NCBI GenBank assembly: GCA_018333605.1
Contig: JAGXSV010000043.1
Location: 1 to 64,000 of the forward strand
Direction of reading: 5' to 3'
Source: Hydrogenophaga sp.
GTDB taxonomy: Bacteria; Pseudomonadota; Gammaproteobacteria; Burkholderiales; Burkholderiaceae_C
DNA length: 64,000 nucleotides
Shown here piece by piece: positions 1-64,000 of this stretch. Made by a program: the position numbers and the translations under genes. Position 1 is the stretch's first letter, and the number at the start of each line of letters is the position of its first letter. The notes beneath the pieces were generated by a model. That model did not search any database. It was not told where the DNA came from and was given only the letters and a program-made list of their open reading frames with translations.

Positions 1-701
1 TTGTGGCGGCAGTGCTCGCTGTTGGCCTGCGCAAACATCATCAGCTCCACGTCGGTGGGGTTGCGCTGCAAGCCGGTGAACGCGTTCACCAGGTAGTCGA
101 TCTCGTCGTCGGCCAGGGCCAGTCCCCAGGCGGTGTTGGCTTCCGCCAGGGCCCTGCGGCCACCCGCCAGCACGTCCACATGCGCCATGGGTGCAGCGTG
201 CAGTTCGGTGAACAAGGCGCTGGCCTGGCTGCGGTCGAGCGACACGTTTTCGGTCATGCGGTCGTGCAGGCTGTCGGCCACGGCCTGCAGTTGCTCGGCA
301 CTCAGGCTGGCTTTGCCCAGCAGGCCGCTTTTGAGCTGCAGCCGGAATTCCACCAGGCGTTCCACCCGGTGCAGCGCCAGGCCGCAGTTGTGGGCAATGT
401 CGGTGGCTTTGGACGCCCAGGGCGACACGGTGCCCAGCCGCGGCATGATCAGCAGGGCCGGGGCACCGCTCTCGGTCAGTTTCTGGTGCGCTGCGGTGCA
501 AGGCTCGCCGTAGGTCAGCAGCTGTCCCAGGCGCTCCACGGTGGCGGCATCGGGCTCGGCGTCAAACGACGCCAGGTGTACAAAGCGCGCCGTCAGGCCG
601 GTGATCTTGTCGGAAATGCCCACGAGGCGGGGCAGCATTTGCTGGACTTTGAAGTCGCTGATGGCATTGCCGCCATCAAAAAAGCGCAGGTGCAGGGACA
701 C
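1..701 (-). CDS. purL: Phosphoribosylformylglycinamidine synthase, N-terminal part (cut by window edge)
   Basis: This is the beginning of PurL, the ATP- and glutamine-dependent enzyme that converts FGAR to FGAM in purine synthesis. The reverse-strand translation reads [20 protein letters not shown] at the start and reaches the family signature NSEHCRHK exactly at base 1, so roughly 233 of an expected ~1,300 residues are inside the window. It is missing from the ORF track because the frame runs off the edge and the start appears to be GTG (bases 701-699); no in-frame ATG is visible near the N-terminus. It is divergent from map, and the roughly 115-bp gap must hold both promoters. Identity is very likely; the exact start is less certain. 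Confidence 0.9.
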
Positions 702-815
702 GGTGGGAGCCTGGGGTGCGTGAACCCAGAGGGTGGGTGGAAACCCGCGATTTTACCCGGGCAACCCGGCCACCCCTGCCAACCACGACCAGGCCCGGTG
801 GGATAATCCGGCGCT

Positions 816-1643
816 ATGAGCATCACCTATAAAGACGAAGCCGGCATTGCGGGCATGCGCGTGGCCGGCCGACTGGCCTCAGAGGTGCTGGACCACCTGA
901 CACCGCTGATCCAGCCCGGCATGACCACGCTGGAAATCGACCGCCTGGCGGCCGAGTACATGAAACAGCAGGGCACGCGTTCGGCCACCATCGGTTACCA
1001 GCCCAGCGGCTACCCGCCCTACCCCGGCCACCTGTGCACGTCCATCAACCAGGTGGTGTGCCACGGCATTCCCAATGAAAAGCCGCTGAAAAAAGGTGAC
1101 ATCCTGAACATCGACGTCACCGTGATCACGCCCGAAGGCTGGTACGGCGACAACAGCCGCATGTTCCTCATCGGTGGCGAAGCGGCCTGCAGCATCCAGG
1201 CCCGACGGCTGTGCCACGTCACCTTTGAAGCCATGTGGAAGGGTATTGCCATGGTCAAACCGGGCGTGCGCCTGGGCGACATTGGTCACGCCATTCAGAC
1301 CTTTGCCGAGGGCAACGGCTTTTCGGTGGTGCGTGAGTTTTGCGGCCACGGCATTGGTCAGCGCTTTCACGAAGACCCGCAGGTGTTGCACTACGGTCGT
1401 CCCGGCACGCTGGAGGAGCTGAAACCCGGCATGACCTTCACCATCGAACCCATGATCAACGCGGGTAAGCGCGACATCAAGGAAATGGGCGACGGCTGGA
1501 CCATCGTGACCAAAGACCGCTCACTCTCGGCCCAATGGGAACACACCATTCTGGTCACGCCCACGGGCTACGAGGTGCTCACACTCTCGGCTGGCAGCCC
1601 ACCGGTGCCCGCTTTTGTGAACCAGGCCCCTGCCACCGTCTGA
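816..1643 (+). CDS. map: Methionine aminopeptidase, type I
   Basis: This cytosolic metalloenzyme removes the initiator Met from new proteins, acting after peptide deformylase (def lies 3 kb downstream). The 275-residue protein has the full set of metal ligands in expected contexts: Asp100 (ILNIDVTV), Asp112 (YGDNSRMF), His178 (CGHGIG), Glu211 (FTIEPMI) and Glu242 (WEHTILV). The length fits a type I bacterial enzyme with a slightly extended C-terminus and no zinc-finger extension. The ATG at 816 gives the standard N-terminus. It is followed after 28 bp by glnD on the same strand, probably co-transcribed. Confidence 0.96.
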
Positions 1644-1671
1644 CGGGGCAACCGGCCACCAGGAGAACGCC

Positions 1672-4431
1672 ATGAGCGAGCCCACGGGTGACATTGGGGC
1701 GCTTCGCCTCCAGTACCGCCACGACAAATCGGCGCTGCTGGAGCAGCTGGGCGTGCAAGGCTCGTCGTCCCGGGGCGTGCGCAGCGCCTTGCACCGCCTG
1801 GCACGCCTGACTGACCAGACCTTGCGTGAACTCTGGAAGCACGCCGGCTTCGGCCCCGACTTCAGTCTCCTGGCGGTGGGCGGTTACGGCCGCGGCGAGC
1901 TGTTTCCGTTTTCAGATGTGGACGTGCTGGTGCTGCTGCCCGACAGCAGTCACCCCGAGCAGGACGAAGCCCTCAAGTCGGGGCTGGAAGGTTTCATCGG
2001 CTCTTGCTGGGATGTGGGCCTTGAAATTGGCTCCAGCGTGCGCACCGCCGCCGATTGTTTGCAGGAAGCCGCCAAAGATGTGACGGTGCAGACCTCGCTC
2101 CTGGAATGCCGCCTGATCTGCGGCAGCAAGGCGCAGTTCAATGCCTTGGTGGGCCAGTTGAACGAGGCCATGGATCCCAAGGTCTTTTTTGTGGCCAAGA
2201 CACTGGAGATGCGCCAGCGCCACAACAAGTTTGAGAACACGCCGTATTCTCTGGAGCCGAACTGCAAAGAATCGCCAGGTGGCCTGCGCGACTTGCAAAT
2301 TATTTTGTGGGTGGCCAAGGCCGCTGGTCTGGGACGCAGCTGGGACGAACTGGCCCGCAAAGGCCTTGCCACACCGCTGGAGATTCGGCAGATCAAGGCC
2401 AACGAAGCCCTGCTCGGCCTGATCAGGGCGCGGCTGCACCTGCTGGCCAACCGCCGCGAAGACCGGCTGGTGTTTGATCTGCAGACAGCCGTGGCCGAGT
2501 CGTTCGGTTTCAAGGCCCAGGCGCCTGCTGCCATCGTCGCCCCGAGCGTCCCGGGGCCCCACGCAGCGCCCAACACGCGCAGCACCCGCCGCGCCAGTGA
2601 AGCACTGATGAAGCGCTATTACTGGGCGGCCAAGGCCGTGACCCAGCTCAACCAGATTTTGCTGCTGAACATTGAAGAGCGCCTGAGCAGTGACGACGCC
2701 GGCAGGGACCGGCGGCGCCCGATCAACGAGCGCTTTTTCGACAAGGGAGGCATGCTGGAGGTGGCGCACGACAACCTGTATGAGCAGCAGCCGCAGGCCA
2801 TATTGGAAACTTTTCTGATTTACCAGACCACGGTGGGCATCAAGGGCTTGTCGGCGCGCACCCTGCGGGCACTCTACAACGCGCGGCCGGTGATGAATGC
2901 CCAGTTTCGTGCCGACCCGGTCAACCGAGCAACGTTTCTGAGCATCCTGAAACAGCCCGATGGCATCACCCACGCCATGCGTTTGATGAACCAGACCTCG
3001 GTGCTCGGGCGCTACCTCTGGGTGTTCCGCAATATCGTCGGGCAGATGCAGCATGACCTGTTTCACGTCTACACCGTGGACCAGCACATTTTGATGGTGT
3101 TGCGCAACATGCGGCGCTTCTTCATTGCCGAGCATTCCCATGAGTATCCATTTTGTTCGCAGCTGGCCGCGGGCTGGGACAAGCCGTGGATTCTCTACAT
3201 TGCCGCGCTGTTTCACGACATCGCCAAAGGCCGTGGCGGTGACCACTCCGAGCTGGGCGCGCGCGATGTGCGCACCTTTTGCCGTCAGCACGGCATTGCC
3301 CGCGAAGACAGCCAGCTGATGGCGTTTCTGGTGTCCGAACACCTGACCATGAGCCGCATGGCGCAAAAGGAAGACCTGAGCGACCCGGACGTGATCAACG
3401 CCTTCGCCCAACGCGTGGGCAACGAGCGCTACCTGACCGCGCTTTACCTGCTCACGGTGGCCGACATTCGCGGCACCAGTCCCAAGGTATGGAACGCCTG
3501 GAAGGGCAAGCTGCTGGAGGACCTGTACCGCTACACGCTGCGCGCGCTCGGCGGGCGCGCACCTGACCCCGGCGCAGTGGTGGAAGCCCGCAAACGCGAA
3601 GCCCTGGCGCTGCTGGCGCTGCACGCCCTGCCCCACCTGGCGCACAAGGCACTGTGGGACACGCTGGACGTGAGTTACTTCATGCGCCACCAGGCGGACG
3701 AAATTGCGTGGCACACCCGGGTACTGACCAAGCAGCTGGCCCTGACCGCTGCGCAAACCAGCACACAACTGGCCACGCAACAGGCCCGCGCTGCCGCCAA
3801 GCGACCGGCCAGACCAGCCGCTGCGGCCAACGCAGCAGCGGAGTCACTGCAACACGCCATCGTGCGCGCCCGCCTTTCCCCCGAGGGCGAAGGCCTGCAG
3901 GTGCTGGTGTACGCACCCGACCAGCACGACCTGTTTGCACGCATTTGTGGCTACTTCGACACTTCGGGCTTCAGCATTCTGGATGCGCGCATTCACACCA
4001 CCCAGAACGGCCATGCGCTGGACACCTTTCAGGTGGTGGCGCCCACGCTGTCAGAACACTACCGCGAACTCATCGCCATGGTGGAAAACGACCTGACCCA
4101 GACCATTGACGAACGCGGACCGCTCCCTGCTCCCAGCAAAGGCCGCCTGTCCCGCCGGGTGAAGAACTTCCCCGTGACCCCACGCGTGGACCTGCGCCCC
4201 GATGAGAAAGCGCAACGCTGGCTGCTCAGCGTGTCGGCCAGTGACCGCGCCGGCTTGCTGTACTGCATTTCACGGGTGCTGGCGCGCAACGACATCAACG
4301 TGCAACTCGCCAAGATCACCACACTGGGTGAACGCGTGGAAGACACTTTTCTCATCAGCGGTCCACAGTTGCAGGTGAACAAACGGCAGATCGAGATCGA
4401 GACCGAACTGCTGGAGGCGCTGGCGGGCTGA
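1672..4431 (+). CDS. glnD: Bifunctional PII uridylyltransferase/uridylyl-removing enzyme
   Basis: GlnD senses glutamine and adds or removes UMP on PII proteins, controlling nitrogen assimilation; its likely substrate GlnB is encoded at 49341-49679. The 919-residue protein shows the nucleotidyltransferase motif [17 protein letters not shown] (about residues 70-86), the HD-domain signature [13 protein letters not shown] (about 514), and two C-terminal ACT domains (from about 741 and about 849) that bind glutamine. Length and order match the family. An Ala-rich linker with [15 protein letters not shown] lies between the HD and ACT parts. A good ribosome site (AGGAGA) precedes the ATG. Confidence 0.96.
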
Positions 4432-4475
4432 GCCCTTCCACCTTGCTGTTGATTCAGCCCGGTTTTGTCTTCACT

Positions 4476-4499
4476 CCCTCTCCCTCTTGCGGGAGAGGG
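4476..4499. repeat. Perfect 9-bp inverted repeat between glnD and def (REP-like, possible terminator)
   Basis: CCCTCTCCC and GGGAGAGGG are perfect reverse complements separated by six bases. The element sits between the convergent glnD and def genes, so its hairpin could stop transcription from both sides, although no clear T-run follows. Hairpins of this CCCTCTCCC type recur in many proteobacterial intergenic regions, which makes a REP-like repeat as likely as a dedicated terminator. Confidence 0.6.
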
Positions 4500-4526
4500 C
4501 CGGGGCGACGGGCGTCTGAGTTCTGG

Positions 4527-5063
4527 TCAGCCATCATCGCCCGCGTCCAGCCCGGGAAACAGCACCTCGGTAAAGCCAAAGCGCGTGAAGTCGCGCACCC
4601 GCATGGGGTACAGCTTGCCCCAGAGGTGGTCGCACTCATGCTGCACCACCCGGGCGTGAAAGCCCTCGGCCTCGCGGTCAATCGCCTGGCCCAACGCGTC
4701 AAACCCCTGGTAGCGGATGCGCTTGAAACGCGGCACCACGCCGCGCAGGCCGGGCACCGACAAACAACCCTCCCAGCCTTCTTCTTCGTCGCCCAGCGGC
4801 ATGATCACCGGGTTGACCAACACCGTGCGCGGCACCACCGGGGCTTCTGGGTAGCGCGAGTTGGGCGCGTCGGTGCCAAAAATCACCACCTGCAGGTCCA
4901 CCCCGATCTGCGGCGCCGCCAGTCCCGCACCGTTGGCCGCCGCCATGGTCTCCATCATGTCCGTCACCAGGCGGTGCAGCTCAAGCGTGTTGAAAGTGCC
5001 CACAGGCTGCGCCACACGCAGCAGGCGCGGGTCGCCCATTTTCAGGATGGTGTGAATAGTCAT
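4527..5063 (-). CDS. def: Peptide deformylase
   Basis: This enzyme removes the formyl group from the initiator methionine of nascent proteins at the ribosome exit. The 178-residue protein carries all three family motifs: [10 protein letters not shown] (about 46-54), EGCLS with the metal ligand Cys100, and QHECDH with His142, Glu143 and His146. The start [15 protein letters not shown] is the typical deformylase N-terminus. It is convergent with glnD. Many Comamonadaceae carry more than one def, so this may be one of two copies; that cannot be judged from this window. Confidence 0.95.
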
Positions 5064-5263
5064 GCTGCTTTTTCGGGAGTTATGGATTACCCCGTGGGGT
5101 GTTGGGCCGGGCCGCTATAAAGTGAGGTTTTCAACCGAGAGGAACCATTCGGGTTGCGTCGGCTGGTGGATGCTGTTGCGAGTCCGTTTTGTCCCGACTG
5201 CGCAGGCCATGGCTAGTGTCATGACCGCCGAAGATCGGCAAAAATGGCCGCAACGGCACCGCC

Positions 5264-5292
5264 AGCACCACAACAGCACCACAACAGCACCA
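5264..5292. repeat. Short tandem repeat (11-bp unit, about 2.6 copies)
   Basis: The unit AGCACCACAAC occurs twice back to back and is followed by a partial third copy. It lies in the leader region upstream of the small cytochrome gene. No function is evident. Confidence 0.5.
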
Positions 5293-5341
5293 AAGGTGCG
5301 CCGAATGGGCGATCTCGGTTTCACTGCCCGGAGAATTTTCC

Positions 5342-5713
5342 ATGCAAACACGCGTTCGCGCTCTACCCCCCGTTTCCAGCCGGCTGCGCTGGGCCGCCAC
5401 CGCCTTGCTGCTGGGCGGCTCGTTGGTGTTTTTCAGCACCGCCACACGAGCCCAGGGCGCCGAAATCTTCAAAGACGCCAACCTCGCGCTCGGTGAAAAG
5501 CTCATTGCCGAACACAAGTGCGTGGCCTGCCACGCCAGCAAAGTGGGCGGCGACGGCAGCGCCATGTACAAGCCGCTGGGCAAGATCAACACCGCCGGCC
5601 TGTTGCGCGGTATGGTGGAGATGTGCAACACCAGCATGAACCTGGGCCTGTTTCCCGAAGAGGTGAGTGATGTGGCGGCGGTGCTCAATCGAGACCATTA
5701 CAAGTTCAAATAA
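5342..5713 (+). CDS. Small exported c-type cytochrome
   Basis: A 123-residue protein with a Sec signal peptide (basic start, hydrophobic stretch WAATALLLGGSLVFF, likely cut after TRAQG) and one heme-binding motif CVACH at residues 60-64. The mature protein of about 85 residues fits a class I-like monoheme cytochrome c acting in periplasmic electron transfer. Several Met residues in the C-terminal half (GMVEMCNTSM) could supply the axial ligand; which one cannot be told by eye. It stands alone, transcribed away from def, and ends 15 bp before the ilvC scar, so its neighbourhood has been altered by a rearrangement. Redox partner unknown. Confidence 0.8.
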   Translation: MQTRVRALPPVSSRLRWAATALLLGGSLVFFSTATRAQGAEIFKDANLALGEKLIAEHKCVACHASKVGGDGSAMYKPLGKINTAGLLRGMVEMCNTSMNLGLFPEEVSDVAAVLNRDHYKFK

Positions 5714-5728
5714 CGGATTGTTTGGAGA

Positions 5729-5788
5729 CTGCGCGCGATGATGCCCTGGATCGCCATGAACAAGCTGGCAGACCAGACCCGCAACTGA
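5729..5788 (+). pseudogene. Orphan 3' end of ilvC (rearrangement scar)
   Basis: In frame this reads [19 protein letters not shown] followed by TGA. The intact IlvC encoded at 43797-44813 on the opposite strand ends [19 protein letters not shown]. The nucleotides are nearly identical, with about four differences in 60 bases. Homology starts abruptly just after the cytochrome gene, and nothing else of ilvC precedes it. In related bacteria ilvC is often directly followed by pssA, as this scar is here, so it marks where an ancestral ilvC-pssA junction was broken. Confidence 0.85.
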
Positions 5789-5972
5789 TTTCCTTGCGAG
5801 CAAAAGCACCAGCGATACCTTGAAAAGGCCCGTCACGGCCAGCAAAGGGCACTTGGGTGGCCGTTTCTACTCGTGGCGTCAGCTTGTTGCTGCCTTACAC
5901 TGGTGTTTTGTTTGTTGGGCGCAGGGCCGGTCATTGGCGCGTTCACTTGCCTCGGCTTTTTCAGAGAAATAC

Positions 5973-6782
5973 ATGCACGACGGATCCGACCCACTCATGC
6001 CTCAGAACGAAGAGATGCGCAAACGGCGCAAGGGCATCTATATGCTGCCCAACATGATCACGCTGGCAGCGCTCTTCGGGGGGTTTTACGCCATCGTGAT
6101 GGCCATGAACGGGCGCTACGACTTGGCGACCGTGGCCATCTTCGTGGCCATGGTGCTGGACAGCCTGGACGGCCGCGTGGCCCGCATGACGAACACCCAG
6201 AGTGCATTTGGTGAGCAGATGGATTCCTTGTCCGACATGGTGTCGTTTGGTGCTGCGCCCGCTCTGATTGCCTACATCTGGGCGCTGAGTGGTCTGGGAC
6301 GTTGGGGCTGGATAGCCGCTTTTGTTTACTGCGCCTGTGCGGCTTTGCGCCTGGCCCGTTTCAACGTCAACACCGGTGTCGTCGACAAGCGTTATTTTCA
6401 GGGTCTGCCGTCGCCCGCCGCCGCCGCGATGGTGGCTGGCTTTATCTGGCTGGCCACCGAATACGGGTTCAAGGGTTCTGAACTGGTGTGGCCCATGTTT
6501 GGCATCACCCTCTACGCTGGCCTGACCATGGTCACCAACGTGCCTTTTTACAGCTTCAAAGATCTCAGCCTCAAGAGGAGTGTGCCGTTCGCGTCCATTG
6601 TGCTGGTGGCTTTGGGCATTGCCGTGATCAATATCGACCCGCCCACGGTCCTGTTTGCTTTGTTCGTGCTGTACGGCTTGTCAGGCTATGCGGTGTATTT
6701 CTGGCGCAAGGCCAAGGGGCGACAAACCAGCGTGATCAGTACGTCGACCGATGAACCGGATGAGCGCGGGCTGCACGAGTGA
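5973..6782 (+). CDS. pssA: CDP-diacylglycerol-serine O-phosphatidyltransferase
   Basis: PssA makes phosphatidylserine from CDP-diacylglycerol and serine at the inner membrane, the first step towards phosphatidylethanolamine. The CDP-alcohol phosphatidyltransferase motif is complete: DGRVAR then eight residues, G, three residues, D, three residues, D (Asp66 to Asp88 in the 269-residue form). Several hydrophobic membrane spans follow. The ORF track starts at 5820, but the first 51 residues there do not resemble the family; the ATG at 5973 gives MHDGSDPLMPQ and then the conserved RRKGIYMLPNMITL. It lies downstream of the ilvC scar and is the last intact gene before the accessory block. Confidence 0.93.
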   Translation: MHDGSDPLMPQNEEMRKRRKGIYMLPNMITLAALFGGFYAIVMAMNGRYDLATVAIFVAMVLDSLDGRVARMTNTQSAFGEQMDSLSDMVSFGAAPALIAYIWALSGLGRWGWIAAFVYCACAALRLARFNVNTGVVDKRYFQGLPSPAAAAMVAGFIWLATEYGFKGSELVWPMFGITLYAGLTMVTNVPFYSFKDLSLKRSVPFASIVLVALGIAVINIDPPTVLFALFVLYGLSGYAVYFWRKAKGRQTSVISTSTDEPDERGLHE

Positions 6783-6853
6783 GCGGTGGGCCAGGCACCA
6801 ACGCTTCAAACATCGGCGCGTCTGGGGCACAACCTTGATCCGGCAAGATTTAT

Positions 6854-7170
6854 TCATGAAACGGTGCAAGCGACTTCCGGGTCACCGAAGTACTTTTTCA
6901 CCCGCTCGGGGTCGGCCTCAAGCATCGTCGCGTATTCGGTCGCATAAGCTCTGAGCTTGGCCTTCGTTCGCATGGACACCCTGGAGCCGATCGCCTGTTT
7001 GAGGTCCGCGTTTAGCCGCTCCTCTGGTCCTGTAAATTAAACTCCGGGCTGTAACGGGGCAGGCAGAGCAACTTGATCCTCTGCACATTGGCCAACGCCC
7101 GGGCCTTTACGGGCTTGCTGTGGTGAACCCTCAAGCTGTCCCATATCAAGAACACTTTATCTGCGCCTGG
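6854..7170 (-). pseudogene. IS630-type transposase remnant, C-terminal part, frameshifted
   Basis: The reverse strand reads DKVFLIWDSLRVHHSKPVKA followed by LPRYSPEFN, the typical C-terminal DDE region of IS630-family transposases. The frame is then lost and picks up again as ERLNADLKQA ... RVKKYFGDPEV, the usual tail of these proteins, ending at TGA (6854-6856). The N-terminal two thirds and any inverted repeats are absent. It marks the left edge of the accessory block just after pssA. Confidence 0.75.
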
Positions 7171-7430
7171 TCGTCGCCAATGCCGAGGGACTGCTGCGGG
7201 CCACCGCCCACCGGGTCGTTACGAAGCGGTCGAGAAGTGCACCAAGGTGGAGGCCATCCTCGCAAGTGCACGCGCTGGACGGCTCCAGGTGCAGGACGCA
7301 GCGGTGGCCAAGGCCAATGCAGCGGGACGGCGAGCCGACGACTCCGTGATCGGGAATCCGAGGCTGCGTTCGATTGGGGGTGGCCGCCGGCTTTGGCCTG
7401 CTGGCTGGCGTCCTGATCGGTCGTCGATGA
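7170..7430 (+). pseudogene. DUF883/YqjD-like protein, broken by frameshifts
   Basis: Pieces of a DUF883 (YqjD/ElaB-type, ribosome- and membrane-associated) protein can be read in successive frames: VVANAEGLLRATA, then VEAILASARAGRLQVQDAAV ... ADDSVI, then a C-terminal membrane anchor VAAGFGLLAGVLIGRR followed by a stop. At least two frameshifts separate them. The next two remnants are YqjE- and YqjK-like, the usual partners, so a small stress-linked operon once stood here. ORF 7247-7474 in the track is the middle piece, not a functional gene. Confidence 0.65.
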
Positions 7431-7655
7431 GTTCGCGCACCAAGGCCATGCCGTGCTCACCGCTGCCGTGCTGAAACCCATAGGGGACAGCGCGCGCGGC
7501 GCGGCGTTCGCGGTGCTGCTGGTTTATCTGGGCGTCGGCGCACTGACGCTGTAGCCTGCGCACACCCACCGGCGCCTTTGCGGCGAGTGCCAACGTGCTG
7601 GCGCGTGATCGGGCTGCGCTGGCGCCCGATGGAGCCAGGTCCGCTGGCGGACGCC
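7431..7655 (+). pseudogene. YqjE-like (holin-superfamily III) remnant
   Basis: After the DUF883 stop the forward strand reads VLTAAVLKPIG ... AAFAVLLVYLGVGALTL and, one frame over, LRTPTGAFAASANVLARDRAAL. Both resemble the second membrane span and C-terminal tail of YqjE-family proteins, which sit between yqjD and yqjK in related bacteria. The first half is missing and the frame is broken by a TAG at 7552. The assignment rests on position and short similarity. Confidence 0.4.
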
Positions 7656-7659
7656 CCCG

Positions 7660-7770
7660 ATGACGGAGAATTCGCAACGCGCCCTGCTGCTGCGTCGGCA
7701 GCACCTGCTGGCGGGCAGCCAGGCGCTGCCCCCTCACGAAGACACCGCAACACGCCATCAAACCCCATGA
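7660..7770 (+). pseudogene. YqjK-like remnant
   Basis: A 36-codon frame MTENSQRALLLRRQHLLAGS is like the start of YqjK-type proteins, then runs out of frame after SQAL. Its TGA overlaps the ATG of the mscS remnant. The gene would normally be about twice as long. It completes a yqjD-yqjE-yqjK order. Confidence 0.4.
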
Positions 7771-8491
7771 TCGACCATGTGCTTGCCGCCATTCCTGGTC
7801 ATGGGGACAAGCTGATTGCGACCGCGATCCTGATCGCCGTTGGCCTGGTGTTGTTCCAGCGCTGGTTGCGCTGCCTGGCACGCGGCGAGATATCGGCCGA
7901 GAAGCGCCGACTGCACCTGGCATGGGCGCGCAACCGGATCTGGGTCGTGGTGCTGCTGACCACCGTCAGGGTCTGGGCCGCGACCATCGCCGGCTTCGCG
8001 TTGTCGTTAGCGGCTGTCGCGGCCGCTCTCCTGATCGTCAGCAGGGAGCTGGTGATGTGCGTGCTCGGCCACATCTACGGCACCAGGGTGCAGCGGTTCA
8101 AGGCTGGCGATCTGATCGAGTTCCAATTCTTCCGGGGCAGCATCGTCGATGCCGACCTGTTTACCAGCACCCTGGTGGAGCAAGATGGCGCCGGTACACT
8201 CACGGGCAAGACGGTTGAATTCCCGAACGGGCTGCTGCCGACCAGGCGAATGGCGACGGGCGCGACCCGGCCTTGGCGCACTTCCGCAAGATCTCCGACG
8301 AGAGCTTCATCGCCTACCCTTCAGGGCGCAGCAAGGTCACCTGGGACATCGCCGACCCGATGCGGCCGATACTGATCGCGCGCGTCGCCTGCCCCAGCGG
8401 CGAGCACGCCCATGTCGAACAGACCGTCTTGCGCGACACCTGGCGGGCGGTCGTGCGTGCAGGTGCAACCTCACCAACACCTCGACGATGA
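7767..8491 (+). pseudogene. Small MscS-family mechanosensitive channel, frameshifted
   Basis: The first about 160 codons (MIDHVLAAIPGHGDKLIATA onward) give membrane spans, the pore-like stretch IAGFALSLAAVAAALLIVS and the beta domain ending TGKTVEFPNGLLPT, all typical of MscS channels. The frame is then lost near 8250. The C-terminal domain continues one frame over as ISDESFIAYPSG ... ILIARVACPSG ... VEQTVLRDTW, with a TGA at 8489-8491. One frameshift is enough to explain the break. The protein would have released osmolytes under hypo-osmotic shock, in keeping with the ion-handling genes downstream. Confidence 0.7.
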
Positions 8492-8510
8492 CCCCAGGAG
8501 TGACCCAACA

Positions 8511-11219
<2,709 letters not shown>

Positions 11220-11243
11220 GCACCCGGGGCGCGGCAAACCTGA

Positions 11244-12140
11244 TCAGTGCGCCAGCCCGTTGACCCAGCGCTCGATCACCGAGCGCACCTCGACCGGTCG
11301 CTCCGTCAGCGGCCAGTGCTGGCATTCGATCGTCGCGAGGGTCAGGGACGGCGCGCGTGCCAGCCGGTGGCGCATGACCGCCGGGTCGGCGAAAGTCGCC
11401 CCCCCGGACAGCAGCGCCAGCACCGGCATCGCGAGCGTCGCCGGGTCGGGCGACGCTCGGAACATTTCGGCCAGAGCCGACAGGTAGGTGGCGCTGCGCG
11501 TGCTGCGCAGATCGGCCCGCACCGAGCTGTAGCGGCGCACGAAGGCGGCCTCGGCCTCGGCCGAGCGCAGCGCCTGGCGGGCCTGTTCGTCGAGTTCGCG
11601 CAAATCCAGGGGCGTCAGACGGCGCCGCCGCAAACCCAGCGCGTTGAGTGCGCGGACCAGCAGCGCCAGCCCCCGCAGCACCGGCGCGCCGAGCGCCAGC
11701 AGCCGACGCCGACCGGTGAGCGCTTCACGGAACACCGGGTCGATCAGCACCAGCGCGCTCGCGCGGTGCGCGTGGCGGCGCGCGAAATGCAGCGCCAGCT
11801 GCGCGCCCAGGCTGTGGCCGACGAGGATCGCCTGCGCGTGGCCTTCCTGGTCCAGCAAGGCGGCCAGATCGTCGGCCCAGACCTCCATGCCGATCGGGCC
11901 ACCGGCGTCCGAGCCGCCGTGGCCGCGCAGGTCGATGCGGATCAGATCGTGCCGGTCGCGCAGCGCGCTGTACTCGACGAACTCGGACCAGCGCGTCAGG
12001 TTGCTGGCCAGCCCATGCAGAAGAACGACCGGATGGTCGCGTGTCGGGCCGGACGCGGGCATCACGCGGAACCTGATCGTCTGGCCATCGGGGCGGCGCA
12101 GTGTGCGGCTGGTCTCTGCAGGGGTCGGCAAACGTTCCAT
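11244..12140 (-). CDS. Alpha/beta-hydrolase fold protein
   Basis: A soluble hydrolase of about 298 residues with the oxyanion strand VVLLHGLASN, the nucleophile elbow GHSLG (Ser), the IDLRGHG motif and a late catalytic His in QHWPLTERP. The substrate cannot be inferred; epoxide hydrolases, esterases and C-C hydrolases share these features. The start MERLPTPAET (12140) is preferred over the track start because the extra 22 residues are unlike the family. It is divergent from mrpE, and the roughly 195-bp gap probably holds both promoters. It has no signal peptide. Confidence 0.85.
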   Translation of the reverse strand: MERLPTPAETSRTLRRPDGQTIRFRVMPASGPTRDHPVVLLHGLASNLTRWSEFVEYSALRDRHDLIRIDLRGHGGSDAGGPIGMEVWADDLAALLDQEGHAQAILVGHSLGAQLALHFARRHAHRASALVLIDPVFREALTGRRRLLALGAPVLRGLALLVRALNALGLRRRRLTPLDLRELDEQARQALRSAEAEAAFVRRYSSVRADLRSTRSATYLSALAEMFRASPDPATLAMPVLALLSGGATFADPAVMRHRLARAPSLTLATIECQHWPLTERPVEVRSVIERWVNGLAH

Positions 12141-12336
12141 GGTGGCTGCATTCTGCCGCTGTTGAGTGCTAATATCCGGTCCGGCGTGCGTCCATGCACA
12201 CCGCATGCACAGGGCAGCGCCATGCCACCGTGCTAGGATGCATTACAGCATTTTCATGCGCCTTTTCACCGCCTTGCTCTGGCTTCACAAACCAGCGCCC
12301 CTGATGCACGGATCGACCGATCCCGAGGGAAGATGC

Positions 12337-12927
12337 ATGGGCCCCAGCCGGATTCAACAACAAGACATGCACGAGCCATCGATCCCCAGCGCCGAACCGT
12401 CGGTGACCACCCTGCCCGCCGCGCCTCCCCTGCGTCCGAGCCAGCTACTCGCTCGCGTTGGTGTGTTGGCGCTGCTGTGGTGGGTTGTGGCCGGCGGCAC
12501 GGCGTCGTCCTGGATCGTCGGCATTCCGGCGATCGCAGCCGCTGCGCTGCTCGCGCGCCCCGCACCCGATGCGGGCTGGCGCCTGAGCCTGCCGGGTGCG
12601 CTGCGCTTCACCACGTTTTTCCTGCGCGAGTCGCTGCGCGGCGGACTGGACGTGGCGCGGCGTGTCAGTGCGCCACGACCCCGCATTGCACCCGGCCTCT
12701 TGCACTACCACTGGCGGCTGCCCAGCGGCAGCCCGGCCCGGGCGCTCTTCGCGCTGTGTGCCAGCCTGCTGCCGGGCACCCTGGTGGCGAATGTCAGCGA
12801 GCAGGCACTCCTGATCCACGCTCTCGACATGGGTGCGCCGGTCGGTGACGATCTGGCAGCCCTCGAGCAGCGGGTCGCCGGCTTGTTCTCGCTCGAGTTG
12901 TCAGCGCCAGAGCCCGGCCATGGCTGA
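12337..12927 (+). CDS. mrpE: Mrp-type antiporter subunit E (MnhE family)
   Basis: First gene of an eight-gene Mrp-like operon. Subunit E helps assemble the hetero-oligomeric cation/H+ antiporter in the inner membrane. The 196-residue protein has an MnhE core: two N-terminal hydrophobic spans, then FTTFFLRESLRGGLDVARR, LHYHWRL and LLPGTLVANVSEQALLIHALD, which are diagnostic. The ATG at 12337 follows GAGGGA at good spacing, so the longer track start (12166) is rejected; ATG 12367 is an alternative. It overlaps mrpF by 8 bp, suggesting translational coupling. Confidence 0.85.
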   Translation: MGPSRIQQQDMHEPSIPSAEPSVTTLPAAPPLRPSQLLARVGVLALLWWVVAGGTASSWIVGIPAIAAAALLARPAPDAGWRLSLPGALRFTTFFLRESLRGGLDVARRVSAPRPRIAPGLLHYHWRLPSGSPARALFALCASLLPGTLVANVSEQALLIHALDMGAPVGDDLAALEQRVAGLFSLELSAPEPGHG

Positions 12928-13264
12928 GTGGATGGACACGGCGCTGGGGATCGTCGCCACGCTGGTGCTGGCGACCATCGCCCTGGGCCTCGTGCGCATC
13001 GAGCGTGGTCCGTCCAACGGCGACCGCATGCTGGCCGCGCAGTTGCTGGGCACCGGCGCGGTGGCGGTGCTGCTGCTGCTGGCGCGCGCAACCCACACCC
13101 CCGCCCTGCTGGACGTGGCCCTGGTGCTGGCGCTGCTCGCCAGCGTGGCCAACGCGGTGTTCGTGCTGCGCATCGGTGTGTCGCTGCCGCAGTCGCCGCC
13201 TGCGGCTTCAACCGGCACCGACCCAGCCCCCGACAAAGATACGGCGCAGGGGACCCGAGCATGA
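12920..13264 (+). CDS. mrpF: Mrp-type antiporter subunit F (MnhF family)
   Basis: A small inner-membrane protein of 114 residues with three hydrophobic spans. The conserved stretch LVRIERGPSNGDRMLAAQLL matches the MrpF R-GP-xxDR core, followed by a LLDVALVLALLASVANAVF span. It overlaps mrpE (8 bp) and mrpG (4 bp, ATGA). The C-terminal tail is Pro- and Ala-rich and probably unstructured. It works only within the Mrp complex. Confidence 0.85.
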   Translation: MAEWMDTALGIVATLVLATIALGLVRIERGPSNGDRMLAAQLLGTGAVAVLLLLARATHTPALLDVALVLALLASVANAVFVLRIGVSLPQSPPAASTGTDPAPDKDTAQGTRA

Positions 13265-13635
13265 CCGGCATCCCCTGGCGCGAAGGGCTGTCGCTGGTGC
13301 TGATTGGTGTTGGCGTGCTGTTCTTCCTGGCCGGCAGCGTCGGCGTGTTGCGGCTGCCCGACCTGCTGTCGCGGCTGCACGCCTTGACCAAGGCCGACAA
13401 CCTCGGCCTGGGTCTGGTGGTGGCCGGTCTGATGCTGCAGGCTGCCAACGTGCAGGAGGTGCTCAAGCTGCTGCTGGTCTGGCTGCTGGTGTTGTTCGCC
13501 AGCTCGGTGGCCTGCTACCTGGTCGCGCGCTCGGCCACGGCCGCGGTGGTGCGGGCGGACGACGGCGCGCCAATACAGCCGACACAGCCGCCGCCCCCAG
13601 GCGAGCTGGCCGCCGGAGGCGCCAATGACCGCTGA
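13261..13635 (+). CDS. mrpG: Mrp-type antiporter subunit G (MnhG/PhaG family)
   Basis: A 124-residue inner-membrane protein with three hydrophobic spans and the MnhG signature GVLRLPDLLSRLHALTKADNLGLG. It starts in an ATGA overlap with mrpF and runs 11 bp into the next gene, so E-F-G-B are tightly coupled. The C-terminal about 30 residues (PTQPPPPGELAAGGAN) are disordered, like the tail of the upstream subunit. The ORF-track start at 12928 is upstream shadow. Confidence 0.85.
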   Translation: MTGIPWREGLSLVLIGVGVLFFLAGSVGVLRLPDLLSRLHALTKADNLGLGLVVAGLMLQAANVQEVLKLLLVWLLVLFASSVACYLVARSATAAVVRADDGAPIQPTQPPPPGELAAGGANDR

Positions 13636-14596
13636 AGTTCAGGTCTTCGACGCCGTCCTCGCGGTTCTGCTGCTCTGGCTGGGCTGGCGCGCGCTGGCCA
13701 GCGCCGACCTGTTCAAGGCCGTGGTGCAGTTCATCGTCTTCGGGCTGCTGCTGTCGCTGACCTGGGTGCGGCTGGGCGCGCCCGATGTCGCGCTGGCCGA
13801 GGCCGCGATCGGCGCCGGTCTGGCGGGCGCGCTGCTGCTCGACACGCTGGCGCGCATGGGCCCCAGCGGCGCCGCCGACGAAGCGCGGCCGCTGGCCCTG
13901 ACGCCTGCGCGCGTTGGCATCGCGCTGGCCGTGATCGGCCTGGCCGTGCTGCTGGTGGCCTCGGTGCTGGCCCTGCCCGCGCGCTGGCCAGGCCTGGTCG
14001 AACCGGCATTGCAGCAACTCTCGGCCAGCGGTGTCAGCAACCCGGTGACGGCCACGCTGCTCAACTACCGCGCCTGGGACACCCTGCTGGAGATCGGCGT
14101 GCTGATGCTGGCCGTGCTGGGCGTGTGGATCCTCGATGCCGAACCGGCGCTGCCCCGCCCTGCCCCCGACCCGATGCTCGGGCTGCTGTTGCGCGTGCTG
14201 CTGCCGCTGACGGTGATCGTGGCCGGCTACCTGTTGTGGGTCGGCGCGCACGCACCCGGTGGCGCCTTCCAGGGCGGGGCACTGCTGGCGGCCGGCGGCG
14301 TGCTGTGGCACCTGGCGCGGCCGCTCTCGCTCGGTCCAAGCCGGGCGGTGCGGGCGGTCGTCGTGTTCGGCTTCGCAGTCTTTCTGGCGGTCGGTGTGGC
14401 GGCGGCCCTGCTCGGCGGCGGCTTGCTGACCTTTCCACCTGAACACGCCGGCGCCATCATCCTGGTGATCGAAGCCGCCGCCATGCTGTCGATCGCGCTC
14501 ATCATGGTGGCGCTGTTCGTTGGCCGCCAGCGCCCGGCGACAGACCCGCAAGCCGCCGACACCACCGGCACTCAGGACACGGGGGCGGCACCGTGA
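13625..14596 (+). CDS. mrpB: Fusion of MrpA C-terminal/MbhD (DUF4040) domain with subunit B (MnhB)
   Basis: A 323-residue membrane protein with two parts. Residues about 1-75 (FDAVLAVLLLWLGWRALASA ... LGAPDVALAEAAIGAGLAGA) match the DUF4040/MbhD module, which in classical bacterial Mrp forms the C-terminus of the large MrpA. Residues about 140-300 match MnhB: LLNYRAWDTLLEIGVLMLAV, GAHAPGGAFQGGALLAAG and a last TM pair. The fusion explains why no full-length mrpA is present: its C-terminal module is here and its channel module is one of the D-like genes downstream. It overlaps mrpG by 11 bp and mrpC by 4 bp. Confidence 0.85.
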   Translation: MTAEVQVFDAVLAVLLLWLGWRALASADLFKAVVQFIVFGLLLSLTWVRLGAPDVALAEAAIGAGLAGALLLDTLARMGPSGAADEARPLALTPARVGIALAVIGLAVLLVASVLALPARWPGLVEPALQQLSASGVSNPVTATLLNYRAWDTLLEIGVLMLAVLGVWILDAEPALPRPAPDPMLGLLLRVLLPLTVIVAGYLLWVGAHAPGGAFQGGALLAAGGVLWHLARPLSLGPSRAVRAVVVFGFAVFLAVGVAAALLGGGLLTFPPEHAGAIILVIEAAAMLSIALIMVALFVGRQRPATDPQAADTTGTQDTGAAP

Positions 14597-14928
14597 GCCT
14601 GGCGCTGCTGTACGGTCTGGCCGGCATCGCGCTGGTGGCCATGGGGCTGTATGCGGCGCTGGCGGCGCGCCATGTGCTGCGCCGCCTGCTCGGCCTGAAC
14701 GTGCTGGGCTCGGGCGTATTCATGATGCTGGTCGCCCTGGCCTCGCGCGCCAGCGACAGCGCGGGACGCCCCGACCCGGTGCCGCACGCCATGGTGCTCA
14801 CCGGCATCGTCGTCGCCGTCAGCGCCACCGCGCTGGCGCTGGCGCTGCTGCGCCGCATGCATGCGCACGACGGCAGCCCGCGCCTGCCCGAAGACCGCGA
14901 CGACGCTTCGGACGGCCCTTCCCCATGA
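14593..14928 (+). CDS. mrpC: Mrp-type antiporter subunit C (MnhC/NuoK-like)
   Basis: A 111-residue NuoK-like protein with three membrane spans: LLYGLAGIALVAMGLYAAL, RRLLGLNVLGSGVFMMLVAL and HAMVLTGIVVAVSATALALAL. The DPVPHAMVLTGIVV stretch is typical of MrpC. Translation begins at GTG inside the stop of the preceding gene and ends in an ATGA overlap with the next one. Confidence 0.88.
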   Translation: MSLALLYGLAGIALVAMGLYAALAARHVLRRLLGLNVLGSGVFMMLVALASRASDSAGRPDPVPHAMVLTGIVVAVSATALALALLRRMHAHDGSPRLPEDRDDASDGPSP

Positions 14929-16409
14929 CCGGCAGCGCGGCGCTCGTGACGGTGCTCGCCGTGCCGCTGGCCGGTGCGGCGGCGGCGCTGCTGGTCGGTC
15001 GGCGCGGCGCTGCGGTCGTCGGCTTGCTGACCAGCGCGCTCGGCGTGGTGGCGGCGTTCGCGCTGGCGGCGCACGTGTTCGCTGGCGGCCTGCAGCGCGT
15101 TGCGGTCGGCGGCTGGGCGGTTCCGCTGGGCATGGAATTGCGCGCCGACGGCCTGGCCACGGCCATGCTGCTGATGACGGCGGTGATCGGTGCGGGCATT
15201 TCGGTCTACGCCTGGCGCTACTTCGGCGCCGATGACCACCACGACCGACACGTTCACCCGGTGGGCCCGTCCGGGTCAGGCTCGACCCAGTGGCTGTTCT
15301 GGCCGGTGTGGCTGCTGGCCTGGGGGGCGCTCAACGCGCTGTACCTGTCGGGCGACCTGTTCAACCTTTACGTCACGCTGGAGCTGCTGGGGCTGGCTGC
15401 GGTGGCGCTGGTGGCGCTGGCCGGCGCGGGTGCGGCCGCCGCCGCGCTGCGCTACCTGCTGTTCGCGCTGCTGGGCTCGATGCTCTACATCCTGGGCGTC
15501 GAGCTGCTGTACGCAGCGCACCAGACGCTGGACCTGCTGCAACTGCGCGAGCGCCTGCAGCCCGGCGTGTCGGTCTGGCTGGCCGCGGCGCTGATGAGCA
15601 CCGGGCTGCTGGTCAAGACCGCCATCTTCCCGTTGCACGTCTGGTTGCCACCCGCTCACGGCTCGGCGCCCGCGCCGGTGTCGGCGGCGCTGTCGGCACT
15701 GGTCGTCAAGGCCGGCTTCTACCTGCTGGCTCGGCTGTGGCTGGACCTGTTCGGCAGCCTGCCGGGCGCTTCGGTGGCGCCTTTGCTGCTCGGCGCGCTG
15801 GGCGCGGGCGCGGTGCTCTGGGGCGGCGTGCAGGCGCTGCGCCAGACGCGCCTGAAGGCGATGATCGCCTACTCCACCGTGGCCCAGTTGGGCTACCTGA
15901 TGATCGCGCTGCCACTGGCGGGCAGGGTCACAGACGGTGCGATGCACGCCGCCGTGCTGCTGGCGGCCAGCCACGCGGCGGCCAAGGCCTCGATGTTCAT
16001 GTGTGCCGGCTCGCTGCTCGCAGCCTACGGGCACGACCGCATCGACGCGCTGACGGGCTTTGGCACGCGGCTGCCGATCACCGCCACCGCCTTCGCGCTG
16101 GCCGCGATCAGCCTGGTCGGCCTGCCGCCCACCGGTGGCTTCGTGGGCAAGTTCGCGCTGGTGGAAGCGGCGGTGCGCGCCGACGCCTGGTGGGCGGTGG
16201 CGGTGGTGCTGCTCGGCAGCCTGCTGGCGGCCGCGTTCCTGTTCCACGCGCTGTCGCGCGCCTTCGTCGAAGCGCCCGCCGACACGGCGTCGGCCAGGGT
16301 GGCGAGGGCCCCGCAACTGGTCGCGCTGGCGCTGGCGCTGCTGGCCGTGGCCCTGGTCGCTGCGGGTGAGCCGCTGCGCCACCTGCTCGCGGCGGGGGCG
16401 GCAAATTGA
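14925..16409 (+). CDS. mrpD: Mrp-type antiporter subunit D, first copy (proton-conducting membrane transporter)
   Basis: A polytopic protein of 494 residues of the NuoL/M/N-MrpA/D family, which carries protons through the membrane arm. The conserved channel segment reads VKTAIFPLHVWLPPAHGSA followed by PAPVSAALSALVVKAGF, with the expected lysines, and a second conserved piece is KAMIAYSTVAQLGYL. It is the most MrpD-like of the three copies. The ATG at 14925 is in an ATGA overlap with mrpC; the track start at 14520 is out of context. A His/Asp-rich loop (GADDHHDRHVH) near residue 105 is unusual. Confidence 0.88.
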   Translation: MTGSAALVTVLAVPLAGAAAALLVGRRGAAVVGLLTSALGVVAAFALAAHVFAGGLQRVAVGGWAVPLGMELRADGLATAMLLMTAVIGAGISVYAWRYFGADDHHDRHVHPVGPSGSGSTQWLFWPVWLLAWGALNALYLSGDLFNLYVTLELLGLAAVALVALAGAGAAAAALRYLLFALLGSMLYILGVELLYAAHQTLDLLQLRERLQPGVSVWLAAALMSTGLLVKTAIFPLHVWLPPAHGSAPAPVSAALSALVVKAGFYLLARLWLDLFGSLPGASVAPLLLGALGAGAVLWGGVQALRQTRLKAMIAYSTVAQLGYLMIALPLAGRVTDGAMHAAVLLAASHAAAKASMFMCAGSLLAAYGHDRIDALTGFGTRLPITATAFALAAISLVGLPPTGGFVGKFALVEAAVRADAWWAVAVVLLGSLLAAAFLFHALSRAFVEAPADTASARVARAPQLVALALALLAVALVAAGEPLRHLLAAGAAN

Positions 16410-17902
16410 GCGCGCAGGCCTGGGTGCCGCTGGCGGTGGTGGCGAGTTCGCTGCTGCCGGGTCTGATCATCTTTCTGCTGCCCGAAGACCGGCGCGGGCT
16501 GCGCGCGACGCTGAACCTCGCGGGCGCGTTCGCCAAGCTGGCGCTGGTCGGGCTGATGCTCTGGAACGTCGGCCGTTTCCAGGACTACGAGGCGCGCATG
16601 ACGGTGCTGCCCGGGCTGGACCTGGTGCTGCGTGCCGACGAGCTGAGCCTGCTCTTCATGAGCCTGTCGGCGCTGCTGTGGCTGCTGACCACGGTCTACG
16701 CCATCGGCTACCTCGAAGATTCGCCGCACCGCAGCCGCTTCTTCGGCTTCTTCAGCCTGTGCGTCTCGGCCACTGCGGGCATCGCGCTGGCGGGCAACCT
16801 GTTCACGCTGTTTGTGTTCTACGAGATCCTCACGCTGGTGACATATCCGCTGGTCATCCACCGCGGCACACCGGCCGCCTTGGCCGCCGGGCGCACCTAC
16901 CTCTTCTACACCGTGCCGGCCGGCGCGCTGCTGCTGCTGGCGGTGGTCGCCAGCCAGGTGCTGACCGGTCCGCAGGACTTCGTCGGCGCGGGCTACCTCA
17001 AGCCCTTCGCCGAAGAGCACGCCACGACCCTGGTGCTGCTGTTCGTGGCGCTGATCGCCGGTTTCGGCGTCAAGGCCGCGCTGGTACCGCTGCACGGCTG
17101 GCTGCCGCTGGCGATGGTGGCGCCGGCGCCGGTGTCGGCGCTGCTGCACGCGGTGGCGGTGGTCAAGGCCGGGGCCTTCGCCATCGTGCGCGTGGTCTAC
17201 GAGGTGTTCGGCGTCGAATTCGCCGCCACGCTGGGCGTGCTCACGCCGCTGGCCGTGGTGGCCTCGGTGACCATTCTCTACGGTTCGCTGCGCGCACTGA
17301 TGCAGGACGAGCTGAAGAAGCGCCTGGCCTACTCCACCGTGAGCCAGGTCTCGTACATTGTGCTCGGCACAGCGCTGCTCGGCCCGATCGCCACCATCGG
17401 CGCGCTGGTGCACCTGGTGCACCAGGGTCTGATGAAGATCACCCTGTTCTTCAGCGCCGGCAACTACGCCGAGACGCTGGGCGTGCACCATGTCAGCGAA
17501 ATGGACGGCATCGGCCGGCGCATGCCCTGGACCACCGCCGCCTTCACGGTCGGCGCGCTGGGCATGATCGGCGTGCCGCCGGTGGCGGGCTTCGTCAGCA
17601 AACTCTACCTCGGCGCCGGCGCGGCGCAGGCCGGGCAGTGGTGGGCGATTGGCGTGCTCGCTGCGTCCAGCCTGCTCAACGCGATGTACTTCCTGCCGGT
17701 GCTGCACCGCGCCTGGTTCCGCCCGCAGAACGGCCCCTGGCCGCACGAGGACGGCCGCGGCCGCGACGCCAAGCCGATGCTGCTGCTGCCGGTGCTGCTG
17801 ACGGCGCTGTTCTCGCTCGGCGTGGGCGTGCTGGCGACGATGCCGTGGAGCCCGCTCGAATGGGCGCACCTGATCATGCGCAAGGAGTATGTGGGTGGCT
17901 GA
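16406..17902 (+). CDS. Second NuoM/MrpD-like proton-conducting subunit
   Basis: A 498-residue membrane protein of the same transporter family, closer to NuoM/NuoL-type channels. Key segments are VKAALVPLHGWLPLAMVAP, PAPVSALLHAVAVVKAGAF and KKRLAYSTVSQVSYIVLGTA. It starts at TTG within the stop codon of the preceding gene (ATTGAG), so it is probably translationally coupled. It may take the place of the MrpA channel domain that is otherwise missing. It overlaps the third copy by 14 bp. Confidence 0.85.
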   Translation: MSAQAWVPLAVVASSLLPGLIIFLLPEDRRGLRATLNLAGAFAKLALVGLMLWNVGRFQDYEARMTVLPGLDLVLRADELSLLFMSLSALLWLLTTVYAIGYLEDSPHRSRFFGFFSLCVSATAGIALAGNLFTLFVFYEILTLVTYPLVIHRGTPAALAAGRTYLFYTVPAGALLLLAVVASQVLTGPQDFVGAGYLKPFAEEHATTLVLLFVALIAGFGVKAALVPLHGWLPLAMVAPAPVSALLHAVAVVKAGAFAIVRVVYEVFGVEFAATLGVLTPLAVVASVTILYGSLRALMQDELKKRLAYSTVSQVSYIVLGTALLGPIATIGALVHLVHQGLMKITLFFSAGNYAETLGVHHVSEMDGIGRRMPWTTAAFTVGALGMIGVPPVAGFVSKLYLGAGAAQAGQWWAIGVLAASSLLNAMYFLPVLHRAWFRPQNGPWPHEDGRGRDAKPMLLLPVLLTALFSLGVGVLATMPWSPLEWAHLIMRKEYVGG

Positions 17903-19619
17903 AGCGAGCGGCGCCCTGACCTGGCTGGCCCCGGCGCTCGTGCCGCTGGTCGCCATGCTGCTCCTGCTGCCAGGGCTGCGCCGGCTGCACCGCCTGCGCC
18001 TGCTGCTGCCGCTGGCGGCGCTGCCCGCCCTGGGCGTGGCGCTGTTCGCGCCGCCGGGCAGCGTCGACCTGCCGTGGCTGTTCCTCGGTGCGCGCTTCGG
18101 GCTGGACGACACCGGGCGCGTCTTCCTGCTCTTCACCGCGGCGCTGTGGCTGGCCGGCGGTGTGCATGCGCTGGGCTATCTGCACGACGACCCGCGAAGC
18201 AACAGCTTCTGGCTGTTCTGGTGTGCGGCGATGGCGGGCAATCTCGGCCTGGTGCTGGCGCAGGACGCGGCGAGCTTCTACGTCTTCTTCGCCCTCATGA
18301 GCTTCGCCGCCTACGGGCTGGTGGTGCACTCGCGCACACCCGAGGCGCTGCACGCGGGCCGCATCTACCTGGCGCTGGTGGTGCTGGGCGAGCTGGCGCT
18401 GTTCGCCGCCATCGCGCTGGCCTGGCAGGCCGCGGGCAGCCTGAACTTCGCCGACATCGGACCGGCGCTCGCCGCGTCGCCCTGGCGCGATGCGGTGATC
18501 GCGCTCACGCTGCTGGGCTTCGGCATCAAGGTCGGCGCGCTGCCGCTGCACGTGTGGCTGCCGCTGGCGCACCCGGTGGCGCCAACGCCGGCCAGCGCCG
18601 TGCTGTCGGGCGCGATGATCAAGGCCGGCCTGCTGGGCTGGCTGCGGTTGCTGCCGCTGGGGGCCGCTGGCGCGCCGGCCTGGGGCGAGGCGCTGGTGGT
18701 GCTGGGCCTCGTGGCGGCGTTTGCCGCCGCGCTGGTCGGCGCCACACAGCGCCAGGCCAAAGCGGCGCTGGCCTATTCGAGCATCAGCCAGATGGGCTTG
18801 GTCACCGTAGCCGTGGGCATCGCGCTGGCCGCGCCCGCCGCCGCCCCGGCGGCGGTGGCCGCGGCCACCCTCTACGCCTTCCATCACGCCTTTGCCAAGG
18901 CGGCGCTGTTCCTGGGCGTGAGCCTGGGGGGCGCGGCAACGCCCGGCCCCCGGGCACTGTGGCTACTGGGTCTGGCGCTGCCGGCCCTGGCCCTGGTCGG
19001 CGCGCCGCTGACCAGCGGCTTTGCCGCCAAGGCGGCGCTCAAGGCCGCGCTGCCCGAGACCTGGGCCTGGCTCGGCATGGCATTGAGCCTGGCCGCTGCC
19101 GGCACCACGCTGGTGCTGCTGCGCACGCTCTGGCTGCTGAAGCGCGACGCCGGAAGCCACGCCGCGCACCCGCCGAACCCCGCCATGTGGGCCGGCTGGG
19201 CGCTGCTGGTGGCCGCCAGCGCGGCCGGCTGGTTCATGATCGGAGATGCGCGCGACCTGCTGCCCGCCACGACCAGCGACTGGGCGGCCGCGATCTGGCC
19301 GATCGTGCTGGGCGCGATCCTGGCGCTGCTGGTCTGGGCGTGGCGCCGCAGGCGTGTGGGCGCCGATGGGTTCACGGTGCCGCCGGGGGACCTTCTGGTG
19401 CCGCTGCTGGCGCTGGCCAGAGCCGTCGCCGGGTCGAAGCGGCACCAGCAGGTGCCGACGGCAGGGCACGCCGAGCACGGCACAGAGGAGGTGGCGCAAT
19501 CCACCGTGCCGTCATGGCCCGGGCTGGCCCGCGCCGAATCGGCGCTGGCCGGGGGCGCCGGCCTCGCGCTGGCCCTTCTCGGCGCGGCCATGGTCGCGCT
19601 GTTGATCGTGTCGGCGTAG
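17889..19619 (+). CDS. Third proton-conducting subunit (HyfB/NuoM-like)
   Basis: A 576-residue polytopic membrane protein, the last gene of the Mrp-like operon. Its channel segment, IKVGALPLHVWLPLAHPVA followed by TPASAVLSGAMIKAGLLGWL, is closest to HyfB/HycC-type subunits, where the AHP-APxxxSA-MSGxMIK pattern is typical. KAALAYSSISQMG is also conserved. The region after about residue 470 is a variable loop (VAGSKRHQQVPTAGHAEHG) followed by one more TM helix. AAGGAG precedes the ATG at 17889. Having three channel-type subunits implies a larger membrane arm than the two of classical Mrp. Confidence 0.83.
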   Translation: MWVAEASGALTWLAPALVPLVAMLLLLPGLRRLHRLRLLLPLAALPALGVALFAPPGSVDLPWLFLGARFGLDDTGRVFLLFTAALWLAGGVHALGYLHDDPRSNSFWLFWCAAMAGNLGLVLAQDAASFYVFFALMSFAAYGLVVHSRTPEALHAGRIYLALVVLGELALFAAIALAWQAAGSLNFADIGPALAASPWRDAVIALTLLGFGIKVGALPLHVWLPLAHPVAPTPASAVLSGAMIKAGLLGWLRLLPLGAAGAPAWGEALVVLGLVAAFAAALVGATQRQAKAALAYSSISQMGLVTVAVGIALAAPAAAPAAVAAATLYAFHHAFAKAALFLGVSLGGAATPGPRALWLLGLALPALALVGAPLTSGFAAKAALKAALPETWAWLGMALSLAAAGTTLVLLRTLWLLKRDAGSHAAHPPNPAMWAGWALLVAASAAGWFMIGDARDLLPATTSDWAAAIWPIVLGAILALLVWAWRRRRVGADGFTVPPGDLLVPLLALARAVAGSKRHQQVPTAGHAEHGTEEVAQSTVPSWPGLARAESALAGGAGLALALLGAAMVALLIVSA

Positions 19620-19764
19620 CGCGGCGCGCCCTTTTCAGCGCCCGCTCGTCAGCACCGACTGGATCCGGCGACGCCAGGCTCTGGCGCCCTCACTGAGCGC
19701 GACGCGTTCGGAGGTTTGACGGGACATTTCCAGCGGAAAGGCGCGGTCAACCGACGTTTCCGGT

Positions 19765-20448
19765 TCAATTCAGGATGCTTGCGCCGACAGCGTCGCCGGC
19801 ACGCTGCAGCGGCCCGAGCGGATTGACCTGCCGCTCGGTGCGGTCGATGCGTGCCTCGCCACCGAAGTTGCGAAACACGACGAGGTCGCCGCGCACGACC
19901 ACCAGCCCGTTAAAACGCCAGCCACCGACGGTCGTGGTGCGCCGGAAGTTGAAGAAGTCGAGCCAGAACGAGCCCTCGCGGCGCTGTGTCTGCCCGCCCA
20001 AATGGAACACATAGGCCCGGCATTGCGACTGCGCGGCCACGCAGGCGCGCGCACCCGCGTCCAGCGCCTCCAGTGGCACGCCGGGATGCGGCGCGAGCAG
20101 CGTCACGACATCCGGGTACGGCACCCGCGTGACGTTGCGACCACCCTCCGGATCGAAGCCCAGCCCCGCGAGCTCGACAACGGTCGTTTGAAATGGCACC
20201 ACCCGCTCGAGCGCCTGCTGTGCCGCTTCAAAACTGTCGAAGCCCGAGGGTTGTTCACTCGAGCCGCGCGGCAGCAGCGACGCACAGCCACCCACCGATG
20301 CGCTCAGCAGCACAGCCAGCGCCATCCGCAGGGGACGCGTCGCAGCGCGCGGTGGCGCCTCCAGCAAACCCACGTCGGGAATCGGCTTGTTGTCGATTCC
20401 GACGCAACCGGGTTCGACGAACACCGCCGCTCTCGTCTTCATTGTCAT
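19765..20448 (-). CDS. Putative lipoprotein of unknown function
   Basis: I do not recognise a named family. The chosen start MTMKTRAAVF (20448) has AGGA upstream; the track start is 24 codons longer. The protein (227 residues) has a long basic N-region followed by ALAVLLSASVGGC, a plausible lipobox with Cys at about residue 56. Ser/Ala after the Cys would favour the outer membrane. The mature part is compact with conserved-looking aromatic strands (SFWLDFFNFRRTTTVGGWRF) and two cysteines in RACVAAQSQCRAY that might form a disulfide. It lies on the same strand just downstream of the BASS transporter and FadD-like genes and could serve the same envelope-lipid process. Confidence 0.7.
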   Translation of the reverse strand: MTMKTRAAVFVEPGCVGIDNKPIPDVGLLEAPPRAATRPLRMALAVLLSASVGGCASLLPRGSSEQPSGFDSFEAAQQALERVVPFQTTVVELAGLGFDPEGGRNVTRVPYPDVVTLLAPHPGVPLEALDAGARACVAAQSQCRAYVFHLGGQTQRREGSFWLDFFNFRRTTTVGGWRFNGLVVVRGDLVVFRNFGGEARIDRTERQVNPLGPLQRAGDAVGASILN

Positions 20449-20580
20449 GGAAACATCCTGCCCTGTTGAAAGGGTGTTGAACTGGGAGATGCGCGCATTC
20501 TCCATGCAGGAGGCGAACAAGGAAGCGAACGCCGTTTGACATCGGCCAACGAACGCGCCGCCAGCGCGCTGCCTCGTCTC

Positions 20581-21501
20581 TCAGGCAACCGGGCGTGCCA
20601 GCCCGGTCACCACCTTGGCCTGGTCGCGCGCCAGTTCCTCGCGCGTGCTGAGGCGGCGGAACCAGACCGTCACCGCGCTGGAGGTCAGCACGATGAACAG
20701 CGAATACAGCACCGGGATCAGCAGCACCTGCTGTTGCTTCTCGCCCGCGAAGGTCAGCAGCACGATCAGCACGGCCAGCGGGCCGTTCTGGATGCCGGTC
20801 TCCAGCGCGATGGTGCGGCTGCGCACCGGGTCCTGCCTGAACAGGCGGGACAGGCCGAAGCCCAGCAGCATACCGACGATGCCCAGCCCGACCGCCGCGA
20901 CGTACACCTCCCTCGGCGTGGTCGCCAGCAGCATGTGGTTGCGCGGCACCCAGGTGACGATCAGGAACAGGATGACGAAGACCCCGAGCAGTCCGCCGAT
21001 CAGTTCGATGGTGGCGCCGACATTGGGTTTCCACTTGCGCAACACGATGCCGATGAGGGTGGGCACGATCAGCACCACCAGCACCTGGGCGACGTTGCCG
21101 GCCGGCACCGTGAACTCGGCCGGCAGGTCCTTCAGGCCCGAGTAGAACGCCAGCAGCAGCGGCACCACGGCCACCGCGACCAGCGTTGAGCAGATCGTCA
21201 TCATGATCGATAGCGCCAGGGTGCCCTTGCTGAAGTAGGCGAAGATGTTCGAGGTCGTGCCGCCCGGCATGCAGCCCATCAGGATCAGGCCGATCGCCAG
21301 CGCCGGCGCCAGCCCCAGCAGCAGGGCCAGGGTGTAGGCCACGAAGGGCATGATGCCGTACTGGCAGACCAGGCCGATCAGGATGCCCTTGGGTTTGCGG
21401 AAGGCGATGCGGAAGTCCTTGAAGGTGAGCGAGGCGCCCATGCCCAGCATGATGAGCATCATCATGACGCCGAGCAGTTGGGTTTCGAATTCGCTGAGCA
21501 T
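20581..21501 (-). CDS. Bile acid:sodium symporter (BASS/SbtA-like superfamily) transporter
   Basis: A 306-residue inner-membrane protein with nine or ten hydrophobic segments. The family fingerprints are GCMPGGTTSNIFAYFSKG and TIALETGIQNGPLA, the crossing helices that bind Na+ and substrate in ASBT homologues. Bacterial members move organic anions (bile acids, pantoate, 2-keto acids), so the substrate here is open. It lies 24 bp downstream of the FadD-like gene and is probably co-transcribed with it, so a carboxylate that is then CoA-activated is a reasonable guess. Confidence 0.9.
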   Translation of the reverse strand: MLSEFETQLLGVMMMLIMLGMGASLTFKDFRIAFRKPKGILIGLVCQYGIMPFVAYTLALLLGLAPALAIGLILMGCMPGGTTSNIFAYFSKGTLALSIMMTICSTLVAVAVVPLLLAFYSGLKDLPAEFTVPAGNVAQVLVVLIVPTLIGIVLRKWKPNVGATIELIGGLLGVFVILFLIVTWVPRNHMLLATTPREVYVAAVGLGIVGMLLGFGLSRLFRQDPVRSRTIALETGIQNGPLAVLIVLLTFAGEKQQQVLLIPVLYSLFIVLTSSAVTVWFRRLSTREELARDQAKVVTGLARPVA

Positions 21502-21525
21502 GGTGGGTGTCCTTTGTTGCGAGGC

Positions 21526-23286
21526 TCAGGCGGGCTTGCCCTGCGTCTGGGTCTGGGTCTGCCGCTGGTAGTCGGCTTTCAGATCCTTGCGCAGGATCTT
21601 GCCCACCGGTGTCTTGGGCAGCTCCTTGCGGAACTCGATGCTCTTGGGCCGCTTGTAGTCGGTGAGCAGCGTCTTGCAGTGGGCGCGCACCCGCTCCTCG
21701 GTGAGGCCGTCCTGCTGCGCCACGATGTAGGCGCGCACCGCTTCGCCGCTGTGGCTGTCGGGCACGCCGATCACGCCGACTTCCAGCACCTCGTCCATCA
21801 GCGCGATGGCGTCCTCGACCTCGTTCGGATAGACGTTGAAACCCGACACCAGAATCATGTCCTTCTTCCGGTCGACAATGCGGAAGTAGCCGTCCTTGTC
21901 CATCACCGCCACGTCGCCGGTGTACAGCCAGCCGTCGCGTATCGCCTTGGCCGTCTCGTCCGGCCGCTGCCAGTAGCCGGCCATCACCTGCGGGCCGCGC
22001 ACGATCAGTTCGCCCGGCTCGCCCAGCGCCACCGGCACACCCTGGTCGTCCACCAGGCGCACCTCGGTGCCGGGCGCTGGAATGCCGATCGAGTCGGGTT
22101 TGCGCGTGCCGCCGATGGGGTTGAAGCTCACCACCGGCGAGGTCTCGGTCAGGCCGTAGCCTTCGGCGATGGGCGTGCCGGTGATCTGCTGCCAGCGATC
22201 CGCCACCGCGTGCTGCAGCGAGGTGCCGCCGGCCACCGCCGCCTTCAGGTGCTCGGGCGGGAAGGCGGTGAACCACTCCTCGTTCAGCAGCGCGTTGAAC
22301 AGCGTGTTGACACCGCTGACCCAGGTGACGGGATAGTTGTCGAAGGCGCGCTGCAGGTTCTGGATCGGGCGCGGGTTGGGTACCAGCACGTTGTGCGCGC
22401 CCACCGCGTAGAAGCACAGCAGGTTGAAGGTGAAGGCGAAGATGTGGTAAAGCGGCAGCGCGGTCAGCACCACCTCTTTGCCCTCATCGACGTGGCTGCG
22501 CCCCATCGCCAGCGCCTGCTCGATGTTGTGCAGCAGGTTGCCGTGGGTGAGCATCGCCCCCTTGCCCACACCGGTGGTGCCGCCGGTGTACTGCAGCACG
22601 GCCAGCGCGGCGTGATTCACCGCTTGCAAGTAGGCGGCGACATCGACCCGCTCGCGCTGCCGGGCCGCCGCGCCTTCGGCCAGCGCCGCAGCCAGCCGCA
22701 CATGCCCGACCGTGATCTTCGGCAGCACCTGGTTCCACATCTTCATCACACCGCGGATCACCGCGCGCGGCACCGGCGAGAAAAACTGCGACACCTCGGC
22801 GACGATCACCCGCCTGATGGCCGTGCGCTTCAGAATGCCTTCGAGCTTGTTGGCGAACATGTCCACGATCACCAGCGCCTCGGCGCCGCTGTCCGCGAAC
22901 TGGTGCTCCATTTCCGCTGGTGTGTACAGCGGGTTGATGTTCACCAGCACGCAGTCGGCCTTCAGGATGCCGAAGGCCACCACCGGATAGGCCAGGCAGT
23001 TGGGCGTCTGGATCGCGACCCGGGCGCCCGGCGCCAGACCGAGCACCTGGCGCAGGTAGACCGCGAAGTCGTCGGACAGGGCGTCGACCTGCCCAAACGT
23101 GAGCGAGCCGTGCATGCCGTTGGGCATGCAGGTGGTGAACGCGACCTGTGCCGCGTAGCGCTCGGCCGTTGCGCGCAGCAAGGCGGGCAGGTGGGCGTGC
23201 CGCAGCGGGCCCAGCTCGCGCGGGATGTTCGTGCCGTAGTGTTCGAGCCAGGGCTTCAGGTCGTAGATGGCGGCGGCGGAGTTCAG
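21526..23286 (-). CDS. Long-chain fatty acid-CoA ligase (FadD-like)
   Basis: An ANL-superfamily enzyme that activates a carboxylic acid to its CoA ester at the membrane. Motifs are complete: P-loop-like YTGGTTGVGKGAMLTHGN, YGLTETSP, GWLYTGDVAV, DRKKDMILVSGFNVYPNEVE and the C-terminal Lys in PKTPVGKILRKDL. The best start seems to be a CTG (23286-23284): AGGAG lies six bases upstream and the protein then begins MNSAAAIYDLKPWLEHYG, typical of FadD. The upstream ATG (23376) would add 30 residues unlike the family. It is divergent from the DUF2459 gene. Chain-length specificity is unknown. Confidence 0.88.
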   Translation of the reverse strand: MNSAAAIYDLKPWLEHYGTNIPRELGPLRHAHLPALLRATAERYAAQVAFTTCMPNGMHGSLTFGQVDALSDDFAVYLRQVLGLAPGARVAIQTPNCLAYPVVAFGILKADCVLVNINPLYTPAEMEHQFADSGAEALVIVDMFANKLEGILKRTAIRRVIVAEVSQFFSPVPRAVIRGVMKMWNQVLPKITVGHVRLAAALAEGAAARQRERVDVAAYLQAVNHAALAVLQYTGGTTGVGKGAMLTHGNLLHNIEQALAMGRSHVDEGKEVVLTALPLYHIFAFTFNLLCFYAVGAHNVLVPNPRPIQNLQRAFDNYPVTWVSGVNTLFNALLNEEWFTAFPPEHLKAAVAGGTSLQHAVADRWQQITGTPIAEGYGLTETSPVVSFNPIGGTRKPDSIGIPAPGTEVRLVDDQGVPVALGEPGELIVRGPQVMAGYWQRPDETAKAIRDGWLYTGDVAVMDKDGYFRIVDRKKDMILVSGFNVYPNEVEDAIALMDEVLEVGVIGVPDSHSGEAVRAYIVAQQDGLTEERVRAHCKTLLTDYKRPKSIEFRKELPKTPVGKILRKDLKADYQRQTQTQTQGKPA

Positions 23287-23456
23287 GGCGGTCTCCTGGT
23301 GTCTGGGTGTGAGAGCGACAAACTGCTGTGGTGCGAGGGTCTGGGCGGATGGGCGTTCCCGTGCACGAAGACCCATCGGGTCGCCGCTTGACCTGCGTCA
23401 CCCGGCGTGCGAATCGTAGCCCAGCTGACACGTTGGCGGTTCAGAATCGCGCTGTG

Positions 23457-24233
23457 ATGTCCACCGCTGCGTCTCCCTCCACCGTCCGGCCCCGAGCCCC
23501 TCCCACGTCCCGCTCCCCGAAGTGGGGCCGCTGGGTGCTGCCCGCGCTGGCGCTGGTCGGCCTGGCGGTGTTCACGCCTGCGGTCAGGGCCGCCGAAACC
23601 GCGCCCGATACCGTCACGGTTCACGTGGTCGCCCATGGCTGGCACAGCGGCCTGGTGATTCCGGCGGCCGTGATCGACGCCGACGCCTGGCCTGCCCGGC
23701 GAGCGTTTCCCGATGCGGATTATTTCGAAGTCGGCTGGGGCGACCGGGCCTACTACCAGGCGAGCGATCCGGGTCTGTGGCTCGGTCTGCGTGCGCTGTT
23801 GTGGCCCAGCCCCGGCGTGCTGCACATCGTTGCCCTGCGGGGTGCACCGGCGCAGCACGTCGCGGGCGCGCCCATCGCCACCCTTGAGATTTCGCGCGAG
23901 GGTGCGCGGCGCCTGGTGGCCGCGATCAGCGGGAGCCACGAACGCGACGCGCAGGGGCAGCCGATCGCCTTCGGACCGTCCCTGTACGGCCAGGGGCGTT
24001 TCTACGCCTCGGTCGAGCGCTTCCACCTCTTCGCGACCTGCAATGTCTGGGTCGCAAGACGGTTGCGCGATGCCGGTGTCGCGGTGCGTCCCGCGCTGGC
24101 GATCACCACCGGCATGCTGTTCGCGCAACTGGCGCAGGGCGCCCAACACCGCTCCGTACCTTGGGCCCCAGGGCCCCACCCGCTGCAGGCGCCCAGGCCG
24201 ACCGATTTCCAACCATCTGCGGCGCCAAATTGA
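23457..24233 (+). CDS. DUF2459 family exported protein
   Basis: A 258-residue protein with a signal peptide or anchor ([20 protein letters not shown]) and the DUF2459 hallmark VVAHGWHSGLVIPA near the mature start, followed by YFEVGWGDRAYYQ and a conserved CNVWVARRL segment. The His, Cys and aspartates in these motifs recall papain-like/NlpC-type folds, but no activity has been established to my knowledge. The ATG at 23457 is chosen because the track start (23328) would precede the signal peptide by 43 residues. It is followed by the ACP-FAAL-PlsC gene on the same strand. Confidence 0.8.
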   Translation: MSTAASPSTVRPRAPPTSRSPKWGRWVLPALALVGLAVFTPAVRAAETAPDTVTVHVVAHGWHSGLVIPAAVIDADAWPARRAFPDADYFEVGWGDRAYYQASDPGLWLGLRALLWPSPGVLHIVALRGAPAQHVAGAPIATLEISREGARRLVAAISGSHERDAQGQPIAFGPSLYGQGRFYASVERFHLFATCNVWVARRLRDAGVAVRPALAITTGMLFAQLAQGAQHRSVPWAPGPHPLQAPRPTDFQPSAAPN

Positions 24234-24277
24234 CGCCGGGTCACGGCGGTGCGGCCGATCTGTGCTGCAATGTGCCC

Positions 24278-27163
24278 ATGGTCACCGAATCCACATCCCC
24301 CGCACACCCGACGCAAGCCCCTGGAGAGGGCGCACCCGCCACGCAGGACGACACGGCGCAGCGCCTGCTGAGCGCCGTGGCCGCCGTCGCTGCCGAGCTG
24401 CGGCAGGCGCCGCCGCGCACGCCCGCTCTGGGCCTGGACGACTCGCTCGAGCGCGACTGGGGGCTGGACAGCCTGGCGCGCGTGGAGCTCATCACCCGCG
24501 TTGGTCAGGTGTTTGGCGTGCAGCTGGACGAAAACGCCCTCACCCTCGCCGAGACGCCGCGCGACCTGCTGCGGCTGGTGCATCAGGCGCCACCCGCGGC
24601 GATGACGGACCGCGTCGCGTCGGCGCCGCGCAGCGCCGCCCCGGCAACGGCGGCCACGCTGCCTGAGGAAGCCCCCGCCGCCACCCCCGACACCGCCACG
24701 ACCTTGCTGGAGGTGTTCGACTGGCACCTGCAACAGCATCCCGACCAGGTGCTGATCACCCTGTACGAATCTGGCGACCACAGCGCCGAGCTCAGTTACG
24801 CGGCACTGCACGCCGACGCCCAGGCCGTCGCGGCGGGCCTGCAGGCGCGCGGGCTGGCGCGCGGCGAGGCGGTGGCCATCATGCTGCCCACCGGCCGCGA
24901 GTTTTTCGCCGCCTTCTTCGGCATTCTTCGTGCCGGCGGTGTGCCGGTGCCGGTGTACCCGCCGGCGCGGCCCTCGCAGCTCGAGGACCACCTGCGCCGC
25001 ATCGCCGGCATCCTGCGCAACTCCAAGGCGCGCGAGCTGCTCACCGTCGAGCGCGCCAAGCCGCTGGCGCACCTGCTGCGCGCCGAGGTGCCGTCGCTGC
25101 AGGCCGTGGCCACCGTGGCGGACGTCGCCCTGCCCGGCAGCGTGCCCACCACGCACCACATCAGCGCCAGCGACGTCGCCTTCCTGCAATACACCTCGGG
25201 CAGCACCGGCGAGCCCAAGGGCGTGGTGCTGACGCACGCCAACCTGCTGGCCAACCTGCGTGCGATGTGGCACGCCTCGGGCACGAACGGGCGCGACACC
25301 TTCGTCTCGTGGCTGCCGCTGTACCACGACATGGGCCTGATCGGCGCCTGCCTGGGCGCCCTGGTGGTCGGCTTTCACCTGGTGCTGATGTCGCCGCTGG
25401 CCTTTCTGGCACGGCCGCTGCGCTGGCTGGAGATGATCGAGCGCCACCGCGGCACGCTGTCGGCGGCGCCCAACTTCGCCTACGAGCTGTGCCTGGCCAA
25501 GGTCAGCGACGCCGAGATCGAACGGCTGGACCTGTCGAGCTGGCGGCTGGCGTTCAACGGCGCCGAGCCGGTGAACCCCGAGACGCTGGAGCGGTTTGCC
25601 GAGCGCTTTGCGCGCTGCGGCTTCAAGAGCGCGGCCCTCACGCCGGTCTATGGCCTGGCCGAGAGCTCGGTCGGGCTGGCCTTCCCGCCGCTGGGGCGCG
25701 GGCCATGGATCGAACCCGTGGACCGCAGCGCGCTGGCGCACGAGGGCGTGGCCCGACCGGCGCGCGACGGCGACACGGCGGCGCTGCGCATCGTGTCCTG
25801 CGGCCTGCCGCTGCCGGGACACGAGATCCGCGTCGTCGATGCCTCCGGGCGCGAGCTGCCCGAGCGCCAGCAGGGCCGGGTGCAGTTCCGAGGCCCCTCA
25901 AGCACCCAGGGCTACCTGGCCAACCCGCAGGCCAACGCGCGCCTGTTCGACGGTGACTGGCTGAACACCGGCGACCTCGGCTTTGCGCTGCGCGGCGAGC
26001 TGTTTCTCACCGGTCGCGAGAAAGACATCGTCATCCGCGGCGGCTTCAACATCCACCCGCACGAACTGGAGTCGGCGGTGGCGGCGCTGCCCGGCATCCG
26101 CAAGGGCGGTGTGGCGGTGTTCCCGGCCAGCGACCCGCGCCACGCCACCGAGCGGCTGGTGGTGCTGGCCGAAACGCGCACCACCGACGCCGCGCGGCGC
26201 GCGCAACTGGTGCGCGAGATCATGGCGCTGTCTGCCACGCTGCTGGGCGCGCCGGCCGACGACGTGGTGCTGGCGCCGCCGCACTCGGTGCTCAAGACCT
26301 CCAGCGGCAAGATCCGCCGCGCCGCCTGCCGCGAACTGTACGAACAGGGGCGGCTGGGCACGACGCAGCGCGCGCCGTGGCGGCAGTGGCTGTCGCTGGC
26401 CGCCTCGGCGGCGCTGTCTCGCGCGCGCTTCGCCTGGCAGACGCTGGCCCGCCGCGCCTGGGGCCTGTGGGCCTGGGCCGTGCTGCTGGCGCTGGGCAGC
26501 GTGGCCTGGTGCCTGATCATGCTCGGCCCGCAGCTCGAGCAGCGCCGCAGCACCGCGCGCGCCTTCTCGCGCGCGGTGCTGCGGCTGATCGGGCTGCCGG
26601 TGCAGGTGCAGGGCCTGACGCAGCTGCCGGCCCACGGGCCCTGTATCGTCGTCGCCAACCACGCCAGCTACCTCGATTCCTTGCTGCTGGGTGCGCTGCT
26701 GCCGCCGCGCTTCGCCTTCGTGGCCAAGCGCGAACTCGAAACCGCGCCTTTCATCGGCGCGGCGCTGCGGCGGCTGGGCGTCGCCTTCGTCGAGCGCTTC
26801 GACGCCGCGCGCGGTGTCGAAGACGCGCAGTCGATGCTGGCGCGGGTGCGCGCCGGCGAGTCCTTCGTCGTCTTTCCCGAGGGCACCTTCCGCCGCGCCA
26901 CGGGGCTGCTGCCGTTCAAGCTGGGAGCCTTTGTCACTGCCGCCGAAGCGGGCGTGCCGCTGGTGCCGGCGGCTTTGCAGGGCACGCGCTCGCTGCTGCG
27001 CGCGGGTGCCTGGCTGCCCGAGCGCGGCCCGGTCGGTTTGCGCTTGCTCGCGCCGGTGCGCCCGTCGGGCACGGGCTGGGACGCCGCGCTCGCCGCACGC
27101 GACGAGGTGCGCGCGGCGCTGGCGGCCGAGCTGCGCGAGCCGGTGCTTGACCACCCGCAGTGA
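24278..27163 (+). CDS. Three-domain lipid enzyme: acyl carrier domain + fatty acyl-AMP ligase + PlsC-type acyltransferase
   Basis: A 961-residue fusion protein. Residues about 35-110 form an acyl-carrier domain with the phosphopantetheine site WGLDSLARVEL. Residues about 130-690 are an ANL ligase of the FAAL type (YTSGSTGEPKGVVLTHANL, YGLAESSVGL, INTGDLGF-like NTGDLGF, GREKDIVIRGG, KTSSGKIRR). After one or two membrane helices (about 725-745), residues about 770-955 are an LPLAT/PlsC domain (NHASYLD about 794, FPEGTFRR). The simplest reading is that a fatty acid is adenylated, loaded on the in-cis carrier and transferred to a lyso-lipid or other acceptor. The start MVTESTSPAH (24278) is preferred over 24161, which overlaps DUF2459. 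Confidence 0.88.
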   Translation: MVTESTSPAHPTQAPGEGAPATQDDTAQRLLSAVAAVAAELRQAPPRTPALGLDDSLERDWGLDSLARVELITRVGQVFGVQLDENALTLAETPRDLLRLVHQAPPAAMTDRVASAPRSAAPATAATLPEEAPAATPDTATTLLEVFDWHLQQHPDQVLITLYESGDHSAELSYAALHADAQAVAAGLQARGLARGEAVAIMLPTGREFFAAFFGILRAGGVPVPVYPPARPSQLEDHLRRIAGILRNSKARELLTVERAKPLAHLLRAEVPSLQAVATVADVALPGSVPTTHHISASDVAFLQYTSGSTGEPKGVVLTHANLLANLRAMWHASGTNGRDTFVSWLPLYHDMGLIGACLGALVVGFHLVLMSPLAFLARPLRWLEMIERHRGTLSAAPNFAYELCLAKVSDAEIERLDLSSWRLAFNGAEPVNPETLERFAERFARCGFKSAALTPVYGLAESSVGLAFPPLGRGPWIEPVDRSALAHEGVARPARDGDTAALRIVSCGLPLPGHEIRVVDASGRELPERQQGRVQFRGPSSTQGYLANPQANARLFDGDWLNTGDLGFALRGELFLTGREKDIVIRGGFNIHPHELESAVAALPGIRKGGVAVFPASDPRHATERLVVLAETRTTDAARRAQLVREIMALSATLLGAPADDVVLAPPHSVLKTSSGKIRRAACRELYEQGRLGTTQRAPWRQWLSLAASAALSRARFAWQTLARRAWGLWAWAVLLALGSVAWCLIMLGPQLEQRRSTARAFSRAVLRLIGLPVQVQGLTQLPAHGPCIVVANHASYLDSLLLGALLPPRFAFVAKRELETAPFIGAALRRLGVAFVERFDAARGVEDAQSMLARVRAGESFVVFPEGTFRRATGLLPFKLGAFVTAAEAGVPLVPAALQGTRSLLRAGAWLPERGPVGLRLLAPVRPSGTGWDAALAARDEVRAALAAELREPVLDHPQ

Positions 27164-27207
27164 TCTTGAACATCACGCCAACGCATGACCCAACACAGGA
27201 ACAGACG

Positions 27208-28542
27208 ATGCCACTTTTTCCCCAGGACGCACTGAACCCCGGTGTGCGCAAGCGCGAGGTGTTTGGCTGGTCGATGTACGACTTTGCCAACTCGGGCTAC
27301 ACCACCGTCGTGCTGACCGCCGTGTTCAGCGCCTACTTCGTCGGCAGCGTCGCCGACGGGCAGGACTGGGCCACGCTGGCCTGGAGCAGCGCGCTGGCTT
27401 TTTCCAGCCTGCTGGTGATGATGACCATGCCGGCCATCGGCGCCTACGCCGACCTGCGGGCGGCCAAGAAGCGGCTGCTATTGCTGTCCACCAGCGGCTG
27501 CGTGCTGGCCACCGCCGCTCTGGCTGGTGCGGGCCCTGGCGATATCGTCTGGGCGGTGGTTTTCGTGGTGCTGTCCAATGTCTTTTTCACCTACGGCGAG
27601 TCGCTGGTGGCCGCCTTCCTGCCCGAACTGGCGCGCCCCGACAGCCTGGGGCGTGTCTCGGGCTGGGGCTGGAGCTTCGGCTACTTCGGCGGCATGCTCA
27701 CGCTCGGGCTGTGCCTGGCCTACGTGCTCTGGGCGCAGGGGCAGGACCTGCCGGCGAGCCACTTCGTGCCGGTGACGATGCTGGTGACCGCCGCCATCTT
27801 CGCCCTCGCCGCGTCGGTCACGTTCATGTTGCTGCGCGAGCGCGCGCAGCCGCAGCGGGCGGCCACGGCCGGCGGCAGCGGGCTGCGCGCCTCGCTGGCC
27901 CGGCTGCACGGCACCTGGACGCAGGCGCAGCAGTACCGCGATTTCGCCGCCCTGCTGGTCTGCTCGGTCGCCTACCAGGCGGGGATCTCGGTCGTCGTCA
28001 CGCTGTCTGCGGTGTACGCCGATCAGGCGCTGGGCTTCGAGAAGACCGAAACGATGATGCTGATCTTCATCGTCAACATCGCCGCCGCGGTGGGCGCCTT
28101 CGCTTGGGGCTACGTGCAGGACCTGATCGGCCACCGCCCCGCCCTGGGTATCACGCTCGCGGGCTGGATCCTGATGACGCTGCTGGCGGCACTGGCCACC
28201 GGTCCGGCGCTGTTCTGGGTCGCGGCCACGGTGGCCGGCCTGTGCATGGGCTCCAGCCAGTCGGCGGGCCGCGCGCTGGTCGGCGTGCTGTCGCCGCAGG
28301 CGCAGCGCGCCGAGTTCTACGGGCTGTGGACGATCTCGATCCGGCTGGCCGCCATCCTGGGGCCGATGACCTATGGCCTGATCACCTGGCTGACCGGCGG
28401 CGAGCACCGGATCGCGATCATCTCCACCGGTCTGTTTTTCGTGATGGGCCTGCTGCTGCTGGCCCGCGTTGACGTCGCGCGCGGCATCGCGGCCGCCGAG
28501 CGCGGCAATCTGTCCGATAACCTGACCGACCGCACCCAATGA
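27208..28542 (+). CDS. MFS transporter of the UMF1/Atg22-like family
   Basis: A membrane protein of 444 residues with 12 predicted spans. The N-terminal FGWSMYDFANSGYTTVVLTA and the loop ADLRAAKKR are typical of UMF1-type proteins, whose bacterial substrates are mostly unknown. MPLFPQ (27208) has AGGA at usable spacing and is preferred over the GTG at 27160, which overlaps the stop of the preceding gene. It lies 45 bp after the acyltransferase fusion and overlaps the L,D-transpeptidase start by four bases, so the four genes may form one unit. Confidence 0.85.
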   Translation: MPLFPQDALNPGVRKREVFGWSMYDFANSGYTTVVLTAVFSAYFVGSVADGQDWATLAWSSALAFSSLLVMMTMPAIGAYADLRAAKKRLLLLSTSGCVLATAALAGAGPGDIVWAVVFVVLSNVFFTYGESLVAAFLPELARPDSLGRVSGWGWSFGYFGGMLTLGLCLAYVLWAQGQDLPASHFVPVTMLVTAAIFALAASVTFMLLRERAQPQRAATAGGSGLRASLARLHGTWTQAQQYRDFAALLVCSVAYQAGISVVVTLSAVYADQALGFEKTETMMLIFIVNIAAAVGAFAWGYVQDLIGHRPALGITLAGWILMTLLAALATGPALFWVAATVAGLCMGSSQSAGRALVGVLSPQAQRAEFYGLWTISIRLAAILGPMTYGLITWLTGGEHRIAIISTGLFFVMGLLLLARVDVARGIAAAERGNLSDNLTDRTQ

Positions 28543-30269
28543 ACCCAATCGCAAGCGCAACAACGCACCCTTTGTTCACCAGCGTTCTCAGGCTTGCGCT
28601 GGCGGCCTGCCTGGTCCTGGCCGGCGCCCTGCCGGCCGCCAGCCTGGCGGCTTCCGCCGGCGCGGCACCGTCCCGGGAGGCGCTGCGCGAACGCGTCGAA
28701 GCGCTGCGCAGCGACAGCAGCCCGGGCGGCGAGGCACACAGGGCGGCGCGTGCGCTCGTCGCCGGCCTGTACGAAGCGCGAGGCTTCGAGCCGCTGTGGG
28801 CCGATGCGGGCCGCGTGGCGTCGCTGCGCCGCGCCGTCGACGCCAGCCTCACGCACGGCCTGGACCCGAGCGACTACCACGCTGCCGCGCTGGCCCCTGC
28901 ACAGGCGCCCGCCGACGGACGTGCCCTCGCGCAGCGCGAACTGCTGCTGACCGACGCCCTGATCCGCCTGGCCTACCACCTGCACTTTGGCAAGACCGAC
29001 CCGCGCTCGCTGCAACCGAGCTGGAACTTCGCGCGCACGCTCGGCGGTGTCGACCCGGCCGCCGCGCTGGCCCAGCTGGCCAGCGCGCCCGATCCGGCCG
29101 CCGCGCTCGAACGCCTGGCACCGTCCTTGCCGGCGTACGCCAACCTGCGGCGCGCACTGGCCGTGCTGCGCGAGACCGAAGGCCGCGGCGGCTGGACACC
29201 CGTGCCGGCCGGGCCAAAGCTCGAGCCCGGGATGAGCGGGCGCAGCGACGACCCCCGCCTGACCGCGCTGCGCAAGCGCCTGGCAGAAAGCGGCGATCTG
29301 GCCGCTCCCGGCACCGGTGCGGCAGCGCCGGCGCCTTCGAATGCCACGCCGGCAGAGCCGTTCGACGCCGCCCTGGCCGAAGCGGTGCGGCGCTTCCAGG
29401 CGCGCCACGGGCTCGCGGCCGACGGCGTCGTGGGCCGCGACACGATGGCAGCGCTGAACGTGCCGGTGGCCGCGCGCATCGACCAGGTTCGGGCCAACCT
29501 CGAGCGCCTGCGCTGGGTGGCCCGCGACCTCGTGGGCGACTACCTGCTGGTCGACATCGCCGGCTTCGAAGCCGGGCTGTGGCTCGACGGCCGCGAGGTC
29601 TGGCGTTCGCGCGTGGTCGTCGGCCGGCCGTACCGGCGCACGCCCGAATTCCGCTCGACGTTGGAATACATGGTGCTCAACCCCGAGTGGGGCGTGCCGC
29701 CGACCATCCTGCGCAACGACGTGCTGCCGCGCGTGCTGCGCGACCCCAGCTACCTCGAGCGCCAGCGCATGCGGCTGGTGGACCGCAATGGCCGCGTCGT
29801 CGACCCGGCCAGCGTCGACTGGGACGCCGTGCGCCAGCGCCCCGGCGCCTTCCCCTACCGCGTCGTGCAGTCCAGCGGCCCGGACAACGCGCTTGGCCGC
29901 ATCCGTTTCATGGCCCCTAACGAGCACCTGGTGTTCCTGCACGACACGCCGGCGCGCGAGTTGTTCGAGCGCCCGGTGCGCGCCTTCAGCTCGGGCTGCA
30001 TCCGCGTCGAGCGCGCACAGGAGCTGGCCGTGCTGCTGCTCGACGATGCCCAGCGCTGGAGCGCGCAGCGGATCGCCGAGGCGATCGACGGCGGGCGCAC
30101 CCAGACCTTGCCTCTGCGTCGGCGCGTGCCGCTTCTGCTGCTGTACCACACGGCGCGCGCCGGGGAGGACGGCAGCCCCGAATTCCGACCCGACCTTTAC
30201 GGGCGCGACGCGCCCATCGTGCGGGCGCTGGCAGCGCCATTCCGGTTCGCACCGGTGGCACCGGGCTGA
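28539..30269 (+). CDS. L,D-transpeptidase, YcbB/LdtD type
   Basis: A periplasmic peptidoglycan enzyme of 576 residues that makes 3-3 cross-links. It has a signal peptide (LALAACLVLAGALPAASLAAS), a scaffold domain interrupted by an Ala/Pro-rich linker, a peptidoglycan-binding domain (AVRRFQARHGLAADGVVGRDT, about 285-305), and the YkuD catalytic domain with HDTPARELF and SSGCIRV carrying the nucleophile Cys (about 487). The order matches E. coli LdtD. The ATG overlaps the preceding MFS stop by four bases. 3-3 cross-linking is often linked to envelope stress, which fits the stress character of the block. Confidence 0.9.
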   Translation: MNPIASATTHPLFTSVLRLALAACLVLAGALPAASLAASAGAAPSREALRERVEALRSDSSPGGEAHRAARALVAGLYEARGFEPLWADAGRVASLRRAVDASLTHGLDPSDYHAAALAPAQAPADGRALAQRELLLTDALIRLAYHLHFGKTDPRSLQPSWNFARTLGGVDPAAALAQLASAPDPAAALERLAPSLPAYANLRRALAVLRETEGRGGWTPVPAGPKLEPGMSGRSDDPRLTALRKRLAESGDLAAPGTGAAAPAPSNATPAEPFDAALAEAVRRFQARHGLAADGVVGRDTMAALNVPVAARIDQVRANLERLRWVARDLVGDYLLVDIAGFEAGLWLDGREVWRSRVVVGRPYRRTPEFRSTLEYMVLNPEWGVPPTILRNDVLPRVLRDPSYLERQRMRLVDRNGRVVDPASVDWDAVRQRPGAFPYRVVQSSGPDNALGRIRFMAPNEHLVFLHDTPARELFERPVRAFSSGCIRVERAQELAVLLLDDAQRWSAQRIAEAIDGGRTQTLPLRRRVPLLLLYHTARAGEDGSPEFRPDLYGRDAPIVRALAAPFRFAPVAPG

Positions 30270-30317
30270 TCCTGCGCGCCAACGTCCGCAACCGCTCAAC
30301 ACCACCCCAGTGCCCCC

Positions 30318-31403
30318 ATGAACCCGTCCGGCACACCCACCTGGCTCAGACGCACCATCGTCGCCGCCCTGCTCGGCGGCCTGCTGATCGTTGGCTTCGT
30401 CATCCTGCGGCCCTTCCTGACCGCGGTGGCCTGGGCGGCGATCCTGGTCTACGTCTCCTGGCCGCTGCACCTGCGGCTGCTCGCAAGCCTGGGTGGGCGA
30501 CGCTTCTGGTCGGCGCTGGCGATGACCTTGCTGTTCGCGCTGGTGTTCGGTGCAACGCTGCTGTGGCTCACCTTGCTGCTGCAACGCGAGGGCCTGGTGG
30601 CGGTGCGTGAAATTGCCGCCTTGCTGCGCAACGGCGTGGATCTGCCCGAAGCGCTCGTCGGCATCCCCTGGCTCGGCCCGTGGTTGCAGGAGCGCCTGGT
30701 CGAACTCGGTGGCGACCCGGCCGCCTGGGGACGTCAGCTCGCCGAATGGGGCGAGCAGTGGGGCGAACGGATCGGCGCGCAGGTCATGGGCCTGCTCGGC
30801 GACCTCGGTCTCAACGCGCTGCGCTTCACCGTGGCGCTGCTCACCGCCTTCTTTCTCTTTCGCGACGGCGAACGTCTGCTGGCCGAAACGCGGCGCGTGC
30901 TGCTGGACCTGCTTGGCACGCGCGTGGACGGCTACCTCGAAGCCATCGGTGACACCACGCGAGCGGTGGTCTACGGCCTGCTGCTGGCTGCGGTCGTGCA
31001 GGGTGTCATGGCCGGTCTGGGCTACTGGGTGGCCGGGGTGACGGCACCGGTGTTCTGGGGTGCGACAACCGCGCTGGTGGCGCTGATTCCGTTCGGCGCG
31101 CCGCTGATTTGGGGTTCGCTCGGCGTCTGGCTGCTGGCGCGCGGCGACACCGCCGCGGGCGTCGGCCTGCTGCTGTGGGGGGCGCTGGCGGTGAGCTGGA
31201 TCGATAATCTGGTGCGCCCCTGGGTCATCAGCGGCGTGTCCAACATCCCGTTCCTGCTGGTGCTGTTCGGCGTGCTCGGCGGCCTCGCGGCATTCGGGTT
31301 GATCGGGCTGTTCGTCGGACCGGTGATCCTGGCCATCTTGCTCGCGCTGTGGCGCGAATGGGCAACCGACACGGGCCACCACCCCCCTCGACCCGGGGCC
31401 TGA
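30318..31403 (+). CDS. AI-2E family transporter (PerM/YdiK-like)
   Basis: A polytopic inner-membrane protein of 361 residues with about eight spans. Its C-terminal segment DNLVRPWVISGVSNIPFLLV and VLGGLAAFGLIGLFVGPVIL are the strongest family marks. Members were named for autoinducer-2 export, but some act as Na+/H+ antiporters, so the actual substrate should be left open; the nearby Mrp and P-type pumps make an ion role possible. It is 48 bp downstream of the L,D-transpeptidase. Confidence 0.87.
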   Translation: MNPSGTPTWLRRTIVAALLGGLLIVGFVILRPFLTAVAWAAILVYVSWPLHLRLLASLGGRRFWSALAMTLLFALVFGATLLWLTLLLQREGLVAVREIAALLRNGVDLPEALVGIPWLGPWLQERLVELGGDPAAWGRQLAEWGEQWGERIGAQVMGLLGDLGLNALRFTVALLTAFFLFRDGERLLAETRRVLLDLLGTRVDGYLEAIGDTTRAVVYGLLLAAVVQGVMAGLGYWVAGVTAPVFWGATTALVALIPFGAPLIWGSLGVWLLARGDTAAGVGLLLWGALAVSWIDNLVRPWVISGVSNIPFLLVLFGVLGGLAAFGLIGLFVGPVILAILLALWREWATDTGHHPPRPGA

Positions 31404-31443
31404 AAGCGCCCCCAGGCGGTGACAAAGGTCCGTCGCTGCCCTG

Positions 31444-32094
31444 TCAGCGTCGGCGCAACAGGCGCCGACCGATGACGGCGGCCACGGCGAGCCCCGCCAG
31501 CAGCACGGCCACGAAAGCCGCGAAGCGGTTTTCGATCAGCGCCGCACTCAGGTACACCGCCCACAGCGCAAACGGCAATTCGGAGGCCAGCAGCACCGGC
31601 CAGAACTTCGTCAGCGGGTAGCGCATGATGCCCAACGCGAAACTCGGCATCTCCGACGGCAGGGCCAGTTTCAGCAGCGCGACCTCGGCCACGCTCATGC
31701 GCACCGACAGCAGTTCGGCGTAGTGGTCCAGCGTCTCTGCGGGGACGAAGAACAGGGTGGCGCGGCGACCGAAAAGATGGCCAATCAGGTAGGCCAGGTT
31801 GGCACCCAAGAACCAGCCGCCCGTGAGCAGCAGCAGCGTCTCGCCCTGGCCCCAGGCGTACACCGCCACCGGCACCACCGCGATGCTGGAGAACAGCACC
31901 AGCATCGCCGAGAGCGCCGCCAGCACAACAAAAGCCAGTCGGCTGACCAGCGGCTGGCTCTCGACGTAGTCCTTGCTGAACTGCAGCGCGTCGATGAAGG
32001 TCGCATGCAGCGACGCCGAAGCCCACAGCAAGGCCGCCAGTGCAATGATGACCGCGGCCAGCAGGACCTGACGGCGCACAGGATTTTGAATCAT
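31444..32094 (-). CDS. VTT-domain (TVP38/DedA-like) membrane protein, copy 1
   Basis: A 216-residue inner-membrane protein with the VTT-domain fold: two re-entrant loops and several spans. AFVVLAALSAMLVLFSSIAVVPVAVYAW and GGWFLGANLAYLIGHLFGR are the conserved parts, followed by LPSEMPSFALGIMRYP. Proteins of this superfamily are linked to lipid flipping and envelope maintenance; a scramblase role for this one is inference only. It is convergent with the AI-2E gene. A second, quite different VTT protein lies at 37579-38235. Confidence 0.8.
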   Translation of the reverse strand: MIQNPVRRQVLLAAVIIALAALLWASASLHATFIDALQFSKDYVESQPLVSRLAFVVLAALSAMLVLFSSIAVVPVAVYAWGQGETLLLLTGGWFLGANLAYLIGHLFGRRATLFFVPAETLDHYAELLSVRMSVAEVALLKLALPSEMPSFALGIMRYPLTKFWPVLLASELPFALWAVYLSAALIENRFAAFVAVLLAGLAVAAVIGRRLLRRR

Positions 32095-32367
32095 CCTAGA
32101 AACGGCAGTTGGACAGGCCCGAGTGGGCTGTCAGGGGGTGTGCTGGCAAGGCGCGACGACGCCGCTGGCTACTGCCAGCAAGAAGGAGCAACGCGGCCAG
32201 CGCACTGCCTGGCGGCTCAATCGGGTCTGTAGCGCCGTCACCCGCTAGGTGAGCGCCACCGTGGTCAACATCGTCCATGTTCGTGGGCCTTTTCAGCATA
32301 AAGAGCGCGGTCAACTGCCGTGTCCAGGATCATCCCGGGATTATCGACACATGCGGTCCGCGCCCGG

Positions 32368-33606
32368 TCATGGCGGCTCGATCAGCGGACACGCGCTCGG
32401 GTTCACGGCGAGTTTCTTCGCGATGATGTCCGGGGCCCGCGTGCCCAGGTAGTGCGCAATCGTCTCGACGCGTATCTTCACCGAGCCGGCTGGCTTGGTC
32501 GCATCCAGGTCCTGAAACGAGAAGAACAGCGTGCCCGAGCGCTCGACGATGGCCTGCACCGGCGAGTAGGTCGGCTGGTCCATGCCGCATTCGTAGCTCG
32601 CCAGCCGCACCACGCAGGCGATCCACGGCATGCGCGCCGCGAACTTTGCGCCCCACAGGATCTCGTTGGTGTTGGCGCTGTACGAGGACGGCCAGACGTC
32701 GTGGATGTCCAGCGGCGAGCGGATGTGGCCCGCAGCGATGTCGGCGTCGAACATCCAGTGCAGCAGATCGTCGTCGGTGGGCAGGTGCTGCGCCCACAGC
32801 ACCGGGTAACCGCGGGCCTGCAGATCGGTCTCGATCTCGTGGCCGATGCCCGGGTCCATGTGGTAGGGCCGCGCCAGCACCAGGATGCAGGGGCGCTGCG
32901 CGCGCGCGCACTGCTCGAGGAGCTCGCGGGATCGGGCGCGCAGGCGCCGGTCCCAGGCCTCGAGCGCGCGAAAGCCGGCGTCCACCGCGCGCCGGGTTTC
33001 CTCCAGCGTCAGCCCGGGCATCGCGTCCTTGAAGCCGGCGTGCAGCTGCTTGGGCAGCACCGGCGGGTCGGCCAGCGAGACGAAGGGCGCGACGTAGCGC
33101 ACGCCGGCCTCGGCGAAGGCGTCGCGCTCCTTGAGGAAGCCGGCCTTGATGTTCTCCGGCCCCGCCATCACGCGCGGGCACGAAAGCGAGGCGGTGACGT
33201 GAGTGCCCAGGAAGGACGGCAGCGTGTAGATCATGGGCACGAACAGGATGTCGATCTTGCGCTTGCTGCGCGCCAGCAGCTCGCCGTAATGCCCGGACAT
33301 GCACTTGACCGGGTAGCAGCAGTCCACCGTGCCGCGCCCCATGGCGTGGCTGCGCCCCTGCTCCTCCGAGGTGTCGGACGAGAACTCGATGCGCCGCGGA
33401 TCGATGCCCAGAGCGCTCAGAAAGCCGATCCAGAACTGGTGCGTCGACCACATGTTGAGCACGCGCGGAATGCCCACGCGCAGCAGCCCGCGGTCCTTGG
33501 GCGCCGCCGCGGCAGGCGCAGGCTTCTCAGTCAGCGCTGTGGAGCTCGACGCGGGTGGGCTTGAAGGCGGCGTCTCGAACCAGTTCAGCAATGTTCGGGT
33601 GGGCAC
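32368..33606 (-). CDS. 2-hydroxyacyl-CoA dehydratase-activase related protein (DUF2229/HgdB-like)
   Basis: A 412-residue soluble protein, last of a three-gene reverse-strand unit. It matches the DUF2229/HgdB-like part of the large multidomain 'CoA activase' proteins of anaerobes: LLRVGIPRVLNMWSTHQFWI, GTVDCCYPVKCMSGHYGELL, FVPMIYTLPSFLGT, CILVLARPYHMDPGIGHEIE and LASYECGMDQPTYSP. The conserved cysteines (DCCYPVKC, YECG) could hold an iron-sulfur cluster. The gene overlaps the activase by 80 bp, suggesting descent from one longer reading frame or strong translational coupling. Substrate unknown. Confidence 0.82.
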   Translation of the reverse strand: MPTRTLLNWFETPPSSPPASSSTALTEKPAPAAAAPKDRGLLRVGIPRVLNMWSTHQFWIGFLSALGIDPRRIEFSSDTSEEQGRSHAMGRGTVDCCYPVKCMSGHYGELLARSKRKIDILFVPMIYTLPSFLGTHVTASLSCPRVMAGPENIKAGFLKERDAFAEAGVRYVAPFVSLADPPVLPKQLHAGFKDAMPGLTLEETRRAVDAGFRALEAWDRRLRARSRELLEQCARAQRPCILVLARPYHMDPGIGHEIETDLQARGYPVLWAQHLPTDDDLLHWMFDADIAAGHIRSPLDIHDVWPSSYSANTNEILWGAKFAARMPWIACVVRLASYECGMDQPTYSPVQAIVERSGTLFFSFQDLDATKPAGSVKIRVETIAHYLGTRAPDIIAKKLAVNPSACPLIEPP

Positions 33607-35710
33607 GGCGGGCTTCCTCCAATTGGGCTTTCGCCACTTTCATCTCGTTTAGGTCCTCGAGCAGGCCCTTGGGGCAGGTGTGGCCACTGATGACACGCTC
33701 CCACCCCGCATCGAGCGGCACCAGGCTCCAGGGGCGCCCGGCGGCGCCGGGGATGCGCACGTCGATGAAGGTGCGCCGACAGTTGACGGTGCACCAGTGG
33801 CAGGTGGTGTGCTCGTTGGTGGTGGCGGTGTACTCGAGCGACTCGATCAGCGCGTAGCCGCGAAAGCGCGTCGGCGCGCCGGACTTCGCCCAGTCGATCG
33901 CGCACAGCGCGGCGCCGATCGCGCCGGCCTCGCCCGCGTGGGGGTGCACGACGACCTCGGCGTCCGGCACCTTGCTGCGGATGAAGTCGATCTGCGCCTT
34001 GACCACCGCCAGGTTGCGGTGGGTGCCGCCCTGCAGCACGAACTTGCGCCCGGCGGCGGCCAGGTTCTGGATCTGCCCCGCGTAGACCCAGACGTTGAGC
34101 GGCAGCACCGCAGCCAGCCCGGCCATGATCTCCTCGCGCGACCAGCCTTTGCGCTGCTGGTTGACGATGTCGGACTGCAGGAACACGCCGCAGCCCATGG
34201 CCAGTGCCGGCACCGAGCGCGCCTCGAAGGCGCGCTCGGCGTACTCGTCGAGCGGCACCCGGTAGCGCTCGGCCACGCCCTGCAGGAAGGCGCCGTTGCC
34301 CGACGAGCACTGCGAGTTCAGCCGGAAGTCGGCCACCGTGCCCTGGCGCAGCAGCATGATCTTCACGTCGCAGCCGCCGACGTCGCAGATCACGTCGGCA
34401 TCGGGGAAGCAGCGCAGCGCCGAGGTCGCGTGCGCCACCGTCTCGACCACCGCGACGTCGGCGCCGACGATGTCCTTCAGCAGGTCCTTGCCGTAGCCGG
34501 TGACGCCGAGCGCGGCGATACGCTCGAAGCCGGCGCCGCGCACCTCGCGCATGAGCGCCTTGGCGTCCTCAATCGGGTTGCCGTGTGAGGGTGCGTAGCA
34601 ACTCGCCAGCAAGTCACCGGCGAGCGACAGCACCACCGCCTTGGCCGTTGTGCTGCCGAAGTCGCAACCGACCGCCACCGGTGCGCCGAGCTGCGTCGGC
34701 GCGACAGCGGGCAGGCTGGCCCGCGGCGTGCCGTAGCTGTGCATGAAGCTGGCGAGTTCTTGTGCGTCGGCGACCAGCCCCTTGGCGCCCTCGCGCGCCT
34801 TGTGCTCGTGCTGCCCCTCTTCGATCCACCAGCGCAGCCGCTCGGTGCCGGTATAGACACCCACCTGCGGCGCCTCGCCGTGGCCGATCTCGACGCAGCC
34901 GATGCAGGCGTAGTACAGCGCGTCGCCGGGCACCACGATCAGCGACTCGGGGCTCGCCCCTGCGGGCAGTTCGACATGGCGCTCGCGCCACAGCCGCGCG
35001 AGGTGGTGCCGCCACGCCTGCTGCAAGCCCTTGAAGAACAGGTTCGGCCCGCCCAGCAGCAGCACCTGCGGCATCGGCGTGTTGCCCTTGGTCAGCGTGG
35101 CCAGGTTCTGGTAGACCACGGCCTCGAACAGGCTGGCGATGATCTCTTCGACCGGCACGCCGCTCTTGACCAGCGTGTTCGCGTCGGCCTCGGCGAAGAT
35201 GCCGCACTTGGAACTGATCTTGTGCAGCGTGCGGCCGCTGTAGTCCATCGCCGCCAGCCGCTCGGGCGCGATCTGCAGCTTGCGCGCCGTTTTTTCGATG
35301 AAGGTGCCGGTGCCGCCGCTGCACGCCGACTGCATGTAGACCTGCTTGGACTTGCCGTCGCCGCCGGACGTGAAGAACAGCGTCTTCATGTCCTCGCCGC
35401 CGATCTCGGAGACGAAGCCGACCTCGGGGTGCAGTTTTTCCACCGCCGCGGCCACCGCCACCACCTCCTGCACGAACCGGCCACCGACCAGCGGCGCGAT
35501 CAGCCCGCCGCCCGATCCGGTGATGAAGATGCGGTCGCGACCAGGTGTGAGGCCGCATTCGTCCTCCATGCGGCGCAGGAAGTCGAGCACCGTCTCGGCC
35601 TGCCGGGTGTCGTGGCGCCGGTAGTCGCGCCAGCGCACCACGCCGCCCTCGTCGGCAAGGGCCTTGACGGTGGTGGATCCGATGTCCAGACCGACGAATT
35701 TCATTGTCAT
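33527..35710 (-). CDS. Tandem BadF/BcrA-type ATPase: acyl-CoA dehydratase activase
   Basis: A 727-residue protein with two ASKHA-fold activase domains and a Cys-rich C-terminus. Domain 1 starts KFVGLDIGSTTVKALADE and has the cluster cysteines in CSGGTGTF and SSKCGIFAEAD. Domain 2 starts VAVGCDFGSTTAKAVVLS and has CSSGNGAF and GCGVFLQSD. Such ATPases inject an electron, at the cost of ATP, into a partner dehydratase. The tail carries TTCHWCTVNC and SGHTCPKG. The track lists 1,161 residues, but everything before MTMKFVGLD overlaps the HgdB-like gene in another frame and is low-complexity shadow. It starts in an ATGA overlap with the preceding gene. Confidence 0.88.
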   Translation of the reverse strand: MTMKFVGLDIGSTTVKALADEGGVVRWRDYRRHDTRQAETVLDFLRRMEDECGLTPGRDRIFITGSGGGLIAPLVGGRFVQEVVAVAAAVEKLHPEVGFVSEIGGEDMKTLFFTSGGDGKSKQVYMQSACSGGTGTFIEKTARKLQIAPERLAAMDYSGRTLHKISSKCGIFAEADANTLVKSGVPVEEIIASLFEAVVYQNLATLTKGNTPMPQVLLLGGPNLFFKGLQQAWRHHLARLWRERHVELPAGASPESLIVVPGDALYYACIGCVEIGHGEAPQVGVYTGTERLRWWIEEGQHEHKAREGAKGLVADAQELASFMHSYGTPRASLPAVAPTQLGAPVAVGCDFGSTTAKAVVLSLAGDLLASCYAPSHGNPIEDAKALMREVRGAGFERIAALGVTGYGKDLLKDIVGADVAVVETVAHATSALRCFPDADVICDVGGCDVKIMLLRQGTVADFRLNSQCSSGNGAFLQGVAERYRVPLDEYAERAFEARSVPALAMGCGVFLQSDIVNQQRKGWSREEIMAGLAAVLPLNVWVYAGQIQNLAAAGRKFVLQGGTHRNLAVVKAQIDFIRSKVPDAEVVVHPHAGEAGAIGAALCAIDWAKSGAPTRFRGYALIESLEYTATTNEHTTCHWCTVNCRRTFIDVRIPGAAGRPWSLVPLDAGWERVISGHTCPKGLLEDLNEMKVAKAQLEEARRAHPNIAELVRDAAFKPTRVELHSAD

Positions 35711-37350
35711 TGCCGCTCCTTCGCCACGTGCAGCGCCAGGTTGGCCGCGGTGCCGACGACGCCGTGGTGCGGCACGCGGTAGGTGGCGCGCGAGAGCTCG
35801 GGCCGGGCCGCGACGGCGGCGGCGACCTCGTCGTGCGTCATGCCGATGCGCTCCAGCACCGACGCGTACTCGTGCTGGGCGCGCTTCTTGGCTTCGGTCA
35901 GGATCATCTGGCAGCGCGACAGCGCATGCACCTCGGCGTCGCCCTTGATCTCGATCGGCGCGTACAGCAGATCGGGATGCTTGCCCAGCACCGCCGCCAT
36001 CGCGCCGATGCTCATCGTGTTGGGCATGCAGGCGTAGGGCGACAGCTCGCAGGTCATGTGCGCTTTCTTGCCCAGGTGCGCCCACAGCGCCTTGCCGATC
36101 AGCATGTCGCCTTCGCCGCCACTCATGCGGGCGTTGAAGTACGGCGCAGCGAGCCGACTCAGCTCGGCCTGCTCGGGCAGTTCGCGCGGCACGTCGGCCA
36201 GCGCGCGGCGCATGCGCCCGTAGGTCCAGCGCAGCAGCCCTTGGCCGACGCGGATGCCGGCGTACTTCAGGCGCGCACCGCGCTCGATGCCGATGCGTTC
36301 CTCGAACTCCTGCCCCGCGAAGCGCAGCAGGTAGTCCAGCCACACCGCTACCGCGGCCGGGTAGACCTCGGCGCCCTCGGCCTCGAGCCAGCGGTGGATG
36401 TTGTAGTTCGGGTCCCCCTCCACGGTCTGCAGGTAGAACTCGCCGGTGAGCTTCACCACCGGCTTGACGCGCAGGCGGTCGAGTTCGATGGTGTCGTAGC
36501 GGCGGCGCACCTCGCGCAGCGCGCGCACGAAGTAGCCGGTCGACAGGTGCCAGGCGGCGGCGCCCCACTGCGCGCCCCAACGCGCGCCGCGCCCGGGCCG
36601 CGCGCGCAAGACCTCGCACAGATAGGCCACCGCCTCCTGCGTCACGAGCTCGGTCTGGCCGGGAATTTTTTCGTAGGGTCGGCTCTGGTACTCCAGGTCC
36701 TGTATCACGTCGGCGAGCAGCACCGCCCACACCGCGCCCAGCGTGAAGGGCAGGTTCAGCTCCAGGCCACCTCCCTGGGCCGCGCCCTGATCGAGTTCGT
36801 TCTGCGCCAGCAGGAACATGCGCAGCGAATCGAGTCCGACATTGCGCAGCGCCAGTTCGTAGCTCTGGTGGTACTGCCCGAAGCGGCAGGCCCCGCAGGC
36901 GCCGGCGGTGACGTAGATGTACTCCTGCGCCACGCGCTGCGCGCCGATGCGCGCGGTCTGCTCGCGCAGGAAGTTGGCCAGGTTGCCGGTGGTGAAGCTG
37001 GTCGGGCAGCACTGGCCGATGTCGGCGACTTCGCGACCGGTAAGCAGGTCGGCACGCGTGGCCGTTGGCAGCACCTGGACGCGGTAGCCCAGATTTTCCA
37101 TGGCGGCCTGCATCAGGTGCTCGGCGCGCCAGTGCAGACCGCCGAAGAGCAGGGTGACGCTGTCGCGTTCCTCGCGCGGGAAGGGCCGCGGCTTGTAGGC
37201 CCGGTAGTGACCGCTCTGGCCCTGCGCAGGCGGCGCCGTGCGGGCGGGCAGCGCGACCGCGCCGCGCAGGGCACCCACGGTCGCGGCCTGCGTGACCACC
37301 CGAATCTTGCGCAAGGCGGCATGGCCGTCGCAGTCGTCACCGATCTTCAT
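35707..37350 (-). CDS. 2-hydroxyacyl-CoA dehydratase (HgdB/D-component-like) protein
   Basis: First gene of the three-gene unit; 547 residues. The start MKIGDDCDGHA (37350) follows AGGAG; the track's longer form is rejected. Cys-rich signatures include GQCCPTSFTTGNLANFL, GACGACRFGQYHQSYELAL and CELSPYACMPNTMSIGA, the same patterns seen in the HgdB-like domain of giant CoA-activase proteins. These cysteines likely bind [4Fe-4S]. With the tandem activase it may form an ATP-driven reductive dehydratase or reductase, but which thioester, if any, is used is unknown. Such systems are typical of anaerobes, so low-oxygen use is plausible here. Confidence 0.83.
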   Translation of the reverse strand: MKIGDDCDGHAALRKIRVVTQAATVGALRGAVALPARTAPPAQGQSGHYRAYKPRPFPREERDSVTLLFGGLHWRAEHLMQAAMENLGYRVQVLPTATRADLLTGREVADIGQCCPTSFTTGNLANFLREQTARIGAQRVAQEYIYVTAGACGACRFGQYHQSYELALRNVGLDSLRMFLLAQNELDQGAAQGGGLELNLPFTLGAVWAVLLADVIQDLEYQSRPYEKIPGQTELVTQEAVAYLCEVLRARPGRGARWGAQWGAAAWHLSTGYFVRALREVRRRYDTIELDRLRVKPVVKLTGEFYLQTVEGDPNYNIHRWLEAEGAEVYPAAVAVWLDYLLRFAGQEFEERIGIERGARLKYAGIRVGQGLLRWTYGRMRRALADVPRELPEQAELSRLAAPYFNARMSGGEGDMLIGKALWAHLGKKAHMTCELSPYACMPNTMSIGAMAAVLGKHPDLLYAPIEIKGDAEVHALSRCQMILTEAKKRAQHEYASVLERIGMTHDEVAAAVAARPELSRATYRVPHHGVVGTAANLALHVAKERQ

Positions 37351-37578
37351 TTGTTTTCTCCTGGTTGAACCGGCAACGCAGCCGACATCGATGCAGGACC
37401 CGCATGCAATGCCGCAGGCGCCACAGAATCGACCCTTCCACCTATTCTGCATATGGGAGACCTTTTCGCAACAATGGTTCCGACGGCACCGGGGGCAGCG
37501 GCGATCAGGTCGACGCCTGGATGCGCTGGCTCAATCAAGGCCGTGCCTGCAGGGACAGCGGCACGCACGGCCCTGCCC

Positions 37579-38235
37579 TCAGCGCCGCCGCCGCCCGGCC
37601 CAGGCGCGAGCGGCCAGCACGACGGTAACGGCGGCGAGCAGCGGCCACAGGGTCTGCAGGTTCAGCAGATCGGCCGGTTTGTCGGCGGCCAGGGCGGCGT
37701 GGATGGTCTGGCTGTACAGCCCGGACTTGAGGGCAAAGCCGATCACCGCCGAGGCCAGGAAGGGCGCCAACGGCAGCCGCAGCGTGCCAGCGGTGTAGTT
37801 GATCACCGAGTGCGGGAATCCGGGCGCCAGACGGAGTGCGCATTGCAGCAGGAAGCCGCCTTCGCGCTGCATCAGGTGAAACCCACGGCTGCCCTGGATT
37901 TGCGCCAGCGCCGCGCCGGTGAGCTGGCGCGCGAACCCGTACGCACCCAGCGCGCCGACGCAGCCTCCCACGGTCAGGATCACCGTCGCCGGGCCCGGTG
38001 CGTAGAGCGGGGCGACCAGCCAGAGCAGAGCCGAGCCGGGCAGCGCGAAGGTGAAGAAAAGCACCTGCAGCAGCAGCAGCACGGCGACGAACCACCAGTG
38101 AACCGTCAGGCTGCGCGCCCATTCGAGCCACACACGGAGATCCACGACATCGAACGCCTGGGCGGCCAGGCCTGTCACGGCCAAAACGCCCAACACGAGC
38201 ATCGGCCACCAAGGGGAGAAGCGGTGGCTCGGCAT
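37579..38235 (-). CDS. VTT-domain (TVP38/TMEM64-like) membrane protein, copy 2
   Basis: A 218-residue inner-membrane protein with the VTT-domain core: FFTFALPGSALLWLVAPLYA, GGCVGALGAYGFARQL and the conserved RLAPGFPHSVINYTAGTLRLPL, which is the hallmark of TVP38/TMEM64 proteins. It lies upstream of the HgdB-like gene on the same strand after a 228-bp gap. The other VTT gene sits on the far side of the dehydratase trio, so two related membrane proteins bracket it. Lipid transport or scrambling is inferred from the superfamily only. Confidence 0.8.
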   Translation of the reverse strand: MPSHRFSPWWPMLVLGVLAVTGLAAQAFDVVDLRVWLEWARSLTVHWWFVAVLLLLQVLFFTFALPGSALLWLVAPLYAPGPATVILTVGGCVGALGAYGFARQLTGAALAQIQGSRGFHLMQREGGFLLQCALRLAPGFPHSVINYTAGTLRLPLAPFLASAVIGFALKSGLYSQTIHAALAADKPADLLNLQTLWPLLAAVTVVLAARAWAGRRRR

Positions 38236-38409
38236 GAGCGGAAGATTCTCAGTCTCTCAGCGACGGGGAAGCCATGCACCGCTCCCCCGCCGGGCTGACC
38301 GATGCGGACAGCGCCCGGGGTTTGCCGAGGCCGGCCGCGCAGGCGACCGCAGCCAGCACAAACGCCGTGCGGTCCGACCATTGCTCGCACGGCGTCGTTT
38401 CCATCGGAT

Positions 38410-39045
38410 TCAAGCAGCGGGCTTGACCCAGCGGAAGACGCGCATCGGCGGCAGGTTGCGCCACTCCCAGTCGACCTGGGGCACACCCAGGTGCGGCTCG
38501 GTATAGTCGGCCACGTGGGCGCGTAACTGGTAGGCGACGAAGCGGCCTTCCGGTGCCAGGCAGTCCTTGATGGACGCAACGACAGCTTGCACGGCGTCGA
38601 CCGGCAGTGTCGAGAACGGGATGCCCGAGACGACCACATCCGGCGCCGACAGCTGCCAGTGTTTGAGGTGCAGCGCCAGATCCACAGCACTGCCCTCCTG
38701 CACGACGAGTCGCGGGTCAGCGATGCGCTGCCGCAGCCGTTCGCAAAAGCGTGGATTCAAGTCGATCGCCAGCAGCCGCGCCTGTGGCGCCATGGCCCGC
38801 AGCAAGGCGCGCGTCGTACCACCGGTGCCGGGACCGAGTTCGACCACCACGCGCGCATCGCTCAGAGCGGCCGCCTGCACCACGCGCTGCTCGAGGAAGA
38901 CGGAACTCGGCGCGACGGAGGCGACAGCCAGCGGGCGCGACAAGAATTCACGCAGGAACGCCATGCCGTCGGCGAGGCGTGAGCTGCCAGGGGCAACGAT
39001 CCGGTCGCCGCCGCGAGGCGTGGCAGCGGTGGTGGTGCGCGACAT
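38410..39045 (-). CDS. Class I SAM-dependent methyltransferase, PmtA-like
   Basis: A soluble or membrane-associated protein of about 211 residues with the SAM-binding motif VVVELGPGTGGTTRALL, followed by LLAIDLNPRFCERLRQR and VVSGIPFSTLP. This set is close to the Rhodobacter/Sinorhizobium-type phospholipid N-methyltransferases that turn phosphatidylethanolamine into phosphatidylcholine; rRNA adenine methyltransferase-like relatives cannot be excluded. The N-terminal ADGMAFLREFLSRPLAVASVAPSS is typical of the PmtA group. The start MSRTTTAATP (39045) is favoured over 39096, neither with a strong RBS. It acts on a product made through pssA, if PmtA activity is right. Confidence 0.78.
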   Translation of the reverse strand: MSRTTTAATPRGGDRIVAPGSSRLADGMAFLREFLSRPLAVASVAPSSVFLEQRVVQAAALSDARVVVELGPGTGGTTRALLRAMAPQARLLAIDLNPRFCERLRQRIADPRLVVQEGSAVDLALHLKHWQLSAPDVVVSGIPFSTLPVDAVQAVVASIKDCLAPEGRFVAYQLRAHVADYTEPHLGVPQVDWEWRNLPPMRVFRWVKPAA

Positions 39046-39222
39046 GGCGATGACCTGTTTTTTCTGTTCGGTTGGCACGTGGACTCCAGGTGGCATGCGG
39101 GTGTCAACCCCGCGAAGTCGATGGGAACGGGCAATAGCGGGGCCAGCGCATCAAAGACGTCATTCGGAGGCACTCCCGACGGGATCGTTCCCACGATCCC
39201 CGAATGATCGGCAACCCACCGC

Positions 39223-39236
39223 TTGATTATCACCAA
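39223..39236. promoter_or_regulatory. Possible FNR/ANR-like box
   Basis: TTGATTATCACCAA matches the TTGAT-N4-ATCAA consensus with one mismatch in the second half. It lies about 180 bp upstream of the methyltransferase start and upstream of no other intact gene. The stress-protein and FtsH/KefB wrecks next to it suggest a formerly oxygen-controlled region. A chance match is quite possible. Confidence 0.3.
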
Positions 39237-39332
39237 CGCTCCAGCCTCGCGCGGGTGCCGACCGTATTGCGCCGGCTCGCACCAGCAGGCCCGGCGCGCA
39301 AGGTGTGCATGCTACCGGACCGGACACAACCG

Positions 39333-39640
39333 TCATGCCGCGCGCGCGGTGGACACCAGCACGTCGCCAACCGACTCGGCGAGCACACGTGTGGTCACAC
39401 TGCCGGGCAGGCAGTCCTCGACGACGCTCTGACCGTGCTTGCCGATGACGATCAGGTCGCCGTCGGACTCCTGCTCCTGCTCGATGATCGCCAGCACCAG
39501 TGCCTGCGCCGACGATGGGGAAAAGTCCACCGGAACGAGCACGCAGGTACAGGGCTCGCGCGCCTCTTGCTTGACGACGAGCAGCGGTCGGCGCGTCGTG
39601 CGCAGCAGCCGCCGGAGGTCGTTCCCAGAGCGAGGCGGCG
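39333..39640 (-). pseudogene. Universal stress protein (UspA family), internally deleted
   Basis: The reverse strand reads RRLLRTTRRPLLVVKQEA, then CVLVPVDFSPSSAQALVL and, with the middle missing, DGDLIVIGKHGQSVVEDCL and RVLAESVGDVLVST. These are the N-terminal strand and the ATP-binding C-terminal end of a Usp domain. Roughly 60 residues between them are absent and no proper start remains. It is adjacent to the KefB wreck and partly fused to it in the ORF track (39160-39807). Confidence 0.7.
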
Positions 39641-40067
39641 CACGAAACCCGCGCCGCGCACTCGACGTGGATCGCCGCCAGCAGCGCCGGGGCGGCGATC
39701 TCGCCATAGACCACCGTGTACCCGTCGGCTCGACCCTGCACGACCCACTTGGGGTCGGTGTCGAAAGCGATGAAGGGCACGCCGCTGGCCTGCAGCAGCA
39801 CCGCCACCGTGTGCCCGACGCGGCCTTAGCCGCCGATCACGACCGGTGCCGTCACGTCGGCAACCCCCGGCAACGGCAGTTCGGGGTGCGGCACGCCGAA
39901 CCCGGCCAGCGCCTCGAACGCCGGCACAGGAATGGGCGGACCCACGGTGTACGGCCCAAGGATGACGCCCACCAGCAGGTAGCCCAGGCTGGGGGGACCT
40001 GCAGGCGCTGGCAGGCCAGCACGACCGCCACCGCCAGGAACAGCAAGATCTGCGTCAGGTGCGCCAT
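39641..40067 (-). pseudogene. KefB-type K+/H+ antiporter (CPA2), internally deleted and interrupted
   Basis: The N-terminus MAHLTQILLFLAVAVVLACQ and, one frame over, LGYLLVGVILGPYTVGPPI are the first helices of a CPA2 antiporter. The sequence then jumps straight to the RCK/TrkA-N domain: PVVIGG, a stop codon in place of a residue, GRVGHTVAVLLQASGVPFIAFDTDP and GRADGYTVVYGEIAAPALLAAI. Most membrane helices are gone. Frameshift, stop and deletion together rule out function. KefB-like genes are common passengers of stress-tolerance islands. Confidence 0.75.
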
Positions 40068-40105
40068 GATGGGCCGATCACGATCGACGCTGCCCAATGC
40101 ACGGG

Positions 40106-41015
40106 TCAGGCCGTCTTCAGGTCCGTGGTCAGCTCGAGGATCGCGGTGGCGCGAGCGAAGGCGTCCATCACGAGGGCACGGATCGCCTAATCGATGCGCC
40201 GGCGCGTGTCTTCCGAGAGAGTCGGGTCGCTCTGGCCGAACGCGGCCGACAGGTCGGGCAGGGTCGAGCGCTGCGCCTTGAGCGCGGCAGAGCCCAGGCC
40301 TCTGTCCATGCCGTAACGACTGACCAAGTCGCGCGCGATGTCGCTGGCCTTGGCCTGGTCACCGGCTGCGCCCGCGGACAGCTCGACGAACTCGCTGTCC
40401 GAAATCGAAAAAACGGAACCTTGGCGCCGCTGGCCACCAACTTCGCGAGCAAGGTCTTGCCGGTGCCCGGCGGGCCGACCAGCAGAACGCCCTTGGGAAT
40501 GTGCGCGCCCGGGCGCCCGTACGCCTGCGGATGGCGCAGGAAGTCGACCACATTCTCGCGTTCCTGGCGCGCCTCGTCGACGCCGGTGTCGGTCTGGATG
40601 TGGACCTTGGCCTTGCTCTTGCCGATGGCCATGAAGCTCCCCGTGCCCTGCTTATCGGTGAAGCGGCGCATGAGAAAGATCCACAGGCCGAAGAAGACCA
40701 GCGCCGGGATCACCCACGACAACAGGTCGCGCAGCAGCGTGCTCTCGACGACGCGGCTGAATGGCACGCCGTGGTGCTCGGGCCGGTCGATCCGTTCGGC
40801 CAGATCGGGCTCCACCCGGTTAGCCACCAGCGTGGTCTTGCGGCCCTCGGTCTGCTTCAACTGACCGGTGATGCGGTCTTCCTCGAGCGCTTTCTCGAAC
40901 TCGCTGCAGGGAACCACCTCAACCTGGGCCGCCGACGGCCCGATGTCTTGCGGGCTGATGAGCAGCACCAGGGCGATGCCCCAGTAGACGATGTTTCAGG
41001 TCTGCTTTTTTCCAT
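40106..41015 (-). pseudogene. FtsH-type AAA metalloprotease, internally deleted
   Basis: The start (MEKSRP, frameshift, then [14 protein letters not shown]), the periplasmic domain ([20 protein letters not shown]), the second TM helix and the Walker A motif [12 protein letters not shown] are readable. Soon after, a frameshift gives [11 protein letters not shown] and the text jumps to the C-terminal helical domain ([18 protein letters not shown], then a premature TAG/TAA-type stop). Walker B, SRH and the HEXXH zinc site are all missing. The protein was a small island-type FtsH, not the housekeeping copy. Its ATG is taken at 41015. Confidence 0.78.
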
Positions 41016-41236
41016 GGCGAGATCCAAGGCCGATAGACAAGCTTCCCCTGGGTGCCAGATGGCAAGACAGAGGCTTCGCGCCATGGTCAGCGCCCGTTTG
41101 ATGGATCGGCCTTGCCGCTGACTTGGAAATGGCGTCAATGTGACGATTTTTTCGGATCATCGATCAGGAATAATCGACTTTACCAGTGCGTTTTTTGCTG
41201 GAAAATCCAGGTTGTTTCCATCATCAGGTGGCCCCC

Positions 41237-41665
41237 ATGCTTCGCTTCGACATCCCGCGCGTCTGGTCCAACGTCATTCGTTTCGAGGCCCTGGGCACCA
41301 CCCTCGTCTGCATCCTGGCTCTGGTCGTATCGCCGTGGCTGCTGGGGCTGCTGGTCCTGCAGGGGGCCATTCGCGGCTTCATCGGGCACCACCGCTGCCC
41401 ATCGCACCTGCTGTGGAAGACCGTGCTCGGGCGCTTCGGCGTTGCCGGGAGGCTGGAAGATGCGGGCGCCAAGATGTTCGCCAACAAGGTGCTGTTCTTC
41501 GCCAGTTCGGTTTCTTTGGGCCTCTACGCGGCGGGCAGCGACCTCTGGGTCGTGCCCAGCATCGCGTTGATCATCTTCTCCACAGCGGAGTGGGCCCTGT
41601 CGTTCTGCGCGGCCTGCTGGGCCTACGGGGCTTGGTACCGCAGGTTTCCACCGACAGGGGCATGA
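41237..41665 (+). CDS. DUF4395 family membrane protein
   Basis: A small inner-membrane protein of 142 residues with about four hydrophobic segments. The order of RFEALGTTLVCILALV, FANKVLFFASSVSLGLYA and STAEWALSFCAACWAYGAW matches DUF4395, whose end carries a conserved CxxC-like pair (here FCAAC). Function of the family is not known. The ATG at 41237 has AGGTGG upstream; the track start is 17 codons longer. It is divergent from the ftsH remnant and followed by the DUF6671 gene, both apparently intact in a region full of wrecks. Confidence 0.65.
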   Translation: MLRFDIPRVWSNVIRFEALGTTLVCILALVVSPWLLGLLVLQGAIRGFIGHHRCPSHLLWKTVLGRFGVAGRLEDAGAKMFANKVLFFASSVSLGLYAAGSDLWVVPSIALIIFSTAEWALSFCAACWAYGAWYRRFPPTGA

Positions 41666-41761
41666 GTTTGAACGTCTTTTTTTCATGTCCATTCGCGATG
41701 CCCCGCGCACGTTCCCGAGAGGCTTCACCGCGTCTGCGTGCCATTTTGGGGTGAACGCACG

Positions 41762-42625
41762 GTGACGGATGACCCGACAGTCGGCAGCCCCTACCTGGGC
41801 AGACGCGTCGCCCTGCTCACCCAGCACGGCAAAGAACGGGTGATCGCGCCGGTGATCGAAGCGGCCTTGGGCTGCCTGGTGGAACGGGTCAGTGGCTACG
41901 ACACCGATCAGCTTGGCACCTTCACGCGCAACATTCCCCGAACAGGGACACAGTTGGAGGCCGCGCGCAAGAAGGCCCGCATCGGCATGGAACTGGCTGG
42001 TCTGCCACTCGGACTGGCCAGCGAGGGCGCCTTCGGTCCCGACCCGATGCTCGGCGCGATGCCTTGGAACGTCGAGCTTCTCGTCTTCCTCGACCACGAA
42101 TCAGGGATCGAGATCGTCGGTCTTGCCCAAGGCCGAGCGAGCCACGCACACCTCCTGACTTGCGCCTGGACCGCGGCTGCGGCCTTCGCCCGGCAGGCGG
42201 GGTTTCCCGCCCACCAGCTCGTCGTGCGACCCGAGGGTGAGAGCGACCCCCGCCACCGCAAAGGGATCGCCGACTGGGCGGACCTGGAAACGGCCTTCCA
42301 CTGGGCGCAATCTGAGGCGGAAGGCGGTCGGGTGTTCCTGGAGACCGACCTGCGGGCGCACGCCAATCCCACCCGCATGGACATGATCCAGCTCGCCGCA
42401 CACGACCTCGTTGCCCGTATTCTGTCGCGTTGCCCGTCCTGCGCAGCCCCCGGCTTCTGGCCCGTCGAGCGCGTCGCCGGTTTGCCGTGCCGCGACTGCG
42501 GCGCACCGACCCGCCAGCCCCGGGCCGACGTGTACGGCTGCGTGCGGTGCACCCATCGCGCGACCCGCGAGCGCACCGATGCCCTGTTCGCCGATCCCCA
42601 GCGGTGCGACGCGTGCAATCCGTGA
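41762..42625 (+). CDS. DUF6671 family protein with C-terminal zinc ribbons
   Basis: A soluble protein of 287 residues. The N-terminal ALLTQHGKERVIAPVIEAALG and GYDTDQLGTFTRNIPR plus ARIGMELAGLPLGLASEGAFG are DUF6671 signatures. FLETDLRAHANPTRMDMIQ is a second conserved block. The end carries four Cys pairs (CPSC, CRDC, CVRC, CDAC) likely to bind two zinc ions. No activity is known. GTG 41762 (GTGACGGATGACC) has a GGGGTG upstream; GTG 41738 is the track's alternative. It is not frameshifted although its neighbours are. Confidence 0.75.
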   Translation: MTDDPTVGSPYLGRRVALLTQHGKERVIAPVIEAALGCLVERVSGYDTDQLGTFTRNIPRTGTQLEAARKKARIGMELAGLPLGLASEGAFGPDPMLGAMPWNVELLVFLDHESGIEIVGLAQGRASHAHLLTCAWTAAAAFARQAGFPAHQLVVRPEGESDPRHRKGIADWADLETAFHWAQSEAEGGRVFLETDLRAHANPTRMDMIQLAAHDLVARILSRCPSCAAPGFWPVERVAGLPCRDCGAPTRQPRADVYGCVRCTHRATRERTDALFADPQRCDACNP

Positions 42626-42688
42626 CCAGACAAAACGGTCTCGCCGCCCCATACGCCCGCCCTCCAAACCCCAATCGATCCTATCGGT

Positions 42689-42990
42689 TCAAGGCTGTTG
42701 GAGCAACGTCAAGACCTGCAGGGGAGAAAGAACTTCTGCACCGGCGGCACCCCGGCGCGAGGTTTCACCAACCGCGCCCTGGTGGCCTCAGCGCGCGGCC
42801 ACGGTGAACATCCCAGCCGCGCGTCCCGCCACGATGTCGCGCTCGTCGACGCCCACCCAGATGCAGGCGTCCGGTCTGATACCCAGTCGGCTTGCCGCCA
42901 GGCGCAGGGGTTCAGAATGTGGCTTGGGCCAGGGCGTGGGGTCACCCCGGACCACGATTCCCGCTGCAGCCAGTTCGGGCAGCCCCGCCA
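42689..42990 (-). pseudogene. Phosphoglycolate phosphatase (gph) 3' remnant
   Basis: The reverse strand reads LPELAAAGIVVRGDPTPWPKPHSEPL, ACIWVGVDERDIVAGRAAGM and then TVAAR with a stop; another frame holds the expected tail AGAEVLSPLQVLTLLQQP ending in TGA at 42691-42689. These are the C-terminal half of a HAD-type Gph. The N-terminal half with the nucleophile Asp is missing, and the sequence joins directly to the ubiG remnant. Where both are intact, ubiG-gph is the usual order in this family. Confidence 0.7.
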
Positions 42991-42994
42991 GCAT

Positions 42995-43617
42995 CACGGC
43001 ATTCACTGGCCAGCTCGCTGCGGCGGATCAGCTTGGCGCATTCGTGCGTGCCGTTGGGGGCGCATCTGCAGAACATATTCGGCACCGACGATGGCGAAAT
43101 GTAACGACTTGGGGTTGCGGTTGATGGTGGGAAAGAATACCCACCACCCAGGCTTGATGGGTGCTGAAATGGCCCGCATCTCCGATGCGGCATCAGGGAC
43201 AGGCTCCAGCATCTCCACACAGGTCACCAGGTCGAAGCTGGCCGGTTGCTCTTGGGCAGGCGCTTCGGGGCTGGTTTCCCGGTAGTTGACGTTCGCCGTT
43301 CCGGCCTCCAGGGCCTGCAACCGGGCCACCCTGGGCGCTGATGGGTGGACAGGTCGATACCCTGAGACCAGGGCGCCTGTGCAAGCCATGGGGTCCGACA
43401 GAATGCCCCCAGCACAGCCCACATCGAACACGCTCTTGCCAGCCAGACTGGCAAGGCCTTCGATCCAGACCAACCGCAGTAGGTTGATCTGATGCAGGGG
43501 GGGGAATTCGCTTTCGGGATCTCACCAGCAGTGGGTCAGATCGGAAAACTTGACCCACTGGGCTGTGTCGGCGTGGACAGCTGGACTCTTGTTGGGACTA
43601 TCGCCAGTGATCGGCAT
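42995..43617 (-). pseudogene. UbiG (ubiquinone O-methyltransferase) remnant
   Basis: Starting at ATG 43617 the frame reads MPITGDSP ... VKFSDLTHCW, then TGA instead of the expected second Trp of the UbiG motif, then DPESEFPPLHQINLLRLVWI, SVFDVGCAGGIL and PGWWVFFPTINRNPKSL. A frameshift near 43080 leads to GTHECAKLIRRSELASECR, after which the C-terminus is replaced by gph. The SAM motif itself has drifted. The gene is dead; a working ubiG must be elsewhere if the organism makes ubiquinone. Confidence 0.8.
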
Positions 43618-43752
43618 GGTGGGACAGCCATCATCTTGGAAATGCTGGAAATGCGCGCTCTCATGCCGCTGCTTTTCATTTTCTTCTCGGTGTTCGACCT
43701 GCGGCGGGAGGCCGAACTTGGACCCGAACCAGTATGTCCGTGCCGGGCGCAC

Positions 43753-43776
43753 AAAAAAAGCCACCGAAGTGGCCTT
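43753..43776 (-). terminator. Rho-independent terminator of the ilv operon
   Basis: On the reverse strand GCCAC-TTCG-GTGGC forms a tight hairpin with a UUCG loop followed by seven T residues. It begins about 20 bp after the ilvC stop codon. Confidence 0.9.
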
Positions 43777-43796
43777 TGCGTGGACCGCCGAAGCGA

Positions 43797-44957
<1,161 letters not shown>

Positions 44958-45449
44958 TCAAACGCGCAGGATTCTCTCACCTCGGCCGATACCGCTGGCG
45001 CCGGTACGCACCGTCTCCAGAATGGCCGAGCGGTCGATGGCTTCCAGGAACGCGTCGTTTTTGCTCAGGTCACCCGTGAGCTCAATGGTGTAACTTTTCT
45101 CGGTCACATCAATGATGCGACCCCGGAAGATGTCTGCCATACGCTTCATCTCTTCGCGCTCTTTGCCCACCGCGCGAACCTTCACCATCATGAGCTCGCG
45201 CTCGGTGTAGGCGCCTTCGGTCAGATCGACCACCTTGACCACTTCAATCAGGCGGTTCAGGTGCTTGGTGATCTGCTCAATCACGTCGTCCGACCCGGCC
45301 GTCTGGATCGTCATGCGTGAGAGGCTGGGGTCTTCCGTGGGAGCCACCGTGAGCGACTCGATGTTGTAGCCGCGGGCGGAGAACAGCCCCACGACGCGGG
45401 ACAAAGCGCCCGGTTCGTTTTCGAGCAAGACAGCGATGATGTGTTTCAT
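44958..45449 (-). CDS. ilvH: Acetolactate synthase, small (regulatory) subunit
   Basis: A 163-residue protein with an N-terminal ACT domain (IIAVLLENEPGALSRVVGLFSARGYNIESL), the valine-binding regulatory part, and the C-terminal activation domain. It stimulates the catalytic subunit and gives it feedback inhibition. It follows ilvB by 117 bp on the same strand and precedes ilvC after the REP-like repeat. Length and sequence are standard for the IlvH/IlvN group. Confidence 0.96.
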   Translation of the reverse strand: MKHIIAVLLENEPGALSRVVGLFSARGYNIESLTVAPTEDPSLSRMTIQTAGSDDVIEQITKHLNRLIEVVKVVDLTEGAYTERELMMVKVRAVGKEREEMKRMADIFRGRIIDVTEKSYTIELTGDLSKNDAFLEAIDRSAILETVRTGASGIGRGERILRV

Positions 45450-45566
45450 GAATGGATTCCTCTTTTCTGAGCCCTCCCCTGCGCACGGTAATGCGCAGGC
45501 TTGGCTGCAAATAGATTCGTCAGGGGCTGCCGCAGACCCAAAGGGGTCCGCAACAGGGTAAGTGGG

Positions 45567-47348
45567 TCAGAGGTCCTCTGAGCCCAATAGCATTTCCGTG
45601 ATGCCCTTGCCGGCCTTGACCATCGGGAACACGTTCTCGGTGGGGTCGGTGCGGAAGTCCATGAACACGGTACGGTCCTTGAGCTTGCGGGCTTCGCGCA
45701 GCGCGGGCTCCACGTCCTGCGGCAGCTCGATCAGCATGCCCACATGGCCATAGGCCTCGGCCAGCTTCACGAAGTTGGGCAACGCGTCCATGTAGCTGTG
45801 GCTGTAGCGGCCTTCGTAGTCAATTTCCTGCCACTGACGAACCATGCCCAGGTAGCGGTTGTTCAACGCCATGATCTTGATCGGGGTGTTGTACTGCAGG
45901 CAGGTAGAGAGTTCCTGGATGCACATCTGCACCGAACCCTCACCGGTCACACAGAACACCTCACTTTCAGGCTTCGCCAGCTTGATGCCCATGGCATAGG
46001 GAATGCCCACGCCCATGGTGCCCAGGCCGCCTGAGTTGATCCAGCGGCGCGGCTCGTCAAAGCGGTAGTACTGGGCGGCCCACATCTGGTGCTGACCCAC
46101 GTCGGACGTGACGTAAGCGTCTGCGTCCTTGGTCATGTTCCAGAGGGTTTCAACCACATACTGCGGCTTGATCACCTCGGTGTTGCCACGGTCGTATTTC
46201 AGGCAATCCTTCGAGCGCCATCCCTCAATGGTGTCCCACCAGGAAGACAGCGTTGCGGGCTCGACACGGGTGGAGGTCTCGCGAACCATGTTGATCAGCT
46301 CGGTCAAGACGTCTTTCACGTCGCCCACGATCGGCACATCCACCTTGACGCGCTTGGAAATACTCGACGGATCGATGTCGATGTGAATGATCTTGCGATC
46401 CACCGACGCGAAATGCTTGGGGTTGCCAATCACGCGGTCGTCAAAACGCGCGCCCACGGCCAACAGCACATCGCAGTTTTGCATGGCGTTGTTGGCTTCA
46501 ATGGTGCCGTGCATGCCCAGCATGCCCAGAAACTTCCTGTCAGACGCGGGATAAGCGCCCAAGCCCATCAGCGTGTTGGTGACGGGGTAGCCCAGCAGGT
46601 CAACCAAGGTGCGCAGTTCCTGCACCGCATTGCCCAGCAGCACACCACCACCGGTGTAAATGTAGGGTCGCTTGGCTGAAAGCAGCAACTGCAAGGCCTT
46701 GCGGATCTGACCGCCGTGGCCTTTGCGCACCGGGTTGTACGAGCGCATTTCGACCGACTCGGGGTAACCGGCGTAGGCCGTCTTGTTGAAGGACACATCC
46801 TTTGGAACGTCAACAACCACGGGGCCAGGGCGGCCGGTGCGGGCAATGTGAAACGCCTTCTTCATGATCATGGCCATGTCGCGCACGTCCTTCACCAGGA
46901 AGTTGTGCTTGACGATGGGGCGTGTGATGCCGACGGTGTCACACTCCTGGAAGGCATCCAGGCCAATGGCGGCCGTGGGCACCTGGCCACTGATGATGAC
47001 CATGGGAATGCTGTCCATGTAGGCCGTGGCAATACCGGTGACAGCATTGGTCAGGCCAGGGCCTGATGTGACCAGCGACACACCCACCTCACCCGTGGCA
47101 CGGGCATAGCCGTCGGCGGCGTGCACGGCGGCTTGCTCATGCCGCACCAACACGTGCTGGATGGTGTCTTGCTTGTAAAAAGCGTCGTAGATGTGCAGCA
47201 CAGCACCCCCGGGGTAACCCCAGATGTACTTCACGCCTTCGGCCTGGAGAGCCTTGACGAGAATTTCTGCGCCGCGGAGTTCTTGGGTGGCTGCGCCAGC
47301 AGGGGTGGCAGCAGCGGCTGAGGCCAGTTCGGCCTTGTTGATTTCCAT
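45567..47348 (-). CDS. ilvB: Acetolactate synthase, large (catalytic) subunit
   Basis: A 593-residue ThDP-dependent enzyme that condenses two pyruvates, or pyruvate and 2-oxobutyrate, for valine, leucine and isoleucine. Features are the catalytic Glu region VLVRHEQAAVHAADGYARAT, the FAD-binding middle domain (GAYPASDRKFLGMLGMHGT) and the ThDP motif with GEGSVQMCIQELSTCLQYN ending in NN. The motif has GEG where the textbook form is GDG; acidic character is kept, and I recall this being normal in close relatives. The start MEINKAELAS is preceded by GAAAGG. First gene of the ilv operon. Confidence 0.96.
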   Translation of the reverse strand: MEINKAELASAAAATPAGAATQELRGAEILVKALQAEGVKYIWGYPGGAVLHIYDAFYKQDTIQHVLVRHEQAAVHAADGYARATGEVGVSLVTSGPGLTNAVTGIATAYMDSIPMVIISGQVPTAAIGLDAFQECDTVGITRPIVKHNFLVKDVRDMAMIMKKAFHIARTGRPGPVVVDVPKDVSFNKTAYAGYPESVEMRSYNPVRKGHGGQIRKALQLLLSAKRPYIYTGGGVLLGNAVQELRTLVDLLGYPVTNTLMGLGAYPASDRKFLGMLGMHGTIEANNAMQNCDVLLAVGARFDDRVIGNPKHFASVDRKIIHIDIDPSSISKRVKVDVPIVGDVKDVLTELINMVRETSTRVEPATLSSWWDTIEGWRSKDCLKYDRGNTEVIKPQYVVETLWNMTKDADAYVTSDVGQHQMWAAQYYRFDEPRRWINSGGLGTMGVGIPYAMGIKLAKPESEVFCVTGEGSVQMCIQELSTCLQYNTPIKIMALNNRYLGMVRQWQEIDYEGRYSHSYMDALPNFVKLAEAYGHVGMLIELPQDVEPALREARKLKDRTVFMDFRTDPTENVFPMVKAGKGITEMLLGSEDL

Positions 47349-47677
47349 GATGAACCTTTCGAGAATTTCTCTGACGAAAAACCTTGGGTGCCTCTACGCC
47401 AGCTCTTGTGAAGCGGTGTTGAGACTTGAGGCCAATGGACATGAGCGGACACATACCCCGCCGGACCCTGACCCGTTTGCCGTGTTTTGAATTGCAGCGC
47501 GCATTATCGCACTGCAGCAAGGTCGTTTTCCGGGCTCGTCCAGCGCCCCAGCCCGAAAAATCGGCGATTTTGTTGCAATGCGACAATCCACTTTGATTTT
47601 TCGCAACCCTACCGGGCTTCAGGCTTCAGCCTCGCTTCAGGTTCAGCTGGCAAACTTCACGCATCCCCATTGCAACC
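47349..47677. promoter_or_regulatory. Divergent intergenic region between ilvB and the RDD gene
   Basis: This 329-bp gap holds no convincing gene; the small ORFs listed there are shadows. A GATAAT hexamer on the reverse strand (within GTGCGATAATGCG, near 47500) could be a -10 element for ilvB, but no good -35 is seen. I could not find a leader peptide rich in Val, Leu or Ile, so attenuation is not supported. Confidence 0.4.
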
Positions 47678-48286
47678 ATGACCACCTCCCCCGCTGCGCG
47701 CAACACGCCCACATCTGCCCCGGACGAGGCTCCCCAGGGACTGCCAATGGCGCCCCCGCTGGTACGCCGCATGGCCTGCTGGATGTACGAAGGCGCACTC
47801 CTGTTTGGGGTGATCTTTGGAACGGGGCTTTTTCTTTTCGGGTTGGTTTTTGCCGTCGGCCACCTTGTGCCTTCTCTGGCGCCGGTGCAGGACGCAGTCA
47901 ACAACCGGTATGCCCTGCAGGCCTACGTCTTTTTGTTGCTGGCGCTTTACTTCACCTGGTTCTGGTCCAAAGGACAGACACTGGCCATGAAGACTTGGCA
48001 CATCCGGGTGGTGGATCGGCAGGGGCATGGCCTCTCACGGTCCAAAGCGTTGGTGCGCTACGTGTGGTCCTGGATGTGGTTCCTTCCGCCACTGGCAGCG
48101 GGTGGTTACTTCAGATTGCCGGGCGGCGAGCTGACGGTGATCTTGCTGGGCTGGGTCGTGGTCTGGGCACTGCTGGCGCGCTTTCATCCGCAGCGGCAGT
48201 TTCTGCATGACGCGCTGGCAGGCACGCGCCTGGTGCACCACAAGCCTGCCCAACCGGCCAAGGGGCGCAAGTTCTGGCAGCGCTGA
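47678..48286 (+). CDS. RDD family membrane protein
   Basis: A 202-residue inner-membrane protein with an N-terminal disordered Pro/Ala segment and three hydrophobic spans. The family name residues appear as RRMACWMYEGALLFG (Arg and Asp/Glu variants) and GQTLAMKTWHIRVVDRQGHGLS is the diagnostic GxTxGKxxxxxxVV-type loop. Function is unknown; some RDD proteins take part in Na+ handling. It lies divergent from ilvB, an order also seen in related genomes, and two bases upstream of dgkA. Confidence 0.85.
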   Translation: MTTSPAARNTPTSAPDEAPQGLPMAPPLVRRMACWMYEGALLFGVIFGTGLFLFGLVFAVGHLVPSLAPVQDAVNNRYALQAYVFLLLALYFTWFWSKGQTLAMKTWHIRVVDRQGHGLSRSKALVRYVWSWMWFLPPLAAGGYFRLPGGELTVILLGWVVVWALLARFHPQRQFLHDALAGTRLVHHKPAQPAKGRKFWQR

Positions 48287-48287
48287 C

Positions 48288-48704
48288 ATGCACAGTCGTC
48301 CGCCCCTAAAACACACCCCCCCGCAGGAAGCGACCGACGCGCAGAAGCATCGCCGCGGGCTCGGTCGTGTGTGGCACGCGTTCGGATATTCGCTGGCTGG
48401 CTTGCGCGCGGGCTGGAAGGAAACCGCATTCCGGCAAGAGGCCACGGTGTCGGTTGTGATGTTGCCACTCGCCCTGTGGGTCGGGCAAAGCTGGGTCGAG
48501 GTTGTGCTGCTGGCCGGCGCGGTGCTGATCGTGCTGATCGTTGAGCTGCTCAACTCCAGTGTCGAGGCCGCCATCGACCGTATCGGCCCCGATTGGCACA
48601 GCCTGTCCAAACGGGCGAAGGACATGGGCAGTGCCGCAGTGCTGCTGAGCCTGGTCTTGTGTGCAGGCGTTTGGGCCGCAGCGCTCTGGGCCCGATTTTT
48701 CTGA
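48288..48704 (+). CDS. dgkA: Diacylglycerol kinase
   Basis: A small trimeric integral-membrane enzyme that phosphorylates diacylglycerol to phosphatidate and so recycles lipid head-group by-products. The 138-residue protein has GLRAGWKETAFRQE at the first amphipathic helix, and the catalytic VELLNSSVEAAIDRIG with the essential Glu residues. The ATG at 48288 follows the RDD stop by one base; the track start would overlap that gene. An N-terminal extension of about 35 polar residues is longer than in E. coli DgkA. Confidence 0.92.
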   Translation: MHSRPPLKHTPPQEATDAQKHRRGLGRVWHAFGYSLAGLRAGWKETAFRQEATVSVVMLPLALWVGQSWVEVVLLAGAVLIVLIVELLNSSVEAAIDRIGPDWHSLSKRAKDMGSAAVLLSLVLCAGVWAAALWARFF

Positions 48705-48740
48705 CATGCCCCACCAACTGCATCGCCCCATGAGCGCCCC

Positions 48741-49328
48741 ATGAGCACCCCGAACTTTTCAATTTGTGTCTATTGTGGCTCCCGTCCGGGTGTCCAGCCC
48801 GCGTTTGCCGACACCGCTCGTGTTGTCGGGCACTGGATCGGCAGCCATGGCGGGCAGCTGGTTTACGGCGGCGGCAGCAACGGCCTGATGGGCATCACCG
48901 CCCAGGCTACCCTGGACGCGGGTGGTCGCGTGGTGGGCATCATTCCCAAAGCGCTGGTGGAGAAAGAGTGGGCCAAGACCAACTGCACCGAACTGCATGT
49001 GGTGGACACCATGCATGAGCGCAAGCGCATGATGGCCGAGCGCGCGGACGCCTTCCTGGCGCTGCCTGGCGGCATCGGAACCTTCGAGGAATTTTTCGAG
49101 GTGTGGACCTGGCGCCAACTGGGCTACCACGACAAGCCCATCGGCCTGCTCAACGAAGCCGGTTACTACGACAGCTTGCTGGCCTTTCTGCACGCCGGGA
49201 TCGAGCAGCAGTTCATGAGCCCATGGCAGATGGATCTGATTCGGGTGGGCATCAGGGCAGCGCAGTTGTTGCCAGAACTGGTGCAGGAGGCGGGCTTGTC
49301 ACCCGCCCCCCGGCTGGAAACCATCTGA
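48741..49328 (+). CDS. LOG family protein (cytokinin riboside 5'-monophosphate phosphoribohydrolase type)
   Basis: A 195-residue Rossmann-like protein of the TIGR00730 group. The signature PGGIGTFEEFFEVWTW with its catalytic Arg-Glu context (MHERKRMMAERADAF) and GGGSNGLMGITAQATLD are both complete. Bacterial homologues cleave AMP-type nucleotides to base and ribose 5-phosphate and were long misnamed lysine decarboxylases. It follows dgkA by 36 bp on the same strand. Physiological substrate unknown. Confidence 0.92.
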   Translation: MSTPNFSICVYCGSRPGVQPAFADTARVVGHWIGSHGGQLVYGGGSNGLMGITAQATLDAGGRVVGIIPKALVEKEWAKTNCTELHVVDTMHERKRMMAERADAFLALPGGIGTFEEFFEVWTWRQLGYHDKPIGLLNEAGYYDSLLAFLHAGIEQQFMSPWQMDLIRVGIRAAQLLPELVQEAGLSPAPRLETI

Positions 49329-49340
49329 CGGTTCGGGCGT

Positions 49341-49724
<384 letters not shown>

Positions 49725-49820
49725 TCACGCACACCGCACCGGCGCGTTCAACCCGGGGTCTGTGGACATGACTTGTCTGAGATCAACCGCAGCACGACCC
49801 ACCCAACTTAAACTGCCGCG

Positions 49821-50549
49821 ATGGAGTCAATGCCTCAAATTCAGGCTGTGCCAGTCTTTCATGCGCGCGGCCTGACCAAAACCTACACCATGGGTGAGGT
49901 CACCGTGCAGGCGCTGCGGGGTGTCGACTTGGATCTTTACGCGGGCGAATTTGTGGTCTTGCTGGGCGCTTCGGGCAGCGGCAAGTCCACCCTGCTCAAC
50001 ATCCTGGGTGGTCTGGATGCGCCCACCCAAGGCCGGGTGGTTTGCCAGGGCCACGAACTGACCGGCGCCAACGAGGATGCCTTGACCCGGTTTCGCCGCG
50101 CCTCTGTGGGCTTCGTTTTTCAGTTCTACAACCTCATACCCAGCCTGACGGCGCTGGAAAACGTGGAGCTGGTCACCGACATTGCCGAGGACCCTATGCC
50201 CGCACTGGATGCACTGGCGCTGGTGGGGCTGGCAGACCGCCGGCATCATTTTCCGGCCCAGCTCTCGGGCGGCGAACAGCAGCGCGTGGCCATCGCACGC
50301 GCCATCGCCAAACGCCCCGCCGTGCTGCTGTGCGACGAGCCCACGGGTGCCCTGGACTCGGCCACCGGTGTGCTGGTGTTGCAGGCGCTGGAGCACATTC
50401 ACCGGGAAACCGGCGCGCTCACGGTCATCATCACCCACAACGTGGGCATCGCGGCCATGGCCAACCGGGTGATTTACCTGAGCGACGGCGCGATCGCCCG
50501 CGAAGAGCGCCATGCGCAGCCCAGGCCAGCGGCGGAGTTGCACTGGTGA
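49821..50549 (+). CDS. ABC exporter ATP-binding subunit (LolD/MacB type)
   Basis: A 242-residue ATPase with Walker [13 protein letters not shown], signature [14 protein letters not shown] and Walker [13 protein letters not shown]. The MacB/LolD class is recognised by [21 protein letters not shown] and by pairing with an FtsX-like permease. It overlaps the permease start (GTG within TGGTGA). ATG 49821 is the track start and ATG 49830 is an alternative. The three-gene operon (ATPase, permease, adaptor) probably exports a lipophilic compound or moves a lipid or protein across the periplasm. Confidence 0.9.
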
Positions 50550-52903
50550 AAGCCTTGCACCACAAACTCTGGCGCGACTTTTGGCAACTGCGCGGCCAGT
50601 CACTGGCCATTGCGCTGGTGGTCGTTGGCGGTATCGCCACCATGGTGATGGCCGTCACCAACCACCAGGCGCTGTCGGACACCCGGGCGCGATTTTACGA
50701 GACCTACCGCTTTGCCGATGTGTTCGCACAACTCAAGCGTGCACCGTTGCCACTGCTGCACGAGGTGCGCACCCTGCCCGGTGTGGCGCAGGTGCAGGCC
50801 CGCATTGTGGCGGGCGTGAACCTGGAGGTGGACGGCTACGACCAGGCGGTCACAGCGCAGGTGGTGTCATTGCCGGAACCGGGCGACGACGACTTGAACC
50901 AGATCTATTTGCGTGAAGGCCGGCTGCCCGAGCGTGCCTGGGAGGTGGTGGTGGGTGAAGCCTTTGCCCAGGCCCATGGCCTGCACCCTGGCGATGGCCT
51001 CACCGCTATCGTGAATGGACGCCGTCAGCGGCTCACCCTGAGCGGTGTGGGCTTGTCGCCCGAATTCATCTACCAGATACGCGCCGGTGACGTGTTTCCC
51101 GACTTCGAGCGCTTCGCCATTGTGTGGATGCAGCGCGAGGCACTGGCCAGCGTCTTCGATCTGGACGGCGCCTTCAACCAGCTGAGCATTCGCCTGCAGC
51201 CCGACGCGCCTGCACACCAGGTGATAGATCCGCTGGACCGGCTGCTAAAGCCTTACGGCGGCCTGGGCGCCCACGACCGCGACCTGCAAATGTCGCACCG
51301 ATTCCTGGACGAGGAACTCAAGCAGCTCAACACCATGGCCCGGCTCTTCAGCGGCATCTTTCTGGGTGTCTCGGCCTTTCTGCTCAGCGTCGTGATCAGC
51401 CGTCTGATCGGTACCCAGCGCGAGCAAATCGCGGTGCTCAAGGCGTTTGGCTACAGCCGCTGGGAGGTGGGACTGCACTACGCGCAGTTGGTGCTGCTGA
51501 TGGTGGGCGTGGGCGTGTTGCCGGGCTTGGCTTTGGGCGCCTGGATGGGTCGCGGCATGGCCGACCTGTACATGCGTTTTTACCGATTTCCCTTTCTGGA
51601 GTGGTCGGTGGAGCCGATGGTGTGGGCGATGGCGGTGGGCTTTGCAGTGGCGGCGGCCGGGCTGGGTACGGCCCAGGGCCTGCTGCGGGCGTTTCGACTC
51701 TCACCGGCCGAGGCCATGCGCCCCGAAGCGCCTGCGGTGTACCGCCGCACGCTCACCGAGCGCATGGGCGCTGGCCAGTTGCTGGACGCCGCCGCCCGCA
51801 TGGTGGTGCGCAACCTGGAGCGGCGCCCGCTGCGCTCGCTGATGTCCATTGTGGGCATGGGCATGGCCTGCGGCATTCTGGTGATGTCCAACCTGCAGCG
51901 AGACGCGATTGAAGAAATGATTGCCGTGCAATTTGGCCTGGCCCAGCGCGACGACCTCACCGTGACCTTGGCCGAGCCCGCCAGCGCGCGCGCCATCAAC
52001 GAACTGCGGTCCATTCCAGGCGTGCAATCCGTCGAAGGCTTCAGGGCCAGCGCCGTGAAGTTGCGCAATGGGCACCGCAGCTACAGCACCGCGTTGCAAG
52101 GACTGAGCGAATCCGCCGATCTCAAACGCGTGCTCGACGCTTCGCTTCAGCCTGTGCGCGTCCCCGCCGAGGGTCTGTTGCTGACGGACTACCTGGCCGA
52201 ATTGCTGGCCGTTCGGCCAGGTGACCTGCTGGACGTGGAATTTCTGGATGGCCGCCGCGAAACGCTGCAATTGCCGCTGGCGGCCACCGTCACCGAATAC
52301 CTGGGTGTGGGCGCCTATACCGATCGCAGGTGGCTCAACCGGCTGCGCCAAGACGGCGACCTGGTGTCGGGTGCCTGGCTCAAGGTGCCGGCTGAATCAC
52401 GCCCGGCGGTGGTTTCGGCCTTGCGAGAGCGCCCACGGATCGTGGCGGTGAGCGACCGCAACGCCAGCATCGCCAGCTTTCGCGACACCATGGCCGAAAA
52501 CATTTTGACCTTCACGCTCATCGCCACCCTCATGGCTGCGAGCATGGCCGCCGGGGTGGTGTACAACGCGGCCCGCATCACCCTGGCCGAGCGTTCACGC
52601 GACCTGGCCAGCCTGCGCATTTTGGGCTACACGCGGCGCGAAGTTCGGGCCCTGCTGCTGGGCGAACTGGGCACGCTTACCCTGCTGGCGCTGGTGCCCG
52701 GTTTTGCCATGGGGTACGGCATGAGCGCCCTGCTGGTCTGGGGCATGCAGTCGGACCTGTACCGCATTCCCCTGGTGCTGCTTCCGTCCGGGTTCGCCAT
52801 GGCAGGAGCGGTGTTGCTGGTGGCCGCAGGCCTTTCAGCCTGGCTGGTGTTGCGCCGACTGGATCAACTCGACCTGGTGGCCGTTTTGAAGACACGGGAA
52901 TGA
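50546..52903 (+). CDS. ABC exporter permease, FtsX-like, two-module
   Basis: A 785-residue membrane protein with an N-terminal TM helix, a periplasmic (MacPD-like) domain, and two FtsX domains of three helices each ([29 protein letters not shown] and [26 protein letters not shown] are the two coupling stretches). This doubled arrangement is that of DevC/YbbP-type permeases. The start is GTG (50546), overlapping the ATPase gene; the track start at 50042 lies inside that gene. It overlaps the adaptor gene by four bases. Confidence 0.9.
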
Positions 52904-54102
52904 ACATGACAAACGACCCCACCGCCCGATGGTTCCGTTACGCGCTGTTGTTGCTGGTGGCGCTGGCGCTGACCGTGATGGCCTTGTGGCCGGGCAGCCT
53001 GAAGGTGGATAGTGCCAAGGTGGAACGCGGCACGGTGACCCAGACGCTCGAAGCTGAAGGCCTCACCCGTCTTCGCGATCCCTATGCCATTACCGCACCG
53101 GTGGCGGCCATGGCCCGCCGCATCACGCTGGCGCCCGGAGATCCGGTGCGCGCCGGGCAGGTCTTGGTGATGCTGGATCCGGTGGCCGCTCCCACGCTGG
53201 ACGCTCGCAGCCGCGCCGAAGCCACGTCCCGGCTGGCCGCTGCGCAAGCGCAACTGCAATCGGCGCAGGCCGAAGCCCGCTCGGCCCAGGCCATTGCAGC
53301 ACAGGCCCAGGTTGAAGCCGAACGGCTGCGTCCGCTGGCGGCACAGGGCATGGTTTCGGCACAGGGGTTGCTGGCAGCCGAAACCGCTTGGCGGCGCAGC
53401 GAACTGGAGGCGCAGAGCGCCCACTTTCGGCAAGCCACTGCAGCCCACCAACTGGAGGCTGCCCGCGCCGCCCTGGCCGTGGGCGGCCCTGGCGCACTGT
53501 CTGCAGCTGCCCTGCAGATCACATCCCCGGTGGACGGGGTGGTACTGCGCCGGCCCGTGGAGAGTGCCCGTCCCGTCATGCCTGGCGATGCGTTGATGGA
53601 GATTGGCGACCCTGCGGCACTGGAGGTGGCAGTGGATGTGCTGTCGTCCGACGCCGTACAAATTCAGTCCGGCATGGCGGTGACGCTGCTGCGCTGGGGC
53701 GATGGCCCTGCGTTGCAAGGCCGCGTGCGCCGTGTGGAGCCAGGCGCCTTCACCAAAACGTCGGCGCTGGGCGTGGAAGAGCAACGTGTGTGGGTGGTGA
53801 TCGACATCTCCAGCCCTCACGAACAATGGGCACGCCTGGGGGAGGCTTACCGCGTGCACTCGCGCTTTGTGCTGCGCGAAGTGGCCGACACGTTGCGAGC
53901 GCCCAGCAGCGCCGTGTTTCGCCACAACGGCGAGGCGCAGGCGTTTCGCATGGACGGGGGTAAAGCCCGCCTCACAGCGGTGACCACGGGCCTGCAGGGC
54001 GACGGCGACATTGAAATTCTGGAAGGCTTGTCCGAAGGGGACAGCCTGGTGATCCACCCGCCACGGGAGCTGGCAGACGGTGCCCGGGTACACCGCCCTT
54101 GA
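52900..54102 (+). CDS. HlyD/RND-type periplasmic adaptor protein
   Basis: A 400-residue membrane-fusion protein: N-terminal TM anchor (ALLLLVALALTVMALWPG), biotinyl-lipoyl halves (LEAEGLTRLRDPYAITAPV and ITSPVDGVVLRRPV), a long alpha-helical hairpin rich in Ala/Gln (AAQAQLQSAQAEARSAQAIAAQ) and a beta-barrel domain. It links the ABC permease to the outer membrane or to the exported lipid. The start overlaps the permease stop (GAATGA). It is the third gene of the exporter operon. Confidence 0.9.
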   Translation: MNMTNDPTARWFRYALLLLVALALTVMALWPGSLKVDSAKVERGTVTQTLEAEGLTRLRDPYAITAPVAAMARRITLAPGDPVRAGQVLVMLDPVAAPTLDARSRAEATSRLAAAQAQLQSAQAEARSAQAIAAQAQVEAERLRPLAAQGMVSAQGLLAAETAWRRSELEAQSAHFRQATAAHQLEAARAALAVGGPGALSAAALQITSPVDGVVLRRPVESARPVMPGDALMEIGDPAALEVAVDVLSSDAVQIQSGMAVTLLRWGDGPALQGRVRRVEPGAFTKTSALGVEEQRVWVVIDISSPHEQWARLGEAYRVHSRFVLREVADTLRAPSSAVFRHNGEAQAFRMDGGKARLTAVTTGLQGDGDIEILEGLSEGDSLVIHPPRELADGARVHRP

Positions 54103-54133
54103 GGTGCCCAACGCGTGTCGCCAGGCCGCGTGT

Positions 54134-55831
54134 TCAAGCACGGTATTTGCTGGTGATCGGATAACGCCAGTCTTTGCCAAAACTGCGGTGCGTCACCCGC
54201 ACGCCCACCGGTGCCTGACGGCGCTTGTATTCGTTGATGCGGATCAGACGAACCACCTTCTCCACATCGGCTGCGCTGTAGCCCTCGGCCACGATCTGGG
54301 CCGGGCTCTGGTCGTTTTCCATGTAGCGCTCAATGATTGCATCAAGCACATCGTACTCAGGCAGGCTGTCCTGGTCTTTCTGGTCGGCCCGCAACTCTGC
54401 GCTGGGGGGGCGGGTGATGATGCGTTCGGGAATCGGGTTGGCACCGGTGCCGTAGGGGTCGTGCGCGTTGCGCCAGCGCGCCAGGCGAAACACCGCCGTC
54501 TTGGTCACGTCTTTGATCACGGCAAAACCGCCCGCCATATCGCCATACAGCGTGCAGTAACCGGTGGCCATTTCGCTCTTGTTGCCCGTGGTCAGCACGA
54601 TGCCGCCAAACTTGTTGGACAGGGCCATGAGCAAGGTGCCGCGGATGCGGGCCTGCAGGTTTTCTTCGGTGGTGTCTTCGGCCAGTCCGGCAAACTCGCC
54701 CGCCAGGCTGGCCTTGAAGGCTTCAAACTGCGGCGCAATGTCGATCTCGTCGTAACGCACGCCCAGGCGTTCAGCCATGTCGCGCGCATCAATCCATGAA
54801 ATGTCGGCCGTGTAGGGTGACGGCATCATCACCGTACGCACCCGGTCTTTGCCCAGCGCATCCACCGCGATCGCCAGCACCAGCGCCGAGTCGATGCCAC
54901 CCGACAGACCCAGCAGTGCCGCGGGAAAACCGTTTTTCCCGATGTAGTCGCGCACGCCCAGCACCAGGGCATGCCACAGGTCGGCATCGGCGCTGTGGTC
55001 GCGATCGGTGCTGGCTTCAATTGTCCAGCCAGCGCCTTGGCGGTGCAACGTGCAGTCAAACAGGGTTTCTTCAAAACTCACCGCACGACCGGCCAGCGAA
55101 CCGTCTGCCGACATCACGAAACTGCGGCCCTCAAAGACCACCTCATCCTGCCCGCCCACCAGGTGCGCGTAAACCAGCGGAAGGCCTGTGGTCCGCGCAC
55201 GCCCACGCATGGCCGCCTCGCGCTCACCGCCCTTGCCGGTGTGGAACGGCGAAGCGTTGATGACCACAAGTACCTCTGCCCCGGCGACCTGGGCATCAGC
55301 GGCGGGCTCGTCAAACCAGGCGTCTTCACAAATCAGCACCCCCACCCGCACCGGAGCCCCCTCGGCGGTATTCACTTCAAATACGCAGGTGTCCTGGCCT
55401 GGCACAAAGTAGCGCCGCTCGTCAAACACCTGGTAGTTGGGCAACTCGCGCTTGGCGTAGGTGTGGGTCACGGCCCCGTCCAGCAACACGCTCGCGGCGT
55501 TGTGCAAGGTCGCCACCGACACACTGCGCTCGCGCCGAACCTCAGAACCCGGCTCCGGCACCCGCGCAGGGTGCCCGACCACAATGTGCAACCCTTTGAG
55601 TCCTGCGGTCTGAAGGGCGATGTTTTTCAAGGCATCATCGCAGGCGTCGATGAACGCAGGCCGCAAAAAAAGGTCCTCAGCCGCGTAACCGCAGAGGGCC
55701 AGTTCCGGCGTGAGCAAGACCCGTGCGCCGCGCGCGTGGGCCTGATGCGCAGCGACAACGATTTTTTGGGCATTGCCCGCCATGTCGCCCACCACAAAAT
55801 TGAGCTGGGCCACGCAAATTGGAAGTGTCAT
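54134..55831 (-). CDS. nadE: Glutamine-dependent NAD+ synthetase
   Basis: A 565-residue two-domain cytosolic enzyme for the last step of NAD synthesis. The N-terminal nitrilase domain has the Glu-Lys-Cys triad in LTPELALCGY, KRELPNYQVFDE and GVLICEDAWFDEP. The C-terminal synthetase domain has the P-loop LLGLSGGIDSALVLAIAVD, TTGNKSEMATGYCTLYGD and the end TSKYR. Start MTLPICVAQLNFVVGD is the family N-terminus; the track start adds 30 unrelated residues. It is convergent with the exporter operon and divergent from the GNAT-like gene. Confidence 0.95.
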   Translation of the reverse strand: MTLPICVAQLNFVVGDMAGNAQKIVVAAHQAHARGARVLLTPELALCGYAAEDLFLRPAFIDACDDALKNIALQTAGLKGLHIVVGHPARVPEPGSEVRRERSVSVATLHNAASVLLDGAVTHTYAKRELPNYQVFDERRYFVPGQDTCVFEVNTAEGAPVRVGVLICEDAWFDEPAADAQVAGAEVLVVINASPFHTGKGGEREAAMRGRARTTGLPLVYAHLVGGQDEVVFEGRSFVMSADGSLAGRAVSFEETLFDCTLHRQGAGWTIEASTDRDHSADADLWHALVLGVRDYIGKNGFPAALLGLSGGIDSALVLAIAVDALGKDRVRTVMMPSPYTADISWIDARDMAERLGVRYDEIDIAPQFEAFKASLAGEFAGLAEDTTEENLQARIRGTLLMALSNKFGGIVLTTGNKSEMATGYCTLYGDMAGGFAVIKDVTKTAVFRLARWRNAHDPYGTGANPIPERIITRPPSAELRADQKDQDSLPEYDVLDAIIERYMENDQSPAQIVAEGYSAADVEKVVRLIRINEYKRRQAPVGVRVTHRSFGKDWRYPITSKYRA

Positions 55832-55935
55832 GCAGTCTGGAAGTAGAACGGAATCGGGCATTGGATCAGGCAACAGAACCGGCTCTCCGCCCGCCTGCAC
55901 ACAGCCCTTGCGGGCAGGCATTTGAGGGCTGAAAT

Positions 55936-57225
55936 GTGAGCTCGCACGATTATGTCACCCAGGTCTTTTCTTCACCGCTGGACATCCCGGCCGGCGCCTG
56001 GAACCACCTGCTGTCCCTGGAGACGGACCCGAGCCCTTTTATGGCCCACGCCTACCTGGCCGCGCTGCATGCCAGCGGCTGTGCACAGCACCCGGCTGGC
56101 TGGCAAGCCCGGTTCGTCACCCTGTGGCAAGGGGCCGACCTGCACGCGGCCTGCCCCCTGTACTTGAAGAACCATTCGTACGGCGAATACGTGTTTGACT
56201 GGGCCTGGGCCAATGCCTACGCCCAACACGGGTTGGATTACTACCCCAAAGCCCTCGTGGCAGTGCCATTCACCCCCGTCCCGGGTGCACGCCTGCTGGC
56301 CCGAAACACGGGGGCACGAACCGCGTTGGTTCAGGCGCTGCTGGCCCTCGCACGCGAGGACGACCTGTCGTCCTTGCACCTGTTGTTTGCCCAGCCACAA
56401 GACGTGACGGCCTGCGAAGCCGCAGGCATGATGCTGCGCCACACGGTGCAGTTTCACTGGAAGAATGTGGCCCCGACACTCGCCACCGCCCCGGCATCTG
56501 CCTTGGCCGATGCCGCAAGGGGTTCGCTGTCCACCGAGGGGGCTGGCCTGGCGGGCCCAGAGCCGCAGAAGTTTCAGGATTTCGAGCATTTTCTGGCCAG
56601 CCTGCAACAAGAAAAGCGCAAGAAGATCCGGCAAGAGCGACGCAAAGTGGCTGAGGCGGGGGTGGTATTTCGCTGGTCGCTGGGTACCGCCATAGGTGCA
56701 GTGGACTGGGACTTTTTCTACCGCTGCTACGAACGCACCTACCGTGAGCATGGCAACGCACCCTACCTGAACCGAGATTTTTTTCAGCGCATGGCGCAGA
56801 CCATGCCGGAGCACTGGTTGCTGTTCATTGCCGAGCGAGACGGCAACCCCCTGGCCAGCAGCCTGATTGGCATCGACCCGCAGGCGCGCGTGGCCTACGG
56901 GCGCTACTGGGGCGCGCTGGAGCGCGTGGACTGTCTGCACTTTGAAGCGTGCTACTACCAGCCACTGGACTGGTGCATCTCGCACGGCTACACCCGTTTC
57001 GAAGGTGGCGCACAGGGTGAGCACAAGATGGCGCGCGCCCTGCTTCCCGTCAAGACGACCAGCGCGCACTGGTTGGCTCACCCATCCTTCGCCGAAGCGG
57101 TGGAGCGGTTTCTGGAACGGGAAGACCAAGGTATCCAGCAATACCTGGATCATCTGGCACAGCGCAACCCCATGAAGGGCTTGCCGGCGCTGCGGACGCC
57201 GTTCGCGCCTCCCACCGCAGCATGA
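55936..57225 (+). CDS. FemAB/GNAT-like peptidoglycan-related protein (DUF482)
   Basis: A 429-residue soluble protein of the GNAT superfamily DUF482 group. Marks are FMAHAYLAALHASGC near the start, FDWAWANAYAQHGLDYYPK, KRKKIRQERRKVAEAGVVF, FYRCYERTYREHGNAPYLNRDFF and FEGGAQGEHKMARALLPVKTTSAHWLAHP. DUF482 proteins are annotated as related to peptidoglycan biosynthesis, but this has little direct proof. Translation appears to start at GTG (GTGAGCTCGCAC). It sits upstream of the bactofilin cluster. Confidence 0.85.
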   Translation: MSSHDYVTQVFSSPLDIPAGAWNHLLSLETDPSPFMAHAYLAALHASGCAQHPAGWQARFVTLWQGADLHAACPLYLKNHSYGEYVFDWAWANAYAQHGLDYYPKALVAVPFTPVPGARLLARNTGARTALVQALLALAREDDLSSLHLLFAQPQDVTACEAAGMMLRHTVQFHWKNVAPTLATAPASALADAARGSLSTEGAGLAGPEPQKFQDFEHFLASLQQEKRKKIRQERRKVAEAGVVFRWSLGTAIGAVDWDFFYRCYERTYREHGNAPYLNRDFFQRMAQTMPEHWLLFIAERDGNPLASSLIGIDPQARVAYGRYWGALERVDCLHFEACYYQPLDWCISHGYTRFEGGAQGEHKMARALLPVKTTSAHWLAHPSFAEAVERFLEREDQGIQQYLDHLAQRNPMKGLPALRTPFAPPTAA

Positions 57226-57310
57226 CAGGCTGCTCATGGCAGCAACATTCCTGGCGAGGTGGTGAGGCTCTCCCTGCCACGCAGGAGCCGGTCGCTAAAC
57301 TACGTCGAAA

Positions 57311-57628
57311 ATGAACGAGACTGACGCCTTCTTCACCCAGACCATTGTCGGAGCCCCTTTTTCGGTGCTGCTGGGGTGCCGGCTGGATCCGAGCAGTGCT
57401 CCGGTCTCCGGCATCGAAGTCAATCTGATCAATGCAGACACCCGTTTGAGTCGCGTCTGGAAAGAATGGATCGTCATGAGCCATGCCTGTGACCGCGTCG
57501 GCCAACCCCGCCAGCGGCCCGCCCGGGTGCGGCGTTGGCTGGAGCGCCACGCCCTGTGGCTCGCCACGCTCGGGGTGTCCAGCCTGCTCGCCACAGCAGT
57601 TTTCTGGGGGCTCATGCAATGGACGTGA
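57311..57628 (+). CDS. Small single-pass membrane protein upstream of the bactofilins
   Basis: A 105-residue frame with one C-terminal hydrophobic helix (LATLGVSSLLATAVFWGLM) preceded by a strongly basic stretch (RQRPARVRRWLERH). No family recognised. The ATG at 57311 may be correct, but a shorter form from ATG 57476 (MSHACDRVGQ) would still contain the helix and its basic flank. It overlaps the first bactofilin by 10 bp, so the two are probably co-translated. It may anchor bactofilin filaments to the membrane; that is inference. Confidence 0.6.
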   Translation: MNETDAFFTQTIVGAPFSVLLGCRLDPSSAPVSGIEVNLINADTRLSRVWKEWIVMSHACDRVGQPRQRPARVRRWLERHALWLATLGVSSLLATAVFWGLMQWT

Positions 57629-58059
57629 AAACGCCACAAGACACGCTCACCATCGACCCCATTGCCATGAACGTGGTGAACCGGGTCGCGGCGGGCAGCC
57701 AACTGAGTGGCGATCTGAGCTTTGAAGGCGGCTTGCTGGTGCAAGGTGAAATTGCGGGCAATATCCGCGTCAATGGTCGCTTGATCGTGTGGACCGGCGG
57801 TGTCGTGCGGGGTCGTATCCGCGTGTCGGGCGACACCTACCTGTTTGGCCGCTTGGGTGCCGCCGGCGCCAGCGCCCACGACACCAGCCTGGAATGCCAG
57901 GGCATGGCCTATGTGTCAAAAACGGGCGTAGCCACGGGCACGCTGATGGCCAGGCGCCTGCAACTTTATGAGGGTGCCGACTTGCAAGGCCCGTTCAAGA
58001 CGCTTAAAAAGGGTGACAACCTCCCGGTGCTGCACGATGTGCTGCCAGATCCGCCATGA
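57619..58059 (+). CDS. Bactofilin family protein 1
   Basis: A 146-residue polymer-forming cytoskeletal protein. The repetitive beta-helix pattern appears as SQLSGDLSFEGGLLVQGEIAGNIRVNGRLIVWTGGVVRGRIRVSGDTYLFGRL, the right-handed beta-solenoid of bactofilins (DUF583). The last part (EGADLQGPFKTL) is also typical. It begins inside the end of the upstream small membrane-protein gene. Bactofilins build scaffolds for cell shape, stalks or polar organelles; the role here is unknown. The track start at 57535 is a TTG with no RBS. Confidence 0.85.
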   Translation: MDVKTPQDTLTIDPIAMNVVNRVAAGSQLSGDLSFEGGLLVQGEIAGNIRVNGRLIVWTGGVVRGRIRVSGDTYLFGRLGAAGASAHDTSLECQGMAYVSKTGVATGTLMARRLQLYEGADLQGPFKTLKKGDNLPVLHDVLPDPP

Positions 58060-58079
58060 CCTGAAGGAGCATCCCCGCC

Positions 58080-58673
58080 ATGAAAGCCGACCGCTACCTC
58101 CACCCCGACCGCCACCTGGAACAGGACATGGACAGCCACCCACTGCAACCCGGCGAAGAAGCTTTCGCTTCCGAACCCCAAGCTGCCGATGCCTGCGACG
58201 GGAGCGGTCCGAACCCATCTATGGAGGTGGATGTGGGCAACGCCATGCCACCAACCCAGCCAGCCCACATGCCGGTTTTGCACCCCCAGGTGCAATCGGT
58301 GATGCCCATCGATGGTACCGACGGTGGCCAAGCGCGCAGCATGCTGGCCGAGGGCCTGCACTTCGTTGGCCATGCCGAACTCCGTGGCCCTTGCAGTATC
58401 GCGGGCACGTTTGAAGGCAACCTGACACAGGCGCCTGGCGCCCTGGTTTCGGTGGTGGTCACCGAAACCGGACGGGTCAAAGGCGACATCACCGCGCAAA
58501 AAATCGCCGTCATGGGGCGCACCGACGGCATCCTGGACTCAGGCCCGGGCGAGGTGTCCTTGCACGACACCGCCAGCGTGCACGGCCTGGTGCGCTACGG
58601 CCGCATTCAGGTGAACGGCGCCGACCTGAACGCCACGCTGGAGCGCGTGGCACCCAGCGTCAGCGCCCGCTGA
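58080..58673 (+). CDS. Bactofilin family protein 2 with long N-terminal tail
   Basis: A 197-residue protein. The C-terminal about 105 residues (LHFVGHAELRGPCSIAGTFEGNLTQAPGALVSVVVTETGRVKGDI onward) are a bactofilin beta-solenoid. The N-terminal about 90 residues are acidic and Pro/Met-rich, probably disordered, and much longer than in bactofilin 1 or 3. It lies 20 bp after bactofilin 1 with AAGGAG upstream. Different tails on co-encoded bactofilins usually recruit different partners. Confidence 0.83.
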   Translation: MKADRYLHPDRHLEQDMDSHPLQPGEEAFASEPQAADACDGSGPNPSMEVDVGNAMPPTQPAHMPVLHPQVQSVMPIDGTDGGQARSMLAEGLHFVGHAELRGPCSIAGTFEGNLTQAPGALVSVVVTETGRVKGDITAQKIAVMGRTDGILDSGPGEVSLHDTASVHGLVRYGRIQVNGADLNATLERVAPSVSAR

Positions 58674-58700
58674 ATCCGCCGACAGACCTGCCGTATACCC

Positions 58701-59183
58701 ATGTTGTGGTCGCGCTCGGCTCCACCCGCACCGCCTGCCGCACCGGCCCACGTGCCCGATGCCCAGGCTCTGCTGCGCACGGCGCTCCGCGCCAGCTGGC
58801 AGCGCGATCAGCGCGTGGGCCGGCGCCGGTTGGCGCTGCGCTGGATGCTGTGGGCCTTCTGGCGCTACGGATTACCCTTGTTTCTGGTGCTCACTGCGGC
58901 TGTGGCGGTGTGGCTCTGGCTGTTGCCGGGCCTGCACCAGGCGCTGGCTGTGAGCAAACAGGACAGGCCTGCACAGCCGACCGCACCAGCCGCCTCGCAG
59001 CATGCGCCAGCAGCGACAGGGCCCCACGAAACGGCCGCCGACGCCATCACGCTGCGCCGGGAGCCAAGTTGGTCGCCGAGCCCCTTCCCGTCAACTGCAG
59101 CAGGCGACACGCCGGCGGCCACCCAAGCCGTCCAAGACCCCTCTCTCAAACCCGACAACTGGTTGCACAGCAAGGAGCCCTGA
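58701..59183 (+). CDS. Single-pass membrane protein between bactofilins
   Basis: A 160-residue protein with a basic N-terminal region, one strong TM helix (YGLPLFLVLTAAVAVWLWLLPG) and a Pro/Ala/Thr-rich periplasmic or cytoplasmic tail that looks disordered. No family is recognised. It lies 27 bp after bactofilin 2 and 4 bp before bactofilin 3, so it is certainly part of the operon. A membrane anchor or adaptor for the filament is a reasonable guess only. CAAGGAG at its end serves the next gene. Confidence 0.7.
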   Translation: MLWSRSAPPAPPAAPAHVPDAQALLRTALRASWQRDQRVGRRRLALRWMLWAFWRYGLPLFLVLTAAVAVWLWLLPGLHQALAVSKQDRPAQPTAPAASQHAPAATGPHETAADAITLRREPSWSPSPFPSTAAGDTPAATQAVQDPSLKPDNWLHSKEP

Positions 59184-59187
59184 CCCC

Positions 59188-59592
59188 ATGAGCCAAAACC
59201 CCGCCACCACCCGCCTGGTCCCCGTTGAGCGTCTGAGCGCCATCACCAGCCTGATTGCCGAGGGCGCCGTATTTGACGGCAACTTCCACACCACCCAAGA
59301 CCAAGGTATCAAGGTGGATGGCCTGCTCAAAGGCAACATCACGTTTGAGAGCGGCGGCACGCTGCATGTGGGCGCCACCGGCGTGATTGAAAACACCCGC
59401 CTGGAAGCCGACTACGTGTTCATTGAGGGCAAGGTCATTGGCACGGTGATTGCGCGCAAAGCGCTCGAAATCACCGGCTCCGCCACCTTGCTGGGCGATG
59501 CCAGCTACGACGAAATGATCGACATGCATCCGCGCTCCCGCGTGCGCGGCAAGATCGAATACCGCGGCGACATAGACGCAGCCGCATCCTGA
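59188..59592 (+). CDS. Bactofilin family protein 3
   Basis: A 134-residue bactofilin, the most canonical of the three: AITSLIAEGAVFDGNFHTTQDQGIKVDGLLKGNITFESGGTLHVGATGVIENTRLEADYVFIEGKVIGTVIARKALEI shows the regular solenoid rungs. ATG 59188 follows AAGGAG. Last gene of the five-gene cluster. Just after its stop begins the group II intron-like sequence on the other strand. Confidence 0.88.
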   Translation: MSQNPATTRLVPVERLSAITSLIAEGAVFDGNFHTTQDQGIKVDGLLKGNITFESGGTLHVGATGVIENTRLEADYVFIEGKVIGTVIARKALEITGSATLLGDASYDEMIDMHPRSRVRGKIEYRGDIDAAAS

Positions 59593-59620
59593 CCGCGCCG
59601 TTTCGCCCGTCAATCTGGTC

Positions 59621-60055
59621 ATCGGGATAGAGGGGAGCCGTCTGGCTCCACCCCTCCCACACCACCCGGCTTGCGGGTCCGCATCGGGCTGGTGCAATGG
59701 TTGAGGTCGTCAGCGTTGTCGTTACACCCGACCCGACGCCCAGGCTTGCCTTGTCTTGGTTCGGCGGGACCGATTCCTCTGATTCCTCTGCTTCCTTTCT
59801 GCCACGGCCTTTCGGGCTTCACCCTGTCCACCACTCTGGCAAGCTTCGCTGACGCGAACATTTGGGGCATTTCACTTCCGGTAACCAAGGGGGTTTGCCC
59901 TCCCATTGCTTCGGTCCTTCACACTGCCCATCCGGCCTTGAGGGCCTCGTACCCGCGCTACCACGACCTCTGCTGACTTCTCGCTCCGGCCAGGCCGTCG
60001 CTCTTTCCGGCACAGGCGAGATATCCCCAGGTCAGAACGCACACCTTCATCGCAC
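59621..60055 (-). mobile_element. Probable group II intron remnant lacking its reverse transcriptase
   Basis: On the reverse strand the region starts near GTGCGATG (60055), continues GACCTGGGGATATCTCG and CCGGAGCGAGAAGTCAGCAG, a stretch I associate with domain I of bacterial group II introns, and ends with a domain V-like hairpin (AGCCCGATGCGG-ACC-CGCAAGCCGGGTGGT, 59690-59661), a domain VI-like stem (GGAGCC-AGAC-GGCTCC) and the 3' end CTATCCCGAT at 59621. No reverse transcriptase ORF lies between. At about 435 nt it is too short to be complete, so it is an ORF-less or internally deleted intron. It lies between bactofilin 3 and ppa. The ORFs in the track here are shadows. Confidence 0.55.
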
Positions 60056-60080
60056 AGCCGCCACATCCACGCCACCGTGC

Positions 60081-60105
60081 CTTGCCTTGCCTTGCCTTGC
60101 CTTGC
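60081..60105. repeat. Five tandem CTTGC repeats
   Basis: Five perfect copies of the pentamer CTTGC directly follow GTGC in the gene-free stretch between the intron remnant and ppa. The surrounding 60056-60308 is pyrimidine-rich with no credible gene. Confidence 0.8.
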
Positions 60106-60308
60106 TCACAAGAGCTTTGCGGTTTCTGGCCCGCTCGCCCTGCCCGGCAGCGCCTTCTGTGGGGTTCTTGTCCATCGGCTCGCGATTCACGCTCCACGCT
60201 TCCTTCCCACGCTCGGCCACCCTCACGCAGTTGCGCTTCACTTTGCTCCCTGTGACCAGCCCGCAGCGGGCCTTGCACCCGCAGGTGTGAGCCCATGCTG
60301 GGCGCACC

Positions 60309-60349
60309 AAAAAAAACACCTGTGCGGTGACCCGCACAGGTGCTTTTTT
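60309..60349 (-). terminator. Terminator downstream of ppa (bidirectional shape)
   Basis: CACCTGTGCGG and CCGCACAGGTG form an 11-bp perfect stem with a four-base loop, flanked by eight A residues on one side and six T residues on the other. It ends ppa transcription on the reverse strand and could stop forward transcripts too. Confidence 0.9.
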
Positions 60350-60370
60350 GACGCGTGAAGCCCTGAAGTG

Positions 60371-60907
60371 TCAGGCTTGGGCTTTTTTGTAAGCCTCAAT
60401 ACCGTCGATGATTTCCTTGTGGGCGGCTTCTTTGCCTTCCCAGCCAATCACCTTGACCCACTTGCCTGGCTCCAGGTCTTTGTAGTGCTCGAAGAAGTGC
60501 TGAATCGTGTTCAGGCGCATGGGGTTCAGGTCTTCGGGCTTTTGCCACTGCGTGTAGATCGACAGAATCTTGTCGATCGGGACCGCCAGCACTTTGCCGT
60601 CTTCGCCAGCTTCGTCCTGCATTTTCAGAATGCCGATGGCACGGCAAGGCACCACCACGCCGGGGATCAGCGGCACAGGCGTGATCACCAACACATCCAC
60701 CGGGTCACCGTCGCCAGACAAGGTCTTGGGCACGTAACCGTAGTTGGTCGGGTAGTGCATGGCGGTGCTCATGAAACGATCAACAAAAATCGCACCGGTT
60801 TCTTTGTCCACTTCGTACTTGATCGGGTCGGCGTTCATCGGGATCTCAATGATCACGTTGAACGAGTCGGGGACATTTTTTCCAGGGGTGACGTTGTCGA
60901 GGGACAT
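60371..60907 (-). CDS. ppa: Inorganic pyrophosphatase (soluble, family I)
   Basis: A 178-residue cytosolic enzyme that hydrolyses pyrophosphate. The active-site stretch [14 protein letters not shown] carries the Mg2+-binding aspartates, and [25 protein letters not shown] is the typical N-terminal part. Start [11 protein letters not shown] (60907) is preferred; the track adds 30 non-conserved residues. It is divergent from hppA, the membrane-bound proton-pumping pyrophosphatase, so the pair consumes the same substrate with and without energy recovery. Confidence 0.95.
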
Positions 60908-61210
60908 GTTGTGAGTCTGAAGGTTGGTTGAGAACGGATCGGCCCTTGGGGCACCTTGGCACCGGTCGCAGGCCACGTGACAGTGTGGACCGTGCAACGC
61001 CTAGGATTTACCCTGATTTTACTGATTCCAGGCTTACTTCCGTCGCACAGGCGGTACCCAGCGCACGCAATACCCGCTAAATTTGACCCGTTGGCCAATC
61101 GCCCTGCACGCTCGCCCAGCAGCGAACGCTCCAGGACACGAGGAAGCAACGCAGCGGGGATGACCCACAGGCGTTGCCCCCTCCAAGTCAAAAGCGAGCA
61201 GGAGAAATAC

Positions 61211-63271
<2,061 letters not shown>

Positions 63272-63293
63272 TACCGCTGCGCTGCAACGACTG

Positions 63294-63318
63294 CGGCCCG
63301 CACATGCGGGCCGTTTTT
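63294..63318 (+). terminator. Rho-independent terminator of hppA
   Basis: CGGCCCGC and GCGGGCCG form a strong stem with an ACAT loop, followed by five T residues, about 25 bp after the hppA stop. Confidence 0.9.
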
Positions 63319-63339
63319 ACGAACCCCCTTGAGTCAGCG

Positions 63340-63966
63340 TCAGAGCCCGGCGAGGTCGGCGTGGGTCAGCACCCGCACAATCTCCCCAGCACCGAGGGAG
63401 AGATTTTTCAAGTGAGCGGCGTTCCCTTGTTCTATGGCTTGCAGCACCAGTTCGTTGATAGCGCCAACAGCGGCCATGGCCATGGCTGGCGAAATCGCGC
63501 GCAGCGGTGTGGCGCTGGGCAAGGCCGCACCGTTCACGGTGCTCACCATAAAGTCTGCCAGTTGCTGCATCACCTCGCGGCGCGCGCGCAAGCCTTCGGG
63601 ACCCAGGTGGTGAATATCGACGAACAGCACCCGAACCAGGCCTGGGCCCGCCGCCAAGTGTTCAAAATAGGCGTCTAACGCCTGCTCGATCTGAGTCTGC
63701 CAAGGCCGATCGGTCTTGAGCGCTTCACGCAGCGTGCGCAAAGCCGATGCGCTGGCGGCACGGTACAGCGCCAGGAAACAGGCTTCTTTGCTGTCGAAAT
63801 GCTCGTAAAACGTGCGTTTTGAAACGCCCGCCGCGCGCACGATGTCGGCGATGGTGGTCAACGCCAAACCTTTGTCGGCCGCCACCGTGGCCATGGCCTG
63901 AAGCAGCCGGGTGCGGTGTTCATGTTCCAGTTGTTTCAAGTGGTCAAGCGCTGCAACGGTGTTCAT
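63340..63966 (-). CDS. TetR/AcrR family transcriptional regulator
   Basis: A 208-residue repressor-type protein. The N-terminal helix-turn-helix reads GLALTTIADIVRAAGVSKRTFYEHFDSKEACFLALYR, a strong TetR signature. The C-terminal ligand-binding half (YFEHLAAGPGLVRVLFVDIHHLGPEGLRARREVMQQLADF) is similar to the AcrR C-terminal type. Start MNTVAALDHL (63966) is preferred over the 10-residue longer track form. It is convergent with hppA; its target is probably the gene divergent from it beyond the window edge. Confidence 0.9.
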   Translation of the reverse strand: MNTVAALDHLKQLEHEHRTRLLQAMATVAADKGLALTTIADIVRAAGVSKRTFYEHFDSKEACFLALYRAASASALRTLREALKTDRPWQTQIEQALDAYFEHLAAGPGLVRVLFVDIHHLGPEGLRARREVMQQLADFMVSTVNGAALPSATPLRAISPAMAMAAVGAINELVLQAIEQGNAAHLKNLSLGAGEIVRVLTHADLAGL

Positions 63967-64000
63967 GCGCCAGATCTTAGGCGGCGTCAGCAACACCAGG

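Follow-up and report, generated by a model that had tools for sequence, protein, structure and literature searches.

The window (the whole stretch of 64,000 nucleotides of Hydrogenophaga sp. DNA analysed here) encodes on its minus strand, between positions 37350 and 32368, three intact genes that all overlap and are read in the order C, B, A. Gene C (minus strand, 35707-37350, 547 aa) starts with an ATG at 37350 behind a ribosome-binding site, AGGAG, on the same strand at 37362-37358. It gave no match to Pfam, and on the basis of its open reading frame, this ribosome-binding site and an alignment of 55 homologues it is predicted to encode an HgdB-like reductase subunit (the counterpart of Red2 of PlsA; PlsR-like). 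Its stop codon overlaps the ATG of gene B (minus strand, 33527-35710, 727 aa) in the sequence ATGA (35707-35710, minus strand), which makes translational coupling of the two genes likely. Gene B contains two stretches matching PF01869 (BcrAD_BadFG, 221.5 bits) and would be a tandem activase (Act1-Act2), while gene A (minus strand, 32368-33606, 412 aa) matches PF09989 (DUF2229, 145.9 bits) and would encode the DUF2229 reductase subunit (Red1 of PlsA). The 3' end of gene B and the 5' end of gene A overlap by 80 nt (33527-33606, minus strand), and both this overlap and the GTG start of gene A are kept in the nearest relatives.

Profiles of B, A and C matched successive parts of a 1484-aa protein from Listeria in collinear order (residues 8-663, E 4.8e-83; residues 677-988, E 1.4e-29; and residues 1002-1411, E 3.1e-24, respectively), at an identity of just 24-33%. 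PlsA is laid out as Act1-Act2-Red1-Red2 (PMC12838417) and Listeria is listed among the bacteria with pls orthologues (PMC9702350); from this literature and from its architecture, the Listeria protein appears to be of the PlsA/Ger type. The set of modules that characterizes this type (two BadF-type activase domains, DUF2229 and an HgdB-like domain) is complete in the trio, spread over three proteins, and every module carries Fe-S cysteines conserved in 54-55 homologues. We propose that the trio is probably a bacterial ester-to-ether lipid reductase (PlsA/PlsR, Ger superfamily) split into three subunits, and that it would most likely use ATP to reduce the acyl esters of phospholipids to vinyl or alkyl ethers, not carry out CoA-substrate chemistry. 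We hold this functional assignment with good but not full confidence, because the identity to the Listeria protein is low, validated Ger and C. perfringens PlsA fell outside the comparison, and the homologous loci share no pathway neighbors.

The two known forms of the giant enzyme differ from the trio in several respects. PlsA/PlsR (CPE1194/1195 in C. perfringens, a single-gene pls in Enterococcus, Lactococcus and Listeria) has the same four modules and cluster cysteines, as judged on the Listeria protein, whereas the trio consists of three genes in the order C-B-A instead of B-A-C, forms a distinct clade in respiring bacteria, and has an extra invariant cysteine in C as well as further clade-specific cysteines. 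Ger (Thermotoga maritima, Desulfatibacillum alkenivorans), compared by its description, likewise has two activation domains (PMC13274423) and a DUF2229-type architecture, but it is a single chain (of 159 kDa in D. alkenivorans) and comes from anaerobes. In E. coli grown anaerobically, Ger yields monoethers and diethers (PMC11150832), and its carriers contain alkyl ethers, not plasmalogens (PMC8788747, PMC11150832, PMC13274423); Ger and PlsA are reported to be not yet distinguishable on sequence alone (PMC13274423). Splitting of the giant architecture has a precedent, since the Fusobacterium form has B and A fused and keeps a C-like gene apart. We found no description of a split form in aerobes in the literature surveyed, a survey that left out the 2022 Science Advances paper on Ger, which may mention split forms. 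The split trio may be new as a variant of the giant PlsA/Ger type, itself already known, and a prior description of the split form is possible.

Conservation of the cluster cysteines extends to all three proteins. Across 54-55 homologues, the invariant cysteines are 130, 169, 468, 507, 637, 640, 644 and 679 in B (with Cys130 present in 53 of the 53 alignment rows having a residue there) and 97, 143 and 340 in A; in the alignment of 55 homologues of C they are 120, 158, 161 and 447, in a numbering that starts 18 nt before the ATG at 37350, so that 6 is to be subtracted for ATG-based numbers. When the second activase domain of B was aligned with the structure of HgdC (1hux, E 7.8e-25), Cys468 and Cys507 were placed opposite the HgdC cluster cysteines. 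Cysteines 637, 640, 644 and 679 of B form a CX2CX3C...C motif, which the Listeria giant has too. All cluster cysteines of B and A, and three of the four in C, are in register with that protein; the remaining one, Cys158 of C, is invariant among the aligned homologues and absent from the Listeria protein. Five additional cysteines (B 272 and 349, A 233, C 440 and 486) are found only in the split clade and are missing in the fused clade. The initial annotation had described this locus as a giant protein split into three overlapping genes with apparently conserved cluster cysteines, and had proposed an alignment to HgdC; the coordinates, intact frames, ATGA and 80-nt overlaps agree with that description, all the cysteines expected are present and invariant, and the alignment gave the anticipated match.

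By analogy with HgdC, B would be a pseudo-dimeric ATPase in which each activase domain gives two cysteines (130/169 and 468/507), probably to one shared bridging [4Fe-4S] cluster, and its four-cysteine motif (637/640/644/679) is a plausible second cluster site. Hydrolysis of ATP would drive the transfer of low-potential electrons from B to a heterodimer of A and C, both of which (HgdB/DUF2229 type) are expected to carry Fe-S clusters, and the heterodimer would in turn reduce the carbonyl of an acyl ester in a membrane phospholipid. Protonation and elimination of water would then yield a vinyl ether, and further reduction an alkyl ether; we favor the alkyl ether as the product of the trio, since B has two activation domains and the ethers of Hydrogenobacter discussed below are saturated. 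The cluster types, substrate, reaction, product and function at low or normal oxygen are predictions from sequence, and the substrate could have changed, given the identity of 24-33% to the Listeria giant and the long branches between clades.

Searches with plain sequence profiles of A and of C gave no relative among solved structures, with no match to dehydratase or BCR subunits, and we therefore used fold prediction for these two proteins. The AlphaFold model of A (pLDDT 86.5) has a fold like that of the 2-hydroxyisocaproyl-CoA dehydratase beta chain (3o3m_B), at a modest TM-score, and the model of C (pLDDT 82.8) has its nearest fold in DCCP (7yyl/6eno, E 4.1e-06), at low TM-scores (0.35-0.47) and an identity of 11-12%; the activase 7yyl_E matches B. 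The models suggest that A and C belong to the HgdB superfamily. Since the activase and the reductase subunits share their folds with HgdC, HadI, BCR and DCCP, and since AMP-binding genes of the acyl-CoA ligase type lie some kb off in several loci (21526-23376 in the window), the trio could be read, as its database names have it, as acting on CoA thioesters, either as a 2-hydroxyacyl-CoA dehydratase or as an aryl-CoA reductase, together with its activase. We consider this unlikely, as the combination of tandem activase, DUF2229 and HgdB-like protein is the PlsA/Ger architecture, no CoA-transferase or ring-cleavage pathway recurs beside the trio, and the profiles of A and C match no solved dehydratase or BCR subunit.

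Individual known systems were also considered. HgdC with HgdAB and HadI with HadBC have the same activase fold, with two cluster cysteines per activase domain, and the likeness of A to 3o3m_B belongs here; they differ in having a single-domain homodimeric activase, no DUF2229 and a CoA substrate. A CoA-transferase is found among the neighbors of these systems. We rejected an HgdABC-type dehydratase, because B is a tandem activase whereas that of HgdABC is a single-domain homodimer, and because CoA-transferase and amino-acid fermentation genes are absent from the island of the window and do not recur in the homologous loci. Class I benzoyl-CoA reductase (BcrABCD, Bzd, Mbd) was rejected because all scores are below the curated cut-offs (TIGR02259, 99.4 against 578 bits; TIGR02261, 96.8 against 312.85; TIGR03192, 76.9 against 380.2). 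YjiL/YjiM of E. coli, whose role is unknown, is likewise a pair of an activase and an HgdB-like protein; it was rejected as the nearest kin, as it has a single activase domain that is ~27% identical to B in two pieces, with neither a tandem nor a DUF2229 unit.

The nearest fold of C also raises the possibility of a DCCP-like small-molecule reductase, or of an ATP-driven activator or maturase of another metalloenzyme, comparable to the activation of methyl-coenzyme M reductase. Activases of this family serve several settings, a match to TIGR03286 (methanogenesis marker 15) was obtained, and a trio without pathway neighbors would fit a stand-alone housekeeping role. Such a function nevertheless seems improbable, given the low TM-scores and identity of the match (0.35-0.47 and 11-12%), the single-domain reductase that partners DCCP without any DUF2229 protein, and the fact that no metalloenzyme gene recurs beside the trio. 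DCCP of Carboxydothermus, which C of the trio resembles in fold, is a double-cubane homodimer that works with a single-domain reductase (DCCP-R). The double-cubane [8Fe-9S] site of DCCP has six cysteine ligands, lies in one reductase chain and goes with a single-domain activase; DCCP:DCCP-R itself was rejected because just four cysteines of C and three of A are fully invariant and B is tandem.

In order to determine how widely the trio occurs we scanned genome contigs and obtained homologues from 80 loci (80 contigs), with a best-segment identity of 47-81% for B. The order C-B-A on one strand is found in 56 of the 57 loci in which all three genes were found and unfused, the sole exception (L028) having a broken C frame; B and A are fused in 5 loci. 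Unfused C-B-A loci are distributed over Proteobacteria, Rokubacteria, Acidobacteria, Aquificaceae and other phyla, and the trio is present in isolates of Falsiroseomonas and Caldovatus and also in MAGs of Hydrogenobacter and Thermocrinis. For each of the three genes, dN/dS relative to the nearest relative is ~0.2 (dN 0.13-0.16, dS 0.65-0.83), and comparison of the sequences thus indicates that purifying selection is acting on the trio. The homologues in 80 contigs, the same gene order and the low dN/dS together argue that the trio is not a chance pattern.

The phylogeny, which included neither validated Ger nor C. perfringens PlsA, recovered a split clade of 49 rows with support of 100/99, apart from the fused B-A clade and from the PlsA-type giants (the Listeria, Fusobacterium and Haliovirga forms), with long branches between clades. 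The split form is a well-supported clade of its own, in which the copy of the window groups with betaproteobacterial copies. Two labels in the dataset are doubtful: a MAG named Bordetella parapertussis (L029) has a copy grouping with those of uncultured Betaproteobacteria from the environment, and a Listeria 'plasmid' of 2.9 Mb (L094) is evidently a chromosome. In an Aquificota MAG (L057, 10157-13310), export-type genes (HlyD-like, ABC ATPase and FtsX-like by sequence) lie between B and A on the opposite strand, so that B and A need not be co-transcribed there; we rejected this set as a partner of the trio and read it as an insertion.

Among 59 other genomes of the same genus as the window, only one has a homologue, in fused form. 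In this locus (L013; G016:C19:38000-57900, 6347-11694) B and A form one frame of ~1213 aa with C downstream, and it belongs to a different clade from the trio of the window. A phylum-wide search at a strict E-value found no close copies in 398 other genomes, which indicates that the family is patchy. DUF2229 was detected in 15 of 399 genomes of the order, in frames of both split size (420-432 aa) and giant size (1434-1508 aa). Of 20 genomes bearing these loci, 17 gave just one DUF2229 match. Some genomes (those of L083, L090 and L049) contain more than one such system; one Bacteroidetes MAG, for instance, has both a split form and a 1477-aa giant.

The trio lies in a segment with a G+C content of 0.66-0.73, between ~8 and 42 kb of the window, compared with ~0.59-0.66 outside it. 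Because this GC-rich segment is flanked by genes native to the genus, its reading as an island is reasonable. In three relatives ilvC is closely followed by a CDP-alcohol phosphatidyltransferase gene, while in the window ilvC and the phosphatidyltransferase gene (5820-6782) face each other ~37 kb apart, and an inverted 62-nt copy (94%) of the 3' end of ilvC (5728-5789 and 43796-43857) precedes the transferase gene. This indicates that the segment was inserted or rearranged. The 62-nt copies mark the edges of the island-like segment, and no integrase was identified at these edges. The compositionally distinct segment, together with the single, fused homologue in the genus, is what would be expected if the trio were a silent or decaying remnant of horizontal acquisition without function in its host. 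We regard this as very unlikely, since the frames are open, the ribosome-binding site is intact, dN/dS is ~0.2 and the cluster cysteines are all kept.

The host genome has two haem-copper oxidase (COX1) genes, which supports a respiratory host. The initial annotation had likewise assumed a respiratory host and carriage on an island, had remarked that no CoA-transferase or substrate pathway lies beside the trio, and had proposed a search for the trio elsewhere in the order. The first two of these points agree with our results, as do the architecture and the cysteines; the third holds in the island of the window, and no such gene or pathway recurs in the homologous loci; and a DUF2229 search of the order gave the split-size and giant frames described above. 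Its interpretation as a cryptic anaerobic function on a CoA substrate was not supported. The missing CoA-transferase is expected if the trio, collinear with PlsA/Ger, acts as they do on a phospholipid ester instead of a CoA thioester. Purifying selection argues against an anaerobic leftover, as does the recurrence of the trio in lineages that are aerobic or microaerobic (isolates of Falsiroseomonas and Caldovatus, MAGs of Aquificaceae).

Several neighbors of the trio in the window may provide a lipid context, which is suggestive only. These are a methyltransferase (minus strand, 38410-39096) closest to OlsG (ornithine-lipid) and PmtA (phospholipid) N-methyltransferases, which we do not claim as a member of the system and whose NCBIfam scores are both below the curated cut-offs (NF041658, 101.9 bits against 350; NF045881, 61.5 against 250); two VTT-domain membrane proteins (DedA/TVP38 type, PF09335), one at 37579-38235 on the minus strand and the other at 31444-32094; and an AMP-binding/acyltransferase fusion (24161-27163). 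Elsewhere in the window, a Mrp/Mnh-type Na+/H+ antiporter cluster (12166-19619; MnhE, MnhG, MbhD/MnhB and three Proton_antipo_M proteins) adjoins a P-type cation ATPase (8412-11219), and two overlapping frames on the same strand (39160-39807 and 39333-39707) with partial TrkA_N and Usp matches are probably a single frameshifted or decayed gene. Across the 80 homologous loci, we found no shared pathway neighbor and no conserved lipid-gene neighbor, AMP-binding, MFS and weak fatty-acid-desaturase-like matches near the trio being lineage-local. Only a TetR-family regulator, forming one sequence cluster, recurs across phyla; it is encoded near the trio in 8 loci and directly upstream in 7. This recurrence favors the proposed lipid role, since in E. 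faecalis and further facultative anaerobes pls is reported to have a TetR gene upstream as well (PMC9702350).

We know of no ether lipid reported from the lineage of the window itself, and a paper on serpentinite lipids had no bearing on ethers in Burkholderiales. Support for the ether-lipid assignment comes from the Aquificaceae, thermophiles in which ether lipids are known. In five Aquificaceae genomes and one further Aquificota genome the sole DUF2229 gene is of split size, with no giant, and Hydrogenobacter thermophilus, an aerobe of the Aquificaceae, contains straight-chain saturated glycerol monoethers (PMC3111988); the trio genes are carried by a Hydrogenobacter MAG, whereas the ether-lipid record comes from H. 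thermophilus. L. cremoris PlsA made plasmalogen in aerobically grown E. coli (PMC12838417), so that aerobic function of the trio is possible. As a tentative extension, which we think may well prove wrong, the split trio could be an oxygen-adapted and widely transferred ester-to-ether reductase supplying alkyl ethers in bacteria that live aerobically or microaerobically (Aquificaceae, Acidobacteria, Rokubacteria and Proteobacteria), with the split and the clade-specific cysteines as part of the adaptation to oxygen, and could be the enzyme, so far missing, that forms ethers in Aquificales and in some producers of ether lipids in soil. Ether-lipid synthesis outside strict anaerobes is an open question that bears on geochemistry, through bacterial ether lipids and the use of brGDGTs as palaeothermometers, and on the 'lipid divide' that separates bacteria from archaea. 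Being compact and present in cultivated genera (Falsiroseomonas and Caldovatus) as well as in MAGs of Hydrogenobacter and Thermocrinis, the trio opens this question to experiment, and it poses the biochemical puzzle of an ATP-driven, very low-potential Fe-S system maintained in oxygen-respiring cells.

As controls, the DUF2229 search was positive for T. maritima, the source of a validated Ger (PMC11150832), and for Lactococcus lactis, which is close to the tested L. cremoris PlsA. Among the control genomes, those of Thermus composti and Deinobacterium chartae, which belong to aerobic groups, also gave a DUF2229 match.
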